Source: Fulvitalea axinellae
Lineage (GTDB): Bacteria; Bacteroidota; Bacteroidia; Cytophagales; Cyclobacteriaceae
NCBI RefSeq assembly: GCF_036492835.1
Contig: NZ_AP025323.1
Location: 1-62,265 of the forward strand
Length of the DNA: 62,265 bases
Direction of reading: 5' to 3'
In this document: positions 1 through 62,265 of the stretch, piece after piece
How positions within the stretch are numbered: position 1 is the stretch's first letter
How the letters are laid out: every line of letters begins with the position of its first letter
Notes under the pieces: generated by a model
The model's database searches: none
What the model saw: only the letters and a program-made list of their open reading frames with translations
What the model was told of the DNA's origin: nothing
Translations under genes and position numbers: made by a program

Positions 1-2201
1 GTTCGGACGCTTTCGGCTTCGACAATCCGACGGTGCTCTTGCTGACCGACCGCAAGGATCTGGATGACCAGATTTTCAACACCTTTTGCAATATAGGCAT
101 GCAGTCGGTGGGGAAGGCCACTTCCGTGGCGGATTTGAAAGAGCGGCTGAAAAACGACTACGGAAAGATCATCACGACGACGATCCAGAAATTTCAGGAG
201 ACCGACGACAGGGGGAATACGGTCAGGGTGTATGCCGACCGTAACGGCCAGAGACAAAACATCTTTGTCCGGGAAGTGGTGGAGAATGAATCGGGCGAAG
301 TGATCAAATCGGAAAGGCGGATCTCGGAAGACGGGAAGAATCCTTTCGGTTTTGAGGTTCTATCAAAGAAAAAGAACATTTACGTGCTGATAGACGAGGC
401 GCACCGGTCGCAGTACAACTTGCTGGCGGCCTTTATGCGCCAGAGTCTGCCCCACGCCAAGTTCGTCGCCTTTACCGGCACCCCCTTGAGCAAGGACGAC
501 AAGTCCACCTTGGGGACGTTTTACGGCGGGGACTATCTGGACGTGTACACGATCAAGGAAGCCGTTGACGACGGGGCGACCTTACCGTTGCTTTACGAGC
601 CTGGCCTGCCGGAATTTTATATCGATAAGGAAGGACTGAACGACTCTTTCGAGACACACTTCGGCCACGAGTCAAAAAAGCGACAGGACAAACTGCAGAA
701 AGAGGCGCTCAAGCAGAAGAAATACAACGAAAGCCGCCTGGAGGCTATCGCGGAACATTTGTTGGCCCATTACCTTGAACGTGTTCGCGCCGACGGCCTG
801 AAGGCGATGCTGGTATGCGAGAACCGCGCTATGGCTATCGCCTACCAAAAGATTTTTTGCCGGACGCGGGCGGAAGGGCGCCATGACCTGAACACGCGGG
901 TGGTGATGTCATTTTCGCCGAAGAAAGATCCGCAGGAGTATTATGAATACGCGACCCCGGCGGAAGAGGCGAAGACGGCTTCGGAGAATTACAAGTTGCC
1001 GTTTGGGGACGAGAGCGAAACGGAGAAATCCGGCAAGCTGAAATATAACAACGACGCGATACTGATCGTGTCGGATATGTTGCTTACGGGCTATGACGCG
1101 CCGATAGCTGGCGCGCTGTATCTGGACAAAAGCCTTAAGGAGCATACTCTTCTACAGGCTTTGGCCCGCGTAAACCGTACCCGTAAAGGCAAAAAGGTTG
1201 GCCTGATCGTGGACTATTACGGCATTACGGATCATCTGATCCAGGCGCTGGAGATCTTCAGCGGAGACATAGGCAGGGAGGAGGTTATCGCCGATTTCGA
1301 ATCGGAGTTCCCTAAACTGGAGCAACGGCACGCCCTGCTGGTCCAGCGCTTCAGGGCGATAAAGACGGACAGGAACTATGACAGGGCCAAGTATATAGAC
1401 GAGGCGGTCCGCTATCTGGAGCCGATGGATATACGGGATGATTTCAAGGACTTGCTGAAGGCTTTCAACGAGAGTATGACCATAGTTACGCCACACCCGT
1501 TTGCCTTGAAGTACAAGAACGACCTGAAACTCTATAACGAGATAAAGCTTCAGGCCAGAAACATGTATCCGGACGACGACCAGCTGACGATCACGGAGGA
1601 GGAGAGCGAGAAGCTTAGACGTTTGATCAATGAGCATCTGGAGGCCACGGGCGTGAAGAACTTGGTGGAAGAGCCGGTATCGATCATCGACCGCAAGAAG
1701 TTTGAGGAAGAGATGAGCAAAACGCTTTCGGTGGAATCCAAGGCCAAGATGATATCCAACAGGGCCAAGCACGTGATACAGGTGAACATGGACCGGAACC
1801 CCGATTTTTACAAACCGTTGGCCCAGCGCCTGGAAGAGCTTATCGAGATGCATAAGGCGCAACGTATCTCCCAGTTGGAGCTGTTCCAGAAGGTTCAGGA
1901 AGAGATCGTAAAGCCGATGGAAGATAAGGAACGGGTATCGGAGGATTTGGGCTTTACGGCCCGGCAATTCGCGGTATTCAACACCTTGGGCCTCCACTGT
2001 AAAGAAGAGGCGGAGAATCTGACCCGGCAGGTATTCGAAGCCATTGAGGAAGAGTTGCGTATTATCGACTGGCAGGATAAGTTTGCCGTGCTGAAAGATA
2101 TGGAGAAAAAGATGCGCAAGGTATTGCGCGGGAAGTTGGAGAGAGAGGAGTTGAGGAAGCTGTTGCCTCACCTTGTAGACGTGATAAAGAAAAATGCCTA
2201 G
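1..2201 (+). CDS. hsdR: Type I restriction enzyme HsdR, C-terminal part (continues from 61344-62265)
   Basis: This is the motor and C-terminal part of the restriction subunit, which translocates and cuts unmethylated DNA in complex with HsdM and HsdS. The frame is open from base 3; bases 1-2 complete the codon begun by base 62265. Joined across the ends, the protein has 1040 residues, normal for HsdR. Visible are the helicase motif TDRKDLDDQ just after the junction, a DEAH box (IDEAHRSQ, about residues 438-445), motif III FTGTPL, and motif VI QALARVNRTRKGK. The stop overlaps the start of the next gene by 8 bases, so the two are cotranscribed. The identity is secure. That the two halves are one gene is an inference from the perfect frame and motif order. 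Confidence 0.95.
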   Translation, partial: SDAFGFDNPTVLLLTDRKDLDDQIFNTFCNIGMQSVGKATSVADLKERLKNDYGKIITTTIQKFQETDDRGNTVRVYADRNGQRQNIFVREVVENESGEVIKSERRISEDGKNPFGFEVLSKKKNIYVLIDEAHRSQYNLLAAFMRQSLPHAKFVAFTGTPLSKDDKSTLGTFYGGDYLDVYTIKEAVDDGATLPLLYEPGLPEFYIDKEGLNDSFETHFGHESKKRQDKLQKEALKQKKYNESRLEAIAEHLLAHYLERVRADGLKAMLVCENRAMAIAYQKIFCRTRAEGRHDLNTRVVMSFSPKKDPQEYYEYATPAEEAKTASENYKLPFGDESETEKSGKLKYNNDAILIVSDMLLTGYDAPIAGALYLDKSLKEHTLLQALARVNRTRKGKKVGLIVDYYGITDHLIQALEIFSGDIGREEVIADFESEFPKLEQRHALLVQRFRAIKTDRNYDRAKYIDEAVRYLEPMDIRDDFKDLLKAFNESMTIVTPHPFALKYKNDLKLYNEIKLQARNMYPDDDQLTITEEESEKLRRLINEHLEATGVKNLVEEPVSIIDRKKFEEEMSKTLSVESKAKMISNRAKHVIQVNMDRNPDFYKPLAQRLEELIEMHKAQRISQLELFQKVQEEIVKPMEDKERVSEDLGFTARQFAVFNTLGLHCKEEAENLTRQVFEAIEEELRIIDWQDKFAVLKDMEKKMRKVLRGKLEREELRKLLPHLVDVIKKNA

Positions 2202-2871
2202 CGTAGCGTACGGTAAAACGAGAATCGATTATGAGATCCGTCTGGAAAAGGATCTCAAGCATGACTATATACAGGTGGAACAGGGAATGCCGGTCTTGTA
2301 CCGGACCTCCGCCACCGAAGAGCGGGAGGCAGACAAGGCCGTGCTGAAGCGCGCCCGTTGGATTATCCAAAAGCTGAAGCTGGTGGCCGAGCCGTTACAG
2401 GAGCGTTTGCGGACGGGGTCCCGGTTGCCTTACTTCGGAAGGCGATATTACGTGGACTTACGGATCGGAGAAGAGAACCGGATGGAATTTACGGGCGGGA
2501 AGATCAATATCCGGATCAAGACTGACAATGAGGATGATCTGGAGAATATCACGCGGGATTTTTACAGGGAAAAATGCGAGGCTAAAATCAGGAAACGTTT
2601 TGCGAAATGGAGCGATCAGACGGGTCTGGAAGCCCGGGAGCTGATTTTCCGGAAAGTGGAGAAGAGGTGGGGTTCCTGCTCAAACGACGACCGTATACTG
2701 ATCAATACCGAGGCGGCCAAACTGCCTTGGGCGCTTATCGACTACCTGATCGTACATGAGTTGTGCCACCTGCGTCATAAGGATCATACCAAGGCGTTCT
2801 GGAAGATGGTGGAGCAGTATATGCCCGACTATATGGAACGCGACCGACAGCTGGACTTTATGGCTTATTGA
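2194..2871 (+). CDS. YgjP-like zinc metallopeptidase (DUF45/M48 type) of the type I RM operon
   Basis: A 225-residue protein of the YgjP/WLM family, often found beside hsdR in type I restriction operons. The C-terminal half has RWGSCS followed by the zinc motif HELCHLRHKDH, where the two His and Glu of HExxH and the downstream His bind metal and act in catalysis. No signal peptide is seen, so it should be cytoplasmic. Its ATG lies inside the end of hsdR (8-base overlap), pointing to translational coupling. Its role in restriction is not known; proteolytic control of HsdR is one idea. A terminator follows about 200 bases downstream. Confidence 0.88.
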   Translation: MPSVAYGKTRIDYEIRLEKDLKHDYIQVEQGMPVLYRTSATEEREADKAVLKRARWIIQKLKLVAEPLQERLRTGSRLPYFGRRYYVDLRIGEENRMEFTGGKINIRIKTDNEDDLENITRDFYREKCEAKIRKRFAKWSDQTGLEARELIFRKVEKRWGSCSNDDRILINTEAAKLPWALIDYLIVHELCHLRHKDHTKAFWKMVEQYMPDYMERDRQLDFMAY

Positions 2872-3072
2872 AGAGCTAGGGGAGGACAGGGCCAATTCGA
2901 TGAAACAGGAAGGATGGCTTCGGAAAAAATTGTTTGACGATGCTCATTATCCTCTGATGAAGTTCAAAAGAGATCTTGCTGATAGTATTGGCATTGAGGG
3001 GATAAAAATTGGCTGTTGGCACCAAATTTGAAAACTTTCATCACGAGGTATTTCAATTATTTTCATAGGCAA

Positions 3073-3108
3073 AGGGCTTTTCCTTTTTAAGGAGAAGCCT
3101 CTTTTTTT
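3073..3108 (+). terminator. Rho-independent terminator after the type I RM operon
   Basis: GGGCTTTTCC and GGAGAAGCCT can pair with one G-U, separated by a short T/A loop, followed by a run of seven or more T. It closes the hsd operon. The bases between 2872 and this point hold only a possible 43-codon frame (2901-3031) that I do not support as a gene. Confidence 0.75.
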
Positions 3109-3191
3109 GTTGTGTTTTATACTGTATTGGTACTTGTAGAAACGGGCGAGCTTAATACCTGCATTTTCTGTTTTAGTGAAGAATGAGTGTG

Positions 3192-3343
3192 ACCATTGGG
3201 ATGGGGAGACAGGGTTGCGTTTCCCGGCCCTGTAGGCCGGGTTATTGTCTGTCGGGCCTATGGCCCTTTGGGGTTGTTATGGGCGTGTGGAAATCTGTGT
3301 AGGACCATTCGTATGTGAGACAGGGCATGCCCGTGTCTGTACG
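3192..3343 (+). repeat. Composite of palindromic repeats R1 (degenerate), R3 and R1
   Basis: From left to right: a worn R1 copy (3192-3218, ACCATTGGGATGGGGAGACA and on), an R3 copy (about 3221-3274, with GGCCCTGTAGGCC and GGGCCTATGGCCC palindromes) and an intact R1 copy (3304-3343, containing GACAGGGCATGCCCGTGTC). The R1-then-R3 order is the same as at 12279-12374 and 28661-28741. The block lies downstream of the fic gene, in the convergent gap. Confidence 0.85.
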
Positions 3344-3370
3344 TTTTTTGGGGCATGGTTACTACCGTTG

Positions 3371-4327
3371 TTAGAGGAAACGGTATTTGGCGGTGCGTTT
3401 GTCGCCGGATTTTTCTAGGGTTTGGTTGTCTACGGCAGTTTTGAGGTCCCGGCTGGCGGTGGCGGGCGATATGTCTTTGTTGTGGCGCAGGTATTCTTGC
3501 CGGGTGAACCAGCCGTTTTTGACGTGGTCTTGGAAGAGGCTGATCCTGTCGTGGCCGGTGAGGCTTGGGGTTTGGGTCCGGAGCAGGTCTTCGAGAGCGT
3601 CGCGGATGATGTGGAGCATGAATTCGACGAAGGGGGTGGAGTGCCCGCTCCGGTCGGAGAGGTTGAGGATGCGGTAGTATTCCTCCTGTCTGTCTTTGAC
3701 GAGGGTCTCTATGGGCAGGAACTCGAATACGGGCGAGTATTCGCGGAGGAGAAGGGTTTGCCAGAGGCGTCCCATACGTCCGTTGCCGTCGGGGAAGGGG
3801 TGTATGAATTCGAACTCATAGTGGAAGACACAACTTTTGATCAGGGGGAGGTCATCATCGTCGCGAAGGTAGGCGAAAAGGTCGTTGACCAAGGCGGTAA
3901 CCATATGGCCGGGAGGGGCGATGTGGGCCACCTGCTCGCCTTTGACTATTCCTACGGCGGTGTTCCGGTATTTTCCGGGTTGGTCGACCAAGCCTTTCAT
4001 AAGGATGGCGTGGGCTTGGAGCAGGGATTCTGGATTGTAGGGGTCGAAGTCGTCGAGACGGCTGTAGAGATCTACGGCGTTTTTGACCTCGATTATGTCT
4101 TTCTTCGGGGCGAGGACGCGTTTGTCGCCGAGCAGGTCGGTGATCTGTTCGACGGTCATGGTGTTCCCTTCGATTTCCAGGGAAGACTGTATGGTTTTGA
4201 TACGGTTTTTCTTGCGGAGTTCCGTGGGGGGGCGGTTGAGTTTGGCGGCGTTCACCTCGCCTATTTTTTCGGCGATTGACGATACCAATGACAGGATGTT
4301 TTTGGTGATTTGGTAGGGCGGTTTCAT
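3371..4327 (-). CDS. Fic family protein (likely AMP transferase) with C-terminal winged helix
   Basis: A 318-residue Fic protein, which by family knowledge moves AMP from ATP to a target hydroxyl. The core motif HPFPDGNGRMGR is at about residues 176-187. An inhibitory helix of the SxxxEGN kind (SSLEIEGN) lies in the N-terminal region, so the enzyme is of the self-inhibited class with the inhibitor helix before the Fic core. The last 55 or so residues (FTRQEYLRHNKDISPATASRDL region) look like a winged helix for DNA binding. I chose the ATG at 4327 (MKPPYQITKNIL) because family members start this way; a longer frame to 4393 would place a perfect palindrome inside the gene. The target is unknown. 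Confidence 0.88.
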   Translation of the reverse strand: MKPPYQITKNILSLVSSIAEKIGEVNAAKLNRPPTELRKKNRIKTIQSSLEIEGNTMTVEQITDLLGDKRVLAPKKDIIEVKNAVDLYSRLDDFDPYNPESLLQAHAILMKGLVDQPGKYRNTAVGIVKGEQVAHIAPPGHMVTALVNDLFAYLRDDDDLPLIKSCVFHYEFEFIHPFPDGNGRMGRLWQTLLLREYSPVFEFLPIETLVKDRQEEYYRILNLSDRSGHSTPFVEFMLHIIRDALEDLLRTQTPSLTGHDRISLFQDHVKNGWFTRQEYLRHNKDISPATASRDLKTAVDNQTLEKSGDKRTAKYRFL

Positions 4328-4340
4328 TGTCTCATGGGGG

Positions 4341-4366
4341 TTGATAGTATCAAATGATACTATCAA
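4341..4366. promoter_or_regulatory. Perfect 26-bp palindrome before fic, likely operator
   Basis: The arm TTGATAGTATCA is followed by AA and then its exact reverse complement TGATACTATCAA. The site ends 13 bp before the fic ATG on the minus strand, where it would cover the promoter or leader. The Fic protein has its own winged helix, so self-repression is the simplest reading. Confidence 0.75.
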
Positions 4367-4393
4367 AGGTAGTTTTTTGTGGGTGTATAACAA

Positions 4394-4917
4394 AGGTGGG
4401 AAGGGCGTTTTCCGGCCCGGTAGGCCTTTGGGAGTGGTGTGAAAATCTGTTTGTGACTATCCGCAAAAGGCAGGTTATTCACTGTCTTTGTCTATTTTGT
4501 TAATGAGTTATGCGCTTGGCAAGAACATTTTAATGGTGCTTATGAGAAGCTACGCTTAGTTCATGAGATCGCTACGCTAAGTTGGGATCTGCCGGTAGAG
4601 ATGGTTCCAAGGCAGGAGCCTCGAAACGGCGGAGTGTATTATACCCTAATCGGGTATAGTGCAGGGTATAACCATCTGCAAGGGGGATCAATATGTCAAT
4701 CTGGATGTGCGGACAGGGCGGGCCTAGTACCTACATGATCATTGGAACGGAAAAATATGGAATTGCCATCCGGCGGGGGAGACAGGGCATGCCCGTGTCT
4801 GTACGGGAACTGTTCGGGCTGGAAAGGGGAAATGGCAACAGAGGGGTAATCATTATTTTTCGGTTTGGCGCTTTTGTATTTCGAACTTATATGTGTTAAC
4901 CAAAACAATTTACGATT
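4394..4917. other. Gene-free stretch with repeat remnants
   Basis: It holds an R3 fragment (4410-4431), a direct repeat GCTACGCTTAGT / GCTACGCTAAGT (4551-4582), a worn R2 copy (about 4594-4630), TATACCC and two GGGTATA words between 4640 and 4670 that can form a small hairpin or operator, and an R1 copy (4765-4805). No coding frame is convincing. The promoter of the nuclease gene should lie near its right end. Confidence 0.6.
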
Positions 4918-5879
4918 ATGAGAACAGGTTATGATCCCGATTTTTTGGGTGAGGGTTTCAGCATAGCATTGCCGGAGCCCGATTTGGCCCTTCAGACGGA
5001 CGTGTTGCGTCCGCGGGGACTGGAGGAAGGAACTTATGTGGTGCCCTATATGCACTATTCGCTGATTATGAGCAAGAGTACGCGCCAAGCGCTTTATTCG
5101 GTTGCGAACGTGGATTTGGACCGGATGCAACGGGTGCCTTCGGGAAAGGGGAGGAAGTGGTTTTACGACGACCGGGTGGGCAAGGAGAATCAGGTGACGA
5201 ATTATGCCTATAAGGGCACGCAGTGGGACCGGGGCCATTTGACGCGCCGGACGGCGGTGACTTGGGGCGAGGACGTGGCTTACGCGACGAAGGCCAGCAA
5301 TGATAGTTGCGCATATACGAACGCGTCGATGCAACACAAGAATTTTAACGAGGACGAGTGGCGGGCCGTTGAGACTTTGGTGAGCGAATTCAGGTTGGCT
5401 ACAAAGCTGAACGTGGCGACGGGACCTATTTTTACAATCGCGGATCGTTTTTTATCCGGAGTTACGGAGACTTTCCGGTACGGATACCGGCGGGGTTCTG
5501 GAAGGTGATCAGTTACGTGAACTCGAAAAGCGGGAAGCTGTGTACGGAAGCGTATGTTTTTTTTCAGGACTTGCCGAGCGTGAGAAGTTCCAAGGGCAGG
5601 GCCCGGCTGAGGCTTAAGAATATGCAGGTGACAACTACGGAGGTATCCCAATGGACGAGCCTGAATTTTGACGCCAAACAGATTGACAGTAACCCGCTTA
5701 AGTTTTACGACGGACCGGAAAGCATTAGGGCCAAGGATTACAGAGATCTTATGAATAAAAACCCGGATACGGTGGCTCTGGATGAGGGAATTGTGGGGTT
5801 GAGGTCGGTATCGGAGGCGAGGAACAGGTTGCCTTTGGAGGAGTTTTACGATTTGATTGACGAGGTCCGTTGGGTATAG
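4918..5879 (+). pseudogene. DNA/RNA non-specific endonuclease (NUC1 family), frameshifted
   Basis: The first frame (4918-5508) has the NUC1 signature WDRGHLTRR, with catalytic His in DRGH, then NDSCAYTNASMQHKNFNEDEW, with the Mg-binding Asn. After GPIFTIADRF the frame is lost at a run of six T (about 5450-5456). The other frame continues exactly where the family should: RSYGDFPVRIPAGFWKVISY (up to the stop at 5879). One missing T would restore one protein of about 320 residues. No signal peptide is evident at the ATG. It is either a true pseudogene or a homopolymer error in the sequence; the continuation is far too good to be chance. Confidence 0.85.
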
Positions 5880-5887
5880 GAAAGAAA

Positions 5888-5909
5888 AAAGGGCCCTTGC
5901 GGGCCCTTT
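5888..5909. terminator. Perfect hairpin after the nuclease gene
   Basis: AAAGGGCCC, loop TTGC, GGGCCCTTT. It is preceded by an A-run and begins 8 bases after the nuclease stop, fit to act in both directions. Confidence 0.75.
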
Positions 5910-5960
5910 GGGATTTATGTCAAACCGATCTATGAGAATTCTTTTGTTGCCTGATGTAGG

Positions 5961-6016
5961 GGCAAGGTGGGAACCTTACTGTAAGGGTAGTCACAAGGCT
6001 GGAGCCTCGCGACAGC
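5961..6016 (+). repeat. Palindromic repeat R2, copy 1
   Basis: GGCAAGGTGGGAACCTTACT followed by GTAAGGGTAGTCAC and GGCTGGAGCCTCGCGAC. Related copies are at 11393-11447 and 56001-56055. It sits just after the 3' end of the secreted protein gene at 6025-6432. Confidence 0.8.
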
Positions 6017-6024
6017 TCAGCCTT

Positions 6025-6432
6025 TTAGTAGAAGAGTTTTACCACCGCGCTGAGGTTTGAGCGGGTGAAGGCAGAGGTGATTACTTTTTCGCCGGCTTGG
6101 ACGGTGAGTTTTTTGATGCCGTACACGTCTTCTTTGAGGAGTCCGCCGAAATAGCGCATTACGCGTGTCTTGTAATCAAGATCGTTTATTCTCTCAAGGT
6201 TGATGAGGGTGTGGGTGTCGGCAGTCTTCTGTACGCTGTCGGGCTTGACGGTTACGGTCATGGTGCCGGTCTCTTTGGAGAGGGATACGGCGATGGTTTT
6301 GCCATGGAAGTCTTTTTTGCCGATGACTTGCTGTTCCACCGCTTGAAGTACGGCGTCCTTCTGGAAACCTTTGGCGAGACCTTGGGCTGTGAGTGTGATA
6401 AGAAGTGCTACGGCTAGGATCAGGCTTTTCAT
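6025..6432 (-). CDS. Small secreted protein of unknown function
   Basis: A 135-residue protein with a clear signal peptide (MKSLILAVALLITLTAQGLA), so it is exported to the periplasm. The mature part of about 115 residues has no motif I recognise. Its alternating hydrophobic pattern (KTIAVSLSKETGTMTVTVKP) suggests beta strands. It stands alone, with its 3' end next to repeat R2. It looks like a real gene because of the signal peptide and because its frame is open over the whole length. Confidence 0.65.
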   Translation of the reverse strand: MKSLILAVALLITLTAQGLAKGFQKDAVLQAVEQQVIGKKDFHGKTIAVSLSKETGTMTVTVKPDSVQKTADTHTLINLERINDLDYKTRVMRYFGGLLKEDVYGIKKLTVQAGEKVITSAFTRSNLSAVVKLFY

Positions 6433-6730
6433 GGCGTTGTATGTTTGTCGGTTATGCCAATTCTAATCCATAGGGCGTGCCAAATCTCGGGATCGGGGTT
6501 CTTGGGGCCGTTAAGGCAGTTTTCAGTTTGGGTTGCAGAAAAGTGTGTATCGTTTTCGGACGTTTTTACGGTGGCTTTTTGTTCGGTTTTGGGCGTTTTT
6601 GGGGTTGAGGGGGTGGGTCCAAGTCAATTGGCAACGCATGGCTTTTTTGAAAATGTTCAAGGTCGGTGGTTTACGAGGCCGGGGTCACCGTCCAGGGCGA
6701 TCCCGGTCCCAACATTTGAAGAATGGGGTT

Positions 6731-6770
6731 ACCATCCGTGTCGAGAGACAGGGCGTGCCCGTGTCTGTAC
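6731..6770 (+). repeat. Palindromic repeat R1 copy after the helicase loader gene
   Basis: ACCATCCGTG, then GAGACAGGGCGTGCCCGTGT and CTGTAC. It ends 13 bp from the loader's stop codon. Confidence 0.8.
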
Positions 6771-6783
6771 AATTTCTTGGCAG

Positions 6784-7449
6784 TCAGGGCTTGGACGGAT
6801 ACGGATTTTGGCCCCGGAAGTCCGGGGAGTTTTGGCCATAGGGGATAATGTTGCACATACCTTGGAGTCGGGAGAGGCCTTTTTCGCCGTAGCGTTGGGC
6901 GAGTTGTTCGGGATTCAGATTGGTGGTGAAGTGGGTTTTTGCCAAACCTTTTTCCGAGAGGCCGTAGCGGGTCTGCAGGATCTGTTCCATGGGGCTTATT
7001 TTGCTGCCGTAATGGTTGACGTCGATCTCGGCGCCGAGGTCGTCGAACAAGACGCTGGCGGGTTGGGCGTGGGCGCCGATGCCGAAGCGGAGGAAATCGT
7101 CCATGTCGCCGTTGAACATGCGCAGGGCCATGTCGGGGCAGGATACGTGGCGGAAGGGACGCAGGCGGGCGTTCATGAAAATTCTCATGAGCGTGGACTT
7201 GCCTCTGCCGGGCGGTCCGTAGAGGAGTATCCCTTTGGAGAGGTTGCCCCGGAAGGCGGGGTCGTTGCGGAAATAGGCCATCAGGTCCTCCGCCACGGGG
7301 AGGGTGTCTCCGGAGAAATTGAGGGGGAAGGTTTCGGCCGACATGGCTTCGATCAACCGCAAGCGGGCCTTGGAAGACGGGATCTCGGGCTCGTCGGAAT
7401 GAAACAGGGAGGCTTTGCTCTCTTTTACCAGTTCGGAGATGTGTTCCAT
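6784..7449 (-). CDS. DnaC/IstB-like AAA+ ATPase, probable helicase loader
   Basis: A 221-residue P-loop ATPase. Walker A is GPPGRGKST, Walker B is SVLFDDLGAE, and a sensor-like stretch HFTTNLNPEQL follows; this set is typical of DnaC-type loaders that place the replicative helicase on DNA. The Tyr-Gly-Glu-Lys-Gly-Leu-Ser-Arg-Leu segment holds the likely arginine finger. It is the second gene of a leftward pair with the winged-helix protein at 7604-8689. An initiator-like DNA-binding protein plus a loader is a common replication module of phages and plasmids. No IS with matching ends is beside it, so an IstB role is less likely. Confidence 0.8.
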   Translation of the reverse strand: MEHISELVKESKASLFHSDEPEIPSSKARLRLIEAMSAETFPLNFSGDTLPVAEDLMAYFRNDPAFRGNLSKGILLYGPPGRGKSTLMRIFMNARLRPFRHVSCPDMALRMFNGDMDDFLRFGIGAHAQPASVLFDDLGAEIDVNHYGSKISPMEQILQTRYGLSEKGLAKTHFTTNLNPEQLAQRYGEKGLSRLQGMCNIIPYGQNSPDFRGQNPYPSKP

Positions 7450-7544
7450 ATTTTGGGGTTCGGACGGGGGCGGTCCCCGCGTCCGGCGTTATGGATGAAA
7501 GGTGGACGGGACCGTCCGCGATATTTGGAGAGGGGCCTTGTGTG

Positions 7545-7584
7545 ACCTTTCGCGTGTGAGACGGGACATGCCCGTGTCTCTACG
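7545..7584 (+). repeat. Palindromic repeat R1 copy between loader and winged-helix genes
   Basis: A variant with GAGACGGGACATGCCCGTGT and CTCTACG. It lies 19 bp from the stop of the winged-helix gene, inside a probable two-gene operon. Confidence 0.75.
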
Positions 7585-7603
7585 TTTATCGGCGCCGGTC
7601 CGG

Positions 7604-8689
7604 TCAGCGGAAGCGGGAGTTGTTTTTGGCCCTTTGGGCGTTCTTCCTTTTTCCGACCCGGATAAATGCGTCCAGGCTTATGATGTTTTTCCTTTCCCTG
7701 CGGATGTACCGGTTGAGCCATTCGGTCGTCTTTACGGGGTCGCTATGGGTGTCGCGGTTCAGGGACAGGGCTTCGGCCACTTCGGCTACGGTCACCTCCC
7801 TGAGAGCTTGTCCGTTGAGATCGAGGGCCGGGAGCGGGTCCTGCGGATTTGGCGTTTTTTGGCTTTCGTCCCTGGCCGGGGCTTGGGTTTCCGGCGGCCG
7901 GAAACCCAGATCGTTGAGGATGAAAGGGCTCTCGCCCCCGTCTTCCGGCTTGGGGGACTTTTCCTTGCGGGGCTCGCGGTTCAGGATCGGGAGCCTCCCT
8001 TCCGAGAGGAGCTCCGGATACAGGTCCTTGAGGAATACCTCCAGGTTTTTGATCGGCTGTTTCTGCCGCCTGATCCAGTCGCGGGCGTAGCCGCCCATGG
8101 TTTTCTCACAAAGGTTGGGGTATCCGATGTTGTCGAGCGCCTCGCGGACCTGTTGCGGGACGGGGATATAGGCCCTCAGGTAGGGCGTGAGCCCGTATTC
8201 GTCGGTCTGTTCCTTTTCCTCTTTCGACAGCCCCAGAAACTTTTGGAGCATGCTTCCGGGCTCTGCTTTCCCGGCCTTTCCGGTTTGCGGTACGGGCGGT
8301 GTTTTTGGCGTTACCGGTTTCGGGGCTTCCGCCGGTTTTACGGATCCGCGGGCCTCCGCCGAAACATTCGCCGTTTGGGCGGAAACGGTTTTTTCCGTAA
8401 AGGCCGTCCCCTGTCCGGTTTTGCGGGACACTCCGGCGATGGACAGGACATTTATTCCGGCGAAGACCTTTTCGGCGATCAGTACGCCCTCGTTTTTGAG
8501 GGCGGTTACGGCTTTGCGGACGGTATCGTAGTTGGCGCCAAGCATCACGGCGTATTCCTTCCTGGACCTTTCGATTCCGTGAAGCAGGCACTCCAGGATC
8601 CTTTTGGCGGAGGCCTTGAGGTCTTCGGAGAGAAGAAGATCGAGTATCATCGCTTTGTCGCTGTCTTCTAACGCGGAAACGGGAGTCAT
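7604..8689 (-). CDS. Winged-helix protein, probable replication protein paired with the helicase loader
   Basis: A 361-residue protein. Residues 25-80 form a winged helix (ASAKRILECLLHGIERSRKE then a recognition-helix-like YDTVRKAVTALKNEGVL). A low-complexity Pro/Lys/Ala linker (about 100-145) leads to a C-terminal domain with LTPYLRAYIPVPQQVREAL and a further helical part ending in basic residues (GKRKNAQRAKNNSRFR). It is upstream of the DnaC-like gene on the same strand. Next to its start lie AT-rich DNA and a GATC cluster. DnaD- or initiator-like action is an inference from this setting; I do not recognise a named family. Confidence 0.65.
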   Translation of the reverse strand: MTPVSALEDSDKAMILDLLLSEDLKASAKRILECLLHGIERSRKEYAVMLGANYDTVRKAVTALKNEGVLIAEKVFAGINVLSIAGVSRKTGQGTAFTEKTVSAQTANVSAEARGSVKPAEAPKPVTPKTPPVPQTGKAGKAEPGSMLQKFLGLSKEEKEQTDEYGLTPYLRAYIPVPQQVREALDNIGYPNLCEKTMGGYARDWIRRQKQPIKNLEVFLKDLYPELLSEGRLPILNREPRKEKSPKPEDGGESPFILNDLGFRPPETQAPARDESQKTPNPQDPLPALDLNGQALREVTVAEVAEALSLNRDTHSDPVKTTEWLNRYIRRERKNIISLDAFIRVGKRKNAQRAKNNSRFR

Positions 8690-8955
8690 GTCGGGTTGTT
8701 TGTTTTGGTTCTGTTCTTTGGGTCGGTGACTGGAATCGGTCTTAAGCGAAGCAAAAGTATATAATTTTTAAAATTACTATTCATATTTAAAATATAAATA
8801 TTTTTATTTTATAGATAAAATACAATATTCCCTGTGCTTTATGTGCCGTAAAAGCTCTTAAAGGTGGTTTTATTTATATCCACACTCAGAATAAATCACT
8901 TATCCGTCTTATTGATACTTAATATTAATATTTTGATCATATTTTTATTTTTTTT
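8690..8955. other. AT-rich DNA left of the IS4 element
   Basis: It is strongly AT-rich after about 8740, with long runs of A and T and no coding frame. It continues in character at 10141-10340 on the other side of the insertion element, so the two were one AT-rich block before insertion. Confidence 0.6.
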
Positions 8956-8964
8956 AAAAAGTAT

Positions 8965-10131
8965 CACAGTACATGACAAAAAATGGCTTTCCGAATCATT
9001 GCGTAATTTTGAGTGACCAAACTTAAACCCGCAAAACGATTGGAAAGCCAGTTCGAATATACAAAACTACAGACCTTAATTACCAGTGAACCCGAGTTAA
9101 AGAAACTGAATAAGGCCCGACTAAAACTGCTTTGTTACCTGATAACCTCGTTGATCAAAGTCCAAAAGGTTGGTTTCAGACACCTTTCGGAAGGATACGA
9201 TTCGGGAGCTACGGTGACGTCCAACATGAGGAGGATTCAGCGTTTCTTTGCCAAATTCGAATTTCCGGAAGAGGGCTTTTCCCGGCTTATCATCAGGATG
9301 ATTCCCGTCAAAGGGAAATACCGGATCGCCATTGACCGGACCAACTGGAAGTTCGGGAAAAGGAACATCAACTTGCTGTTTCTCTGCGTTGTATACAAAG
9401 GCGTGGGTATTCCGTTGATATGGAAAGTGCTTGGGGACAAGAAGGGGAATTCGAGCACAGCCGAACGAAAAGACCTACTCGGGAAATTTATCGAATGGTT
9501 CGGTTCGGATATGATCGAACACATTACGGCGGACCGGGAATTTATAGGCGAAGAATGGTGGGAATTCCTGCTGGAACACGGGATCCCTTTTTACATCCGC
9601 ATCAAGGAAAACGCGTTAATAGGATTGCGTGGCGGAAGATTCGTAAACGCCAGGCGATTGTTTGCACCCCATAAGCTGAAAGTCGCCTATTTTCATCCGA
9701 CTTCCGTGACGATCGCCAAGGTGAAGGTGTATGTTTCGGGAATGAAGTACATCGAGAACGGAAAGCTCGAATACTTGATCCTCGCGTCTCCGAAAAACAC
9801 TCGGGAAAGCTTGGAGATTTACCGTGAACGCTGGCAGATAGAAACCATGTTCAGAGGCTTCAAAAGTGCGGGCTTCAACCTTGAGGATACGCATTTACAA
9901 GATTACGGAAGGATAAACAAGTTGCTGTGTGTCATAGCAATAGCGTTTATCTGGTCGTATAATATCGGGATTTTCAAACACGATGAGGAGAAGCCGATCA
10001 AGATCAAAAAACACGGGAGAAGGGCGAAAAGCTTTTTCTCGTACGGCCTTGAGGAAATAGCCCACGCTCTGATTAATAAGGTCGAAACGAAGATCGAGAG
10101 ATTATCAGGGCTATTTTTGTCATGTACTTAG
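8965..10131 (+). mobile_element. IS4-family insertion sequence with 9-bp target duplication
   Basis: The ends share AGTACATGACAAAAA: on the plus strand at 8968-8982, and as its complement at 10114-10128. The 9 bp AAAAAGTAT stand directly outside both ends (8956-8964 and 10132-10140), marking the target duplication and fixing the element at 1167 bp. Its single transposase gene stops within the right end. Intact ends and frame suggest a recent insertion that may still be mobile. Confidence 0.88.
9013..10131 (+). CDS. IS4-family transposase (DDE)
   Basis: A 372-residue DDE transposase. The likely catalytic residues are Asp in YRIAIDRTNWKFG, Asp in HITADREFIGEEW, and Glu in YRERWQIETMFRGFK, the last being the Y-R-E-K type signature of IS4. 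The start is GTG at 9013, about 48 bp inside the left end. The stop codon TAG is formed by the last bases of the right end, an economical layout typical of compact IS elements. No frameshift is seen. Confidence 0.92.
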   Translation: MTKLKPAKRLESQFEYTKLQTLITSEPELKKLNKARLKLLCYLITSLIKVQKVGFRHLSEGYDSGATVTSNMRRIQRFFAKFEFPEEGFSRLIIRMIPVKGKYRIAIDRTNWKFGKRNINLLFLCVVYKGVGIPLIWKVLGDKKGNSSTAERKDLLGKFIEWFGSDMIEHITADREFIGEEWWEFLLEHGIPFYIRIKENALIGLRGGRFVNARRLFAPHKLKVAYFHPTSVTIAKVKVYVSGMKYIENGKLEYLILASPKNTRESLEIYRERWQIETMFRGFKSAGFNLEDTHLQDYGRINKLLCVIAIAFIWSYNIGIFKHDEEKPIKIKKHGRRAKSFFSYGLEEIAHALINKVETKIERLSGLFLSCT

Positions 10132-10140
10132 AAAAAGTAT

Positions 10141-10541
10141 ATTTAAACCTATGGTTAACAGTGATTTAACTAATGTTTATTTTGACGAATTAATTTAAAT
10201 TAGACTTTACGAATTATCTATTGCCATTATCTTTAATGACATTTTAAAGTTTTTATTTTATATTTTTTCAACATAAGAATTACCGTAAGTGAAAATATTA
10301 TAGGAAAAGGATAAAAAACGATAAGGATTTATTTTTTGGGATTGACAAGGGGTAGAGGGTGGTTTTGCGGTATTCCACTTTGGAAGAGAAAACGATCAGG
10401 ATCGAAATTTTTTCTTGGGGGGGAAATCCCCGATCTGATCGGATCAGATCTTTCCTTTAAGTTTTTATTTCTGATCTATTGATCTTGATCCAGATCAGGA
10501 TCTGATCCGCGCGTATACGCATGTGCGCACACGCGCGGATC
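10141..10541. other. AT-rich block and cluster of 13 GATC sites, possible replication origin
   Basis: 10141-10340 is AT-rich and gene-free. From 10394 to 10541 there are 13 GATC words in 148 bp; about 0.6 would be expected by chance. They include GATCTGATC-G-GATCAGATC, a perfect palindrome at 10432-10450. Directly after, CCGCGCGT and ACGCGCGG (about 10507-10538) can form a stem. AT-rich DNA beside dense repeats, next to a helicase loader and a winged-helix protein, is the layout of an origin. The origin role is an inference. Confidence 0.6.
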
Positions 10542-10550
10542 GGGGGCTGT

Positions 10551-10739
10551 TCACCTGACCACTTTTTCGAGTTTTTGGAGACCGATCCCGGAGTGTTCGG
10601 CGTACTCTTCGAGGGTTACGTATTGGTGGTCTCCTTTTCCGAGGGCCTTTCGGACTTCGCGGAGTTCCCGGCGGGCGCCGCTCGGCGATTTTCCGGTGAC
10701 TATCTGGATGTCTTTGGGGTAGATGACAATTCTTTTCAT
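10551..10739 (-). CDS. Small conserved-looking protein of unknown function
   Basis: A 62-residue protein (MKRIVIYPKDIQIVTGKSPS at the start). I chose the ATG at 10739 because AGGAG stands about 8 bases before it; the longer frame upstream has no such signal and odd composition. The sequence is highly charged and appears to hold two short helices with a turn (GARRELREVRKALG, then YVTLEEYAEHSGI), which could be a DNA-binding fold. Similar small proteins occur in mobile DNA of Bacteroidota, as far as I recall. It borders the GATC cluster, which it might bind. Confidence 0.6.
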   Translation of the reverse strand: MKRIVIYPKDIQIVTGKSPSGARRELREVRKALGKGDHQYVTLEEYAEHSGIGLQKLEKVVR

Positions 10740-11140
10740 ATCATTTGCTCCTCGCATTTCTGTTTTGCTCTTCTCTTCCGGTATGTGGGGACCAAGTTCC
10801 GCCCCGGGGCGGACACTTATCTTGAATTTTGTTGTGTTTTTTCGGGACAGTCGGTACGGACGGGCGAAACGGGCCGTATGTCCGGCCGTGGGCGGGAAGG
10901 TACCGGGGTTTGTGCGTAGTATACGGAAAGTGTCAATCATTTGGCTAGATCCCTTAGTATTTAGAGAGTTATAAATTGTGTTATGTAAAATAAGGGCGGT
11001 TTTCGTACGAAAATCGGAGACGGATCGCAGGATCAGACCCTGTGGATAAGTGCTGGTATACTGGGGTGAAGCCTTTAGTACCGTGGTGTAAAGCCCCTTT
11101 ATATATTGTATAAAATCGTGATGTAAGAAAATGGAGGGTT
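10740..11140. other. Gene-free stretch
   Basis: It holds the leader of the small gene at 10551-10739 and, to the right, AT-rich DNA before the gene at 11141. I see no repeat, hairpin or coding frame that I can support. Confidence 0.5.
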
Positions 11141-11360
11141 ATGGAAAAGGAGATTCTTGAGGCTTTGAGGGAATGGGTAGGCGTGGGTATGGCACCGGTG
11201 GCGGGGTTCTTTCTCAGGGAGCTGGTCCGGGATATCCGGAGGCTGACGGGGGAGCTTCACGGCATCCGCGGTTTGTTTGGTGGGGCGGATAGAGGAGCGT
11301 ATGGCGGCTTCGGAGCGGGAGCTTCGGGAGAGGGTCGGGGCGTTGGAGGAGAGGAATTGA
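11141..11360 (+). pseudogene. Small membrane-anchored coiled-coil protein, probably frameshifted
   Basis: The frame starts MEKEILEALREWVGVGMAPV, with a short hydrophobic segment (about residues 13-27), followed by a charged helix. After RGLFGG the frame turns into Gly-rich low-complexity sequence. The next frame instead reads RIEERMAASERELRERVGAL and EERN, then stops at 11360, a natural coiled-coil ending. One base removed near 11275-11285 (TTTGGTGGGG) joins them into about 72 residues. The layout of one membrane segment plus coiled coil recalls small phage or plasmid accessory proteins. Function unknown. Confidence 0.5.
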
Positions 11361-11392
11361 GTTTGTTTTTGATTTTCGGGACAATCTGGGTG

Positions 11393-11447
11393 TGGCAGGT
11401 AGGAACCTGCCGGTAAGGGTAGTCACCGGGCTGGAGCCCGGCGACGG
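11393..11447 (+). repeat. Palindromic repeat R2, copy 2
   Basis: GGCAGGTAGGAACCTGCC is a near-perfect palindrome; GGGCTGGAGCCCGG follows after GTAAGGGTAGTCACC. It lies between the small gene at 11141 and the gene at 11524. Confidence 0.85.
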
Positions 11448-11523
11448 CCGAGGGGTTGCTTGAGTGGAAATGGTATTTGTCGCGGTGTTGGGCCGTGTTG
11501 TTGTATGTTAATTTGTTGGTTTT

Positions 11524-12279
11524 ATGGCTAGACAAAAGGGAATTATCAAGATTCAGGGTAAGATCGGCGGAATGTCGTTTTACCGTCAGAACGGGGAGTA
11601 TTTGGTGCGCGAGGCCGGTGGCGTGAGCGCGGAGCGTATGAGGAATGATCCGGCGTTCGCGAGGACGCGGGAGAATCAGGCGGAATTCGCGGAGGCCGGG
11701 CGTCAGGGCAAGCTGATCAGGACGGCGTTCCGGAATTCTTTGGCGGGGGCGCCTACGGGGTCTTCGGCGGCGAGGCTGACGCAACGGCTGATGAAGGTGT
11801 TGCAGGCGGACACGACCAACGGGCGCGGTGAGCGTAACGTTTCGGACGGGGATTTGGCTTTGGTTTCCGGGTTTGAGTTTAACGGGAAGGCGGGGCTGGA
11901 CTCGACGTTGTTCGCGGAGGTGTCGCTGGGCTTTGACGATTCGGCGGAGGAGCTGACGGTTTCGGCCTCTGTGGTGCCGGTCACGGATGTGGTGGCGCCG
12001 GCCGGGGCTACGCATTTCCGGGTACGGTCGGCGGTGGCTTCGCTGGATTTTGGCGAGGGTAAGCTTAAGTCGGCGTTCGCGGTGAGTTCGGAATTCGGGG
12101 TAAAGGAGGGGACGGCGCAGGCTGTTTCTCTTGTGACGGCTTATGACAAGGCGCTGTCTGCGCATACGTTGGCTTTGGTTGGAATTGAATTCCTTCAGGA
12201 GGTTAACGGGATGATGTATCCTTTACGCAACGGGGCGTTTAACGCGTTGCAGCTGAGGGGGTATCATTCGGCGGTTTAA
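11524..12279 (+). CDS. Conserved Bacteroidota protein of unknown function (GIIKIQGKIGG family)
   Basis: A 251-residue protein starting MARQKGIIKIQGKIGGMSFY. I have seen proteins with this start in many Bacteroidota, usually as single genes of unknown role. It is rich in Ala, Gly and Val, has a conserved-looking block NDPAFARTRENQAEFAEAG at residues 40-58, and a C-terminal block ALVGIEFLQEVNGMMYPLRN. There is no signal peptide or membrane segment. A structural or particle-like role is only a guess. Its stop codon touches the first base of a repeat R1 copy. Confidence 0.75.
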   Translation: MARQKGIIKIQGKIGGMSFYRQNGEYLVREAGGVSAERMRNDPAFARTRENQAEFAEAGRQGKLIRTAFRNSLAGAPTGSSAARLTQRLMKVLQADTTNGRGERNVSDGDLALVSGFEFNGKAGLDSTLFAEVSLGFDDSAEELTVSASVVPVTDVVAPAGATHFRVRSAVASLDFGEGKLKSAFAVSSEFGVKEGTAQAVSLVTAYDKALSAHTLALVGIEFLQEVNGMMYPLRNGAFNALQLRGYHSAV

Positions 12280-12374
12280 CCATTCGCATGTGAGACAGGG
12301 CATGCCCGTGTCTGTACGTTTCCCAGCCCTGTAGGCCGGGTTATTGTCTATCGGGCCGATGGCCCTTGGGCGTT
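12279..12374 (+). repeat. R1 and R3 repeats in tandem, directly at a stop codon
   Basis: R1 at 12279-12318 (ACCATTCGCATGTGAGACAG, then the GGCATGCCC core and TGTCTGTACG) is followed at once by R3 at 12321-12374. The first base of R1 is the last base of the TAA stop of the preceding gene. Confidence 0.88.
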
Positions 12375-12875
12375 GGAGCCCGGTGGCGGCGGTTTTGTAT
12401 TCTTTGGAGATTGGAATCTGTACTGAACGTGGTGTTGGTTTGGTTGGGGCCCGGGACGGTTTTCGTCTCGGGTTATTTTTTTGGGTTTGGTGAAGGTTTG
12501 GGGATAGGATGCTTAGCGGGTCCTGACGTGGGTTTTGTTTCTGTGTTTGACCAAAAGACTACGTTTGTATTTCATTGTTAATCAGACTGTTGTTTGTTTT
12601 GTAGCTGGTTTATGGAAAAGGGTTTTATGCGGGTCCGGGATCGGGTTTTGGTTGTTTTTTTGACGGGTTTTTCGGGTAGGTGTGTTTGTGTGTTACCATT
12701 CACGTGGGAGACAGGGTACGCCACTGTCTGTACGGGACCTTTGGGACGATGTTGGAATTAACCATTCGCGTGGGAGACAGGGCATGCCACTGTCTGTACG
12801 GGTTTTGGGGATAATTTGAGGTAAAAATCCGGTTTTGGGGCGTGTTATGGGAACGGTTTTTTGTTTTTTTGTCGG
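12375..12875. other. Gene-free stretch with two R1 copies
   Basis: R1 copies lie at 12695-12734 and 12761-12800, both with a GCCACTGTC variant in the right arm. They are tandem neighbours 66 bp apart. The remaining bases are T/G-rich without a supported gene. The region separates convergent genes, with the AraC gene ending at 12876. Confidence 0.7.
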
Positions 12876-13784
12876 TTAGTTCTGCCTGAATTCCGTAGGT
12901 GTGGCGCCTGTCTTTTTCTTGAACAGTTTACTGAATGACTTGGGGTTTTCGAAACCTAGTTCGTAAGCGATCTGGTTGACATTGAGTTCGGTGGCCATAA
13001 GCATTTGCTTGGCTTTTTCCAGCAGATAATAATCGATATGCTCTTTGGTGTTCTTGCCTGTTTCTTTTTTCAGCAGATCGCTCAGGTAGTTGGGCGAGAA
13101 GTGAAGTTGTTCGGCGCAGTATTTTACCGTGGGCAGGCCTTTCTCCAGCGCATGTTCCGATTTGAAGTAATCCAGCAGCAGCTTTTCCAGTTTCAGCACC
13201 ACTCCTTTGCTTTGTTTGTGTCTGGTGATGAATTGGCGGTCGTAGAACCTCTTACAATAGCTGAGCAACAGGTCCAGGTTCGACACGATGAGGTCGTTGC
13301 TGTGGCGGTCAATGTTTTGGCCGTATTCTTCTTTTATGTTGTCAACGCATGTGTTTATCTTGGTTCTTTCTTGTTTCGACAGGTGCAGCGCTTCGTCCGT
13401 TTCATAAGAAAAGAAGGTATAGTCATTCATCTTTTCCGCCAATGCGGTACCGTACAGTATATCCGGGTGTATGAACAAGCTCCATCCGTCGGTATCCAGT
13501 ATCTCGTCGCTGAGATGGGAATGGAACATGATCTGGTTTGGGGCGGCAAACAACATGGTCCCTTCCTCAAAATCGTAATAACCCTTTCCGTACTTCATCT
13601 GGCCAGAGGAGTCTTTCATGGAAATGACATAGAAATCCACTGTCGCTCCGCTGAATTCGGCCTCCCCTACCGGAAACTTCATGTCGGAAAATCTGATCAG
13701 CGAAACGCTGGGATGCTTTGGCGGGTCGCAACCCAACATCCCGTGCAGTTCGCTTATGGATTTGATATGGTATATCCCCTTCAT
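12876..13784 (-). CDS. AraC-family transcription regulator
   Basis: A 302-residue regulator. The C-terminal 100 residues carry the two helix-turn-helix units of AraC: LPTVKYCAEQLHFSPNYLSD, and VNQIAYELGFENPKSFSKLF, followed by KKKTGATPTEFRQ. The N-terminal 170 residues form the ligand-binding cupin-like part. It lies 28 bp after the broken aldehyde dehydrogenase gene on the same strand, so it is probably in one transcript with it and may once have controlled it. The effector is unknown. Confidence 0.9.
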   Translation of the reverse strand: MKGIYHIKSISELHGMLGCDPPKHPSVSLIRFSDMKFPVGEAEFSGATVDFYVISMKDSSGQMKYGKGYYDFEEGTMLFAAPNQIMFHSHLSDEILDTDGWSLFIHPDILYGTALAEKMNDYTFFSYETDEALHLSKQERTKINTCVDNIKEEYGQNIDRHSNDLIVSNLDLLLSYCKRFYDRQFITRHKQSKGVVLKLEKLLLDYFKSEHALEKGLPTVKYCAEQLHFSPNYLSDLLKKETGKNTKEHIDYYLLEKAKQMLMATELNVNQIAYELGFENPKSFSKLFKKKTGATPTEFRQN

Positions 13785-13812
13785 TTAATGACAGTTAATC
13801 CCGGATCGGTTA

Positions 13813-15246
13813 TCACTTCACCCCCACTTGTCCGCGGATCATCCTGCGGGTCCTGTCAGTCGAGGGAGGCTTGAAAAACATCGTCGTGAACTTGCGCATG
13901 AGTCCTTGCTCGTGTACCGCTTTGGGGTTTGTAAAGGCTTGGTAACCGACGAATCCGCCCTTGTACCTTCCCATACCGCTATAGCCGACTCCTCCGAAGC
14001 CCATATGGTCACTGTCGGCGTGCATCAGCAGGTCATTGACGGTAACTCCCCCGCTGGAAGTGTTGTTGATGACCTTGTCGATGGATTTCCGGTTCCGTCC
14101 AAAGATATACAGCGCCAACGGCTTTTCCTTTCGGTTTATAAAGCTTATCGCGTCGGCCAGGTCGGTGTAGGTGTATATGGAAAGCACGGGGCCGAAGACC
14201 TCTTCTTGGGACACCCGCAGGTTTTCTCCCGGATTCACGATCATTGTCAGGGGTATTTTCCTAGTGACGGGATCCGGTACGGACTCCTCCCCCGGATTGG
14301 ACATAATGATTCGGCAACCGGCCTCCCGAGCTTCTTTGACGTATCCGGTGACTCTGTCGTAAGCCCGGTCGTCGATAACGGAAGTGAAGTCGTCGTTTCC
14401 GATTATCGAAGGGTAAGCCCTGTCCACTTAGGATTGGGCCTCGGCGATAAACGTCTCCAGTTTGTCTTCGGGCAACAGGACGTAATCGCCTGAAATGCAT
14501 ACCTGCCCGGCGTTGGTCATCCTTATCAGGCCTATTTTGGCCGCCGCGGACTTGACATCGGCGTCATCGAGAATTACACAGGGGGACTTCCCTCCCAACT
14601 CCAATATGGTGGGCGTAAGATTCTTCGCGGTGGCGGCCAAGATATGTTTTCCCACTTCGGAACCACCCGTAAAGAATAACAGATCCCACGGTTGGGAAGT
14701 GAAGGCTTTTGAGACTTCCACGCCGCCGGTAATCACGGCCAATTCTTCTTCTGGGAAGTATTCCGCAACGAGCCTTTTGATAAGCTCGGCCGTACGCGGC
14801 GTACTTTCCGAAATTTTTATCATCGCCCTGTTGCCCGCGACCAAGGCGTCTATGGCCGGGTCAAAGGCCAGGCTCACCGGCGCGTTGAACGGAGACATAA
14901 TGCCCACCACTCCCAGCGGTTCGTTGACGATGTAGGTCCGTTGGCCGGTGACCGACATCAAGCCGGAGGATTTCCTCTCCCTACGCATCCACTTCCTAAG
15001 GTTCTTTTTGACCTTCTTGACGTGCGAGAGCTGCGGGAATATGTCGGCGGTGAAGATCCAGTCGCGGCTACGGCTTCCGAAGTCGCTCTGCAAGGCGTCG
15101 GTAATCTTGTCTATGTTGTTTCTCGTGAGCCGTTCGATCCTGTCAATCCTGTCGATCCTTTCCCTGTAACTCGCCATATGGGAAGCCCTGTAGGCGTTCT
15201 TCTGCAGGGTGAACACGCGTTCCAATTCAGATATTTGATTTTCCAT
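13813..15246 (-). pseudogene. Aldehyde dehydrogenase (coniferyl-aldehyde type) with in-frame stop
   Basis: NAD(P)-dependent aldehyde oxidation is the family's reaction. The frame from ATG 15246 has LELGGKSPC with the general-base Glu and NAGQVCISGDYVLLP with the catalytic Cys. A TAA codon at 14428-14430 (between EAQS and VDRAYPSI) splits it. The same frame then runs on through EEVFGPVLS and SGGVTVNDLL to the end. Without the stop it would be 477 codons, the usual size. The first half lacks the C-terminal oligomerisation part and should be inactive. A one-base substitution is enough to explain it; GTG right after the stop could restart a useless C-terminal piece. Confidence 0.9.
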
Positions 15247-15273
15247 GAGAATACATTTTGGATGACGACACAC

Positions 15274-15714
15274 TTATTTGACCCGTTTCCATATAACCGT
15301 TTGCCCAAGCAAAGGGACGCCTATGTAGCCTCTCATATGCATCTCCCCTTTTCTGAGTTTTACTTTGCAGCTATACATTTTGCCACTATTGGCGTCATAT
15401 ATTTCCCCGTCGGCATATTCGCCGTTTTTATATCTTAGTCCGGTAAGGTTGGTGATTCCCACCAAGTCCCTGTTCCGGAGGGCTTCGTCCGGGTTGTTCG
15501 TGTCTTTTTTCGAAGTGACGCCGTCAGTCCCCACTATGTCTTTTCCCCACAGCAATTTGCCGCAATAGGCGTCACCGCATTTGTAGAACTCCATCCGGCC
15601 GTCTTTGTCTTCGGTCTCCCAGACACCTATAATGGCGTCGGGCCCCTCTTGGGCGTAGGTCCGCATTGTTATCAGCAGGACCGCAAAGAGTGTCATTATG
15701 CTTTTCGCTTTCAT
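15274..15714 (-). CDS. DUF2147 secreted protein
   Basis: A 146-residue protein from ATG 15714 with a signal peptide (MKAKSIMTLFAVLLITMRTYAQ). The mature part has the DUF2147 pattern: IIGVWETEDKDGRMEFYKCG, then YCGKLLWGKD, then a repeat of short strands ending in GQTVIWKRVK, expected to fold as a small lipocalin-like beta barrel. It sits just upstream of the aldehyde dehydrogenase on the same strand (27 bp gap). The function of the family is not known. Confidence 0.85.
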   Translation of the reverse strand: MKAKSIMTLFAVLLITMRTYAQEGPDAIIGVWETEDKDGRMEFYKCGDAYCGKLLWGKDIVGTDGVTSKKDTNNPDEALRNRDLVGITNLTGLRYKNGEYADGEIYDANSGKMYSCKVKLRKGEMHMRGYIGVPLLGQTVIWKRVK

Positions 15715-16022
15715 CGTCACCTCGGTTGAGTGATAAATAATTCCTAACGATACAAAGGTTGCGGGTTTGGATAGAGCCAAGGGCACCGGATTACTGATAA
15801 TGGGATCCGGATTACTGTTGATAGAGAGCGGGTTATGTTTGAGGGGGTATTCGGGGGAGAAACCGGGCGTGCTCTGGCTGTGTGTCTCCCGGCCCGGAAG
15901 GCCGGGTTATTCTCTGGCGGGCCGATGGCCCTTGGGGAGTGGATCCCCGGTTACGGCGAGGGGTTAGTCCCAAAACAGGACCATTCGTGTGGGAGACAGG
16001 GCATGCCCTGTCTGTACGGTGG
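15715..16022. other. Gene-free stretch with R3 and R1 repeats after rep
   Basis: An R3 copy at about 15887-15937 and an R1 copy at 15980-16018. This R1 contains the exact 20-bp palindrome AGACAGGGCATGCCCTGTCT. The R1 end is 4 bp from the stop codon of rep. No gene is supported. Confidence 0.8.
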
Positions 16023-17351
16023 TTAGTGTTTGTTGGTTTCCAGAAAGGTGTCCAGGTCCCAGTCTTGTTTTTTGCCGTGGCGTTTCAGGAGCCAGAGGCC
16101 GTAGAATTTGAGGGCGTCTTCGGAAGGCGTGTTGTCGGTCCATTCTTGGAGGTAACGGCGCTCGTATTTGTATTCGCTCTCGAACTCGATATCCGACATG
16201 TATTCGAAGCGACTGTCTTCGCTGTCGTGAAGCTCTATCGCCTCATTCTTTTTGCGGGCGTATTCCTCGTGGAAACGCTGTTCGAGCTGTTGTTTGTCTG
16301 CCTGTTGTTTGGCTTTGTCTTTACGGCGCTTGTCGGCGTCTTCCTGTTTTTTCTTCCGTTCCCTTTCGGCTTCTATCTCTTGGCCATAATAATCTTCTTT
16401 GAGGGCTTTATAGAGATAGGCGCCCTTGCTCTGCACGTCTTTCTTTTCTTCGATACGGGCTATGCAGTAGGCCACTTTCTCTTCGCCGTACTGTTTGACC
16501 ATACCGTACAGTTTCTTCTCGGTAAGCCAATCCGGCAACGCTATGGATACGGATGCGGGAGGTTGAGCCTCGGCGTCTTCTGCCGGTATAGTAATAGGAT
16601 CGGTCCCATCCGATAAAGGCGTTTCGGTTGACTCGGTGTCGGGAACAAGGCCCGACTTGGGCGCTATGGAGAACTCTATGGCTTTGGGAACACGGTGTAC
16701 GCGGACGATCTCGTAGGTTATGTTGATGTCCGATTTTTCGTTGACCTCGTCGACGGCCACATCCAGTACCCTGCGTTTGAAGGACGGGAAATGCTTGTAC
16801 TTGTCGCGGATATAGAACATCTCCTTGAGGTAGTCGATGTCCATTTTCCTTTTCCTGATTTTCGGGAAATACTGGATCATCAGTTCATATAGCCTCAGGG
16901 AGTAGTGCGACTTACTGAAAGCGTATACGTTTTTGAGCAGATAGGAGGTGTAGTTGTCCTTGAGGTTGAGGAAAAACTCCTTCATCTCCATGGAAAGTTT
17001 TACGGTGATGTAATCTTTCTTGATATCGCCTTTGGCTACGGTGATGAAGGCGTAGGACTCCCAACGCCCGCCGTAGTCGATATCGATAGAGCTTTTGGTA
17101 AGGCCTCTGGCGGCGTCCCGTACACGCTTGTAGCCACTGGAAATCTTTTTGCCACTCTCAAGACCGACAATGTCCCGGATGGGGATTTTGTATTCGGTGA
17201 AGTCTTGGTCTTCGGGCTTGATTTGCGCGCATATGAGCAGAATGATCCTCTGCTGGTACAGCGAGAAGCTCTCCTTGGCGTTAATCACCTTGTTGCTCTT
17301 GACAACCTTGTATAATTTGAACCTTTCCGGAACAGGGATTTGGCGTGACAT
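16023..17351 (-). CDS. Rep_3-family plasmid replication initiator (RepB-like)
   Basis: A 442-residue initiator that should bind the iterons directly upstream and open the origin. The N-terminal 230 residues show the tandem winged-helix layout of Rep_3: VKSNKVINAKESFSLYQQRI, then a second domain with SHYSLRLYELMIQYFPKIR and IDYLKEMFYIRDKYKHFPSF. The C-terminal 200 residues are extra: a linker with Pro/Thr/Glu, then a long Lys/Glu/Gln-rich coiled coil (ERKKKQEDADKRRKDKAKQQ) and an acidic tail. Many Bacteroidota Rep_3 proteins end earlier. It is transcribed away from the iterons, which likely control it by self-binding. The ATG at 17351 stands after a long AT-rich leader. Confidence 0.9.
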   Translation of the reverse strand: MSRQIPVPERFKLYKVVKSNKVINAKESFSLYQQRIILLICAQIKPEDQDFTEYKIPIRDIVGLESGKKISSGYKRVRDAARGLTKSSIDIDYGGRWESYAFITVAKGDIKKDYITVKLSMEMKEFFLNLKDNYTSYLLKNVYAFSKSHYSLRLYELMIQYFPKIRKRKMDIDYLKEMFYIRDKYKHFPSFKRRVLDVAVDEVNEKSDINITYEIVRVHRVPKAIEFSIAPKSGLVPDTESTETPLSDGTDPITIPAEDAEAQPPASVSIALPDWLTEKKLYGMVKQYGEEKVAYCIARIEEKKDVQSKGAYLYKALKEDYYGQEIEAERERKKKQEDADKRRKDKAKQQADKQQLEQRFHEEYARKKNEAIELHDSEDSRFEYMSDIEFESEYKYERRYLQEWTDNTPSEDALKFYGLWLLKRHGKKQDWDLDTFLETNKH

Positions 17352-17472
17352 TTTGTTACCTCCAACGCCATGGAGTTCAACGAAAGCGGTAAACCGGAGG
17401 TGACCGGATTAAGCTTTAACGATAAATTCCTGACGATATTTTCATATAAAATCACTTGAAAAGTCTTTGTAA

Positions 17473-17878
17473 GATAACAAAATGTCACAGATAAACGATA
17501 AAGAAGGGTGTTTTTTTCAAACAACAGATTACATAATGTCACAATCAGCCGAAAAGTCCCTAATCCGTCACACTTGCAAAAAATAGCGGATCAACCAAGA
17601 TAACATAATGTCACAGACTAAATCTTGTATCCTTGTCCAAATGCTCATTTGAGACAAAAGATAACATAACGTCACAGGTTAACTCCGATTTTTTTGCCTT
17701 AGAAAGCTCTTTTATTGTCTTAAAAATATTATTTACTGTATTTTACAGGATAAAGATAACTATATGTCACAGAACAGGCAGCAAAACGTCACGCAAAAGT
17801 CCCTAATCCGTCACACTCAGTCCCTAATCCGTCACAGATAGTCCCTAATCTGTCACACTCAGTCCCTAATCTGTCACA
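17473..17878. repeat. Iteron array, plasmid origin of replication (oriV)
   Basis: There are two kinds of 18-bp direct repeat. Type A, GATAACATAATGTCACAG and variants, is at 17473, 17527, 17599, 17660 and 17755. Type B, AGTCCCTAATCCGTCACA or with CTGTCACA, is at 17555, 17798, 17819, 17840 and 17861; the last four are spaced 21 bp, two helical turns. Both kinds end in the core GTCACA, so one Rep protein may read both. AT-rich DNA (about 17700-17760) lies between them. The array is directly upstream of rep. Confidence 0.93.
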
Positions 17879-18416
17879 GATAGAGGGCGTAACTTATTGA
17901 TAATGAAAGTATACGGAGGGCCGAAAACATTTAAAACAAAGTAAAACAATTAAAACAACAACTAAACTATAGGAGTGTTTGGGGTTGTTGTTCGCTTTTG
18001 ATTTTTTAGATTTTTGGAAATCTACAAAGGGTCGAATGGCAAGGTGAATATGACCCAAAGCGAGTAAACCATATTTGCGCTTTAAGGGCTTTTGCGTCAA
18101 AAACAACCCAAGCAAGGAATAAGAGATAAAGCCCCTGAGAAGGGCTTAAAAACACCTATTCAAGTGGATGTCGGGTTTTACCGCTTGGCGGGATTCTTTA
18201 GTAGGGTTGCGGAAGTTAATCCGGAAACAATCAAAATTTTCGGCATACGACAATCTTCTTTGCCCCACAACCGACCGATATTTGAATGAAGGAAAAATAA
18301 AGGTCAAGGATTAGTTTTTTGGAACGCAAAGGGCGTAATTATGAACGCGGAGTTTGCGAGGCAAAACGGCAACCATAGGGCGAGAATAATTTTTTAGATA
18401 CAGAAGTAGAGGTAAG
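17879..18416. other. Gene-free stretch right of the iterons
   Basis: AT-rich at first. A short hairpin AAGCCCCTGAGAAGGGCTT lies at 18131-18149. The rest shows no supported gene; frames at 17894-18115 and 18092-18289 are weak and lack family features. Confidence 0.5.
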
Positions 18417-18851
18417 GTGGATTTTGACAGAATTGTTAAACTGATTATTACGGAATATTTTTCGGAATGCGGAAAAGGGGTTTTGTGGGATAAGTTCTTG
18501 TCACCCGATTTTTTGATTACCGAATTGAGGAGCCAAGCGGTATCCGAAGGAATGATTCGGGGTTGGGGTGATGATGATGACCGTGTATTGGAGGCTATCG
18601 AGCGGGAACTGGGAATGTCGCATGGCGATTCTGAGGTTATTGTCGTATTGGACAGTTCCTTTTTGGAGAGGAAAGGATTGGTTTTCAGGAAAAACAGGAT
18701 CAGGGAATTTTGTAAATGGCATTGGGACACGGTGCCACATTCGGACTTGTTGTCGACTTTCGACCATATTTTCCTTATTCCGGCCGAAGGGGTTTTGTTC
18801 GTTATCCATCATGAAGGCTTGTTCTGTAGGTTTGAGACTAAAGATTATTGA
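18417..18851 (+). CDS. Hypothetical protein, possible orphan immunity protein
   Basis: A 144-residue soluble protein starting at GTG 18417, with a purine-rich AGAGGTAAG just before it. It is acidic and rich in Trp and Phe (CKWHWDTVPHSD; FDHIFLIPAEGVLFVIHHEG). Small acidic proteins in a row of unrelated short genes are often immunity proteins against Rhs-type toxins, and the next gene has the same look. No family is recognised, and that reading is a guess from composition and setting. Confidence 0.55.
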   Translation: MDFDRIVKLIITEYFSECGKGVLWDKFLSPDFLITELRSQAVSEGMIRGWGDDDDRVLEAIERELGMSHGDSEVIVVLDSSFLERKGLVFRKNRIREFCKWHWDTVPHSDLLSTFDHIFLIPAEGVLFVIHHEGLFCRFETKDY

Positions 18852-18860
18852 CAATTCGGG

Positions 18861-19274
18861 ATGATAGAAAGACTGAGACGTTTGTATAAGATTGCCGTTT
18901 CGCAATACGGGATGCGCAAGGGCTGGAATATAGTGCGTGACGGGGAAATAGTCGGGAGGTTGGAAGATCCGGAGTTCGCCGACATGTTTTGGGGATCTTA
19001 CCGAGTAAAGGCCTCAGGGGACGAGGTGTTGGATTCCGGATTTTGGGACAGGGGCGTTTTCGATTTCGTGAGTATAGAATTGGGCGAGGTGGCTCCGCAT
19101 GCTTTCGGGGTTTGGAAAGGAAAGCCATGCGATGGGGGAAGGATTTTTATGCGCGGGTTGTATATCCAGCCAAAAACGAATGCGAGAAGAGGATTGTCCG
19201 GGTGTTGGAGTGTTTTTTATAGATCTGGAAAAATCCGAATCAAGAAATGGATAAACCGATTTCGGCCTTTATGA
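18861..19274 (+). CDS. Hypothetical protein, possible frameshift near the end
   Basis: A 137-residue frame from ATG 18861, 9 bp after the previous gene. Residues 1-100 look like a real soluble protein (GMRKGWNIVRDGEIVGRLED and FWGSYRV). After MRGLY (near 19164) the annotated frame becomes rich in Arg, Ser and Gly. The neighbouring frame reads PAKNECEKRIVRVLECFL and stops at 19222, which looks more natural. A one-base change near 19164-19170 may therefore have occurred. Immunity-type function is possible but unproved. Confidence 0.5.
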   Translation: MIERLRRLYKIAVSQYGMRKGWNIVRDGEIVGRLEDPEFADMFWGSYRVKASGDEVLDSGFWDRGVFDFVSIELGEVAPHAFGVWKGKPCDGGRIFMRGLYIQPKTNARRGLSGCWSVFYRSGKIRIKKWINRFRPL

Positions 19275-19345
19275 GGCAAAGGACTTATGTTTCTTGATGT
19301 TATTTTCGGCAAGTAGGAGGGGCTTGGAGTGTGGACACCTGAAGA

Positions 19346-19900
19346 TTAGGGAAAAAGTAGGTATTTGTAATAAGCCAGGAACTCCCGGAGAAGTGATACG
19401 GCGTCACGTTTTTCGTGGTAGTCGGCGGAGACGGAGGATACTTTTGTCAGGCCCTCTTGGGCAAAAGCCAGTTTGGCACGGGTAAGGTGATAGTATTGGC
19501 TTACGACAATGACTGAGGACTTCTTGCCTTGGGTTTCTACAAAGTTCTGGGCGGTTAACCGGGTATTATTGCCTTTGTCATCGGTGAGGATGTCTTGTGG
19601 CGGGATTCCTTTTTTTCGAAGATACTCGGCCATTCGGGTACCTTCGGGATGGCCTTCTTTGCCTATGCCTCCGCTTACGAATATTTTTTTGACGAGACGT
19701 TTTTCGTAGAGCTCCAAACTTTTGTCAACACGGGCCTTCAGTCGGGGTGATAGGGATCCGTCCGGGTTAACAGTATTACCGAAAACAACGGCGAAGTCGC
19801 TGGGTGGCGGCGTGCCGGTGAGGCCGTCAACGGCGGTGTAGGTAAGGTGCGCCAGAATCCATACGAAAAGGATTAGGTGTATATATTTTAGGGTCTTCAT
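19346..19900 (-). CDS. YdcF/SanA-like DUF218 protein
   Basis: A 184-residue protein with one N-terminal membrane segment (YIHLILFVWILAHLTYTAV) and a DUF218 domain: AVVFGNTVNPDGSLSPRLKA, then KKIFVSGGIGKEGHPEGTRM, then DDKGNNTRLTAQN and VVSQYYHLTRAKLAF. These blocks match the Rossmann-like fold of YdcF, SanA and ElyC, linked by family knowledge to envelope processes. It is probably anchored in the inner membrane facing the periplasm. It ends the leftward run after parAB but is separated from parB by about 80 bp. Confidence 0.87.
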   Translation of the reverse strand: MKTLKYIHLILFVWILAHLTYTAVDGLTGTPPPSDFAVVFGNTVNPDGSLSPRLKARVDKSLELYEKRLVKKIFVSGGIGKEGHPEGTRMAEYLRKKGIPPQDILTDDKGNNTRLTAQNFVETQGKKSSVIVVSQYYHLTRAKLAFAQEGLTKVSSVSADYHEKRDAVSLLREFLAYYKYLLFP

Positions 19901-19982
19901 TTCGGTAAGGTGTCACCGGCGAGGGAATCCGGTGACAGTATGTTTGTGAGTTTGCCTATCGTATAGCGCCTTTATTAGGTTA

Positions 19983-20906
19983 TTATTTTTTGGTTTTGGC
20001 GACAGCCTGGGAGAGCATCCAGCGGATTTCGGCTTTTGGGTAGCCGGATTTGATCAGTTGGCGGATCACTTGTTCGGTTTTGTCGTAGGCGCTGTTGAGC
20101 TTTTTTACCTCTTCGTTGCTTAGTCCTTGCTGGATTACGCGGTCCTTGACGGGCATGCGGAGTTCTGTGGTCTGGTTTTCCGGTGCCCCGGTTTTTGGGT
20201 CCGTCTTCGGTTGAGTTTTGGCGAGGATAGCTTCCGGCGCCACTTTTCCGGCGGCGATAGCTTGGAGGTCGGCTTTTTTGATTTTGGTTTCTCCCTTGAG
20301 AACCGCCTCTTTGGTCTCGGGCGCTATTTCGCCGATGAGGTCAAGACCTTGGGCGTATTGGGCGGCGTTGCGTACGGAGCGGTCGGTCATGTCGTTTTGC
20401 AGGCCGATCTCTTTGGCTTTGTCGCCCGTTCGGAAAAATTTTCCTAACGGTTCCTGCTGTGTTTTGGCGTCTTTGATTTTCTCGTGGTTGTAGCGCAGGC
20501 CCACGTAGTAGGTCCGTTCGGCTTCGGTGAGGTTCCTTCTGCCTAGCTGGTTGTCGATCATCCAGTCTTTGGCCTGATCGATGGTTTGGATGTCGAGGTT
20601 TTTTTCGGAATAGTCCACCCGTGCGCCTTCGCTTTGGATTTGCTGTATGGCTTTCCAGCGGTGGTGGCCGTCGACAAGGACTTTTCGGCCGTCGAGGAGG
20701 AAGGTTACGAGAGGGTCGCGGACGCCTTCGTTGCGGATGTTTTCGAGGAGTTGTTCGAATTCGTGTTCCCTATGGGGGCGAATGAATTTTTGGAGTTCGG
20801 GGAGGATGTCGAACTCGTCGACGGCTTTTTGGGCCATCATGGCGAGCGCTCCGGTGTTTTTCGGGCTTGGTTTGGCGTTGAAGCTGCTAGCGAATTTCTT
20901 TTTCAT
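19983..20906 (-). CDS. parB: ParB-family partition protein
   Basis: A 307-residue DNA-binding partition protein. The ParB/Srx nuclease-like domain is at about residues 35-110 (EFEQLLENIRNEGVRDPLVT and VLVDGHHRWKAIQQI), followed by a helical DNA-binding part (GDKAKEIGLQNDMTDRSVRN). The DGHHR motif differs from the GERR box of chromosomal ParB, so this is a plasmid or phage type. Its start overlaps the end of parA by 20 bases, so they are translated together. It should bind a centromere site and pair with ParA to spread plasmid copies. Confidence 0.87.
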   Translation of the reverse strand: MKKKFASSFNAKPSPKNTGALAMMAQKAVDEFDILPELQKFIRPHREHEFEQLLENIRNEGVRDPLVTFLLDGRKVLVDGHHRWKAIQQIQSEGARVDYSEKNLDIQTIDQAKDWMIDNQLGRRNLTEAERTYYVGLRYNHEKIKDAKTQQEPLGKFFRTGDKAKEIGLQNDMTDRSVRNAAQYAQGLDLIGEIAPETKEAVLKGETKIKKADLQAIAAGKVAPEAILAKTQPKTDPKTGAPENQTTELRMPVKDRVIQQGLSNEEVKKLNSAYDKTEQVIRQLIKSGYPKAEIRWMLSQAVAKTKK

Positions 20907-21648
20907 GCTGCGTGAGTTGGTTTACCTCTGTGGCGAGGCTGGTGAAATCGTCGGCGCTGTTGGACTGCGGGGCGTAGTCGAAGATGGACTGTTGCATGGA
21001 AGCGCATTCGCCAAGGTGTTTGTATGACCTGATGACGGTGTCGAGGACGGGGTAGTGCTGGCGCATCATGGCCTCGAACTCGTTTTGGTAGGTACGTACG
21101 GCCTTGTTGCTGATGAGAACGCCGAGGAGGTTCAGCTCCTTATTGCCGTAGCGCTGGACTTCTCCGATAAGCTCGGTGAGGGTCAGGAGACCGTCGGAAG
21201 CCATTTTGGATGCTTCGCAGGGTACGAGCACGTGCGTGGAAGCGTTGAGGGCGTTGAGCGTGAAAAAGCCGAGTGAGGGCGGGCAATCGATGAGGATGTA
21301 GTCGAAGGACTGTAGCTGTTCGAGTTTTTCGCGCAGGAGCAGGAAAGCGTTCATACGGCCGGCGTATTCGGATTCGGCGCGGGCGAGTTCGAGGTTCCCC
21401 GGGATGATCGAAAGGTTTTCGGTTATGGGCGCCACGGGCGTTTCGCCGTTGCGGATGATGGCGTCGGCGATAGTCGGCTGACCGTCTTCGGGAACGGCGT
21501 CGAGGTGTGCGGTGAGATTGGCTTGCGGGTCGAAGTCGGCGAGCAGTACGCTGAACCCTTGTTTGGCCAGCGCCGCGCCGAGGTTGGCGGTGACGGTAGT
21601 CTTGCCTACGCCGCCTTTGTGGTTTATGATGGATATGATTTTTGGCAT
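20887..21648 (-). CDS. parA: ParA-family partition ATPase
   Basis: A 253-residue ParA/Soj-type ATPase with the deviant Walker A KGGVGKTT at the N-terminus, switch DFDPQANLT, and Walker B DYILIDCPPSLG. I chose ATG 21648 (MPKIISIINHKGG) because this is the universal start of the family; the 16 residues upstream in the frame have no counterpart. It drives segregation of the plasmid with ParB. No N-terminal HTH is present, so self-regulation, if any, would be by ParB. Confidence 0.93.
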   Translation of the reverse strand: MPKIISIINHKGGVGKTTVTANLGAALAKQGFSVLLADFDPQANLTAHLDAVPEDGQPTIADAIIRNGETPVAPITENLSIIPGNLELARAESEYAGRMNAFLLLREKLEQLQSFDYILIDCPPSLGFFTLNALNASTHVLVPCEASKMASDGLLTLTELIGEVQRYGNKELNLLGVLISNKAVRTYQNEFEAMMRQHYPVLDTVIRSYKHLGECASMQQSIFDYAPQSNSADDFTSLATEVNQLTQHEKEIR

Positions 21649-21740
21649 GGATGAAAGTTCGGGAATTTTTGGAAAGGTTGAAAGGAGCGGGGCCACGGAA
21701 TGCCCGGCAAAAGGGGTATATTCGTTCCGGTAATATTAAT

Positions 21741-21784
21741 CTCCGCCCGGCAGGACGACAACGTTTATTATTTTGGGGCGGAGC
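21741..21784. promoter_or_regulatory. Inverted repeat between parA and the TPR gene
   Basis: CTCCGCCC and GGGCGGAG, 8-bp perfect arms about 26 bp apart, in the divergent gap between parA (leftward) and the TPR gene (rightward). It may be the operator or part of the centromere; nothing else in this gap repeats. Confidence 0.4.
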
Positions 21785-21805
21785 TGACGTTTTTTAATTG
21801 TTTTT

Positions 21806-23530
21806 ATGAAAAGTGTAGCGACGGAAAACCACGCGGAAGAGATCCGGAATTTATACGAACAAGGCAAAAGGGAAGAGGCGCTGGAATACGCTATCGGGGT
21901 TTACGCCGATTCCGGCGAAGGCTTTGAAGAAGTTAGGGATTGGGCCGCAAAGGCCGATACGGCGGAACGCTTGACGATTTTGGCGTTGGCCCTTTGCGCT
22001 TCGCATGATTATAAAGGCGCCAAGAAGACGGCGAACAGGGGGATAAAGGCTTCCGAAGAGGAGGTGAGGGATTCCGTGCAACAGGGCCTGGCGGCGGGCA
22101 TACTCCGCGGTTTGGAGAGAATAGTAGAGGATTACGGAGAGGCGGTAGGCGTCAAGGCCAATAACCACCATACCTATCTGGTCAGGGGCGAAGCCAAGGC
22201 GGGATTGGGAGACACAAAAGGCGCTATAGCCGACTACGACAAGGCGATAAAAATCAAAGAGGACTTTTGTTGGGCCTATAACAGCCGGGGCGAGGCCAAG
22301 GTGAAATTGGGAAAAAGGAAAGAGGCCATAGCCGATTTCGGGGAAGCCATAAAATACAAGGCCGACTGCTATCCGGCGTATTATAACAGGGGACTGGAGC
22401 GGTATGAAATCGGAATGAAGGAAGAGGCCATAGCCGATTTTGGCAAGGCCATCGAATTCAGGCCGGACCATTATCTGGCATACTTCGACCGGTCTTGCGC
22501 ACAGTACGATCTCGGAAGATACGGCGAGGCGGAGGCCGACTGCGATAAGGTTATCGAAATCAAAGACGACTATTACCAAGCCTATTGTAACCGGGGTAAC
22601 GCCAGAAACAAGCTGGGGAAGACAGAGGAGGCCGTAGCCGATTTTGACAGGGCGCTGGAACTTCGCAAGGATTATCCCACGGCTTACTTTAACCGGGGGA
22701 ACATGAAGTACTGGCAGGGGAAATACCAAGAGGCGATAGCTGACTATGACAAGGCTTTGAGCCTGAGAAGGAAGGACAGCAAGGCTTATTACAGCCGGGC
22801 GACTTCGAAATATTTCCTTGGCAGATACAACGAGGCCATCTCCGACTACAACAAGGCCATCAGGTTCAAGACCGACTACTATCAGGCGTATCATGACCGA
22901 GGTCTGGCGAAACAACTGCTGGGAAGGAACGAGGACGCGATAACCGATTACGGTAAGGCCATCAAATACAAACCGGATTTTCGGAGCGCCTACGGGAGCC
23001 GGGGCAAAGCCAAACTAAGTTTGGGCATGTACGAGGAAGCCATAGCGGACTATGACAAAATGTTAGAGATCGAGGCCGACTATATAGCCTATTTCCATCG
23101 TGGCTACGCGAAGGGACTAGCCGGTAAAGGCGAGGAGGCCATGGCCGATTACGACAAGGCGTTGGAGCTCAAGCCGGATTTATGGCAAGCCTACAATAAC
23201 CGGGGCGACGCGAGATCGAAACAGGGACGGTATGAGGAAGCCATAACGGATTTTGACAAGGCGATAGAGGCCCATGGGGAAAACCCGATGGCGTATTGCA
23301 ACAGGGGCAACGCGAAACTTGAGTTAGGAAGGTACAATGAGGCTATAGGGGATTATGACAAGGCTATCGGGTATAATCCGGAAAATTACTTGGCGTACGA
23401 CGGCCGGGCAAAGGCCAAGGAAAAACTCGGAATGACGGAGGAAGCCAAGGCGGACTACGGTAAGGCTTTGGAGCTTAATCCCAAAACTAAGGAAGTTGAT
23501 GGGAAGTCCGAAGAGGATAGCGACGAGTAA
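21806..23530 (+). CDS. Tetratricopeptide repeat (TPR) protein
   Basis: A 574-residue protein. After about 105 helical residues it consists of about 13 TPR units of 34 residues, each with the pattern AIADYDKAI and AYYNRG. TPR arrays form a superhelix that binds peptides or partner proteins. No signal peptide, membrane segment or catalytic domain is seen, so it is a cytoplasmic scaffold. The strongly uniform units point to recent internal duplication. It is divergent from parA and shares its upstream region; a link to partition is possible but unproved. Confidence 0.88.
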   Translation: MKSVATENHAEEIRNLYEQGKREEALEYAIGVYADSGEGFEEVRDWAAKADTAERLTILALALCASHDYKGAKKTANRGIKASEEEVRDSVQQGLAAGILRGLERIVEDYGEAVGVKANNHHTYLVRGEAKAGLGDTKGAIADYDKAIKIKEDFCWAYNSRGEAKVKLGKRKEAIADFGEAIKYKADCYPAYYNRGLERYEIGMKEEAIADFGKAIEFRPDHYLAYFDRSCAQYDLGRYGEAEADCDKVIEIKDDYYQAYCNRGNARNKLGKTEEAVADFDRALELRKDYPTAYFNRGNMKYWQGKYQEAIADYDKALSLRRKDSKAYYSRATSKYFLGRYNEAISDYNKAIRFKTDYYQAYHDRGLAKQLLGRNEDAITDYGKAIKYKPDFRSAYGSRGKAKLSLGMYEEAIADYDKMLEIEADYIAYFHRGYAKGLAGKGEEAMADYDKALELKPDLWQAYNNRGDARSKQGRYEEAITDFDKAIEAHGENPMAYCNRGNAKLELGRYNEAIGDYDKAIGYNPENYLAYDGRAKAKEKLGMTEEAKADYGKALELNPKTKEVDGKSEEDSDE

Positions 23531-23539
23531 TCTTGTGTT

Positions 23540-23582
23540 ACCATTCGCAAGGGGAGAGACAGGGCATGCCCGTGTCTCTACA
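23540..23582 (+). repeat. Palindromic repeat R1 copy after the TPR gene
   Basis: ACCATTCGCAAGGGGAGAGA then CAGGGCATGCCCGTGTCTCT. It begins 10 bp after the TPR stop codon. Confidence 0.85.
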
Positions 23583-23693
23583 GTTTATATTTTGGAATAT
23601 GTACTGAATGTGATGTTAGTCTGGATAGGGGCGGAAAGGTTTCGTTCGGATATTTTTTGTGATTAGGAACTTTTATGTACTTTTAAGCGTACT

Positions 23694-23701
23694 TATATTT
23701 G
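23694..23701 (+). promoter_or_regulatory. -7 box TATATTTG before the toxin-antitoxin pair
   Basis: It fits the Bacteroidota consensus TAnnTTTG and stands 24 bp before the antitoxin ATG. No clear -33 TTTG box lies at the usual spacing. Confidence 0.5.
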
Positions 23702-23725
23702 TACTTGAATTTAAATCATGAATTT

Positions 23726-23983
23726 ATGATAGCTGCAAATTATACGGAGTTCCGGAAGGATTTGAAGAAATACCTTGACCGAGTGGAAGAGGATGGCGAG
23801 ACGTTGATCGTGAAGCGGGGATCCGGCGAGGGTACGGTGACGATTTCGATGAGGGAATATAACGCGATGTTGGAGACGATGCATTTGATGAGGTCCAAGG
23901 CGAACGCGGAGCATTTGATGCGGTCGATCGGGCAGGTGGAGCGCGGCGAGACTGTAAAGGGTAAACTGATCGATCCGGAATGA
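23726..23983 (+). CDS. YefM/Phd-family antitoxin
   Basis: An 85-residue antitoxin starting at ATG 23726 (MIAANYTEFRKDLKKYLDRV), the usual start of YefM proteins; the longer frame from TTG at 23699 is disfavoured because the promoter box lies there. The N-terminal half is the DNA-binding dimer domain (EEDGETLIVKRGSGEGTVTI, SMREYNAMLETMHLMRS) and the C-terminal tail wraps the toxin. It overlaps the toxin start by 4 bases. It represses its own operon together with the toxin and stabilises the plasmid. Confidence 0.9.
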   Translation: MIAANYTEFRKDLKKYLDRVEEDGETLIVKRGSGEGTVTISMREYNAMLETMHLMRSKANAEHLMRSIGQVERGETVKGKLIDPE

Positions 23984-24234
23984 ACGTAGTTTTTTCGAAG
24001 GAGGCTTGGGACGACTATGTGAAGTGGCAGTCGGACAAGCGGGTTTTAAAGAAGATCAACACGCTGATCAAGACGATTCAGCGGACTCCGACGGAGGGAG
24101 CCGGGAACCCGGAGGCGTTGAAGCACGTTTTGTCGGGGTATTGGTCAAGGCGGATTGACGGTGAGCACCGGCTGGTGTATTCGTTTTCGGATACGGAGGT
24201 GGTGATTGTTTCTTGCAGGTATCATTATCGGTGA
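23980..24234 (+). CDS. YoeB/Txe-family ribosome-dependent mRNA endonuclease toxin
   Basis: An 84-residue RelE-superfamily toxin of normal length. FSKEAWDDYVKWQSDKRVLK at the start, then GAGNPEALKHVLSGYWSRRI and DGEHRLVYSF, ending with VIVSCRYHY; Glu, Arg and the C-terminal His-Tyr of this pattern form the active site in the family. It cuts mRNA at the ribosomal A site. Coupled to the antitoxin by an ATGA-type overlap, it serves as an addiction module of the plasmid. Confidence 0.93.
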   Translation: MNVVFSKEAWDDYVKWQSDKRVLKKINTLIKTIQRTPTEGAGNPEALKHVLSGYWSRRIDGEHRLVYSFSDTEVVIVSCRYHYR

Positions 24235-24292
24235 GGTTTGTTCCTATATGATTTTTTGGGCAGAATCGTTTTTGTGTGACCATATTCTCGGG

Positions 24293-24332
24293 ACCATCTT
24301 CGGGGAGAGACAGGGCATGCCCTGTCTCTACG
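24293..24332 (+). repeat. Palindromic repeat R1 copy after yoeB
   Basis: ACCATCTTCGGGGAGAGACA followed by GGGCATGCCCTGTCTCTACG, with a perfect 10+10 palindrome. It begins 58 bp after the toxin stop. Confidence 0.85.
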
Positions 24333-24432
24333 TTTTTTTAAAATTAAGACTGTAAATGGCTGTGGTACAGCAACATAGGTTGTTTGTTTTTCGTTTATAA
24401 TGTATGGGTAAGTGGTTGTTTTTTAAGGGTTT

Positions 24433-25185
24433 ATGTTGAGTGATTTTCCTATAGAGCGTGTTGGGATTGACGATCCGGAATATCCTTTGGCTTTGCGGGA
24501 TTTGGGAAAGTCGGCGCCCGGGGTTTTGTATTTCAGGGGGGATTTGTCTTGTCTGGAATCGGGGCCGGCTGTGGCCGTTGTCGGCAGCAGGAGGCTGAGC
24601 GGTCACGGGCGCCGGGCGGGGGACAGGATCGTGTCGGAGTATTTTGTGAGACGAGAGGGTTTCGTCACTGTCAGCGGTCTGGCGCTGGGTTGCGATACGG
24701 TGGGCCATCTGGCTTCGGTCCGTTGCGGCAGGCCTTCGGTGGCGGTGATGGCTACGGGTTTGGACAGGGTTTATCCGGACGGGAACCGCAAGTTGGCGGA
24801 GAATATTTTGCGTGCCGGAGGGGCTTGGGTCAGCGAGTATCCGCCGGGTACGGGGCCCGACAGGTCTAGGTTTGTGGCGCGCAACAGGATTCAGGCGGGG
24901 CTGAGTCACGGGGTTTTCGTGATGGAATCGGGAGCCAAGGGCGGGACGATGCATACGGCCAAGTTTGCGGAGCGGTACGGGAGGCCGGGGGCTTGTCTGG
25001 CGAGCCATTTTTTGCCGGAGTTCGCTGGCATGGTTGATTTGGAGGCCGTGGCGGGAAACCGTATTTTGATGGACAGGGGTTGGCGCGGGCTGGATTCGGA
25101 GCGGTCGGTAATGGAGTTTGTGGTTGAGGTTTTGGTTTGGGATCGGGCCCGGAGGAAGGTTGGCGGGCAGATGGAGATTTTTTGA
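24433..25185 (+). CDS. DprA/Smf-like DNA-processing protein
   Basis: A 250-residue Rossmann-fold protein. The DprA pattern is clear: YPLALRDLGKSAPGVLYFRG, AVVGSRRLSGHGRR, VTVSGLALGCDTVGHLAS, TGLDRVYPDGNRKLAENIL, SEYPPGTGPDRSRFVARNRI and ESGAKGGTMHTAKFAERYG. It lacks the long N-terminal and C-terminal extras of chromosomal DprA. By family knowledge DprA loads RecA on incoming single strands; plasmid-borne short relatives may act in conflict or plasmid biology instead. It stands alone, and its 3' end abuts a broken Rhs fragment. Confidence 0.87.
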   Translation: MLSDFPIERVGIDDPEYPLALRDLGKSAPGVLYFRGDLSCLESGPAVAVVGSRRLSGHGRRAGDRIVSEYFVRREGFVTVSGLALGCDTVGHLASVRCGRPSVAVMATGLDRVYPDGNRKLAENILRAGGAWVSEYPPGTGPDRSRFVARNRIQAGLSHGVFVMESGAKGGTMHTAKFAERYGRPGACLASHFLPEFAGMVDLEAVAGNRILMDRGWRGLDSERSVMEFVVEVLVWDRARRKVGGQMEIF

Positions 25186-25193
25186 GGAGAAGG

Positions 25194-26212
25194 GCTTTGG
25201 ATCGAGGAAGAGTTGATAAGTATGGGTTCAACGGCAAGGAAAAGGACGAGAACGGCGAGTGGGGCGGGGATACGCACTACGATTACGGGTTCAGGATTTA
25301 TAATCCAGCATAGGGAAGTTTTTGAGTGTGGATCCGTTGACGAAAACTTATCCTATGTTGACGCCTTATCAGTTTGCCAGTAACACGCCTATTCAAGCGA
25401 TTGATTTAGATGGACTTGAAGCGGTTATAGTTATAAATAGTCCATGGTATCTTGAACATAAGATTCTCCCCGCCTTAAAAAATGGAGACGTCGCAGAAGT
25501 CAAAAGGTTATTATTCAAGGTATTAGGAGACCCTGCAAAAGATGATTATCAAAAGGGAGTGTTTAACAATGAATTTGCCGCTTCTTTCAGTATAGACCGC
25601 TCTTTCACGGGTATCGCGGTTTATGCACCAGATGGTCAAGGGTTATTTAAAATTACAGCCCCATCGACCAAACAGGGGGGTATGGTCAATCAAAAAAGAT
25701 CAAATAAATTCTCTGGTTGGTTTTCAAATTGCAAACTTCCAGACTGGTTGTCTGCGGACTAGTTCCCAAAAAGTTTGTTAGAGGATCACCAAAAAGGTAG
25801 TATTGCTTGGGACGGAGGAAGTGGTGTTGCTTCAACTGGCACAACGGCAAATTTTTCTGTTATAGAGAACATAGGTCCCGCATTAGGAGCTTTTTCAGCC
25901 GTCGGAAAAATGGCTGTCACAACACCTAATAACTGGGGAGAAGCAGTGAAAGAAGTTACAGCCATGGTGGTTCATGGAGCTGTGAATGATATTGAAGCGG
26001 TAAAGAAGCTCATTCCTGCTGGAGAGAACATTAAATTTTATGACATTTGTGATGGTCGTGGTAGCGTAGGCTATAAAGGTGATATAATAGGCAATACTAA
26101 CAAATCTCCAATAATTGACACGACAGAATCGAAAAATACTCGTAGATCCGTATATGAGTTCGGTAAACTTTACCCAGATAAATACGAGTCTAAAAATTAT
26201 ATAAAACCATGA
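25194..26212 (+). pseudogene. Orphan Rhs C-terminal tip (core end plus toxin region), frameshifted and with a stop
   Basis: The start reads KYGFNGKEKDENGEWGG and YDYGFRIYNPA, the hallmark end of the Bacteroidota Rhs core. At 25309-25312 one base is missing; the next frame continues GKFLSVDPLTKTYPMLTPYQ and FASNTPIQAIDLDG. After this core the sequence becomes a variable AT-rich tip. A TAG at 25760-25762 (after LPDWLSAD) breaks the tip in frame, after which the same frame runs on to 26212. The rest of the Rhs protein is absent, as the fragment joins directly to the end of dprA. Orphan tips are known as a reserve for toxin swapping. The toxin activity is not recognised. Confidence 0.82.
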
Positions 26213-26617
26213 TTAGATTTGTGATAAAACCCCAATACTTTATATTGATTGTGTTGATAGTTTTTTTTTCATGTAAAAAAAATGAGAAGAGAATCGACGT
26301 AGTTTCATATCACACTAATGGTAAAATTAGTACTATAATTCCATACAAAATATATGAAGATAAAGATTCATTGATGGACGGAGTTATCCGTACATTTTAC
26401 AAAAATGGAGCGAAAAAAGATATTCTGCCCATACACGAAGGTATCCGGAAAGGTGCCTATATTGGCTATCACCTAAACGGTAATCTTAAGGTTAGTGGGG
26501 TGATGAAAGATGATAAGGAGGATAGTATCTGGTATCACTTTAAGGAAAATGGAAGCTTAAGAAAAATGGTTTATTTTGATAACGGAGAAATCGTTCACTC
26601 ATATTCTTATAAAGATG

Positions 26618-27880
26618 CAGGGCCTGTTCATAAAGCGTCTGAGAAAATAGGAGCTTACCACCATGAATTGCAATTTTGAATTACCACAAACAAACTTGCG
26701 GTTGATGGATAAGCTCCCAAAAAAACGAAATTAATCAATACTACCTCCAGTTACAACTAAGCCTTGTAGACCACAGGAACGCCAAGGGGAAGAAGCACGA
26801 ACTGGCTTTTGTCGTACTGTGCTTTATGCTTGCCGTATTCAGGAGCGGAGGAAAACTCAATTTCTCACAGATTCACCGCTCAATGAAAAGGGATCACGAT
26901 TATTGGCGGGATTTCACAGGTGGTAAAAGTAAGTGTTGTGTGAGCCGTGTTCAACTCCGAAGAATCCTGAAGGATACAGATATACAGGGACTTAAGGCGG
27001 TTGCTGAAACCACTTTTAACGCAAACGAAACTATAGATCCGCAAGCTCTTCAATGGTTTTCGATTGACGGTAAAGAACTCCGGGGGAGTATCGACAAATC
27101 CTCAGGGGACAAACGCGGGGAAAGCGTGGTTCTGGTTACCGCGCAAGAAGATAAAACCAGCAAGGTTGTAGGCTACTATTCGGGTACCAAAGACTCCGAG
27201 CGGGGTATTGTCGACGAATATTTTGAAACTCAATCCGGTCTTTCGGGAACGGCTTATACGATGGATGCCCTTCACAATAATTCCGGGTTACTGGAGGGAA
27301 TCCATGGAAAACGGGGCGTCTACCTTTCACAAATAAAAGGGAACCAGAAAATACTCCGTGAAGACCTTCGAGACATGGAGCGGAGATCAGAATGTTTGGA
27401 TTATAAAAAGACCGTCGAAAAGGGCCATGGCAGGATCGAAACAAGAATATACCGGACCTACCCGGTGGAAACGGGATGCTTGGAGCGTCGCTGGTCGAAT
27501 ACGGGGATGAGCTGCTTCATACGGGTAGACCGTACCCGTAAAGTCGTTAAAACAGGAAAAACATCAAGCGAGACATCATACTACGTCAGCAATATAAATA
27601 CCGGTCTTATTGATCAATACAACTTGCCTAACGCCGTAAGGGGACACTGGTCCGTAGAGGCAAACAATAATATGAGGGATACGAACTTCGGAGAGGACGG
27701 GTTAAGGAGCCTTGTCTCTGGTATACAGCAAAGTGTTTCATGTATTTTGACTGCTGTAATGAATATTTTGATCCAAAGGAACGCTGGTGAAAATATGAAT
27801 GAAATGCGAGAGGAGATCGTAGCAGATATAAATTCTATTCACCAATATTTTAATAGATAGACCTTTATGAACAAGCCCTG
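26618..27880 (+). mobile_element. ISAs1-family insertion sequence with 10-bp target duplication
   Basis: The left end CAGGGCCTGTTCATAAAG (26618-26635) and the complement of the right end, CAGGGCTTGTTCATAAAG (27863-27880), differ at one base. Outside both ends stands TATAAAGATG (26608-26617 and 27881-27890). The element is 1263 bp and has one transposase gene. The perfect duplication shows it entered by transposition and has not rearranged since. Confidence 0.95.
26663..27860 (+). pseudogene. ISAs1-family transposase with frameshift in an A7 run
   Basis: The main frame (ATG 26826-27860) has the DDE parts: FSIDGKELRGS, TMDALHNNSG and GHWSVEANNNMRDTNFGED. But family sequence begins earlier in that frame, without a usable start: LSLVDHRNAKGKKHELAFVV is encoded before 26826. 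A good ATG at 26663 (MNCNFELPQTNLRLMDKLPK) is in another frame that ends at TAA after a run of seven A (about 26719-26725). Removing one A joins the two. So the gene is frameshifted, needs slippage, or holds a homopolymer error. Confidence 0.75.
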
Positions 27881-28364
27881 TATAAAGATGGTAAAGTAAA
27901 AAGTTTTCGTTTTTTCAACCCTGAAAACAAACTAATCTGTGAAAGAATTTATTCTGAAGACTCAACCTTTAAACAACGAGGGAAGATAGTCCCTTTTATC
28001 AATTGGTATGATATGGAAAGCCTTGATAGAGACTTTTTGTATAGAGATGAACCATTACGACTAAAAATTAGTGTCCCTAGACCCCCATATTCAAAAGTTG
28101 AGTTTATTACGAAATTAGAGCCTATTGATTCGATCTGGGACTCCTTTGACGTTGATCCTGCTTACTACTATAGAAGAATTAGGTATGTGCACGAATTGGG
28201 CTTCATTGGAAAAGCATCTCTGAAAACTAGAATTATTATTACCGATTCTTTAACTGGAGAAGGTAAGTTTTATCAGCACACATATAGCTTTGACGTAAAA
28301 GATAGACCTAACAGTACCCAATAGATTATTTCAGCGAAACAAGTATTAAATTTATGTTGAATGG

Positions 28365-28398
28365 AAAATCCGGCGCACCTAAACACGCCGGATTTTTT
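28365..28398 (+). terminator. Strong terminator after the Rhs/immunity unit
   Basis: AAAATCCGGCG and CGCCGGATTTTTT pair perfectly around a 10-base loop, with a T-run. It lies 40 bp after the stop at 28324. Confidence 0.85.
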
Positions 28399-28660
28399 GC
28401 GTTTGATGGTTTTCATTTCAACAAAGACTTTCCCCGGAAAGAAGAGAAAAAAAGGGAAAAAAAAGAGAAGAAAGGAGCCTTTACATTCGGCCGGGGGCCG
28501 GGGCTGTTAGGAGCGACGGAGGAGTGGATAATAGCTCCGGTTTTCGGACGTTCCCGTGGCGTTTTCTGCTCTTTTTCGTTTGTTTTTCGGCGGGGCGGGT
28601 TTCGCTACGCGGTTTTTTAGGGGTGTTTCTATTCTTGTTTTTCCGATCTGTTTTTGTTTG

Positions 28661-28741
28661 ACCATCTGCGTGTGAGACAGGGCATGCCCGTGTCTGTACG
28701 TTTGCCGGGTTATTGTCTTTTGGGCCTATGGCCCTTTTGGG
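28661..28741 (+). repeat. R1 and R3 repeats in tandem
   Basis: R1 at 28661-28700 and R3 at 28701-28741, in the same order as at 12279-12374. R3 here lacks the first palindrome arm and starts at GCCGGGTTATTG. Confidence 0.8.
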
Positions 28742-28744
28742 GTG

Positions 28745-29240
28745 GTGGTCGGGGATGTGGACGGGCTTCGCTTTTGCGAAGGCCCTTGGCGGCGTCAGCC
28801 GCGCGAGCCGCCTGCGAGCGGAGGGAGGGTGGCGGCCGAAGAGCCCGGAGCTTGCGCAGGGCGTGGCCGGCCTTGTTTGTCCGTTTCCGAAGTATTGCGG
28901 AGGAACGGACAAACACGAGGCGACCTACCTGCCGGAGGCTTTTTTTATTCGATCGCCGATGCCTGACCGACTACGCAGGCGAGCCTAACTCTGGCGCTGG
29001 CTGGGCCGGCGGCACAGGGGGAAGCGCCGTGAGGAGGAGGGCCCGGAAAGCGGGAAGCGTTACGGCTTTTTGTAACGAAGTGGAGGAACCCGTAGGGCGG
29101 CTTGCCTGCCGGAGCTTGCGGAGGCTGGGAAGACGAGCCGGCGCGATTGCCGCTCCGGGCTTGACGACGAACACCGATGGGCCTGTTTGTCTCAACTGGG
29201 GGAATTGTGGGATACGGGACGTAGGGTGTCGCTGTTTTTT
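28745..29240. other. GC-rich hairpin-dense stretch, possible structured RNA or unknown repeat
   Basis: The GC content rises sharply against AT-rich flanks. Stems seen: CTTCGC-TTTT-GCGAAG (28766-28780); TGTTTGTCCGTT with AACGGACAAACA (28874-28914, 12-bp perfect arms, plus TCC/GGA inside); CGTTAC with GTAACG (about 29055-29075). Open frames on both strands (for example 28654-29307) have low-complexity Arg/Ala-rich products and no start signals, so I do not call them genes. The nature of the region is not recognised. 29241-29550 is AT-rich with no feature seen. Confidence 0.45.
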
Positions 29241-29550
29241 TGGAGACGGTTGGTTTTTACAAGCAATAAAGGAGTTAGCAAGGGGGAACACGCAACCGAA
29301 GGAATAAACGTATGAATGAAACACGGCACAGCATGATGGTGTGATGGAGAAGGTGATAATTATGGCTATAGAACCTGTTAATATGGAATATGAATCCACA
29401 TTACGATTCGTATAAACATTATTTAGTTCAATCATATAATGATTTTTTGTAATTAGACTTTTTATTTATGTAATTTGATTTTGAATTAGTTTGACCGTTT
29501 TAATTTATGAGATAGAAGAAAGCTTCTTTTATATAATTCTGATTTTTGAA

Positions 29551-30936
29551 ATGAAAATCCTTACAATACTGTTTGTACTTTTTTCGCCACTTATTGTATG
29601 TGCGGAAAATGTTCTCCCCATTAATCGATTTTATGCGACTTCCACCCAGTTACCGCATTCCGATTTTTCGGCATACCATTGCTTTGATGGCGAAACGGAA
29701 ACCTTTTGGCGTACATTGCCGGGATCAGGGCCGGAGGAAGGCATTATGATTTATTTGGACGAGCCCACTTATATTGATCATCTGGATATCCTTGACGAAA
29801 AAGGGAATGAAATTAAATCTATAGGATTATATTTTGATGGTAAGACCGCATGGGGAGGTACTTCTGTAAAAGATAAAGTCTTATCGCTATTCATAAAAGC
29901 GCCATCTAATTTTAGGACGGTTATAATGGACGAGGAGGGATTAGAATATAGTGTTTTTTCGGAATCCGATTTTTTTGCTATATCAGAAATCCGATTTTAT
30001 TCAAATAAAAACGATCAATACGATTTACGATTACCCAAAATTGTAGACGCGTCTCTAAAAGCGTCGAGCAGTCTGAGTCCCGAAGTGGCTTATGGTGTGT
30101 CAAACCTGGTGGACGGTATAAAGGAAAACGCTTGGGTGGAAGCCAAAAAGGGTTTGGGCGTAAACGAGGAATTAGGCTTTTCATTTGACCATGATATCAA
30201 AGTGAATCAAATCAGAATTTGGAACGGCTACCATCGTTCCGAGGAACATTACAGAGCAAACGCAAGACTCGCCTCCTTCATGGTTGAGGATGAGACCGGA
30301 AAGGCGCAGCAATTCACCTTTTCCAAGGGGGATGATATCAAAACATTTCAATTTGAAGAACCATTACAAGGAAAATCCTTCAATTTGAAGATATTGTCCG
30401 CATATAGAGGAACGAAGTATGAAGACTTGGTTATCAGTGAAGTACAATTCCTATATCAGGGAGTTCCTTATCAGATTAAAACTACCACTGAAGAGACAAG
30501 AGTAAAGAAGAATCGCGCACTCCAAAACGGAATTATTAAGGCCGTACTGGATAGGAACCTGAATATGTCTAAGTCTTCACGCAAGGAAAAAGGGGGGATC
30601 GAACGTCTTGAATCTTCTAGCAGATCCATTCTATTGCGCTCCAATCATACTTTTGTACTTTATGAAAGAGAGACCGAAATGTTTTCGACTGAAGACGGTC
30701 TCGATGAGAATAGCAATGAAGAGATCATAGCGGATGGCAGTTGGGAGCTGAAAAATATCGCCGATGACAAGGTTACGGTTCGTATTTTCGGAAAGATGTT
30801 CGAGCCTCAGACCCGTAGCGATTTATACAAAGGCGAGGTGGAAAATTCGAGTTTGAGGATCTTTCAAGATTTTATTACGATTACTCCGAATACTTTGAAA
30901 GGCAGAAATGTTGTAAGCCCAATTCCACTAAGATGA
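29551..30936 (+). CDS. Secreted protein with two discoidin-like (NADase-type glycan-binding) domains
   Basis: A 461-residue exported protein from ATG 29551 with a signal peptide (MKILTILFVLFSPLIVCAEN). Two similar domains follow. The first (about 25-175) has HCFDGETETFWRTLPGSGPE, the second (about 185-325) has YGVSNLVDGIKENAWVEAKK and IRIWNGYHRSEEHY, the discoidin-like pattern of F5/8-type or NADase-type glycan-binding domains. The C-terminal 130 residues are a separate domain of short strands. It is the first gene of a tightly packed operon with VanX- and VanW-like genes, so it likely binds cell-envelope sugars. The start overlaps no other gene. Confidence 0.75.
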   Translation: MKILTILFVLFSPLIVCAENVLPINRFYATSTQLPHSDFSAYHCFDGETETFWRTLPGSGPEEGIMIYLDEPTYIDHLDILDEKGNEIKSIGLYFDGKTAWGGTSVKDKVLSLFIKAPSNFRTVIMDEEGLEYSVFSESDFFAISEIRFYSNKNDQYDLRLPKIVDASLKASSSLSPEVAYGVSNLVDGIKENAWVEAKKGLGVNEELGFSFDHDIKVNQIRIWNGYHRSEEHYRANARLASFMVEDETGKAQQFTFSKGDDIKTFQFEEPLQGKSFNLKILSAYRGTKYEDLVISEVQFLYQGVPYQIKTTTEETRVKKNRALQNGIIKAVLDRNLNMSKSSRKEKGGIERLESSSRSILLRSNHTFVLYERETEMFSTEDGLDENSNEEIIADGSWELKNIADDKVTVRIFGKMFEPQTRSDLYKGEVENSSLRIFQDFITITPNTLKGRNVVSPIPLR

Positions 30937-31601
30937 AAAAGACCCTGAAGTTAGTGTTATGTTTTGCCATATTGATCGGTATTCAGACTGGGCAGGCGGA
31001 ACCAATTTTTCGGACGAATCATATTCTTTCCGAATCATTCATTCATCAGCCAGATACTGGCTTTGTCGATTTAAAGACATACGACTCTAATTTTTCTTAT
31101 GACTTTCGGTATGCGACCACGAATAACTTTTTAAAAGAAAAGGTTTATGATTGCGTACAGTGCCTTCTCCGAAAAGATGTGGCGGAGGCCTTGGTTAGAG
31201 TAAACGAAAAGTTGAAGGCGAAGGGATACCGCATAAGGTTATACGATTGCTATAGGCCTAAAGGTGTGCAGCGAAAGATGTGGAAGATCAAACCCGACGC
31301 CCGCTATGTAGCTAATCCGAACGCCAAGGGATCGTCGCATAATAGAGGGGGGGCTGTTGATTTGACATTGGAAACTCTGGAAGGAAAAGTGTTGGATATG
31401 GGAACCGATTTCGATCATTTTGGAAAACGGGCGCACAGTGACAATAATACACTTCCAGCACAAATATTAAAAAATCGAGAATTGCTTCGTAAAACGATGA
31501 TGAGCGAAGGTTTTCGACCGATAAGAACCGAGTGGTGGCATTTCTATTTTGAAAACGCAAAGAAATATTCAATCTCTAATTTCCCTTTTGACTGCCAATA
31601 G
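30933..31601 (+). CDS. VanX/DdpX-like D-Ala-D-Ala dipeptidase (M15), secreted
   Basis: A 222-residue zinc dipeptidase with a signal peptide (KLVLCFAILIGIQTGQAE). The metal and catalytic residues of VanX are in place: SSHNRGGAVDLTL with His136 and Asp143, and EWWHFYF with Glu200 and His203. RLYDCYRPKG matches the substrate-binding block. The family cleaves D-Ala-D-Ala. The export signal places it in the periplasm, unlike cytoplasmic VanX of resistant Gram-positives, so peptide recycling or peptidoglycan trimming is more likely than resistance. Its ATG overlaps the previous stop by 4 bases. Confidence 0.92.
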   Translation: MKKTLKLVLCFAILIGIQTGQAEPIFRTNHILSESFIHQPDTGFVDLKTYDSNFSYDFRYATTNNFLKEKVYDCVQCLLRKDVAEALVRVNEKLKAKGYRIRLYDCYRPKGVQRKMWKIKPDARYVANPNAKGSSHNRGGAVDLTLETLEGKVLDMGTDFDHFGKRAHSDNNTLPAQILKNRELLRKTMMSEGFRPIRTEWWHFYFENAKKYSISNFPFDCQ

Positions 31602-32964
31602 GCATTGGGAATACCTTTTTTTATTTATCGGAGCGCTGGTTTACGCTACTATAGCCTTTTCCCAATCTGTTTACGCGATGGGCTGGGACAGCTATTTCTA
31701 TATCTTACAGGCACAGACTTGGGAAGAGACGGGGAGCCTGCATTCGGAACGTTATAATCTGATTTATCCGCTTTTACTTTTGATCAATGTTTTTTTTAAT
31801 GATCAAGAACTCTCATATAAAGCACTTACGATCATAGCGTTCAGTCTATTGCCTGTGATTAGTTATAAACTTTTGCAAAAACTGAATGTAGCGAGAGATT
31901 GGGCGTTTTGCGTTTCTCTTTTGATTTTGGTGAATCCGCATAGTTTGTATTTCGCTTCGCAGTTTACCAAGAACCTTATCGGAGTTGACTGTTTTTTGTT
32001 ATTCGTATTATCGCTTCAATCAAAAAACATAAAATTCCAAATTATCTCTTTTGCCTTATTAGCCTTTAGTCATAAACTGATGTTGGTTTTGGGCCTGTTG
32101 TATTTTGGATTGACTTGGTTGTTTCGGTGGTTTCCAAACAAAAGGCTTTTGTTCATAATGAGCCTTGTATTTATTCCAATAGGAATCTTTTCTGTTTTGT
32201 ATTTTATAAAACCCGCTTATTTAGCCAGCCAACCCGTTCTTCCTATATTTTCTTTTTTCGAAAGTCACGAAAAAGCGCTAACTCCGGTTTGGAAGGTTCT
32301 TCTGTTGTCGTTAAGTGCCATAATAGTGTATGCTTGGTATCGGGCACTTAGGTTTCCAGGCCGTATTAATAAGTTCCACTACTCTATTTTGATAATTTTT
32401 TTCATCCTCAATACCCCTTTTTTAGTTTGGGATACTTTGGGCTATTCTTTTCGTTTATGGATGGTTTTTGGCATTATGTCGCCTTTTGTTTTGTGCTTTG
32501 TTCGTATGCCAGACCGTTGGGCGCTTACTCTTTCCGGTTTGCTGGTCTCGCTTTCTTTTTATACGGTTCGGACGTATCAGCCTAAAAAGCATGATCCACC
32601 TTATAAGCAATACGCTTTTGTATCAGAAGAAATGAAAGGACTATATGCCGACTATCCGGTTGACCTGCTAATCTGCCACAAGTCATTGGCCGAATATATT
32701 TCCTTTCGGAATAGGACGGATGTGCTTCCATGGAATATTCCAGACAGTTCCGTAAGTCCGAATACTTACCGTTTAGCTTTTATACCCAAGCGTTTACGCC
32801 GACAATTCGAGCGCTTGGTAGAACCGTTATTCGCTCAAAAAATCACTTCAAACTATTATTTAGTCAAAGAATCCGATTGGAAGAACGTTATTTTGGAAGG
32901 ATTTAGCATAGAAGAGCGTCAAATTCTGAATACTTGGAGAAACCCATTCCAGATAAGGAAATGA
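31549..32964 (+). CDS. Polytopic membrane protein, glycosyltransferase-like (PMT/ArnT type)
   Basis: A 471-residue protein with about 10-12 hydrophobic segments (for example YLFLFIGALVYATIAFSQSV, LIYPLLLLINVFF, LLFIMSLVFIPIGIFSVLYF, FHYSILIIFFILNTPFLVW) and a soluble C-terminal part of about 110 residues. The early loop GWDSYFYILQAQTWEETGSL with a leading acidic residue resembles GT-C enzymes that move sugars from a polyprenyl carrier. It overlaps the vanX-like gene by 53 bases, unless a later start is used. In this operon it may add sugars to an envelope polymer. The exact family is not sure. Confidence 0.65.
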   Translation: MKTQRNIQSLISLLTANRHWEYLFLFIGALVYATIAFSQSVYAMGWDSYFYILQAQTWEETGSLHSERYNLIYPLLLLINVFFNDQELSYKALTIIAFSLLPVISYKLLQKLNVARDWAFCVSLLILVNPHSLYFASQFTKNLIGVDCFLLFVLSLQSKNIKFQIISFALLAFSHKLMLVLGLLYFGLTWLFRWFPNKRLLFIMSLVFIPIGIFSVLYFIKPAYLASQPVLPIFSFFESHEKALTPVWKVLLLSLSAIIVYAWYRALRFPGRINKFHYSILIIFFILNTPFLVWDTLGYSFRLWMVFGIMSPFVLCFVRMPDRWALTLSGLLVSLSFYTVRTYQPKKHDPPYKQYAFVSEEMKGLYADYPVDLLICHKSLAEYISFRNRTDVLPWNIPDSSVSPNTYRLAFIPKRLRRQFERLVEPLFAQKITSNYYLVKESDWKNVILEGFSIEERQILNTWRNPFQIRK

Positions 32965-33764
32965 AGATAGAAAAACCGATTAACCGTGGCAGGCTAAGAC
33001 GCTTCTTGGGTAAGGAATATTTTATACTGAAGAGAAAATGGGAGTGGCTGTTTTCTGGTAAAAGATGGTGTTCGGAACGCGTAAAGGAGCGTTTCCCCCA
33101 TCATGTATTTTCGCATAAAAGTATGATTCTTCGACCGCTGAAAGACGTGGAAATGTACTTGCAGGAGAATAAGCGCACAAATCTCCGCTTGGCGGTGGAA
33201 AAGCTTGACGGTTTGGTAATCAAACCGGGCGAGACCTTCTCCATCTGGAAGAATGTAGGAAGGCCCACTAAAGGCAAAGGATACTTGGAAGGCTTGGTTT
33301 TGGTGAATGGAAGCACGGGGAAAGATATCGGTGGCGGATTGTGCCAATTGGGGAACCTGCTATTCTGGCTGTTCGCCCACAGCCCATTGACGATTACCGA
33401 AAGGTACCGCCACGGATATGACGTGTTTCCGGATGTCAACCGAAAGATTCCCTTCGGAGCCGGAGCTACTTTGTCGTATAATTATATTGATTTGCAGGCG
33501 AGAAACGATACGTCGAGAAGTTTTCATTTGAGTTTGTGGCTGGACGATACCCATTTACACGGTGCTTTGACTGCAGATCAGAAAATGGACATGAAGTTTA
33601 GGGTTGAGGAACGTAATCACCAAATGAGCCAGCAATATTGGGGAGGTTATTCCCGTCATAATCAAATTGTTCAAATCATTGAAAATCACAACGGAGAGGT
33701 TGAGGAGAAATTATTGGTCGAGAATCACGCGATTATGATGTATAATCCATTTTTGGAGGAGTAG
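32961..33764 (+). CDS. VanW-family protein
   Basis: A 267-residue protein. The VanW pattern is clear: NLRLAVEKLDGLVIKPGETF, SIWKNVGRPTKGKGYLEGL, GGGLCQLGNLLFWLFAHSPL, ERYRHGYDVFPDVNRKIPFG, and YNYIDLQARND. I chose the ATG at 32961, which overlaps the previous stop as ATGA. There is no signal peptide. The role of VanW is unknown even in vancomycin-resistance clusters, where it is an accessory gene. Here it is with VanX-like but not VanH or VanA genes. No terminator is clear in the 127 bp to the next gene. Confidence 0.92.
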   Translation: MKIEKPINRGRLRRFLGKEYFILKRKWEWLFSGKRWCSERVKERFPHHVFSHKSMILRPLKDVEMYLQENKRTNLRLAVEKLDGLVIKPGETFSIWKNVGRPTKGKGYLEGLVLVNGSTGKDIGGGLCQLGNLLFWLFAHSPLTITERYRHGYDVFPDVNRKIPFGAGATLSYNYIDLQARNDTSRSFHLSLWLDDTHLHGALTADQKMDMKFRVEERNHQMSQQYWGGYSRHNQIVQIIENHNGEVEEKLLVENHAIMMYNPFLEE

Positions 33765-33891
33765 GGGCGGATGGTTCGTTCTATTGGTATTATTTGCTAG
33801 ATGACACGGCAGGGTCCAGCCTCTGTTATATAGCTGTTGATAGGGAATATACAAGAAGCTGGACGATCCGTATCTAGTGAATCTTATTTAT

Positions 33892-35415
33892 TTACTGGGG
33901 TGATGAGGGGGACGGAAGGTTTACGCGCATATAGAAGTGTTTTTTGCTATTAATTACATTGCTCTTTCTTCCCAGTATTATCGGTCTCTTTTTGTCTTCG
34001 ATATCAATACCCGACAGATAAAGCAATGTGTTTTTTGGAAGTTGGTAATTGCTTTTCCGGGTGTTCCCGTCCGCATCTATGGTCAGATGGAAATAGGAGG
34101 GAATACGCCCCTTCTCGTTCTCTCCGTATATGATCTGGTAGGTATCATCTAATTTGATTAGGGAGAATCCTCCCGAAATCATGTCGAATAGTGTAGTGAA
34201 TTTGTCTATTCTTTTTTCCAGAACGATGTTACCGTCAGGGGAGAAATCCGTGATCAAAATGTCTTTACATCTAGAGATGATGATTGTTGGCCCTGTTTTT
34301 CCGCTTTGTTTGTATTGGACGGTGAGTTGTTCCCCAACCAGAATAGCCCCTCCGTTTTCTTGGGGAATCAAATTTCGATAAACAAGGTTGTTTATACCTT
34401 TCTCTCCCTTTTTGATCACAGTATTTTTTTCTTTTCCCGATATTCCCTCCATGATGGTGTATTTTTGAAAGGGATTGTACTTGGAGGCAAGCACCTTACG
34501 GTTTTGCCCATCTATTTTCATAAAGAATGTGCCGTGGGCCTCCTTCTCTTTTTTGTCGTTGCCGTAGAAACCGCAATAAAATACTTCGTCAGACTTGTTG
34601 GAGGCAATGTCAACCGAAAAGGGCGATCCGCCCTGAAGTCCCGGGAAATATTCGACAGGGCTGTACAGGTTGTCATAACATCCAAATATTTTGTAGTGGT
34701 GGGGAGCTCCTTTTTTATCAGACTTCCTGTTTTTTATCCTTGCCAGCAAAAAGGGGGTTCCGTTATTGAGTACAATGCAACTTGATACCGACAAGTCTTT
34801 GGGAGAATAAGGCAAGGTGAGTTCCGTTTCCTTTATTTTCTCAAGTGTATGGTCCAGCAAGACGTAGCTGATTCTTAGGTTTTCTTTTTTTTCAAGTGAG
34901 TGTACGGCAAGTACCATAAGCTTTGACTTGTCTTGGGACTCCTTGATAAAAAAATACCCTGACCGGAGGCGGTTCGCCATGCCAACTTCTTTCACCAAGC
35001 GGACTTTACCCGCAGGTTTGAGAGTTTCGGGATGGAGGAATTGCGCAAAGAGAAAGCGTTTCTTCGTTTTTCCATTTCGGAAAGTTGAGAATATGACAGG
35101 CTTTCCCCCAATTTTTCTGGCCGAATGATAAAACAGATGTTTTCCTTTGGCTTCAAGGGGTATAGGGACCCTTTTGGTGGTTACTAATTTGTTGTTTACC
35201 CGTTCTATTTCACACTTACTGGAAGCAGAGCGTCTGGAATTACGCACCATATAGAATCCGGATTCATCGTTGCCAAAAATTTGGGAAACGGTACTATTGA
35301 TTCCAATGTCGAAGTCGGGACCCATCTGAGTGGAAGGTTGAATGTCTTGAGCCCAAACCAAGGGAAAAGCGTGGACCAGTATGACAAGTATTATCAATTT
35401 GACGGAAAGCTTCAT
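33892..35415 (-). CDS. Large secreted protein of unknown function, probably beta-propeller-like
   Basis: A 507-residue exported protein (signal peptide MKLSVKLIILVILVHAFPLVWAQ). The mature part has many beta-strand blocks of about 40-60 residues with alternating hydrophobic residues (FGNDESGFYMVRN; FLFAQFLHPETLKPAGKV; AILVGEQLTVQYKQSGKTG; IIYGENEKGRIPSYFHLTID), which suggests a propeller. It resembles widely seen but uncharacterised Bacteroidota proteins. It is convergent with the van-like operon. No catalytic motif is seen. Confidence 0.65.
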   Translation of the reverse strand: MKLSVKLIILVILVHAFPLVWAQDIQPSTQMGPDFDIGINSTVSQIFGNDESGFYMVRNSRRSASSKCEIERVNNKLVTTKRVPIPLEAKGKHLFYHSARKIGGKPVIFSTFRNGKTKKRFLFAQFLHPETLKPAGKVRLVKEVGMANRLRSGYFFIKESQDKSKLMVLAVHSLEKKENLRISYVLLDHTLEKIKETELTLPYSPKDLSVSSCIVLNNGTPFLLARIKNRKSDKKGAPHHYKIFGCYDNLYSPVEYFPGLQGGSPFSVDIASNKSDEVFYCGFYGNDKKEKEAHGTFFMKIDGQNRKVLASKYNPFQKYTIMEGISGKEKNTVIKKGEKGINNLVYRNLIPQENGGAILVGEQLTVQYKQSGKTGPTIIISRCKDILITDFSPDGNIVLEKRIDKFTTLFDMISGGFSLIKLDDTYQIIYGENEKGRIPSYFHLTIDADGNTRKSNYQLPKNTLLYLSGIDIEDKKRPIILGRKSNVINSKKHFYMRVNLPSPSSPQ

Positions 35416-35537
35416 TTCTTCTCTAGAAAAATAAGGGAGTAATAAATAGTGTAGAGTAAATGGTAAGGCGTAAAGAAACCGTTCGAAAACGTCACCTTTT
35501 GCCTAGATGACCTAATTCGATAATAGGGTTTATTAGA

Positions 35538-36131
35538 TCAAAATCTATAGCCTACAGACCCGATAAGGGCGAAATATACGTTGAGGTGATTGTTATCGAA
35601 TCTGTCGGGGTGAGGAGTGTCGAAATTTCTGGAAGACCACCCTATCCTGCATCCCAGATCAGCGATCCATTGACCGTAGCCAAGGTATCTGTAACCGAAT
35701 AGCAGACCGTAGTAATTCAGGGCCACATCGCCTTTTTGCCAAGCGTCTTCGCCATTCATCCTGTAGTTGCCACGTTGGTATTCCATACCCGCAAACAGTT
35801 CCGCCCAGTCCACTACGGGAAACCACCGTTTGGCCCTGAACGCAATATTATATCCCGAGGGCGAGGATATTTCTCTCTTGTTTTTGCTTAAAAACAAGTC
35901 TGGCCTGAAAACTTGGGCGCTGATTCCCGCTTCCAAACTATATCTGTCCGAAATTTCCGTCAGCCGGCGTTCCAGATATACGGCTGCTTCTCCATTAGTT
36001 AAGGCGCCCAGATCATATTTAATTGCGTATTTCATCTTGGATATCCCTCCGTCATCCAGAGCTCTATCAAGGTCTGTTTGGGCTAAACATACGACAGAGA
36101 ACAGTAGCAAGATGATTGTTATGAAGGCCAT
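35538..36131 (-). CDS. Small outer-membrane-like protein
   Basis: A 197-residue exported protein from ATG 36131 (MAFITIILLLFSVVCLAQTD as signal peptide; a longer frame to 36191 is possible). The mature part alternates hydrophobic and polar residues with many Tyr, Trp and Gly and ends in GSVGYRF, the aromatic C-terminus of outer-membrane beta barrels. It probably forms a barrel of 8 to 10 strands. It lies 122 bp upstream of the 507-residue secreted protein on the same strand, and both may form a unit. Function unknown. Confidence 0.68.
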   Translation of the reverse strand: MAFITIILLLFSVVCLAQTDLDRALDDGGISKMKYAIKYDLGALTNGEAAVYLERRLTEISDRYSLEAGISAQVFRPDLFLSKNKREISSPSGYNIAFRAKRWFPVVDWAELFAGMEYQRGNYRMNGEDAWQKGDVALNYYGLLFGYRYLGYGQWIADLGCRIGWSSRNFDTPHPDRFDNNHLNVYFALIGSVGYRF

Positions 36132-36702
36132 AAATATTGACCTTTTTTGTATGTGCGGAAAAACAGGAACGCACAAAGCGGATGTATTCATGTTACGTGA
36201 TATACATGATGGCTAAAAATACTCCAAATGGGCGAGAGAGTAATATTTCTATAAAACAATGCGATTATAGCTATATAATATGTTATTTGAAATATGTGTT
36301 CATGTTAAATTCGGTTTTTTATATCTTGAAGCCCGAATCTTAGGTTTTGATTTGCATACTAGCAAGGTTGGCGAAGCAGTTTCATTCATTATTTTTCACT
36401 CTTGATTTGAATTGATATTATTATGTTTTTAGCATTAAAATCAAGCAATTACGAAAACGTTTTCGTTGATTTTTTTATTTAGATAAAAACAGTAAATAGG
36501 ATAAAAAATAAACAACCAGTTAATTACGTGTGTATGGTTTGTGTCGAACGGATTCGAGTCATATATGCAGAAGCACAAAACGATTTTTAAATACTATTTT
36601 TTGGATAAGGGTCTCTTTAAAGAGATTTAGACCAAGACTTCTGCTTTTATTTTGATTTTAAGAAGATTTTGGCCCGCAAGGGTTAACCAACTTTTTGACG
36701 AT
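36132..36702. other. AT-rich divergent gap
   Basis: About 570 bp between the leftward barrel gene and the rightward receptor gene. It should hold both promoters. A near-palindrome ACGAAAACGTTTTCGTTG is seen at 36451-36468, and could be an operator. Otherwise I see nothing. Confidence 0.45.
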
Positions 36703-38898
36703 ATGAAGCGATATGTATTGTTTGTTTTGCTGATTATGGGCTATGGTATTGTTCAGGCTCAGGATATCCGTTATCATATATTGGATGGCGAAAGCGGGAA
36801 GGGCGTCGACAAGGCCCAAGTGGGTTTCTTTGACCAAGAGGGGCGCACCCTCAGTGTGGCGCTAAGCGATTCGGCTGGATACGTATCCGTAACGGCTGAG
36901 ACCCGAAGAAAGACCAGTTATGTATTGGCCCACTGTATGGGATATACCCAGGCCAAGATAAAATTCGAGACATTAAAGCGCACGGGCACAATATCATTGA
37001 CGGCGGATCCAGTAGAACTGGAGGCCGTGACAGTGGCTACAAATAAAGAAACATTAACCGTTAAGCCTGATAGGCTGGTGTTTACGGTGACTCCGGGCGT
37101 GCTGAAACTTTCGCCGACGAGCATGGACTTGCTGAAGGAGATTCCGAACGTGACCGTGAGATCCGACAACAGTATCCGGATCAAACATTACCAAGGGGTG
37201 GCCGTGTATATAAACGGGGTTATAAGCCCGGAAGGGGCGAGAGCGTTGCAGTCCTTGGCACCGGAACAGATCGAACGGATAGAGGTGATCACGATGCCGA
37301 CTTTGGAATATCGGGGACCGAGCCTTTTGGTGTATACGAAACGGATGAAACTACACGGGATTGAGAGCTATACCCGCCTAGAGGGGGCAGTGCCATGGCT
37401 TGGGCAACTCAACGGCAGTCTCAAGGCGAAGATAGGCGGGAAGACGAATTTCACGGGGAGTTACTTTTTCCAGTCATACAATTACTCTGATGAACGGACC
37501 AATGATGTATACAAAGGCGAAACCTTGGAAAGCGCGCAAGGGTACACCAATAATACCAAATCACCCTATAGTTATGATATATATTTAGGGGTTGAGTCTT
37601 ACCCTACGGATGACAGTTATTGGAGTATGTCTTACAGAATAGAAGGAAAGAACGATAAATATACAAGGGAAGGAGAAGGGGGAAGGGAAATCAGTACTGA
37701 TCGTCAGGTGTTTATCCCAGTCAGTTTTCATGGGGAATATTGGAAAAAATTCACGGAAAATGACATGCTTAGAGTTAAGGGAAACTATAGGAACACCCCT
37801 TTAATAAATACAGCTTATCAATATGCGGGATACGCCCCTAATGAGAGAAACGGAGAGACCGACTATAACTGGAAATATTATGGCGCCAACGTCACCTACA
37901 CCAGAACGGCGGGACGCTATCAGTGGAAAGCTATGTTTGGGGGGGAGAATGACGAGAATAGGTCCGAATACGATTTTGGCGGCGTAACGGGTGTCAAACA
38001 GCAAGTCCGCACTTTGGAGGCAGAATTGGGATTGGAAGGCAAGTGGGACAGCTGGTCCTTTAGCGCATACGCCACAGGCCGTCAGATTTTTCTGGATTCG
38101 GAACCGGTAAGCGACGGAGAGGAGTTTCATCGCAATTATACGATATTTGGCCCTAATGTGAGCGTATCGCATAAGCTGAACGATACGCAGAATATACGAT
38201 TGCAGATTAGCCGTGGTGTAGGAGCCCCGGAAACGGAGCAAATCAATCCCCAGCTGTTGAGAACGGGGTTCAACTCGATTACACAGGGAAACCCGAATCT
38301 GGATTTGGTTGTGAATGACAAAGCGGAATTAGAGTATAACCGCATGGGAGACCGGTCCAGCTTTTCGGCTACGGCCTATACGAGCGTTGACCGGGATTTT
38401 ATCACGGGAGTCATGCGTTGGGCGCCGGAAGAGGAATCGAACATAAATACTTACATAAACAACGGTACCCGAACGAAAGCGGGAATCAGCCTGGATTATA
38501 AGTACCGGAAGGACTGGTTCAGTTTCGGTTTGTCACCGAACATGTTTTGGCAGAAGTTGCGTAACAGCGAGGCCAAACTGACTGTTCCTGACCCGTTGAA
38601 CCTTTACGCTTTCGGATTCTGTAAAGCGAGATTGCCCAAAGGGTTCCAGCTGGGTGGAAGCGTATTCTATATGCCGGGGGAATATGACTTACAGATGGAG
38701 CAGGAACACTTTTATTCGATAGATTTCGAGTTGAACAAGTCCTTCGGCCCTTTGAACTGCAAGCTGTATACCCAGAACCTGATCAGCAAAGGCACACTAA
38801 AGACATATTATATGGAGGAGGGGTACAAGCAGGATAGTTACGCTTCCAATTTGTCATTCCTGAAGCTGTCGGTGAGTTATTATTTTGAGAAGGATTAG
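36703..38898 (+). CDS. Outer-membrane beta-barrel receptor (TonB-dependent receptor-like)
   Basis: A 731-residue exported protein from ATG 36703 (signal peptide MKRYVLFVLLIMGYGIVQAQ). A carboxypeptidase-like/peptidase-associated domain (about 20-105, HILDGESGKGVDKAQVGFFD) is followed by a plug-like domain (LTVKPDRLVFTVTP, DLLKEIPNVTVRSDNSIRIK, VAVYINGVISPEGARALQSL, IERIEVITMPTLEYRG) and a barrel to the end (LSVSYYFEKD). It belongs to the Bacteroidota family with outer-membrane protein beta-barrel type 3 domain. There is no SusD partner next to it, so it is not a glycan-use (PUL) pair. Substrate unknown. Confidence 0.85.
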   Translation: MKRYVLFVLLIMGYGIVQAQDIRYHILDGESGKGVDKAQVGFFDQEGRTLSVALSDSAGYVSVTAETRRKTSYVLAHCMGYTQAKIKFETLKRTGTISLTADPVELEAVTVATNKETLTVKPDRLVFTVTPGVLKLSPTSMDLLKEIPNVTVRSDNSIRIKHYQGVAVYINGVISPEGARALQSLAPEQIERIEVITMPTLEYRGPSLLVYTKRMKLHGIESYTRLEGAVPWLGQLNGSLKAKIGGKTNFTGSYFFQSYNYSDERTNDVYKGETLESAQGYTNNTKSPYSYDIYLGVESYPTDDSYWSMSYRIEGKNDKYTREGEGGREISTDRQVFIPVSFHGEYWKKFTENDMLRVKGNYRNTPLINTAYQYAGYAPNERNGETDYNWKYYGANVTYTRTAGRYQWKAMFGGENDENRSEYDFGGVTGVKQQVRTLEAELGLEGKWDSWSFSAYATGRQIFLDSEPVSDGEEFHRNYTIFGPNVSVSHKLNDTQNIRLQISRGVGAPETEQINPQLLRTGFNSITQGNPNLDLVVNDKAELEYNRMGDRSSFSATAYTSVDRDFITGVMRWAPEEESNINTYINNGTRTKAGISLDYKYRKDWFSFGLSPNMFWQKLRNSEAKLTVPDPLNLYAFGFCKARLPKGFQLGGSVFYMPGEYDLQMEQEHFYSIDFELNKSFGPLNCKLYTQNLISKGTLKTYYMEEGYKQDSYASNLSFLKLSVSYYFEKD

Positions 38899-39376
38899 GT
38901 CCTAAACCGTAGATTTCATACCGGGTGCTCCGCCAATGCGAAGGCCAAGAGTCCGTCTTCCGTAGCTTTGGCGGCAGGCGGTAGCCTATTTACCCGGTCC
39001 ATGCTTCCGGAAGGTCCAGAGTTGGCGGGAATTCCGCGACTCCGGGCATGTAAAGCCCATTTTTATTTTCTTCAGAACAATTGGGTATTATACCTTTTCT
39101 GCTCGGATCCGTCAAAACATAATCGACTCGCAATTTATTATTCCAATAATTTCGATCTTATCACAACAAAATAGGCCAATTAGAGCGGATTCAGTGTATT
39201 ATTTCAATATTTCACATACATTCGGAAGCTGGGCTCTGTTAAAGAATCATCGTTTTTAATAAATTAGAGCTCCTCTTGGTGACTAAGGAATACCCGAGTC
39301 TACATTTCGGGAGGGTTGTAAACCGGTATCATTTGGTGAATGGTACCTAGTGGCTGTATTAATTCAAATCCATTAA
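38899..39376. other. Gene-free stretch with GC-rich inverted repeats
   Basis: In 38917-39000, ACCGGGT pairs with ACCCGGT and CCGCCAA with TTGGCGG as nested arms around a central part. This could form a long-range hairpin after the receptor gene, perhaps a terminator or a mobile repeat. The rest is AT-rich and holds the marR promoter. Confidence 0.5.
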
Positions 39377-39853
39377 ATGGACTCACTAGATATTATTGTA
39401 AGTATCCGTAAGATCGTGCGTTCCTTGAATCTGGAATCTAAATCCATCCAAAAGGATTTCGGATTGAGCATCGCGCAATTATTATGTTTGGGGCACCTGC
39501 AGAGCAATCCGGGCTACCGGTCGACACATAAAGAGCTGATGAACTTGCTCAGCCTCAACTCCAGTACGATATCGGGAATCCTTAACCGGCTGGAAAAGAG
39601 GGGATATATAGCGAGGGTGAGCAACGAGGTGGACAGAAGGTCAAAGTCCATCATGCTGACGGCCTCGGGTATAAAGCTGTTGGAGGAAACGCCCAACGTA
39701 CTCCATGACAGGTTAGCCGACCGTTTGGATAAATTGTCGGAAGACGATAAAAGCATGGTCGACAAATCGCTTAAGATTATTATCTCGGCGATGGAGATAA
39801 AGGGCATGGAAGCGTCTCCGCTACTTACACCCGAAGAACCCATAGACCCTTAA
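39377..39853 (+). CDS. MarR-family transcription regulator
   Basis: A 158-residue winged-helix regulator of MarR type. Helix-turn-helix SLNSSTISGILNRLEKRGYI and wing ARVSNEVDRRSKSIMLTASG are typical, flanked by N- and C-terminal dimer helices. It is 383 bp upstream of the aminomutase gene on the same strand. Two copies of TTCTATAGAA before that gene are good candidate binding sites. The signal it senses is unknown; salt stress would fit the target genes. Confidence 0.88.
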   Translation: MDSLDIIVSIRKIVRSLNLESKSIQKDFGLSIAQLLCLGHLQSNPGYRSTHKELMNLLSLNSSTISGILNRLEKRGYIARVSNEVDRRSKSIMLTASGIKLLEETPNVLHDRLADRLDKLSEDDKSMVDKSLKIIISAMEIKGMEASPLLTPEEPIDP

Positions 39854-40004
39854 TTGGTACAAAGTAAATAGTAAAGCGTAAAGAGATTGCTCGAATAAAA
39901 GTTAAAGGCTTAAAAACCAGCACATTAAATATACGAGCTTCTTCTTCCAAAACATAAATTATTTTACTGGGTGTACTTAAGAATATAAGAACACCAACTA
40001 GTGG

Positions 40005-40044
40005 AAAGCCTCTTGACTCAAGCGTTTGTCAAGGGGCTTTTTTT
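40005..40044 (+). terminator. Terminator between marR and the aminomutase operon
   Basis: AAAGCCTCTTGAC and GTCAAGGGGCTTT pair with one G-U, followed by seven T. It separates marR from the genes it may control. Confidence 0.8.
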
Positions 40045-40149
40045 GTTTCAAGAGTCTTGATGAATGCCTTCAAGGTATTTGTATTGGGGAGTGGAAGTGG
40101 ATTCCAATTTAGGTTTGTTAACGCAGTTTCATCGAAATTATCAAATTAA

Positions 40150-40181
40150 GTTCTATAGAATATAATTAGGTTCTATAGAAC
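40150..40181. promoter_or_regulatory. Two TTCTATAGAA palindromes, likely MarR operator
   Basis: TTCTATAGAA at 40151-40160 and again at 40171-40180, 20 bp apart, so on the same face of the helix. The second is part of GTTCTATAGAAC. They lie just before the -7 box at 40190-40197 and would block or recruit RNA polymerase. Confidence 0.72.
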
Positions 40182-40189
40182 ACACTTTT

Positions 40190-40197
40190 TATATTTG
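40190..40197 (+). promoter_or_regulatory. -7 box TATATTTG of the aminomutase operon
   Basis: It fits TAnnTTTG. The -33 region is occupied by the second palindrome. The ATG is 39 bp further on. Confidence 0.6.
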
Positions 40198-40236
40198 CTT
40201 GCGTTTATCCAAGATTATTATCTAATAAAACCTATT

Positions 40237-41715
40237 ATGCGTTACACCGAACAAGATATATCCACCATCCAAAAAGCGGAAACCTTTAATGATTTACCTA
40301 ATGGCATTTCAGACATTGAAGGTTTGGAAATTCTTGATAAACAGCCTATTCCAGACCATTTGAAAGATTCCGTAAGTTCTGGTGACCTGACGCATAGACT
40401 ATTTGAAAGCGAATCGTTTTGGGAGAAAATTCCGGCGTTTAAGGGAGTGAGCGAAGAAGAGTTTCTCAGCATCAAATTCCAAAATAAGAATACGGTCAGA
40501 AAGCTCGAAAAGCTTGAGCAATTCATAAAAGATCTTGTAGACGATAATTTTCTTGATCAGGTAAAGGAGGGAATGCGTCGTTCGCCCATGAACCTAAGCA
40601 TATCGCCTTATATCCTGAGTTTGATTGATTGGGACAACCCATGGACTGACCCGCTCCGTATACAGTTTATCCCCGTCAATTCGGGTTTCGAGCCAGACCA
40701 CCCCAAATTGGCGCTTGACTCTTTGGGTGAGCAGGGCGATTCGCCCGTCGACGGCCTTGTGCACCGTTATTTCGACAAAGTGTTGTTCTTGCCTTTGGAC
40801 GTATGTCCCGTATACTGCCGTTTTTGCACCAGAAGTTACGCCGTTGGTGGCAACACGGACAGCGTTGACAAGAAGCGTTTCAAGAACGCGCCCGAAAAGT
40901 GGAAAGAGGCCTTTACGTATATCGCTTCGAGGCCTGAAATCGAGGACGTTGTTATTTCAGGAGGAGACGCATATATGTTGGCTCCCGACCGACTCCGCCT
41001 GATCGGGGAGACCCTGCTGGAGATACCGCATGTACGCCGTATGCGTTTCGCTACAAAAGGACCGGCGGTAGCTCCGATGAAGATATTGAGCGACGAGGCT
41101 TGGACGCAGGCTTTGGTAGAAGTAGTCAAGCTTGGAAGGGAAAAGGGCAAAGAGGTTGTGTTGCACACCCATTTCAACAGCGCCAACGAAATCACCGACA
41201 TCACGCGCAGGGCTATGCTCAAGCTTTTCCAAAACGGCGTGACGGTGCGTAACCAGAGCGTATTGATTAAAGGCGTCAACGACACGGTGGATACGATGGT
41301 TGAGTTGATCAGAAAGCTATCGTATATGAATGTGCAGCCTTATTATGTATATCAGCATGATATGGTGACGGGCACCGAGGATATGCGTACCAGCGTAAAA
41401 CATACCGTAGAGCTTGAAAAGGCCGTTCGGGGTATTACCGCCGGTTTTAATACGCCATTGTTCGTGACCGACGCGCCCGGCGGCGGCGGAAAAAGGGATG
41501 TCCACAGTTATGATTATTATGATGAGACGACGGGTATAAGCGTATACCGAAGCCCGAGTGTCGACGAATCAAAACTCTATTTATACTTTGACCCTATCGA
41601 AACCCTGCCTGTTGAGGGCAGGAAGTTATGGGAAGACGAAAGTCTGCACGAAAAATTGATAGAGGTGGCTATCGAGAAATCAGGATACTCGAACCTGGAG
41701 CCCGTGATCGGTTAA
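40237..41715 (+). CDS. ablA: Lysine 2,3-aminomutase (KamA/AblA family radical SAM enzyme)
   Basis: A 492-residue radical SAM, PLP-dependent enzyme from ATG 40237 that converts L-lysine into L-beta-lysine. The cluster motif CPVYCRFC (Cys190, 194, 197) is clear, as are the GG-D block VISGGDAY, and TDAPGGGGKRDVHSYDYYDE with the PLP-binding Lys. The extra 70 or so N-terminal residues are common in this subgroup. Together with the acetyltransferase two genes downstream it makes N-epsilon-acetyl-beta-lysine, an osmolyte known from methanogens and some bacteria. The symbol follows that pathway. Confidence 0.92.
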   Translation: MRYTEQDISTIQKAETFNDLPNGISDIEGLEILDKQPIPDHLKDSVSSGDLTHRLFESESFWEKIPAFKGVSEEEFLSIKFQNKNTVRKLEKLEQFIKDLVDDNFLDQVKEGMRRSPMNLSISPYILSLIDWDNPWTDPLRIQFIPVNSGFEPDHPKLALDSLGEQGDSPVDGLVHRYFDKVLFLPLDVCPVYCRFCTRSYAVGGNTDSVDKKRFKNAPEKWKEAFTYIASRPEIEDVVISGGDAYMLAPDRLRLIGETLLEIPHVRRMRFATKGPAVAPMKILSDEAWTQALVEVVKLGREKGKEVVLHTHFNSANEITDITRRAMLKLFQNGVTVRNQSVLIKGVNDTVDTMVELIRKLSYMNVQPYYVYQHDMVTGTEDMRTSVKHTVELEKAVRGITAGFNTPLFVTDAPGGGGKRDVHSYDYYDETTGISVYRSPSVDESKLYLYFDPIETLPVEGRKLWEDESLHEKLIEVAIEKSGYSNLEPVIG

Positions 41716-41824
41716 ACGAAAGCGAGACTTTATCAAGATTTTCGTCCGCACGCTCGAGCTTTGACATTGCTTCTACCCACAGAATGGCGTGCGGGCGTTT
41801 TTTGCCACCTTCAATTTCCATTTC

Positions 41825-43276
41825 ATGCATTGGATAGATTATGCGGTTTTCGGTACGTACTTCTCGGCTATTGTCTATGTAGGCTATTATTTTCTGGGAA
41901 AGAACCAATCCAGGGAGGATTATTACGTCGGGGGCCGCGCTATCGGCGCCGGACACGTGGGTATGAGCATCGCCGCTACGGACGTTGGAGGAGGTTTTTC
42001 TATCGGTTTGGGCGGTTTGGGATTCACAATGGGCCTTTCCGGCAGTTGGTTGTTGTTCACCGGCCTGATCGGCGCTTGGATCGCCGCGGTGGTTACGGTG
42101 CCACGGCTCAAGCGTATTGACCAAGAGACGGGCCTGTTGACTTTTCCTGACTTTTTGGCCTACAAATACAACGGCGTCGTAGCCACTATGGCGGCCGTGA
42201 TTTCGGGTATAGGCTATGTAGGTTTCACGTCGGGACAGATATTGGCCGGGGGCAAGCTTGCGGCGGCGAGCGTCTTCAAGGACATATCATGGATGGACCC
42301 CACGCATTTTTCATTGATCGTCATCTCGCTGCTTGTGGTTCTATACACCAGCATGGGTGGCATTAAGGCGGTGATTTATACGGACACGATTCAATGGGCG
42401 GTGCTGTTGTTCGGGCTTATCGCTCTCGGGATACCTTTCGCCTACGTCAAGCTGGGAGGATGGGATACCATACGCGCCACATTGCCGGACGAGCACTTTT
42501 CATTGGCCAACGTCGATTTCGCGACCTTGGCCAATTGGGCCTGCGCCATCATACCGATATGGTTTATCGCCATGACCTTGTATCAGCGCGTGTTCGCCAC
42601 CCGTGACGAGTCGCAGGCCAGAAAGGCCTTTCTTATCGCCGGCGTGTTTGAATATCCGATCATCGCGATATCGGGCGTGGTGCTGGGAATGCTCGCCCGT
42701 GTGGCTTATCCGGAGAGTGACCCCGAGGCGGCCTTGCCCCATTTACTTACGGGCGTATTGCCGGTAGGTATTGCCGGTTTTGTGCTGGCTTCCTATTTCT
42801 CCGCCGTGATGTCCACGGCCGACAGTTGCCTTATCGCCGCTTCCGGAAATGTGGAGAACGACTTGTTGCGCAAGTACTTTCCTTCGGAAGGGAACCTTGT
42901 CTGGCGGTCGATCATCGTGACCTTGGTACTCGGAATTCTGGCCTCGGCATTAGCCCTTTACTTCACTAGGGTTCTGGACATAATCCTTCACTCCTACTCG
43001 TTTATGGTCGCCGGGCTTCTCGTACCGACTTTGGCGGGGTATTTCGCGAAGCGTCCCAGCGTGCGTGGAGCGGTCGCGTCCATGTGGTGCGGAGGAGGTA
43101 CCGCATTGGTTCTCATAGCCATGGAAATTCCGTTGCCTTACGGACTCAACCCCACATTGTTCGGGTTGATTATGTCCGTTATCGCATATTTTGTGACGAA
43201 CGCCATGGGTAACCCTTCGGAAAACGCCCGAATCCGACAGCAAAAGGTAGGCTTGGAAAAGGAAAGTGAAGCATAG
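41825..43276 (+). CDS. Sodium:solute symporter (SSS family)
   Basis: A 483-residue transporter from ATG 41825 (MHWIDYAVFGTYFSAIVYVG) with about 13 membrane segments. The SSS signature region is visible: GISIAATDVGGG-like AIGAGHVGMSIAATDVGGGF, GLGGLGFTMGLSGSWLLFTG, and ASYFSAVMSTADSCLIAASG with the Na-site Ser/Thr. It lies between ablA and ablB, so it may import lysine or the osmolyte itself, or take up another compatible solute in salt stress. Substrate cannot be told from sequence alone. Confidence 0.9.
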   Translation: MHWIDYAVFGTYFSAIVYVGYYFLGKNQSREDYYVGGRAIGAGHVGMSIAATDVGGGFSIGLGGLGFTMGLSGSWLLFTGLIGAWIAAVVTVPRLKRIDQETGLLTFPDFLAYKYNGVVATMAAVISGIGYVGFTSGQILAGGKLAAASVFKDISWMDPTHFSLIVISLLVVLYTSMGGIKAVIYTDTIQWAVLLFGLIALGIPFAYVKLGGWDTIRATLPDEHFSLANVDFATLANWACAIIPIWFIAMTLYQRVFATRDESQARKAFLIAGVFEYPIIAISGVVLGMLARVAYPESDPEAALPHLLTGVLPVGIAGFVLASYFSAVMSTADSCLIAASGNVENDLLRKYFPSEGNLVWRSIIVTLVLGILASALALYFTRVLDIILHSYSFMVAGLLVPTLAGYFAKRPSVRGAVASMWCGGGTALVLIAMEIPLPYGLNPTLFGLIMSVIAYFVTNAMGNPSENARIRQQKVGLEKESEA

Positions 43277-43364
43277 GAAAAAATACGAACATTTCGACTC
43301 CGTTCTTAGGATTTACTCAGCAGGGGAGAGTCCTTCCTTTCGCCATTGCATTAAAATAACAGAA

Positions 43365-44207
43365 ATGATTTTCGATCAGATTGAGTTAATCTCAAAATCC
43401 ACGATACAACACGGGCCGAATAATGACAGGGTATATCTCATGAAGATACATCCCGACGATAATCCCGTAGAGATAATTGAAAGCGTCGAAAGACTGGCCG
43501 ATGAAAAAGGGTACACGAAGATATTCGCCAAAGTGCCGGTCCGTTATTCCGAATATTTTTTGGGCAGGGGCTTTAGGCTGGAGGCGCTTGTGCCCAATTT
43601 TTACAAGGGAATCGAAGACGGCTGTTTTCTGGGAAAGTTTATAGACCGATCAAGAGGGATGCTGAGCCAAGACGAGCAGCGCTTGTTTTCGGAGGTGAAA
43701 AACGTATCGTGGGAGGGAAGTTCAAATGACACGGCCAGCCTTCCTCCGGCATACGAAATCGTTGAACTCGGCGAAGCGGACCTGAACGAGGTGGCCCTTT
43801 TGTACCGTAAAGTTTTCAACGTGTATCCGTTTCCGATATTCAATGAGGAATACCTGTTGGAAACGATGCGCGACAATGTCCGTTATTTCGGGGTACGGTA
43901 CGAAGGCGATATTGTGGCGGTATCGTCCGCGGAGATAGACTTTCAGGGAAGCAATGTCGAAATGACCGACTTCGCTACCTTACCCGAATTCAGGGGGAAG
44001 AATCTGTCCTACATTCTATTGAATAAAATGATGTCGAGCGTCTCAAGTCTGGGAATCCGCACGGCGTACACAATAGCGCGGGCTTCATCGTTTGGGATGA
44101 ATAAGACTTTCGGAAAGTCGGGCTTCGAGTTCAAAGGGACCTTGGTCAATAATACGTTTATAGGAGAGTCAATCGAGTCCATGAATATATGGTATAAGGG
44201 GGTTTGA
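43365..44207 (+). CDS. ablB: Beta-lysine N6-acetyltransferase (AblB, GNAT fold)
   Basis: A 280-residue acetyltransferase. I chose ATG 43365 (MIFDQIELISKSTIQHGPNN) because AblB proteins start shortly before the conserved IQHGPxNDRVYLM block; the frame upstream to GTG 43266 overlaps the symporter and has no family match. The C-terminal GNAT domain shows VEMTDFATLPEFRGKNLSYI (acetyl-CoA loop, with RGKNLS replacing RGxGxG) and TAYTIARASSFGMNKTFGKS. It acetylates beta-lysine, finishing the osmolyte. It is the last gene of the operon. Confidence 0.9.
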   Translation: MIFDQIELISKSTIQHGPNNDRVYLMKIHPDDNPVEIIESVERLADEKGYTKIFAKVPVRYSEYFLGRGFRLEALVPNFYKGIEDGCFLGKFIDRSRGMLSQDEQRLFSEVKNVSWEGSSNDTASLPPAYEIVELGEADLNEVALLYRKVFNVYPFPIFNEEYLLETMRDNVRYFGVRYEGDIVAVSSAEIDFQGSNVEMTDFATLPEFRGKNLSYILLNKMMSSVSSLGIRTAYTIARASSFGMNKTFGKSGFEFKGTLVNNTFIGESIESMNIWYKGV

Positions 44208-44715
44208 CCGTATTATTTTCAAGGACCAAGGGCTAGTGCCGGTTGATGCCAGGACATTTGAAATTCGTGAGGTTTTTCGTTGTGTTGCAGTAAATCTATG
44301 CTCAGGCTTTTCCATATGCCAGTATAGCTGGGGTGCTCGTCAAAGCGGTCGGTTTATTCCAATAGCATTCCAGGGAATGCTTCTAGTATCGTTTTGAGGA
44401 GTTGTTCTTTGGTTCCTTGGTATCTGAATCTTGTGAAAATGTTTCGCATATTTTTTTTGGGATAATCTGGATGTTACCATTCGTGTGGGAGACAGGGTAT
44501 GCCCGTGTCTCTACGTTTTTGTCTGCATTCTCAAGAATAAAAATTGAACTTAAATGGCGCTTATAACAGCGCCTCCTTTCTTCAATTTTATCAAACTATT
44601 TAAAACACTTGATTATAGGCAATAACGAATAAAACTGCTTCTAATATGCTCCTAAATCTCTTATAGGCTTCCAAATCATAAAATAATATTTCTACTTTGG
44701 TGAAAAGATTAACCT
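44208..44715. other. Gene-free stretch before the SWIM-gene block, with one R1 repeat
   Basis: An R1 copy is at 44476-44515 (GAGACAGGGTATGCCCGTGT and CTCTACG). From 44520 the DNA is AT-rich and should hold the promoter of the next block; TACTTTG at 44693-44699 is close to a -7 box. No gene is supported. Confidence 0.55.
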
Positions 44716-45219
44716 ATGAATGAAGATAATTTAGATAGTAAGAAAAGTATACTTCAGGTAGTGCCTGAGGCCAATGAGAGGAAGCTTAAGAAAGTGCCTT
44801 TTGTGGAGTTGGCCGACGGTCGGCTTCAGGGGGTTGTTTCGAGTGGTTCTGATTTGGATCGTGTTTATGTGTCGTACATCAAGAGCGGTTCGCATGATTT
44901 CTATTGCAGTACGAACAACAATCGTAAATGTGGGGGACTGTACGGTTCACCTTGCAAGCATATTACGAGTTTGTTGAGTGAGGCGATTTTGCAATACGGT
45001 TCGAAACGGGTGATTCAGTATTTGAATGTTCCGATGGATTCGGATGTCGAATGCAAGGAGCGTGATATTCTTTCGAACATCAGCGGCAGTCTGAAAGAAG
45101 AACCCGCGTCAACCGTTTTCAGTCGATTTATGGGGCACTTGCAGTTTCTCGAATTAGATAATTCGGTTGAGCCTTTACATGAAATGGATTGGTTTCTAAC
45201 AAAATCAAAGGACGTATAA
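44716..45219 (+). CDS. SWIM zinc-finger protein (YehQ-like N-terminal part)
   Basis: A 167-residue protein. The SWIM zinc site is Cys64, Cys72, Cys80 and His82 (FYCSTNNNRKCGGLYGSPCK then HI), preceded by a strand pair GRLQGVVSSGSDLDRVYVSY; the first two Cys are further apart than in the standard CxC form. SWIM fingers bind DNA or proteins. It is the first of five genes: SWIM, partner, VWA, MoxR, DUF5682. The next ATG follows directly on its TAA, so both are translated as a pair. In E. coli one longer protein, YehQ, has the SWIM part; here it seems to be split. Confidence 0.78.
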   Translation: MNEDNLDSKKSILQVVPEANERKLKKVPFVELADGRLQGVVSSGSDLDRVYVSYIKSGSHDFYCSTNNNRKCGGLYGSPCKHITSLLSEAILQYGSKRVIQYLNVPMDSDVECKERDILSNISGSLKEEPASTVFSRFMGHLQFLELDNSVEPLHEMDWFLTKSKDV

Positions 45220-46593
45220 ATGGAGCTTACTAAACTTTTAAATCCATCTGAGGGGCTTGAGGCCTCATTTTTTCATTTACAGCTGCTTGATGACTGCCTT
45301 AAATCCGGCTTTTCCCGATTGAGCGAAGTCCAAAAAGAGTCTCTAAACTCGTTTGCCCAAATCTTCTCAAGCACTCCTTTTGAATCTCCTTTGCGGCAAG
45401 CCATTGACGCGCTTGTTCGAGGCGAACTGAAGTCCGAATATTTCAAAACCATAGCGGGCGCCCGCTTGTCGTTGACAGGCGCTATCTATGACGCTCAGCT
45501 CAATTTGCTGGAAGACGCGGGATTTGGAAAATGGACGGCTCCTCAGGAAACGCCTCCAGCTCAGCCCGAATCTCCACTTTTGGAAAGCTGTTTGGAATTC
45601 CTGACAGAAATGGCAATCAACGGATTCGATTCCCTGGAAAACGAACAGCTTCAGCCCTTTAGCCAAACATTGGATAACTTGCTGAAAAACCCTCAATACA
45701 ACCGCCAAAGCAGTTTATTGATCGGTTTTATAAACGAGCTTTCGCAATCGATTCCTATTCATTCGATGTCAAGCGTTCCGTTGCGCCGTTGGGCGGATAT
45801 GTGGTCGAGAGCGGTTATCAATTCGACTTGTGTCGTCGAAAACGGCAAGGACGAAACGATATCGGGAGAGCTTTTCATTTTGGGAACCGACATCAACCAA
45901 CACAGCAATTGTGTATCGTTGAAATGTCACGGAATAGTGCAGAACGAAACCGAAAACCGTTTTGTGAATCTAACCATCACCACCTACAAAGTGGACACCA
46001 TCGTAGGTCCTGAATGCTGGAACTTATTCAAGGATTATTCAGACTTAGTCACAGCGTTATCCGAGAATAAAAGTCTACAAATTAGTGAGTTGCCGATCGT
46101 ATCGGATAATGCGCTACTATGGGATGAAACGAAGGTGGAATTACTGAACGCTTTTTCTCCGCTTGAGGTAGCCAAAGAACATCTTGCCGAAGCCGTGCAA
46201 TATAAAGTTCCGTCTTTCGACCGTCATTATGTGCACATTTGCGCTCCCGTGTTCTTGGAAGGCTACAAAGTGAAAGTCGCCGACGGCGAGCATCGTATTG
46301 TCGCCGATGGTTTTGAGATGAATGTCGATAAAAGCCGGATGTCTTCGATGAGTCTTTTGACTCCTGCGATGATTAAAACTTCCTTATCCTGCTTTGGCTT
46401 TATGCGTTTTGATGGCGTAAACTGGACTTTTCAGGTCTTGACCGTCAATACGGTTGTTAAGAAAAAGGAATACGTTGTCCATAATGCGACAAACTGTGGT
46501 TCGACAGTTCCTCCCGCAATCAAGAAGAAGAAAAAGGCAAACGATTCCTTCTCGATTCTCAAAGAGCGCTCTAGCCGATTATTAAGGAAGTAA
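45220..46593 (+). CDS. Partner protein of the SWIM/VWA/MoxR block, unknown family
   Basis: A 457-residue soluble protein whose ATG touches the stop of the SWIM gene. Residues 1-165 are helical (QLLDDCLKSGFSRLSEVQKE and IDALVRGELKSEYFKTIAGA); residues 190-400 have more strands (ISGELFILGTDINQHSNCVS, VNLTITTYKVDTIVGPECWN). The C-terminus is basic (KKKKANDSFSILKERSSRLL). No motif is recognised. With the SWIM protein it adds up to 624 residues, similar to my memory of the size of YehQ, so it may be the separate C-terminal part of that family. Confidence 0.65.
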   Translation: MELTKLLNPSEGLEASFFHLQLLDDCLKSGFSRLSEVQKESLNSFAQIFSSTPFESPLRQAIDALVRGELKSEYFKTIAGARLSLTGAIYDAQLNLLEDAGFGKWTAPQETPPAQPESPLLESCLEFLTEMAINGFDSLENEQLQPFSQTLDNLLKNPQYNRQSSLLIGFINELSQSIPIHSMSSVPLRRWADMWSRAVINSTCVVENGKDETISGELFILGTDINQHSNCVSLKCHGIVQNETENRFVNLTITTYKVDTIVGPECWNLFKDYSDLVTALSENKSLQISELPIVSDNALLWDETKVELLNAFSPLEVAKEHLAEAVQYKVPSFDRHYVHICAPVFLEGYKVKVADGEHRIVADGFEMNVDKSRMSSMSLLTPAMIKTSLSCFGFMRFDGVNWTFQVLTVNTVVKKKEYVVHNATNCGSTVPPAIKKKKKANDSFSILKERSSRLLRK

Positions 46594-46732
46594 TAGTGAT
46601 GATTTTTTCGGAATCACTCCCTAATAAGAGGGTTTGAGAGGCGAGAGACGATTTATTTTTAAGCACGTTGTGCTATTTATTATTATTCTGAGACGCTTCT
46701 TTTCCGCTACTTAGTCGGAAAAAAGGTCGAAG

Positions 46733-46740
46733 TAATTTTG
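46733..46740 (+). promoter_or_regulatory. -7 box TAATTTTG before the VWA gene
   Basis: It matches TAnnTTTG and is 15 bp before the ATG at 46756. It suggests that VWA, MoxR and DUF5682 have an extra promoter of their own inside the block. No clear -33 box is seen. Confidence 0.5.
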
Positions 46741-46755
46741 CGAGAGTGCTTATTT

Positions 46756-48204
46756 ATGGAACATAAAAAAGAAACTGGTCAGAATAACGAACGGCTGTTG
46801 CTTTATTGGCGGTTGATGAGCAGTATTTTTGGTAGCGAGAAGAATCCCAAACTCGAAAAGCTTAGCGCTGAGATTTTGAAGGATGCCGCTTTGCCCGAAA
46901 TACTATTATCGCAGGACCATTCGATAGACGCGATCGTCCAGCGATATCCGGAGCTTCAGGAGACATTTGACTCTTTGACCGACGGGATATTTTCGGACGA
47001 TAGCAAGCCAAATCTAACCGAGGAAAATAAAGAGCCGACAGCGGAAGCCCAGGCAACTCCTCAAATGTCCTTAGAAACGGAAACGGAGATCAAACCGGCA
47101 GAAGCTACAGAAACCTCTGAAGCTCCCAAGCAACAGGAAGAATCGGCTAATTCTGGAGCAAAGGAAGTTGAAAGAGCGGCTGTTTATTCTAAGATGTTGG
47201 TAAACGTGTTTGCCGCGGTTCAGCACGGAACGGTGACGGCCGGGCAATATAGCCAGTGGAATAACGACAAAAAGTGGCTGGAACGAGCCTTCACACGAAA
47301 CGGCGAAATGGATGGCGGGCTACAAGCCAGCTTGAAAGAAATGGAAGCCGATATTGTGAAGCGAATGCGCCTTCGCGAAGTGTTGGCCGATACGCGTTTG
47401 GCTAAAAAGCTTACGCCAAGCATGGCGCTGGTTGAGGAATTGCTACGGGACAAATCGCATCTTGCCGATGTGGCTTTGAAAAACGCGAAAGACCTCATCA
47501 AGCGCTTTATTGATCAAGTGGCCGAAGTGCTCAAAACGCAGGTGGCGCAGTCGAAAGTCGGGAAAATCGACTATTCCGTTCCTCCCAAAAAGGTGTTCCG
47601 GAATTTGGATCTAAAACGAACCATCTGGAAGAACCTCACCAACTGGGACGCTAAGTCAGAACGCCTGTATGTCGAAAACCTGTACTACAAGCACACCGCA
47701 AAGAAAAATACGCCTTCGAGGTTAATTGTAGTGGTCGACCAATCGGGCTCTATGGTCGATTCGATGGTGAACTGTACGATACTGGCCTCAATATTCGCGG
47801 GTTTGCCTAAAATTGATCCGCATCTGATCGCCTACGATACCCAAGCGATCGACCTGACTTCCTGGATTCACGATCCTTTTGAAGTGTTGATGCGCACCCA
47901 GTTGGGAGGCGGAACAGACGGAACGGCGGCGATGGAAATCGCGAAACCCAAAGTCATTGACCCGAGCAACACGGTGGTGGTTTGGATTTCGGATTTTTAT
48001 GAATGGAAGGCTCAGGAATTGTTCAACCAATTCAAGGCGTTGCACGAGTCGGGAGTGAAATTTATTCCTGTGGGTTCGGTGAGCAGTTCGAATTACCAAT
48101 CCGTTAATCCGTGGTTCAAACAGCGGTTCAAGGAGATGTCTACGCCTGTGATTTCAGGGAAAATAGACAAATTAATTGTTGAGTTGAAAACATTTTTAGC
48201 ATAG
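46756..48204 (+). CDS. VWA-domain protein (CoxE/YehP-like)
   Basis: A 482-residue protein from ATG 46756; the frame upstream to TTG 46738 contains the promoter box. Residues 75-130 are a Glu/Thr/Ala-rich linker. From about 140 to 310 there is a helical domain. The VWA domain begins near 320 with the metal site DQSGS (Asp328, Ser330, Ser332), then GGGTDGTAAM with the MIDAS Thr and VVWISDFYEW with the MIDAS Asp; all are intact. VWA proteins of this kind work with MoxR ATPases to remodel or insert metal into a target. It is 15 bp upstream of the MoxR gene. Confidence 0.88.
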   Translation: MEHKKETGQNNERLLLYWRLMSSIFGSEKNPKLEKLSAEILKDAALPEILLSQDHSIDAIVQRYPELQETFDSLTDGIFSDDSKPNLTEENKEPTAEAQATPQMSLETETEIKPAEATETSEAPKQQEESANSGAKEVERAAVYSKMLVNVFAAVQHGTVTAGQYSQWNNDKKWLERAFTRNGEMDGGLQASLKEMEADIVKRMRLREVLADTRLAKKLTPSMALVEELLRDKSHLADVALKNAKDLIKRFIDQVAEVLKTQVAQSKVGKIDYSVPPKKVFRNLDLKRTIWKNLTNWDAKSERLYVENLYYKHTAKKNTPSRLIVVVDQSGSMVDSMVNCTILASIFAGLPKIDPHLIAYDTQAIDLTSWIHDPFEVLMRTQLGGGTDGTAAMEIAKPKVIDPSNTVVVWISDFYEWKAQELFNQFKALHESGVKFIPVGSVSSSNYQSVNPWFKQRFKEMSTPVISGKIDKLIVELKTFLA

Positions 48205-48218
48205 AAAAAGACAAAATC

Positions 48219-49352
48219 ATGGCAGAGTCATTACGCTTACCGGCAGAAGAAAAATATAAAGAAGAATTAGATTACCTAAAATCAATTGATAACGCGCCAA
48301 AGCCTTTTCAATGGAATTTGAGCGCGAATATGGTTCGTATTTTCATATTGGGCTCTACGCCCGCGGACAATATGGAACGCGAGATTCCTCAAAAATGGTT
48401 TGGCGACAAATCGCTTGTTGAGCGCAGCATTGTCACCCTGGCGTCGGACCGAGGACTTTTATTGATCGGAGATCCGGGAACCGGTAAAAGTTGGTTGGCC
48501 GAATTGCTTGCCGCTGCCATTTGCGATAACTCCACACAAGTTGTGCAGGGAACGGCGGGAACAACCGAAGATCAAATCAAATATTCGTGGAATGTGTCGA
48601 TGGTAATTGCCAAAGGGCAGTCGCACGATTCCTTGATTCCGTCGCCTATTATGCGTTCGATGGCAACGGGTACAATCGGGCGTTTTGAGGAATTGACGCG
48701 TTGTACTTCGGATGTGCAGGACGCTTTGATTTCTATTTTGAGTGAAAAGTACGTTTCTATTCCTGAGTTGAAAGACGGGAATGTTGTATTCGCTCAGCCG
48801 GGTTTCAATATTATCGCAACCGCCAATAGTCGCGACCGTGGCGTAAACGATCTTTCTTCGGCCTTGAAGCGTCGATTCAATTTTGTTCGCATTCCGATCG
48901 TAACCAACAAAAAAGCGGAATCCGACATTATCCATTTCCGCACCAAGGAACTGTTGAAGCGTCATAACTTCGATTATAACGTTTCGAATTCGCTCTTGGA
49001 TATCTTGCTGCAAACTTTCAACGATCTTCGCGAAACATCGGCAGCGGCCAATTCCGACGACGAAAAACTGGAATCCGCGCTTTCGACAGCCGAACAAATC
49101 GGCGTGCTTGAAGACGCCATTTTGCACAGCAATTTTTTTGAACGCGAATTGACGAGCAAAGTGTTGGCTTCGTCGCTAATCGGCTCGTTGGTAAGGCGTA
49201 ATCCAGAGGATGTTTCTTTCATGAATAAGTTTTGGAATAATGTTGTCGAGAAACGCAAGACCGAAAAGGAAGAAGCGAAAGACACAGAAGCCGCAAAAGA
49301 ATGGGAAGATTTTTTGAATGCCGGGAATAGTACAATGGAAGTTATGAAATAG
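48219..49352 (+). CDS. MoxR-type AAA+ ATPase (YehL-like)
   Basis: A 377-residue AAA+ protein. Walker A GDPGTGKS at residues 84-91; the Walker B region reads TIGRFEELTRCTSDVQDAL, with Glu-Glu in place of the usual Asp-Glu; sensor 1 is NIIATANSRDRGVNDLS; the arginine finger is in SSALKRRFNF. A helical lid follows. A His-Asp-Ser-Leu-Ile-Pro stretch before Walker B belongs to the MoxR-specific insert. It should form hexamers that pass force through the VWA protein. 6 bp separate it from the next gene. Confidence 0.9.
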   Translation: MAESLRLPAEEKYKEELDYLKSIDNAPKPFQWNLSANMVRIFILGSTPADNMEREIPQKWFGDKSLVERSIVTLASDRGLLLIGDPGTGKSWLAELLAAAICDNSTQVVQGTAGTTEDQIKYSWNVSMVIAKGQSHDSLIPSPIMRSMATGTIGRFEELTRCTSDVQDALISILSEKYVSIPELKDGNVVFAQPGFNIIATANSRDRGVNDLSSALKRRFNFVRIPIVTNKKAESDIIHFRTKELLKRHNFDYNVSNSLLDILLQTFNDLRETSAAANSDDEKLESALSTAEQIGVLEDAILHSNFFERELTSKVLASSLIGSLVRRNPEDVSFMNKFWNNVVEKRKTEKEEAKDTEAAKEWEDFLNAGNSTMEVMK

Positions 49353-49358
49353 GAGTCA

Positions 49359-52238
49359 ATGTCAAATACCTTAAACAGTCTGTTTGCGAAAACGGACGAT
49401 ACCAAAACCCTGCGGAATACGCTGCTGGGTTCGATCAAGGAGTTTACCAACGGCGATGACGATTACAAGCACTTGCTTCACCATATTTTTGATGATGTGG
49501 AGCGAGCGGCCCGTGAGGACTTGGAAATATTTCCTGTTTGTCATCATTCGCCGTCGTCGGCTCGTTTTATGATCAAGCGACTCCTCGAAAAGCAACCGAA
49601 AGTCATCTTTCTGGAGCTTTGCGAAGACCTTCAGCCCTTGCTCGAGGATTTGCGTCAGTGTACGTTTCCCGTAGCCTTGCAGGCTTTCGCCTTAGAGACG
49701 GAAGGTTTTCCCAAGTCTTGGTCTCCGCTAAGCGTTGTCGCTCCATTGACGGAATTTTCGGCGGAATATCAGGCCATAACCTATGCTTTGGAAACGGGCG
49801 CCCAAATCGTGCTGGTGGATCGTTCATGCGATCATGTTTTTCAGTGGATTCCCCAGGAAGACGACGAGCTGGAAAAAGAAAAGAAGAAGAGCCAAAACAA
49901 GGAGAAGGAAGAACTGGACAGTGAAACCGCCGAAGAAGTGGGGCAGGATATTCACGGTTCGTCCGTGGGGATACAAATAGGCCAGAACCTTCCGGGATTC
50001 GCCGAGTTTGAAACCTTTTTATTGGACAATGCGAATGTCCATCACTATTCGGAATGGTGGGAGAAATATATTGAAGAATCGTTGGTAGGCGAAGACTATG
50101 AAACCTACTATCAGTTAATGTATTTTATCGGAAGCCTATACCGCCGACTCCGCCAGGACAAGAAGGACGATCTCGAGACAAACCGCAATCGCGAACGCTA
50201 TATGTGGCAGCGCATGAAAGAATATGTTCGCGAAAACGACCTAGACGCCGCCGATTGTATTCATGTTTGCGGAGCGTTTCACTCGGTGAGTGATGTGGAA
50301 GAATTTGGAGTCAACAGCGCCGCCGAATACACCATCGGCGAACGCTCAAAAACCCAATGGCTGTACGGTTTGATTCCGTCGAGTTATTTTGCGATCGAAC
50401 ATCAGTTTGGCTTGCCTTCGGGAACAATGTCACTGGCCGAAGCCAATTGGAAAAAGTCGCTGACCAAAGAAAAGTTAAAGTCGTTTAAACTAGGCAAAAA
50501 GAAGAAAAGCTTAAAATTACCCAAAGCCTCCGCCACCACGTCAACGGCAAGCGAAGACATCGCAAAGTTGGTTGACTTTCTGGGCAAAGTTCCCGAAGAT
50601 CATAAAAGCGATGAAAAACAGCTTGTGGATTGGTGCGCAGGCATTGTCAAATTGGCTCGTAAAAACGGTTATTTGGCTTCTACGGCCGATTCAATCGCTA
50701 TTTATCAAACTTCGATTCTGCTGGCCAATATGAGAGGGCGAAAACATCCTTCCCCTTTCGATTTTAAGGAAGCGGCCATCACTTGTCTCGAAAAAGACGC
50801 GACCCCGAAAAAACGAAACATCACACAACTTTGTGTCATTCTTTTGGGTGGAGACAAATCGGGAAAAGTGGGATATTTATCGCTTCCGCCTTTGGCTCAG
50901 AATGTCTACGACCAGCTTGAACCGCTGGGCAAAAACTTGTCGTCCAAGACGATACAGCGTGCATTGATTGACTTCAAGCAAAACCCGGAACTCAAACCCT
51001 GTTCTGATTTGCTGTGGAAGCTGAGTTATTTGACCGACAATCGTATTGTTCACCCGATTATGGGCGAGCGAACGCTGGGTTTTGAGCCGCTTCAGGAATC
51101 ATGGGATTTGTCGATCGGAAAATACCAGCGTGTACTCATTGAGTTGGGTTACGAGGGAATCACGGTGGAGTATGTGATTGAAAAACGGCTGAAGCATTCG
51201 GTTTACAGTTCGGGCGCATCCGCCGCAAAGGGTCTGGACGCGGTCGAGAAGTGTATTCTGTTCTTGGACAATCACCGGTTGGCCGAAGAGCTCGGACGAC
51301 GTTCGGTTGAGCTGATTTCGAAAGAAGATTCGATTAAGGACGCTCCTGAGATTTTCAGGAAGATTCGAAAACTGATTCATTATTACCGAAATCAAGGCCA
51401 GAAATTGCCGCATTGGTTGAATACCTTTATCACAAACGGTTATTCGCATTATTGCACAATGCTGCCAAAGGCATTCGTAGACGAGGACGTTTCGCCCGAC
51501 AAAGTGGCCGCCATGACGGGTTTTGTGTTGACGCTCGAAACATTGGCCTTATCGCTGGGTTGTAATCGCGATCAATTTGTTATCGCCATCAAACAGTCGC
51601 GCCCCACACAGCCGACCAAACTGGCCTTGTTGTGGACCGCCGAGTTGATTCTTTCGATGAAGGAACTGAGCGAAATCAGAGCCTACTTTGATGAACTGTT
51701 GAGCAATCCGATGCGATTGGCGACTTTCCCCGACTATCTGAAGGGTTTCATCATGGCGCTCGATTTTACTTCGGTAACGGTTTCCTTTACGATCGAATTG
51801 TTTTCGAAAGCCTTCCAGCGTTTGCCCGATTCCATTCTGCTTCCGTGGCTTCCAAGTCTGATCACGACTCTCCAAAAGGAGAATCCCGATTTGATGTCGA
51901 AGATCGTGAAAGAAGCGGGAATGCTCTTTCCCAACACTTTGCAAGATCTCAAAAACTGGCAACCTGCTTGGGAAAAAAGTGAAACGGCAACGCCTAAAAA
52001 GGCGGTCCAAAAGCAAACCGAATTAACGGCCGAACAGAAACAAGCCAATGCGCTCATTCATGAGCATAAGGATACGGCCGTGGCTATGGCAAGCCTGTTA
52101 AACTTCGATCTATCATTCGAAAGTGCAACGGAAAGCGAAGCTTCGTCTGTTGGTTTGAGTGAAGAGGAAAAACAAGCCAATCAGCTTATTCTGAGTTATT
52201 CTGATTCGATGGATGTGATGGAGAAGTTGTTGTTTTGA
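49359..52238 (+). CDS. DUF5682 protein (YehM-like), large
   Basis: A 959-residue cytoplasmic protein. The N-terminal 300 residues have FPVCHHSPSSARFMIKRLLE with His62-His63, then KVIFLELCEDLQPLL with Glu86, and later CIHVCGAFHS (His near 305); this recalls the TraB/ChaN/EreA-like metal-hydrolase fold. A basic linker (LGKKKKSLKLPKAS) leads to a long helical part (420-870). The C-terminal 100 residues hold two copies of a short motif (AEQKQANALIHEHKDTAVAM and EEKQANQLILSYSDSMDVME), each about 25 residues. It is the likely effector or client-binding part of the block. E. coli YehM is shorter, as I recall. Confidence 0.82.
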   Translation: MSNTLNSLFAKTDDTKTLRNTLLGSIKEFTNGDDDYKHLLHHIFDDVERAAREDLEIFPVCHHSPSSARFMIKRLLEKQPKVIFLELCEDLQPLLEDLRQCTFPVALQAFALETEGFPKSWSPLSVVAPLTEFSAEYQAITYALETGAQIVLVDRSCDHVFQWIPQEDDELEKEKKKSQNKEKEELDSETAEEVGQDIHGSSVGIQIGQNLPGFAEFETFLLDNANVHHYSEWWEKYIEESLVGEDYETYYQLMYFIGSLYRRLRQDKKDDLETNRNRERYMWQRMKEYVRENDLDAADCIHVCGAFHSVSDVEEFGVNSAAEYTIGERSKTQWLYGLIPSSYFAIEHQFGLPSGTMSLAEANWKKSLTKEKLKSFKLGKKKKSLKLPKASATTSTASEDIAKLVDFLGKVPEDHKSDEKQLVDWCAGIVKLARKNGYLASTADSIAIYQTSILLANMRGRKHPSPFDFKEAAITCLEKDATPKKRNITQLCVILLGGDKSGKVGYLSLPPLAQNVYDQLEPLGKNLSSKTIQRALIDFKQNPELKPCSDLLWKLSYLTDNRIVHPIMGERTLGFEPLQESWDLSIGKYQRVLIELGYEGITVEYVIEKRLKHSVYSSGASAAKGLDAVEKCILFLDNHRLAEELGRRSVELISKEDSIKDAPEIFRKIRKLIHYYRNQGQKLPHWLNTFITNGYSHYCTMLPKAFVDEDVSPDKVAAMTGFVLTLETLALSLGCNRDQFVIAIKQSRPTQPTKLALLWTAELILSMKELSEIRAYFDELLSNPMRLATFPDYLKGFIMALDFTSVTVSFTIELFSKAFQRLPDSILLPWLPSLITTLQKENPDLMSKIVKEAGMLFPNTLQDLKNWQPAWEKSETATPKKAVQKQTELTAEQKQANALIHEHKDTAVAMASLLNFDLSFESATESEASSVGLSEEEKQANQLILSYSDSMDVMEKLLF

Positions 52239-52264
52239 TGTGGGTTGAGTTTTGATGATTTTTA

Positions 52265-52311
52265 AAAAAAAAGCCTTGCTCTGGTATTGATTATTGGGGT
52301 GAGGCTTTTTT
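52265..52311 (+). terminator. Terminator after the YehLMPQ-like block
   Basis: AAAAAAGCCT pairs with AGGCTTTTTT around a long loop, with further T. It lies 27 bp after the DUF5682 stop and could work both ways for the convergent mcrC. Confidence 0.65.
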
Positions 52312-52401
52312 GGTTTTGAGCAGGGACCGGACGTGATGTATACTAACGTTACTACCCCAAAGGGAAAAGGCGACGGAAACGGGCCCTGTTTTTTATTGTT
52401 T

Positions 52402-53658
52402 TTAGGCACGGATCCAATCCTGTACTTGTTGGGCGATGGTATGTTCCCATTCAAGAATGTCAGTGCTGGGAGCGATACGGATTAGGCCTCCGTGTTTGCC
52501 CTGGCCGTGGAAAACGGCCTTGATATCGTCGGATTCCGAATTGTGGTGGGGGTAGACCAGGGCCGATTGGTTGGCTTGGAAGTAGTGTTTGTAGGCGAAG
52601 GTTTGTTGGAGGTCCCTTGAGGACGGTCGGCCGTAGTCGATGTTTTTCCATTTTGTGTCGAGAATAATGTTTTCGGATTGTGCCCGCTCGTGATTTTGTG
52701 TTTGGGATGCGGGTGTCGCTTTGGGCGTCAGTAGGATATCCGGGCGGAGCGTGGAGTTTTCCCAGAACCTTTTGGTTTGTTGGGCGTGGACGGTGTAGGG
52801 GAAATCTTCCTCGGTTTCCTGTTTTTTTAGGCTTTTGTAGACGAATTTCTCCCATAGGGTATTCATGTCGAACATCAGGGCCAAGGATTGGGTGTCGCCG
52901 GCGGAGAGGTCTGGATGGAGGCTGAGGAGTATCAGGCGGGCTATTCCTAGAGCTTGCTCATAGGGTTTCGTCTTGCGGTTTAGGGTGATTTTGTCGAAGG
53001 TTGTGGCGTCGATACGGGGTAGCGGGGCCGTGTCGGGCATATCTTGGCGCAGGGCTTTGGCCTGTTGTTGGCTGTGGCCGGCGGTGCGGGCGATTGCGTC
53101 GAGGGTGGCGTTCAGGATTTGGTGCAGGCGGTGGTTTTGGTCGTATACGGTATGGTGTACGTGGAAACGTTCTTTGTGGACGGTGTTTTTGCGGATATGG
53201 TTCGGGAAGTCGAGGCGCCCTTTGAGTGCTTTCTGTTGGCTTTGGGTTTGCCGGTATTTTTTGACGAGTCCGCGTCGGAAGAGGTAATCGGTTTCGGCAA
53301 GGAACCAGTGGAAGTACAGGTCGAGGAGATCGGTCTTTTTTGTCTTGACCTTGGCGCGGGTGGGGGCGTGCACTTTGAGGTCGCCGATGGCTTTGAGCAT
53401 TCCGAAGAGCAGATCCCGCCAGTTTTGTTCGTCGTCGGTATGGCGGTCTATTTTGGGGAGAATCTCGACGGTGATGCCGGCGGTATGGATAACGCCTACG
53501 TGTTGGTTGAATTTGACTCCCCTGTATATCGGGCTGAAGTAGCGGGGTTCGCGGGCGTGGAAGCGCTGGAGGGCTTCGATATGGTCGGCGGTGATTGTAT
53601 GGCCGTTTAGGGTGTGGCCTATTTTTAGGGTTTGGTGTTCGTAGGTGGTGATGTTCAT
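52402..53658 (-). CDS. mcrC: McrC-type subunit of a modification-dependent restriction system
   Basis: A 418-residue nuclease subunit of McrBC. The N-terminal domain has HVGVIHTAGITVEILPKIDR, the central part VKKYRQTQSQQKALKGRLDF. The C-terminal PD-(D/E)xK nuclease region holds TLRPDILLTPKATPA and NIILDTKWKNIDY, so Asp and Asp-x-Lys are present. It cuts methylated DNA after McrB has moved along it using GTP. It lies downstream of mcrB on the same strand, 188 bp away, an unusually wide gap filled with two R1 repeats. Confidence 0.92.
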   Translation of the reverse strand: MNITTYEHQTLKIGHTLNGHTITADHIEALQRFHAREPRYFSPIYRGVKFNQHVGVIHTAGITVEILPKIDRHTDDEQNWRDLLFGMLKAIGDLKVHAPTRAKVKTKKTDLLDLYFHWFLAETDYLFRRGLVKKYRQTQSQQKALKGRLDFPNHIRKNTVHKERFHVHHTVYDQNHRLHQILNATLDAIARTAGHSQQQAKALRQDMPDTAPLPRIDATTFDKITLNRKTKPYEQALGIARLILLSLHPDLSAGDTQSLALMFDMNTLWEKFVYKSLKKQETEEDFPYTVHAQQTKRFWENSTLRPDILLTPKATPASQTQNHERAQSENIILDTKWKNIDYGRPSSRDLQQTFAYKHYFQANQSALVYPHHNSESDDIKAVFHGQGKHGGLIRIAPSTDILEWEHTIAQQVQDWIRA

Positions 53659-53740
53659 TTTGGAATATTTGCTGTCTGTATCCGGAAGAAGTCACCCGTA
53701 TTCGGGTAGAGTGGGCATCAAAATCAGAAGAGGTGAAAAA

Positions 53741-53845
53741 TCATTGTGGAGCGGACAGGGCATGCCCAGTCCCTACATGACCGTTTGGTGAATGTCGGGG
53801 CTGGACCATCCGCATGGGGGAGACAGGGCGTGCCCTGTCTGTACG
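53741..53845 (+). repeat. Two R1 repeats between mcrB and mcrC
   Basis: A worn copy (53741-53776, core GGACAGGGCATGCCCAGTCC) and a good copy (53805-53845, AGACAGGGCGTGCCCTGTCT). The second ends 1 bp before the mcrB stop. They put stable hairpins inside the mcrBC transcript. Confidence 0.85.
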
Positions 53846-53846
53846 G

Positions 53847-55976
53847 TTATTTGTTCTCTATCTTTAGACCGAAATCTATTAGAGCCTCTTTGAATTCTTC
53901 GTCGGTCATGTTTTCGACGTTGGCTAGGTGGTATGTGGGGTGGGGCTGTATATCGTGCTCGGAATCGTCAAAATTAGCGAAGGTTGTTTCGCTGTCTTCT
54001 TTGGCTACGAATCCTTGTCCTAGGACGAGGCCTATTTTGGCGTAGTCGTTATAAAAGTATTCTTGGAGTAGCGGGATGATTTTGTGCTGGAGCGCCGTTT
54101 TGAAGTCTTGGAGGTTTTTGAGGTTGATCAGGTAGCTGTGTCCTATGGCGTGGTCTCGGTCGAGGAGGGCTTCGAGGCGTTTGTTGAGGGTGGTTAGAAA
54201 ATTGGTTAACGGTAGATCCATATTTAAGCGATCACCGAAGTCGCTTACGGCCCATTTTTTCCTTTCACCTTTATCTATCCCCATTTCCTCTATTTGACGG
54301 GTGATGCCGAGTTTGCTGTATAATGCGTCAGCTACTTCCCTGAAGTCTTTCCCGTACCAGTCCTCATCGGTTCTTTTAATGTTGTACTGATCATCATTCC
54401 AAAGTTTTACGATCTCTTCGGTCTGCTCTTCATTCAATAGGAGCTCTGGTCTTGGAGGCATTTCGATAAACTGGAAACGGCGCCGTAGGGCGGAGTCCAA
54501 GGCTTCGACACTGCGGTCGGCGGTATTCATGGTGCCTATGATGTGGAGATTTTTGGGTACGCCGAAGGGTTCTTTGCTGTAGGGCAGGGTGAGGGTGAGC
54601 TCCTCGGGGGCGCTGAGGCGTTTGTCGTCTTCGATCAGGGTAATGAGTTCGCCGAAGATGGCTGCTATGTTGCCACGGTTTATTTCGTCGATTATTAGGA
54701 CATGCGGAGTTTCTTTTTTGGTATTCTCTGAAACTAATCCTTTCTTATCTTTAAGGTATTCGATGATTCGTCTGGCGTAGGTAATGTTGTAAACCCCTTC
54801 TTCATTTCCCGTTTCAAAGAGCCTTTGGATTTTAGCGATATTAACGGGATACCACGGATTTTCCTTGGAACTATCTTGAGGTTGTACATGGAATACTTTA
54901 CCACCCCGATATGTGAGGCCAAAAGATGTCTGGCCATTTGGAATTTCCAGACCTTCCATTTTTTCAGTATTCAACAGTTCTTCTTTCAGGTTTGCTATTG
55001 TGGCTTCGAAGTTATTTTCTTCGGCTTGCGCTTTTGAGGCTATCGTCTTGAATATTCCGTCTTCAATATCGTAGGAAAGCTCTCCATTTTCGCTACTGGG
55101 CTTGATGCCTTCGACGAAGTCTTCATAGCTCATGCTTTGGTGGAAAGTGGTGAATACGATTTGGCCATTATCCAAGTATTCTTGAAAGCGTTTTTTGAGC
55201 TCAATCCTAACTTGTCTTTCAATTCCTTCTTCAGAGTCATTTTTGTTGGCCTTTTTCAGATCGGACTTTATTTTCCGTATTAGTTCTTTCTCTGAGATGT
55301 TCTGAATTATTGCCAAGGCTTTGTTTATGGTATTGTACGTTTTCCCAGTGCCGGGAGGGCCGTAGAGGATTTGGTTGAGGGGATGGTGGGATGTTTTCAT
55401 TTTTCTAACGCTCTCTAAAAATTTATCTCTTATACTGTTCGTCTTTACTAGCATTTTCTGAAACTCTGCCTCACTGATCAGGTACTGATCTGTAAGCTTA
55501 TGTTTCTTGAGTAATTCGTGTACTGTCGGAAGGGTTGTGTTGATGAAAACCTTAAGGTTTTGCAGATAGTCTAGACCCTTGTATTTTCCTTTTCCGAAAA
55601 AGTTTTTGGGGTCTATCTCAATGTTTAATCGCTTGGCTAGCTCGGTGTGGAAGTCAGTATCTTCCGGACTCATTCCCCCTTTAAAAGAAATCTCGATGTA
55701 ATTATTGATTAGATCCCCTGTTTCCTGATCAAAGTTCAAGACAAATCCGATAGTCTGGATTTTTCTGTCTTGGTCCCCTTTTTTAAAAAAACCGATATAA
55801 ATGTAGTTCGATCCCTGAAACCAGAAACCTTTCTCTAAACGCTTCTCTTTTGAACGTGAACTGTCCTGTTTTCTAAGAGAGAAAGTGAAATCAGGGTTCT
55901 CGGTCTTGTAATCGAGTAGGTATTGAAGTATCTCTTCGCTGATTATAGCGATTCTTCGGTTAAGGGTATCACTCAT
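53847..55976 (-). CDS. mcrB: McrB-type GTPase of a modification-dependent restriction system
   Basis: A 709-residue AAA+ protein. The N-terminal 190 residues are a DNA-recognition part (TENPDFTFSLRKQDSSRSKE at the start, then a domain with IEISFKGGMSPEDTDFHTEL). The motor has Walker A LYGPPGTGKTYNT (about residues 203-215), Walker B HVLIIDEINRGNIAAIFGEL, and MNTADRS, the NTAD-type sensor of McrB that sets GTP use. The Arg finger is in SALRRRFQF. It finds modified cytosine and drives McrC. The N-terminal part varies among relatives, so the exact modified base cannot be told. Confidence 0.93.
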   Translation of the reverse strand: MSDTLNRRIAIISEEILQYLLDYKTENPDFTFSLRKQDSSRSKEKRLEKGFWFQGSNYIYIGFFKKGDQDRKIQTIGFVLNFDQETGDLINNYIEISFKGGMSPEDTDFHTELAKRLNIEIDPKNFFGKGKYKGLDYLQNLKVFINTTLPTVHELLKKHKLTDQYLISEAEFQKMLVKTNSIRDKFLESVRKMKTSHHPLNQILYGPPGTGKTYNTINKALAIIQNISEKELIRKIKSDLKKANKNDSEEGIERQVRIELKKRFQEYLDNGQIVFTTFHQSMSYEDFVEGIKPSSENGELSYDIEDGIFKTIASKAQAEENNFEATIANLKEELLNTEKMEGLEIPNGQTSFGLTYRGGKVFHVQPQDSSKENPWYPVNIAKIQRLFETGNEEGVYNITYARRIIEYLKDKKGLVSENTKKETPHVLIIDEINRGNIAAIFGELITLIEDDKRLSAPEELTLTLPYSKEPFGVPKNLHIIGTMNTADRSVEALDSALRRRFQFIEMPPRPELLLNEEQTEEIVKLWNDDQYNIKRTDEDWYGKDFREVADALYSKLGITRQIEEMGIDKGERKKWAVSDFGDRLNMDLPLTNFLTTLNKRLEALLDRDHAIGHSYLINLKNLQDFKTALQHKIIPLLQEYFYNDYAKIGLVLGQGFVAKEDSETTFANFDDSEHDIQPHPTYHLANVENMTDEEFKEALIDFGLKIENK

Positions 55977-56433
55977 GTTTTATTATTCAGATCTGTGGGA
56001 CTGGCAAGGTTGGAACCTTGCGGTATGGGTGGTCACCAGGCTAGAGCCCGGCGACAGCAGATGTATTTTGGTCCGCCCAGAAGCCGATGTTTGCCGTTAG
56101 CATCCGGGGAAAAAGTTTATGGGTTGCCCGTTTTTTGGAGGCTAGGGACTTGAGGGTCAATTTATGTTTATATTTTAATTATAACAAGTGTTTTCTGCTC
56201 TGCTTCGGCAGGACCGATGTGTACAGCCCTGTGTCCCTACATGACCATTCTGGTGTCAGCCAAGGCATGCCATGGCTCTACGTTTATGATCGATCTGTAG
56301 GGGTTTCGGGCCAATTATTTTTTTGTGATACCGGAGGGGGCGAAAGTTTTCGCTATTTTCGTTTTTTTGCGGTTTCGCCGTTTGGTGTCCGGCGCGTGGG
56401 CGCCGGCTTTTTCGGCGGGTATAATCTTGACTT
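55977..56433. other. Divergent gap between mcrB and hsdM, with R2 and worn R1 repeats
   Basis: An R2 copy at 56001-56055 (GGCAAGGTTGGAACCTTGC, then GGTCACCAGGCTAGAGCCCG) and a worn R1 (56244-56282, CAAGGCATGCCATGGCTCTA), preceded by another half-copy ACAGCCCTGTGTCCCTAC (56223-56240). A TATAATCTTG at 56420-56429 is just before the hsdM start and may be its promoter or leader. No gene is supported. Confidence 0.6.
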
Positions 56434-58020
56434 ATGACTTTACAACTGGACACGCTCGAATCCTGGCTGTGGGATTCGGCGGATATATTGCGCGGGAGCG
56501 TGGATTCATCGGATTTCAAAAACTACATCTTCGGTCTGCTTTTCCTGAAGCGCGCTTCGGACGTTTTTGACGAGGAGATAGAGACGCTGACGGAAGAGGA
56601 AGGCGATGGCTACGAATACGAGGACGCGTATGAGGACGTGCACTTCAAGATTCCGAAAGAGGCGCATTGGAAATACCTGATAGCCAAAGGGGAGAACATC
56701 GGGGAGGCTTTGGACAAGGCTTTCGCCTCGATTGAAGAGGAAAACGCCGCGCTGAAGATCGACGGCGTGCTGACGGCGGTGCATTTCGGCAACAAGGAAG
56801 TGCTGGGTGACGAGACCTTGCAACGCCTGCTGAATCACTTCAACAAATACAGCCTGCGCAACGCCGACCTCTACAAGCCGGACATGCTGGGCGACGCCTA
56901 CGAGTACCTGATCCGTATGTTCGCCGACGACGCCGGCAAAAAGGGAGGGGAATTCTATACGCCCCGCGGGGTGGTGAAGCTGATCGTGAACCTGCTTAAG
57001 CCGGAGCCGGGCAACAAGGTATATGACCCGACCTGCGGGAGCGGCGGTATGCTGATCGAGTCGGCGCGCTATATCAGCAAGCAGGAAGGCGGAAAGACTT
57101 CCGGCGGGCAGATCAACTGTTCGTTGAGCGGGCAGGAAAAGAACCTGGGCACTTGGGCGATCTGTAAGCTGAATATGATCCTGCACAACTATACGGACGC
57201 GGATATCCAGAAAGGCGATACGCTTGCCGATCCGAAGCACCGTGACGCCAATGACGACTTTATGCTTCAGGATCGTGTGATTGCTAATCCTCCCTTTTCT
57301 TTGAATAAATGGTGGAACCGTATCGAGACGAATCTGGCGAAGAAAGTCGATAAAAACGGGAAGGAAAAAGAAGTGGCTCCGAACTACAACAAGGAAGTTT
57401 CGGATCCTTATGGCCGTTTCCAATACGGAATTCCTCCGCGTGGCTACGCCGATTTGGCTTTTCTTCAGCACATGTTGACGATGCTCAAAACCGACGGACG
57501 TATGGGTGTCGTCTTGCCTCATGGCGTATTGTTCCGTGGTGGAGCCGAAGGAAAAATCCGTCAGCAATTGTTGGAAAATGACCTGATCGAAGCTGTGGTA
57601 GGATTGCCTTCCGCTTTGTTTTACAATACGGGAATTCCCGCTTCGATTATCATTCTGAATAAACAAAAGCAAGAACATCTCAAAGACAAGCTTATCATCA
57701 TCGATGGTTCGGAGCAGTACAAAGAAGGCAAGAACCAGAACGCACTGGAAAAGGAGCATGTAGACACGATCAGCGAATGGTTTGATACCTTCTATCTGAA
57801 TCAGGAAGCCGATGAAGAAAACAAATACGCGCGATTGGTCGAGCTGAAAGAAATCGCCGAGAATGATTATAACCTGAACATTGCCCGCTATATCGATACT
57901 TCAGAGCCGGAACCGGAGATCAATGTCAGCGAAGTCTTGCAGGACATCCAGCGCATCGAAACCGAAGAGGCACAGATCGATAGCAAATTGAAAGGATTTT
58001 TAAACGAATTGGGGTATTGA
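56434..58020 (+). CDS. hsdM: Type I DNA N6-adenine methyltransferase subunit HsdM
   Basis: A 528-residue methyltransferase. The start MTLQLDTLESWLWDSADILR is typical. Motif I DPTCGSGGML begins at residue 198 (SAM binding) and motif IV NPPF at 285 (adenine binding). It methylates the host site and forms the core of the restriction complex with HsdS and HsdR. The 5' half (to about 57280) is clearly GC-rich and the 3' half much less so, with other codon choices, as if the gene were a recombinant. It heads a six-gene operon; 22 bp to hsdS. Confidence 0.95.
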   Translation: MTLQLDTLESWLWDSADILRGSVDSSDFKNYIFGLLFLKRASDVFDEEIETLTEEEGDGYEYEDAYEDVHFKIPKEAHWKYLIAKGENIGEALDKAFASIEEENAALKIDGVLTAVHFGNKEVLGDETLQRLLNHFNKYSLRNADLYKPDMLGDAYEYLIRMFADDAGKKGGEFYTPRGVVKLIVNLLKPEPGNKVYDPTCGSGGMLIESARYISKQEGGKTSGGQINCSLSGQEKNLGTWAICKLNMILHNYTDADIQKGDTLADPKHRDANDDFMLQDRVIANPPFSLNKWWNRIETNLAKKVDKNGKEKEVAPNYNKEVSDPYGRFQYGIPPRGYADLAFLQHMLTMLKTDGRMGVVLPHGVLFRGGAEGKIRQQLLENDLIEAVVGLPSALFYNTGIPASIIILNKQKQEHLKDKLIIIDGSEQYKEGKNQNALEKEHVDTISEWFDTFYLNQEADEENKYARLVELKEIAENDYNLNIARYIDTSEPEPEINVSEVLQDIQRIETEEAQIDSKLKGFLNELGY

Positions 58021-58042
58021 TTTATCAACAAAAGAAAATCAA

Positions 58043-59314
58043 ATGACTAAAAATATAAATACAATCCCCAAAGGCTATAAACAAACTCCGATCGGGGTGA
58101 TTCCCGAAGAATGGGAAGTGGTGAAGTTGGGGGATATAGCTGATGTAAAAGGTGGAAAAAGATTACCTAAGGGCGAGAATTTAATTGAGAAAAGGACTAC
58201 ACATCCTTATATTCGAGTTGCAGATATGAAAGAAAATGGAATAGATGAAAATAATATTTTATTTGTTCCAGATCATGTTTATCCAAAAATAAAAAATTAC
58301 ACAATATCAAAAGGAGATATATATATTTCTGTAGCTGGAACTTTAGGGATTGTAGGATTAATATCAAAAACTTTGGATGGTGCTAATCTTACAGAAAATG
58401 CCGATAAGATAACAAATATAAAAATAGAAAATGATTTTTTATTATGGGTTTTAAAGTCTGAGTTAATTCAATCTATAATATCAAAAGAATCAACATCTAA
58501 TGCTCAACCAAAATTGGCTTTAGGAAGAATTAGAGAGTTTCTAATTCCAATTCCATCTTCTCCAGAACAACAAAAAATCGCTTCGATCCTAAGCACAGCC
58601 GATGAGAAGCTTCGCCAGATCGAGGAACAGATCACCCAGACCAAGGCACTCAAAAAAGGCCTTTCACAAAAGCTCCTTACCCGTGGCATCGGGCATACCA
58701 CATTCAAAGACTCCAAACTCGGAGAAATTCCGGAGAGTTGGGAGGTTGTGAAGTTAGGGGAAATATGTAAAGTGAATCAAGGATTACAGATTCCAATAAG
58801 TAAAAGGTATTTAGAAAATGGAAGAAATCGTTATGTATATATCACTAATCAATACATAAACAAGGCTTCTGATGATTTAGAGGTTCATTATATTGAGAAT
58901 CCTCCTAAGAATGTTATTTGTGAAGATGATGATATTTTAATGACAAGAACAGGAAATACTGGAATAGTAGTAACTAATCAATCAGGAGCATTTCATAATA
59001 ATTTTTTTAAAATTGATTTTGATAGAGATAAATTAACTAGAATGTATTTATACTATCAATTAACTAGTGATTTTTATCAAAATATTATAAAAATAAAGGC
59101 AGGTTTAACTACCATACCGGATTTAAATCATGGAGATTTTTATAGTATCCATTTATTTCTCCCCCCATTCCCCGAACAACAAAAAATCGCTTCCATTCTC
59201 GGAGAAGTGGATGCCAAGCTCGCCAAGTTGGAAGAGAAAAAGACCGCTCATCAGCAGTTGAAAAAAGGCCTTATGCAGGATTTGTTGACGGGCAAGAAAA
59301 GGGTGAGTGCGTAA
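58043..59314 (+). CDS. hsdS: Type I specificity subunit HsdS
   Basis: A 423-residue protein with two target-recognition domains (TRDs). Each opens with the same signature (PEEWEVVKLGDIADVKGGKR at 20-40, PESWEVVKLGEICKVNQGLQ at about 233) and is followed by a conserved helix (PEQQKIASILSTADEKLRQI; PEQQKIASILGEVDAKLAKL). The TRDs (58150-58560 and 58760-59165) are very AT-rich while the spacers between them have the GC level of hsdM. This fits TRD swapping between strains. It decides the bipartite DNA site, which cannot be read from the sequence. Confidence 0.95.
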   Translation: MTKNINTIPKGYKQTPIGVIPEEWEVVKLGDIADVKGGKRLPKGENLIEKRTTHPYIRVADMKENGIDENNILFVPDHVYPKIKNYTISKGDIYISVAGTLGIVGLISKTLDGANLTENADKITNIKIENDFLLWVLKSELIQSIISKESTSNAQPKLALGRIREFLIPIPSSPEQQKIASILSTADEKLRQIEEQITQTKALKKGLSQKLLTRGIGHTTFKDSKLGEIPESWEVVKLGEICKVNQGLQIPISKRYLENGRNRYVYITNQYINKASDDLEVHYIENPPKNVICEDDDILMTRTGNTGIVVTNQSGAFHNNFFKIDFDRDKLTRMYLYYQLTSDFYQNIIKIKAGLTTIPDLNHGDFYSIHLFLPPFPEQQKIASILGEVDAKLAKLEEKKTAHQQLKKGLMQDLLTGKKRVSA

Positions 59315-59338
59315 GGGATATTTTTGTAGATTAGGAAT

Positions 59339-60424
59339 ATGAACAAGATAGTGACCACATACTGCTTAAATCGATTTTCGATACATGACTATCATGGGAT
59401 AAAAGAGATAGTGATCGAAGATTTGCCCGACGCCTCACCCTGGATTTTTTTAACAGGGGAAAATGGTTACGGAAAGACACTGATTCTAAAGGCGCTCTCC
59501 GCAAAAATTGGCCGAAAGAAAGATGATTATCTCCCGAAAGAATCTAGAGTGGATTTAGAAATTAGGGAGTATAAAGGCAATGGTTTAAAGAAGTCTTTAA
59601 GTAAAGAGTGTGTCGCTTACGGCCCGCATAGGTTGAGTATGGCGGAAAGGATCAGTGACGATAGCCCTACGAACTTGAGGAGCCTGTTTGAATCAAGATC
59701 CGTATTGCGAGATATTGAGAAGGAAGGCTTAAGCCGTTGGTATTTCAATCAGAAAGAAAAATATCACGAGGCCGTTTCCATATTCAAACGCTTATTGCCC
59801 CAACTGGCGGAAGTACATGTAGACGACAATACCTATAAAATCACTTATAAAGAAAAAGATGAGTCGGGAAATATCATAGATGAAGCCCGTACTTTCCAAG
59901 AGCTTGCTTCCGGCTTCCAGAACATCATAGCGATGGTGGGGGATATATTGTTGCACTTTTCCGAAGCGATGACCAAGTCATTCAAAGGCTTTAATGAGTT
60001 GAAAGGTATCGTATTTATTGATGAGCTGGAGCTATACTTACATCCGAAGTTGCAGAAAAAATTGCCCGGATTACTGAGCGATATTTTTCCCCGCATACAA
60101 TTTATAGCGTCCACGCACAGCCCCATTCCACTGTTGGGGGCGCCGGAGCACAGCGTATTTTTGAAGGTTAATCGCACGAAGGAGGAGGGGATAACGGTGG
60201 AGAAACTAGACATCGACTTGAGTGAACTGTACATTGACAATGTGCTGAGTTCCCCGATATTCGGCTTCAATGAAATTCTCTCCACCAACCGTGACCCAAA
60301 GAAAAGAATTCGTACAAACCCTGATTACGAAGAAGTTTCATTTGAGAAAAAATTAGAAGACCGGCTTAAGAAATTAAGCGAAGAAGCTAATATTGACCCT
60401 AAAAAACTCTTCGGCGATGATTAA
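59339..60424 (+). CDS. Septu PtuA-like AAA ATPase (OLD/RecF type)
   Basis: A 361-residue ABC-type ATPase. Walker A GENGYGKT at about residues 40-47, a signature-like ASGFQNIIAMVGDI, Walker B GIVFIDELELYLHPKLQKKL and a His switch ASTHSP are clear. It stands directly upstream of an HNH gene overlapping by 8 bases, the arrangement of PtuA-PtuB in the Septu anti-phage system. Here the pair is nested between hsdS and hsdR, in the same operon. It should be cytoplasmic and act with the HNH nuclease on invading DNA. Confidence 0.85.
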   Translation: MNKIVTTYCLNRFSIHDYHGIKEIVIEDLPDASPWIFLTGENGYGKTLILKALSAKIGRKKDDYLPKESRVDLEIREYKGNGLKKSLSKECVAYGPHRLSMAERISDDSPTNLRSLFESRSVLRDIEKEGLSRWYFNQKEKYHEAVSIFKRLLPQLAEVHVDDNTYKITYKEKDESGNIIDEARTFQELASGFQNIIAMVGDILLHFSEAMTKSFKGFNELKGIVFIDELELYLHPKLQKKLPGLLSDIFPRIQFIASTHSPIPLLGAPEHSVFLKVNRTKEEGITVEKLDIDLSELYIDNVLSSPIFGFNEILSTNRDPKKRIRTNPDYEEVSFEKKLEDRLKKLSEEANIDPKKLFGDD

Positions 60425-61316
60425 GATAGAAAAGGATTTTGATCAGTTGCCAAGGACTTACCACACAAGAGGAAAAAATGCAATTTACAAGACGGTAAAG
60501 AAGCATGTACAAAATAGAAAATACGAGAAGACTTCCAGATACAGCAACGATTCCATTAAAAATAAATTAGAAGAACTGTATCACAATAAATGTGGCTTCT
60601 GTGAGTCTAAAATTAAGCATGTAGCTTCACTACAAGTGGAGCATTTTAGACCAAAATCTGAAGTTAAGGAGTCTTCTTCTCATCCGGGTTACTACTGGTT
60701 AGCTTTAGAATGGTCCAATTTATTATTGGCTTGCCCTGCATGTAATGGCGGTGGAGCTAAAGGAATCCATTTCCCTATCGCAGGAACTCGTGTGTTGAAT
60801 GAAAGTCCTATAGCAACAAAACCCAATGGAGAAGAATATTGGGATAGATCTCGTTCAAAAGCTGATCAATCACCATTGAAAGATGAAAAAGCCTTATTGA
60901 TTCATCCGGAGATTGATAATCCATCAGAGCACTTAACTTTTTCTTTGACTCATTTTTGTGAATTGGAAGGAATTACTCCAAAAGGTGAGACAACAAAAGA
61001 TGTTATAAAACTAAATAGAGACGAACTAGTCAAGACGCGTCAGGAATGGATTAATAAGTGGATTGACAATATGAATGCTATATTTTTACTTCTGTTGAGA
61101 AAAATAGATGATTCTGATTTCATTGACGAATTGGAAGAGCTTGTTTTCAAGCAATTTAACAAGCTAAAAGCAATGGATGACGTAAAGAAAGAATACACTT
61201 TCTGGCATCAACAGTTAATACTGAATTTTGAAACCTTACTACTTCCACAGTTCACACCCAAATTACAAGATTTAATAAAGTTTGCTTGGCAAAAGCATCA
61301 AGGAATAACCGTCTAG
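60417..61316 (+). CDS. Septu PtuB-like HNH endonuclease (TIGR02646-type)
   Basis: A 299-residue HNH nuclease. The zinc and catalytic core is CGFCESKIKHVASLQVEHFR, then WSNLLLACPACNGGG: two CxxC pairs and the His of VEHFRPKS. I chose ATG 60417 (MIKIEKDFDQLPRTYHTRGK), which overlaps the ATPase stop by 8 bases. The family pattern of KCGFCESK, VEHFRPKSE, NLLLACPACN and later LIHPEIDNPSEHLTF fits PtuB. It would be the cutting half of the pair. 27 bp separate it from hsdR. Confidence 0.87.
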   Translation: MIKIEKDFDQLPRTYHTRGKNAIYKTVKKHVQNRKYEKTSRYSNDSIKNKLEELYHNKCGFCESKIKHVASLQVEHFRPKSEVKESSSHPGYYWLALEWSNLLLACPACNGGGAKGIHFPIAGTRVLNESPIATKPNGEEYWDRSRSKADQSPLKDEKALLIHPEIDNPSEHLTFSLTHFCELEGITPKGETTKDVIKLNRDELVKTRQEWINKWIDNMNAIFLLLLRKIDDSDFIDELEELVFKQFNKLKAMDDVKKEYTFWHQQLILNFETLLLPQFTPKLQDLIKFAWQKHQGITV

Positions 61317-61343
61317 GTCAATCATTTTTTTAGAATAACAGAC

Positions 61344-62265
61344 ATGCACCAACCCGAATACACCGAATCAGAATTGCCGGCTATCGAACTTTTTCAGGCC
61401 TTGGGTTATGAATACAAACACGGACAAGACATCGTGCGGGAGGGCATCCACGAGGTATTGCTCAAGGACCGGTTGGAAGCTAGTATCCGGAGGCTGAATC
61501 CGTGGCTAGGGGAAAACCAGATAGGGCAAGCGGTCCGGGAGGTCAGTTTTCCTTCGTACGCCTCGCTGATGGAGGCGAACGAGTTTTTTTGGCACAAATT
61601 ACTTTGCCGGGACGAGGCCACCACGCAATTGGAGGACCGCGGTAACGGAAACCGCAAGCGGGACGTTCGTTATATCGATTTCGAAGACGCGGGGGGCAAC
61701 GACTGGCTGGTCGTCAACCAGATGAAGTTCAAGGGAGAGGGGGCCAACAGCGTTCCGGACCTGCTGGTTTACGTCAACGGATTTCCGATGGCCGTGCTGG
61801 AATGCAAGGCGCCGGGTGCCAAGGGGGCCATGGACCAGGCTATTGGGGACTTGGGCTATTACCAGAAGAATTCCGAACGGCTGTTCATTTACAATTTTCT
61901 GTGCGCGGGGCTTTGCAAGTGGCAAGCCCGGTACGGGGCCATCTCCTCGCCGTCGCAGTTTTACTCCCGTTACAGGCTGAAGGAACACGGCACGGTGGAG
62001 CGGGTTACGGGCAGAAGTAGCACGGAACAGGACGTACTGATTTATTCCTTGTTCCGGAAGGAATCGTTTTTGGATATTCTGCGCTACTTTACGCTTTTCG
62101 AGTTGGAGGAGGGACGGACGATCAAGAAGCTTCCCCGCTACCAGCAGGTGCGGGCTACGAACGAGGTGGTAGCGCATTTGCAAGAGAAAGACCGCGGGGG
62201 CGTGGTGTGGGCCACGCAGGGGTCCGGCAAGTCTTTGACCATGGCCTACGTGATACGGAAATTGC
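61344..62265 (+). CDS. hsdR: Type I restriction enzyme HsdR, N-terminal part (continues at base 1)
   Basis: The first 307 codons of the restriction subunit, starting at ATG 61344. The nuclease site is intact: Asp139 (SVPDLLVYV), then Glu153 and Lys155 (LECKAP), spaced as in PD-(D/E)xK. The helicase Walker A GSGKS is at 293-297, near the end. The window ends after one base of codon 308; the first two bases of the window complete it as Arg, and the downstream helicase motifs follow in order. I take both parts as one gene on a circular molecule. Confidence 0.95.
   Translation, partial: MHQPEYTESELPAIELFQALGYEYKHGQDIVREGIHEVLLKDRLEASIRRLNPWLGENQIGQAVREVSFPSYASLMEANEFFWHKLLCRDEATTQLEDRGNGNRKRDVRYIDFEDAGGNDWLVVNQMKFKGEGANSVPDLLVYVNGFPMAVLECKAPGAKGAMDQAIGDLGYYQKNSERLFIYNFLCAGLCKWQARYGAISSPSQFYSRYRLKEHGTVERVTGRSSTEQDVLIYSLFRKESFLDILRYFTLFELEEGRTIKKLPRYQQVRATNEVVAHLQEKDRGGVVWATQGSGKSLTMAYVIRKL

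Follow-up and report, generated by a model that had tools for sequence, protein, structure and literature searches.

A Conserved Five-Gene MoxR-VWA-DUF5682 Operon on a Bacteroidota Plasmid, a Probable Sister of Escherichia coli yehLMPQ

Contig NZ_AP025323.1 of Fulvitalea axinellae, analyzed over its whole 62,265 bp (the window), carries at 44716-52238 five adjacent open reading frames on the same strand, all intact. They represent a rigidly conserved, cross-phylum operon. Judged by sequence, the block is sister to E. coli yehLMPQ but distinct from it, because the block has a broken SWIM motif, a protein of no known family (the partner), and a different gene order. As the set does not lie among antivirus genes in most of the relatives examined, it appears to represent a new branch of a little-characterized machine, with a predicted function, and not an established defense system. 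MoxR-VWA pairs are AAA+ machines that occur widely and for which few clients are known; the conserved sister class, a natural DUF5682-VWA fusion, and a possible TraB-like active site together offer a testable client and candidate catalytic residues, E. coli K-12 included.

Gene content and conserved residues of the block

The order and adjacency of the five genes stand as given in the preliminary description (Table 1), with intergenic gaps of 0, 162, 14, and 6 bp, the second counted from the VWA ATG. Pfam assigns the VWA protein to VWA_CoxE (E = 2e-27), the MoxR protein to AAA_5 (1e-37), and the last protein to DUF5682 (4e-33), and the scan reveals no extra effector domain in the five proteins. 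The SWIM-like and partner proteins have no match in Pfam at an E value of 1 or in NCBIfam at 0.1.

Table 1. Features of the five-gene block (window coordinates)
Feature	Coordinates (strand)	Length (aa)	Motifs and remarks
SWIM-like zinc-finger protein	44716..45219 (+)	167	C64/C72/C80/H82 at 44905-44961
Partner protein	45220..46593 (+)	457	No known family; conserved C-terminal ER-x2-RLLR
VWA_CoxE protein	46756..48204 (+)		ATG start; alternative TTG at 46738; MIDAS D328-x-S330-x-S332 at 47737-47751
MoxR AAA+ ATPase	48219..49352 (+)	377	Walker A at 48468-48491
Long-form DUF5682 protein	49359..52238 (+)	959	H62/H63 at 49542-49547; E86 at 49614-49616; R278/E279 at 50190-50195; C304-G305-x2-H308 at 50268-50282

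Aligned with 12 orthologues of other phyla, the MoxR protein shows 70 to 74% identity, and its Walker A residues G84, P86-T88, and K90 are invariant in an alignment of 17 sequences. The metal site of the VWA protein, said earlier to have all its key residues, does: D328, S330, and S332 are invariant in 18 aligned sequences.

The first gene had been labeled SWIM. All 28 sequences compared keep C64, C72, C80, and H82, yet with a C-x7-C-x(7 to 9)-C-x-H spacing instead of the CxCxnCxH of the SWIM zinc finger, so that the label holds loosely for the Cys/His set and fails on the spacing. Neither the window protein nor two orthologues match Pfam, SWIM (PF04434) included, at an E value of 1, and true SWIM membership was rejected after profile comparison (hhalign probability, 3%; alignment limited to a 12-column stretch with CKH). 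The partner protein is 27 to 36% identical to its orthologues. Kinship to DUF5691 was rejected (hhalign probability, 0.3%), and its best sequence match in the structure database, Mediator subunit 22 (E = 0.009), was dismissed as chance. At an E value of 10, no convincing sequence relative with a solved structure was found for the partner, the SWIM-like protein, or the DUF5682 N-terminal domain.

Conservation of the operon across genomes

Gene order (SWIM-like, partner, VWA, MoxR, long DUF5682) is kept at 74 of 80 genome loci and at all five loci from the plasmid collection, giving 79 of 85. Five of the six remaining genome loci are truncated by contig ends. At locus L079, the stretch of DNA examined has DUF5682 but none of the other four genes. 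Compared with 21 genomes of three other phyla, the window proteins have mean identities of 72.5% (MoxR), 58.5% (VWA), 54.3% (SWIM-like), 50.1% (DUF5682), and 32.5% (partner), with DnaN of the same genomes averaging 26.7% identity to that of the host. Within Actinomycetota (120 pairs), the means are 90.3% for MoxR, 77.2% for VWA, 74.9% for DUF5682, 69.8% for the SWIM-like protein, and 63.0% for the partner, against 65.0% for DnaN; the pairs falling below DnaN number 2, 17, 23, 36, and 55, respectively. One genome (G113), whose match was split in two pieces, was excluded from this comparison. Among six cyanobacterial pairs, DUF5682 (82.0%) and the partner (71.8%) lie under DnaN (83.3%).

The DUF5682 tree groups by phylum. 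Among 394 further genomes drawn from the host phylum, none has a real long-form DUF5682 match, and the block was therefore probably acquired by transfer. Matches of 20 to 30 bits in G423, G656, and G817 were judged chance and removed before counting. Carrier genomes are large (6.0 to 14.3 Mb in the 49 searched), and several encode three or four DUF5682 proteins. Genera that we take to be filamentous account for most of the 80 loci. A search of viral contigs returned 48 pattern matches, with no relative among them.

DUF5682 and its resemblance to TraB

The long DUF5682 protein scores 115 bits against PF18934, whose curated cutoff is 26, and matches positions 5-473 of the 727-position profile, leaving the final third unmatched; five canonical members span 1-727 at 772 to 912 bits. 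Its architecture comprises an alpha/beta N-terminal domain (residues ~50-378) and a helical-repeat-like C-terminal part (~590-870). H62/H63, E86, R278/E279, and C304-G305-x2-H308 are invariant in 44 aligned sequences.

The N-terminal domain is possibly TraB-like. A diverse DUF5682 group, prefiltered on HH[SG] and [CV]G[AG]xH, the very motifs compared, aligned with a TraB profile (4 of 18 TraB matches left unused) at P values of 2.2e-4 to 1.8e-3, pairing R..CGA.H with R..GAgH of TraB; six control profiles gave P values of 0.19 to 0.62 against the same TraB profile and 0.056 to 0.60 against the DUF5682 profile. Two of 16 non-long sequences (L154 and L155, E. coli-class copies) failed the filter and hence were excluded. 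Both have HHSP, but a looser search of their first 330 residues gave no second GxxH-like motif; H308 is thus not shared by all DUF5682 proteins. These two are actinobacterial yehLMPQ-type copies and lie beside yehI-like genes.

For the long form, the local comparison with TraB is weak (P = 0.019 when four canonical sequences are included and 0.087 when they are not), and the global P values of 0.012 and 0.020 come from a different aligned region. A single TraB protein, YbaP, gives a P value of 0.11 against the DUF5682 profile. In a viral fold search, a TraB protein is the best of 57 matches (E = 0.031; next, 0.91) with poor superposition (rmsd, 13.4; TM, 0.28/0.40). In the PDB fold search neither DUF5682 model reached an E value of 0.001; matches of the full-length model have E values of at least 0.028, the top ones being mostly helical-repeat proteins. 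The TraB/EreA-like N terminus proposed earlier is thus moderately, though incompletely, supported for DUF5682 as a group, by the profile P values and the viral fold match, and weakly for the long form alone, with no PDB match.

Plasmid setting and neighboring genes

Rep3, ParA, and a subthreshold ParB match mark the contig as a plasmid, and hsdR is split over its ends, the N-terminal part at 61344-62264 continuing in frame at 33-2201. The McrBC, type I, and Septu-like neighbors noted previously are indeed on the contig. Also on the plasmid are an abl-type gene set and further unrelated genes.

At other loci, the preliminary expectation of defense genes near the block was not borne out within a limited screen. 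In a PADLOC screen at 1e-15, which would miss McrB and McrC, 264 neighbor proteins (up to five genes per side at 30 loci, one 2,797-aa protein near L022 left out) were not enriched over 149 control proteins (156 less 7), and only one or two are methylase-like. The five block proteins themselves give weak generic PADLOC matches only. An N-6 DNA methylase adjoins copy L009, and an AbiEii-type gene lies seven annotated genes from copy L010.

A proposed ATP-driven machine and its alternatives

Our leading reading, held tentatively, is that the five proteins form an ATP-driven remodeling machine in which MoxR-VWA loads metal into, or opens, a TraB-like DUF5682 hydrolase. MoxR would supply the AAA+ motor, with the CoxE-type VWA protein as adaptor, after NorQ-NorD, where, according to PMC13036017, AAA+ motion twists the VWA protein and leads to metal insertion into the target. 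DUF5682 would be the dedicated client, with a helical-repeat scaffold bearing a predicted TraB/Tiki-like hydrolase domain, and its putative active site (candidates H62/H63, E86, R278, and H308) would be metal loaded or mechanically opened. The zinc-finger protein and the partner may recruit substrate or keep the complex together. Such an operon would be old and slowly evolving, retained in several mostly filamentous lineages and present on the Bacteroidota plasmid as cargo, with its cellular role most likely in stress or protein quality control. We infer the TraB-like chemistry, the metal loading, and who acts on whom; action of MoxR and VWA on DUF5682 is compatible with the sequences because a natural DUF5682-VWA_CoxE fusion, adjoining MoxR, exists (L153). 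More doubtful is the broader proposal that DUF5682 founds a TraB/Tiki-like hydrolase branch gated by a MoxR-VWA AAA+ motor, the window operon being a third cross-phylum class (beside yehLMPQ and the DUF5691 class) that is now plasmid borne and may act there as an ATP-gated effector countering stress or invaders.

The client could also lie outside the operon. MoxR, VWA, and DUF5682 would then be a maturation chaperone that assembles or metal-loads another enzyme, as do CoxD-CoxE, NorQ-NorD, and RavA-ViaA, in line with the CoxE type of the VWA protein and with known MoxR-VWA pairs, which, according to PMC9976466, PMC10585395, and PMC13036017, serve metalloenzyme maturation or target respiratory complexes. 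We consider this unlikely, as no client gene recurs constantly beside the operon (the largest neighbor cluster, formed by loose single linkage, includes 25 of the 86 loci, in varied positions) and the catalytic-looking residues of DUF5682 are invariant in the 44 aligned sequences.

Less likely still is the anti-invader role first suggested, in which a MoxR-VWA switch would restrain a DUF5682 effector until the detection of an invader. The SWIM-like protein, put forward earlier as a nucleic acid sensor, departs from the SWIM definition. The defense neighbors on the window plasmid, the isolated methylase and AbiEii-type genes, the multiple DUF5682 copies, and the large, presumably filamentous carriers all favor it. 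PMC7159879 indeed proposes MoxR-vWA pairs joined by a third component as conflict systems, preponderant in multicellular prokaryotes. Beyond the plasmid, the case lacks support: the neighbors screened at 30 loci are unenriched, the tree follows phyla, no viral contig yields a relative, no extra effector domain is seen in the window proteins, and the sister gene yehM is core in E. coli (5284 of 5426 genomes). Moreover, in Actinomycetota the mean identity of four of the five proteins exceeds that of DnaN, whereas conflict systems are reported to evolve rapidly (PMC7159879). The defense-island context, the main argument for such a role, is thereby weakened. The block could instead be carried passively, as an intact plasmid passenger that is there by accident and benefits its host in ways unrelated to its neighbors. 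This fits the lack of the long form in sampled host-phylum genomes and the unrelated genes on the plasmid, but it is improbable, as five open frames with key residues kept argue for selection, naming no function.

Comparison with known systems

Like NorQ-NorD and CoxD-CoxE, the block pairs a MoxR ATPase with a VWA adaptor, CoxE-type in the block; it differs in having DUF5682, the partner, and the zinc-finger protein in addition, and none of the scanned window proteins is a nor or cox product. With the MoxR-vWA ternary conflict systems it shares a MoxR-vWA core in one operon plus a third component. There, however, the third component is VMAP, iSTAND, FtsH, or a beta-propeller, and in the window it is DUF5682; a scan of the five proteins with general Pfam profiles gives no such component above cutoff, MoxR having subthreshold matches to nSTAND3 (25; cutoff, 27.2) and bpMoxR (15.2; cutoff, 27). 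Rapid evolution, gauged against the DNA polymerase beta clamp, is also reported for those systems, whereas within Actinomycetota the proteins of the window-type operon, the partner excepted, are on average better conserved than this clamp, and SWIM, Yeh, and TraB do not occur in the main text of PMC7159879.

TraB/PrgY/GumN proteins resemble the DUF5682 group in the ordered motifs G..H, E, R, and GA.H and in the remote profile match; DUF5682 differs by a large helical insert, a helical C-terminal part, and the lack of a Pfam TraB match. We take TraB/PrgY/GumN (PF01963) to belong to the Tiki/EreA superfamily, and Tiki has metal-dependent hydrolase activity.

The actinobacterial SWIM-DUF5691-MoxR-DUF5682-VWA operon (L148, L149, and L152; L147 ends before VWA) has five genes of the same kinds with SWIM first, but its SWIM protein is classical (PF04434), its partner is DUF5691 (PF18944), its MoxR is 40 to 42% identical, and its last three genes run MoxR-DUF5682-VWA. 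The E. coli operon, for which no described function appears among the best matches of a literature search, likewise unites MoxR, DUF5682, and VWA homologues and a zinc-finger protein. YehL is 39% (E = 2e-82), YehP 31% (2e-44), and YehM 23% (9e-10) identical to its window counterpart, and YehQ matches no window protein. The domain set attributed to the block, that of yehLMPQ, thus stands for YehL, YehM, and YehP and not for order, SWIM motif, or partner: yehLMPQ runs MoxR-DUF5682-VWA-SWIM, has yehI upstream and no partner gene, its YehQ-like proteins carry CxCxnCxH, and YehM has 759 aa against 959 aa for the window DUF5682 protein, which closes an operon ordered SWIM-like-partner-VWA-MoxR-DUF5682.

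Plasmid context and gene content

The window is the entire contig G000:C10 of a 7.39-Mb genome in 15 contigs. Because the two parts of hsdR, split by the contig ends only, are in frame across them, it appears to be a complete circular plasmid. A ParB match falls below threshold. In the plasmid collection, the 11 Rep relatives with the best coverage belong to Aureibacter and Persicobacter plasmids, which points to a Bacteroidota host. The SWIM-like protein and its partner have no match in Pfam (E 1) or NCBIfam (E 0.1), and PADLOC gives weak generic matches for the operon (TerY at 0.003 for VWA; mad8 at 2e-6 and REase_II at 0.004 for MoxR).

Features of the operon and of the plasmid that carries it
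Feature	Position (nt)	Strand	Remarks
SWIM-like protein gene	44716-45219	same as other four	ORF
Partner gene	45220-46593	same as other four	ORF
VWA gene	46756 (or TTG 46738)-48204	same as other four	Pfam VWA_CoxE, 2e-27
MoxR gene	48219-49352	same as other four	Pfam AAA_5, 1e-37
DUF5682 gene	49359-52238	same as other four	Pfam DUF5682, 4e-33, 115 bits
Rep3	16023-17351		
ParA	20887-21696		
hsdR N-terminus	61344-62264		HSDR_N
Rest of hsdR	33-2201		
Type I R-M locus	56434-62264 and 33-2201		PtuA-like ATPase and HNH gene between hsdS and hsdR
abl-type compatible-solute set, plasmid-borne	40195-44207		KamA-family lysine 2,3-aminomutase-like gene, sodium:solute symporter and adjoining beta-lysine N-acetyltransferase (ablB, 9e-91)
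Aldehyde dehydrogenase family gene	13813-15273		In two adjoining pieces of one frame, with a stop apparently interrupting the gene
Gene cluster	29491-33764		NADase-translocation F5/8C-type domain, D-Ala-D-Ala dipeptidase-like gene, VanW-like gene

Conservation and distribution of the operon

A scan of genome contigs gave at least 591 pattern matches, at least 514 of them relatives, and 80 loci were kept. The complete five-gene set occurs in identical order in 74 of these and in all five plasmid-collection loci. The five DUF5682 relatives that the plasmid search gave come without exception from actinomycete records, of which one or more are as large as a chromosome. Contig ends cut five loci without the full set (L024, L025, L033, L071, and L074). 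In Desulfococcaceae (L079:3030-5729), a long-form DUF5682 gene stands without the other four in the stretch examined. In four cyanobacterial loci (L028, L031, L042, and L053), MoxR and DUF5682 are separated by an additional 180-aa gene that runs on the opposite strand; in L076 the insertion is instead a 195-aa gene, placed between VWA and MoxR.

Carriers among the loci kept are mostly Actinomycetota, followed by nine Cyanobacteriota, one Chloroflexota, and one Thermodesulfobacteriota. Among 395 genomes of the window's phylum, the long form matches in the host only, a second match of 20.6 bits not being counted as real. The family around Nonomuraea sp. PA05 has matches in 36 of 100 genomes, while full matches number 2 in 100 across Actinomycetota, centre genome included, and the centre genome alone among 98 across Cyanobacteriota (other matches in both samples, at 20 to 30 bits, were set aside). 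The class is thus patchy overall yet common in some families. In a quick-method DUF5682 tree of 86 rows, the 69 Actinomycetota rows fall on one side of a branch, as do the nine cyanobacterial rows; the window protein has a long branch (1.45) and an unsure position. The plasmid copy was probably acquired by transfer. As three or four DUF5682 genes, divergent from one another, occur in each of the actinomycete genomes G118, G125, G135, and G146, parallel machines may coexist within one genome.

DUF5682 has a likely TraB-like fold

The AlphaFold model of whole DUF5682 (46 sequences; pLDDT 72.4, pTM 0.47) has a long, helical C-terminal part, and residues 50 to 378 model better (pLDDT 78.6, pTM 0.78). 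In an alignment of 44 sequences, of which four are canonical, ten residues never vary: H62, H63, E86, D154, E239, R278, E279, C304, G305, and H308.

The preliminary description likened DUF5682 to TraB/EreA-type hydrolases. We aligned 14 of 18 PF01963 matches from the host's phylum, plus E. coli YbaP, and compared this TraB profile with DUF5682 N-domains filtered by the very motifs in question (2 of 16, L154 and L155, failed). With 14 diverse non-long sequences P was 2.2e-4 and 3.0e-4, and with 30 sequences that include the long form it was 1.8e-3. The alignment pairs R..CGA.H of DUF5682 with RN..GAgH of TraB. Six unrelated control profiles gave P of 0.19 to 0.62 against TraB and 0.056 to 0.60 against DUF5682. 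A viral fold library ranks a TraB family protein first for the N-domain, at E 0.031 and a probability of 0.85 (next E 0.91), though it superposes poorly (rmsd 13.4, TM 0.28/0.40). The likeness is weaker for the long form, with local P of 0.019 with four canonical sequences and 0.087 alone; the global values (0.012 and 0.020, respectively) align another region. Neither model finds a PDB fold at E 0.001, and TraB or EreA names are absent among the 50 N-domain matches listed. From profiles and models, a TraB-like fold is likely for DUF5682 as a group. The Tiki/EreA superfamily has a metalloprotease link.

In the E. coli-class proteins L154 and L155, HHSP is kept but no GxxH-like motif follows it within the first 330 residues; E. 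coli YehM differs from them in this.

Neighborhood, evolutionary rate, and putative role

The operon had been proposed to belong to an anti-invader machine. For 30 loci (drawn one to a genus where this could be done, but with three Streptomyces and two Actinomadura), we examined as many as five genes on either side; of 265 proteins from a simple codon-score gene caller, one was dropped for size and 264 were scanned with PADLOC at 1e-15. This threshold would catch the window's HsdM, HsdS, and PtuA but miss McrB (1e-11) and McrC (no match). The scan was in two parts, the second listed for the best 25 of 32 families; matches listed are mad3 (11), PD-T4-6, C3a189, MkoA, and mad6 (kinase-type; 2 each), mad2 (2), and mad8, TAP-like protein, MTase_I, and MTase_II (1 each). 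Since the mad2 model also matches the window's HsdM, one or two neighbors are methylase-like; an N-6 DNA methylase is annotated near the operon in Streptomyces fungicidicus (L009). As a control, 18 of 20 requested stretches at set positions of carrier genomes (two being absent; 149 proteins) gave mad3 (2), RT-Protease_XI (2), kinase-type (1), PDC-S03 (1), and LmuA (1) among the best 25 of 41 families. Among matches listed, mad3 does not differ clearly (11/264 versus 2/149; Fisher P 0.15). Clusters common to several loci are few and heterogeneous, and an AbiEii-type gene in L010 lies seven annotated genes away, beyond the span but inside the ten genes that the preliminary description had called for. 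The expected company of defense genes across genomes was thus not borne out within five genes.

Kaur and colleagues (PMC7159879) describe conflict components as evolving faster than a replicative polymerase subunit. Mean identities over 120 Actinomycetota pairs are 90.3 for MoxR, 77.2 for VWA, 74.9 for DUF5682, 69.8 for the SWIM-like protein, and 63.0 for the partner, against 65.0 for DnaN (best-scoring paralogue where several exist); in six cyanobacterial pairs they are 93.8, 88.6, 82.0, 84.2, and 71.8, against 83.3. The partner thus falls below DnaN in both groups, and DUF5682 slightly so in cyanobacteria. Across phyla, DnaN compares host with host, and the operon may have moved from one phylum to another.

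A putative role in stress or protein quality control seems more likely than anti-phage defense. On the best reading, MoxR-VWA would use ATP to load metal into DUF5682, a putative TraB-like hydrolase, or to open it, and the SWIM-like protein and partner would recruit or scaffold. We consider defense unlikely, though far from negligible given the operon's setting on this plasmid, its analogy with the MoxR-vWA ternary systems, and a screen limited to five genes per side that misses McrB and McrC.

Relation to sister classes and E. coli yehLMPQ

Twelve further stretches from carrier genomes include a class with the order SWIM-DUF5691-MoxR-DUF5682-VWA and E. coli-class copies adjoining yehI-like genes. 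Comparison ruled out DUF5691 as the identity of the window's partner. In L153 (7250-10768), DUF5682 (26-914) and VWA_CoxE (943-1164) are fused in a single 1173-aa frame adjoining MoxR; a neighboring 1633-aa protein has no Pfam match (E 0.1). DUF5682 is not mentioned in the literature searched, and the part of the literature surveyed yielded no functional study of yehL/M/P/Q, DUF5691, SWIM, and MoxR.

In E. coli, yehM is present in 5284 of 5426 genomes (at least 80% of the gene in 5166) and is therefore a core gene, not an accessory defense gene; 5289 of 5291 places are chromosomal. True SWIM proteins share with the window's SWIM-like protein a short CKH stretch only, and YehQ has no match to the window proteins. 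The suggested kinship to yehLMPQ holds for the other three components, with identities of 39% for MoxR, 31% for VWA, and 23% for DUF5682.
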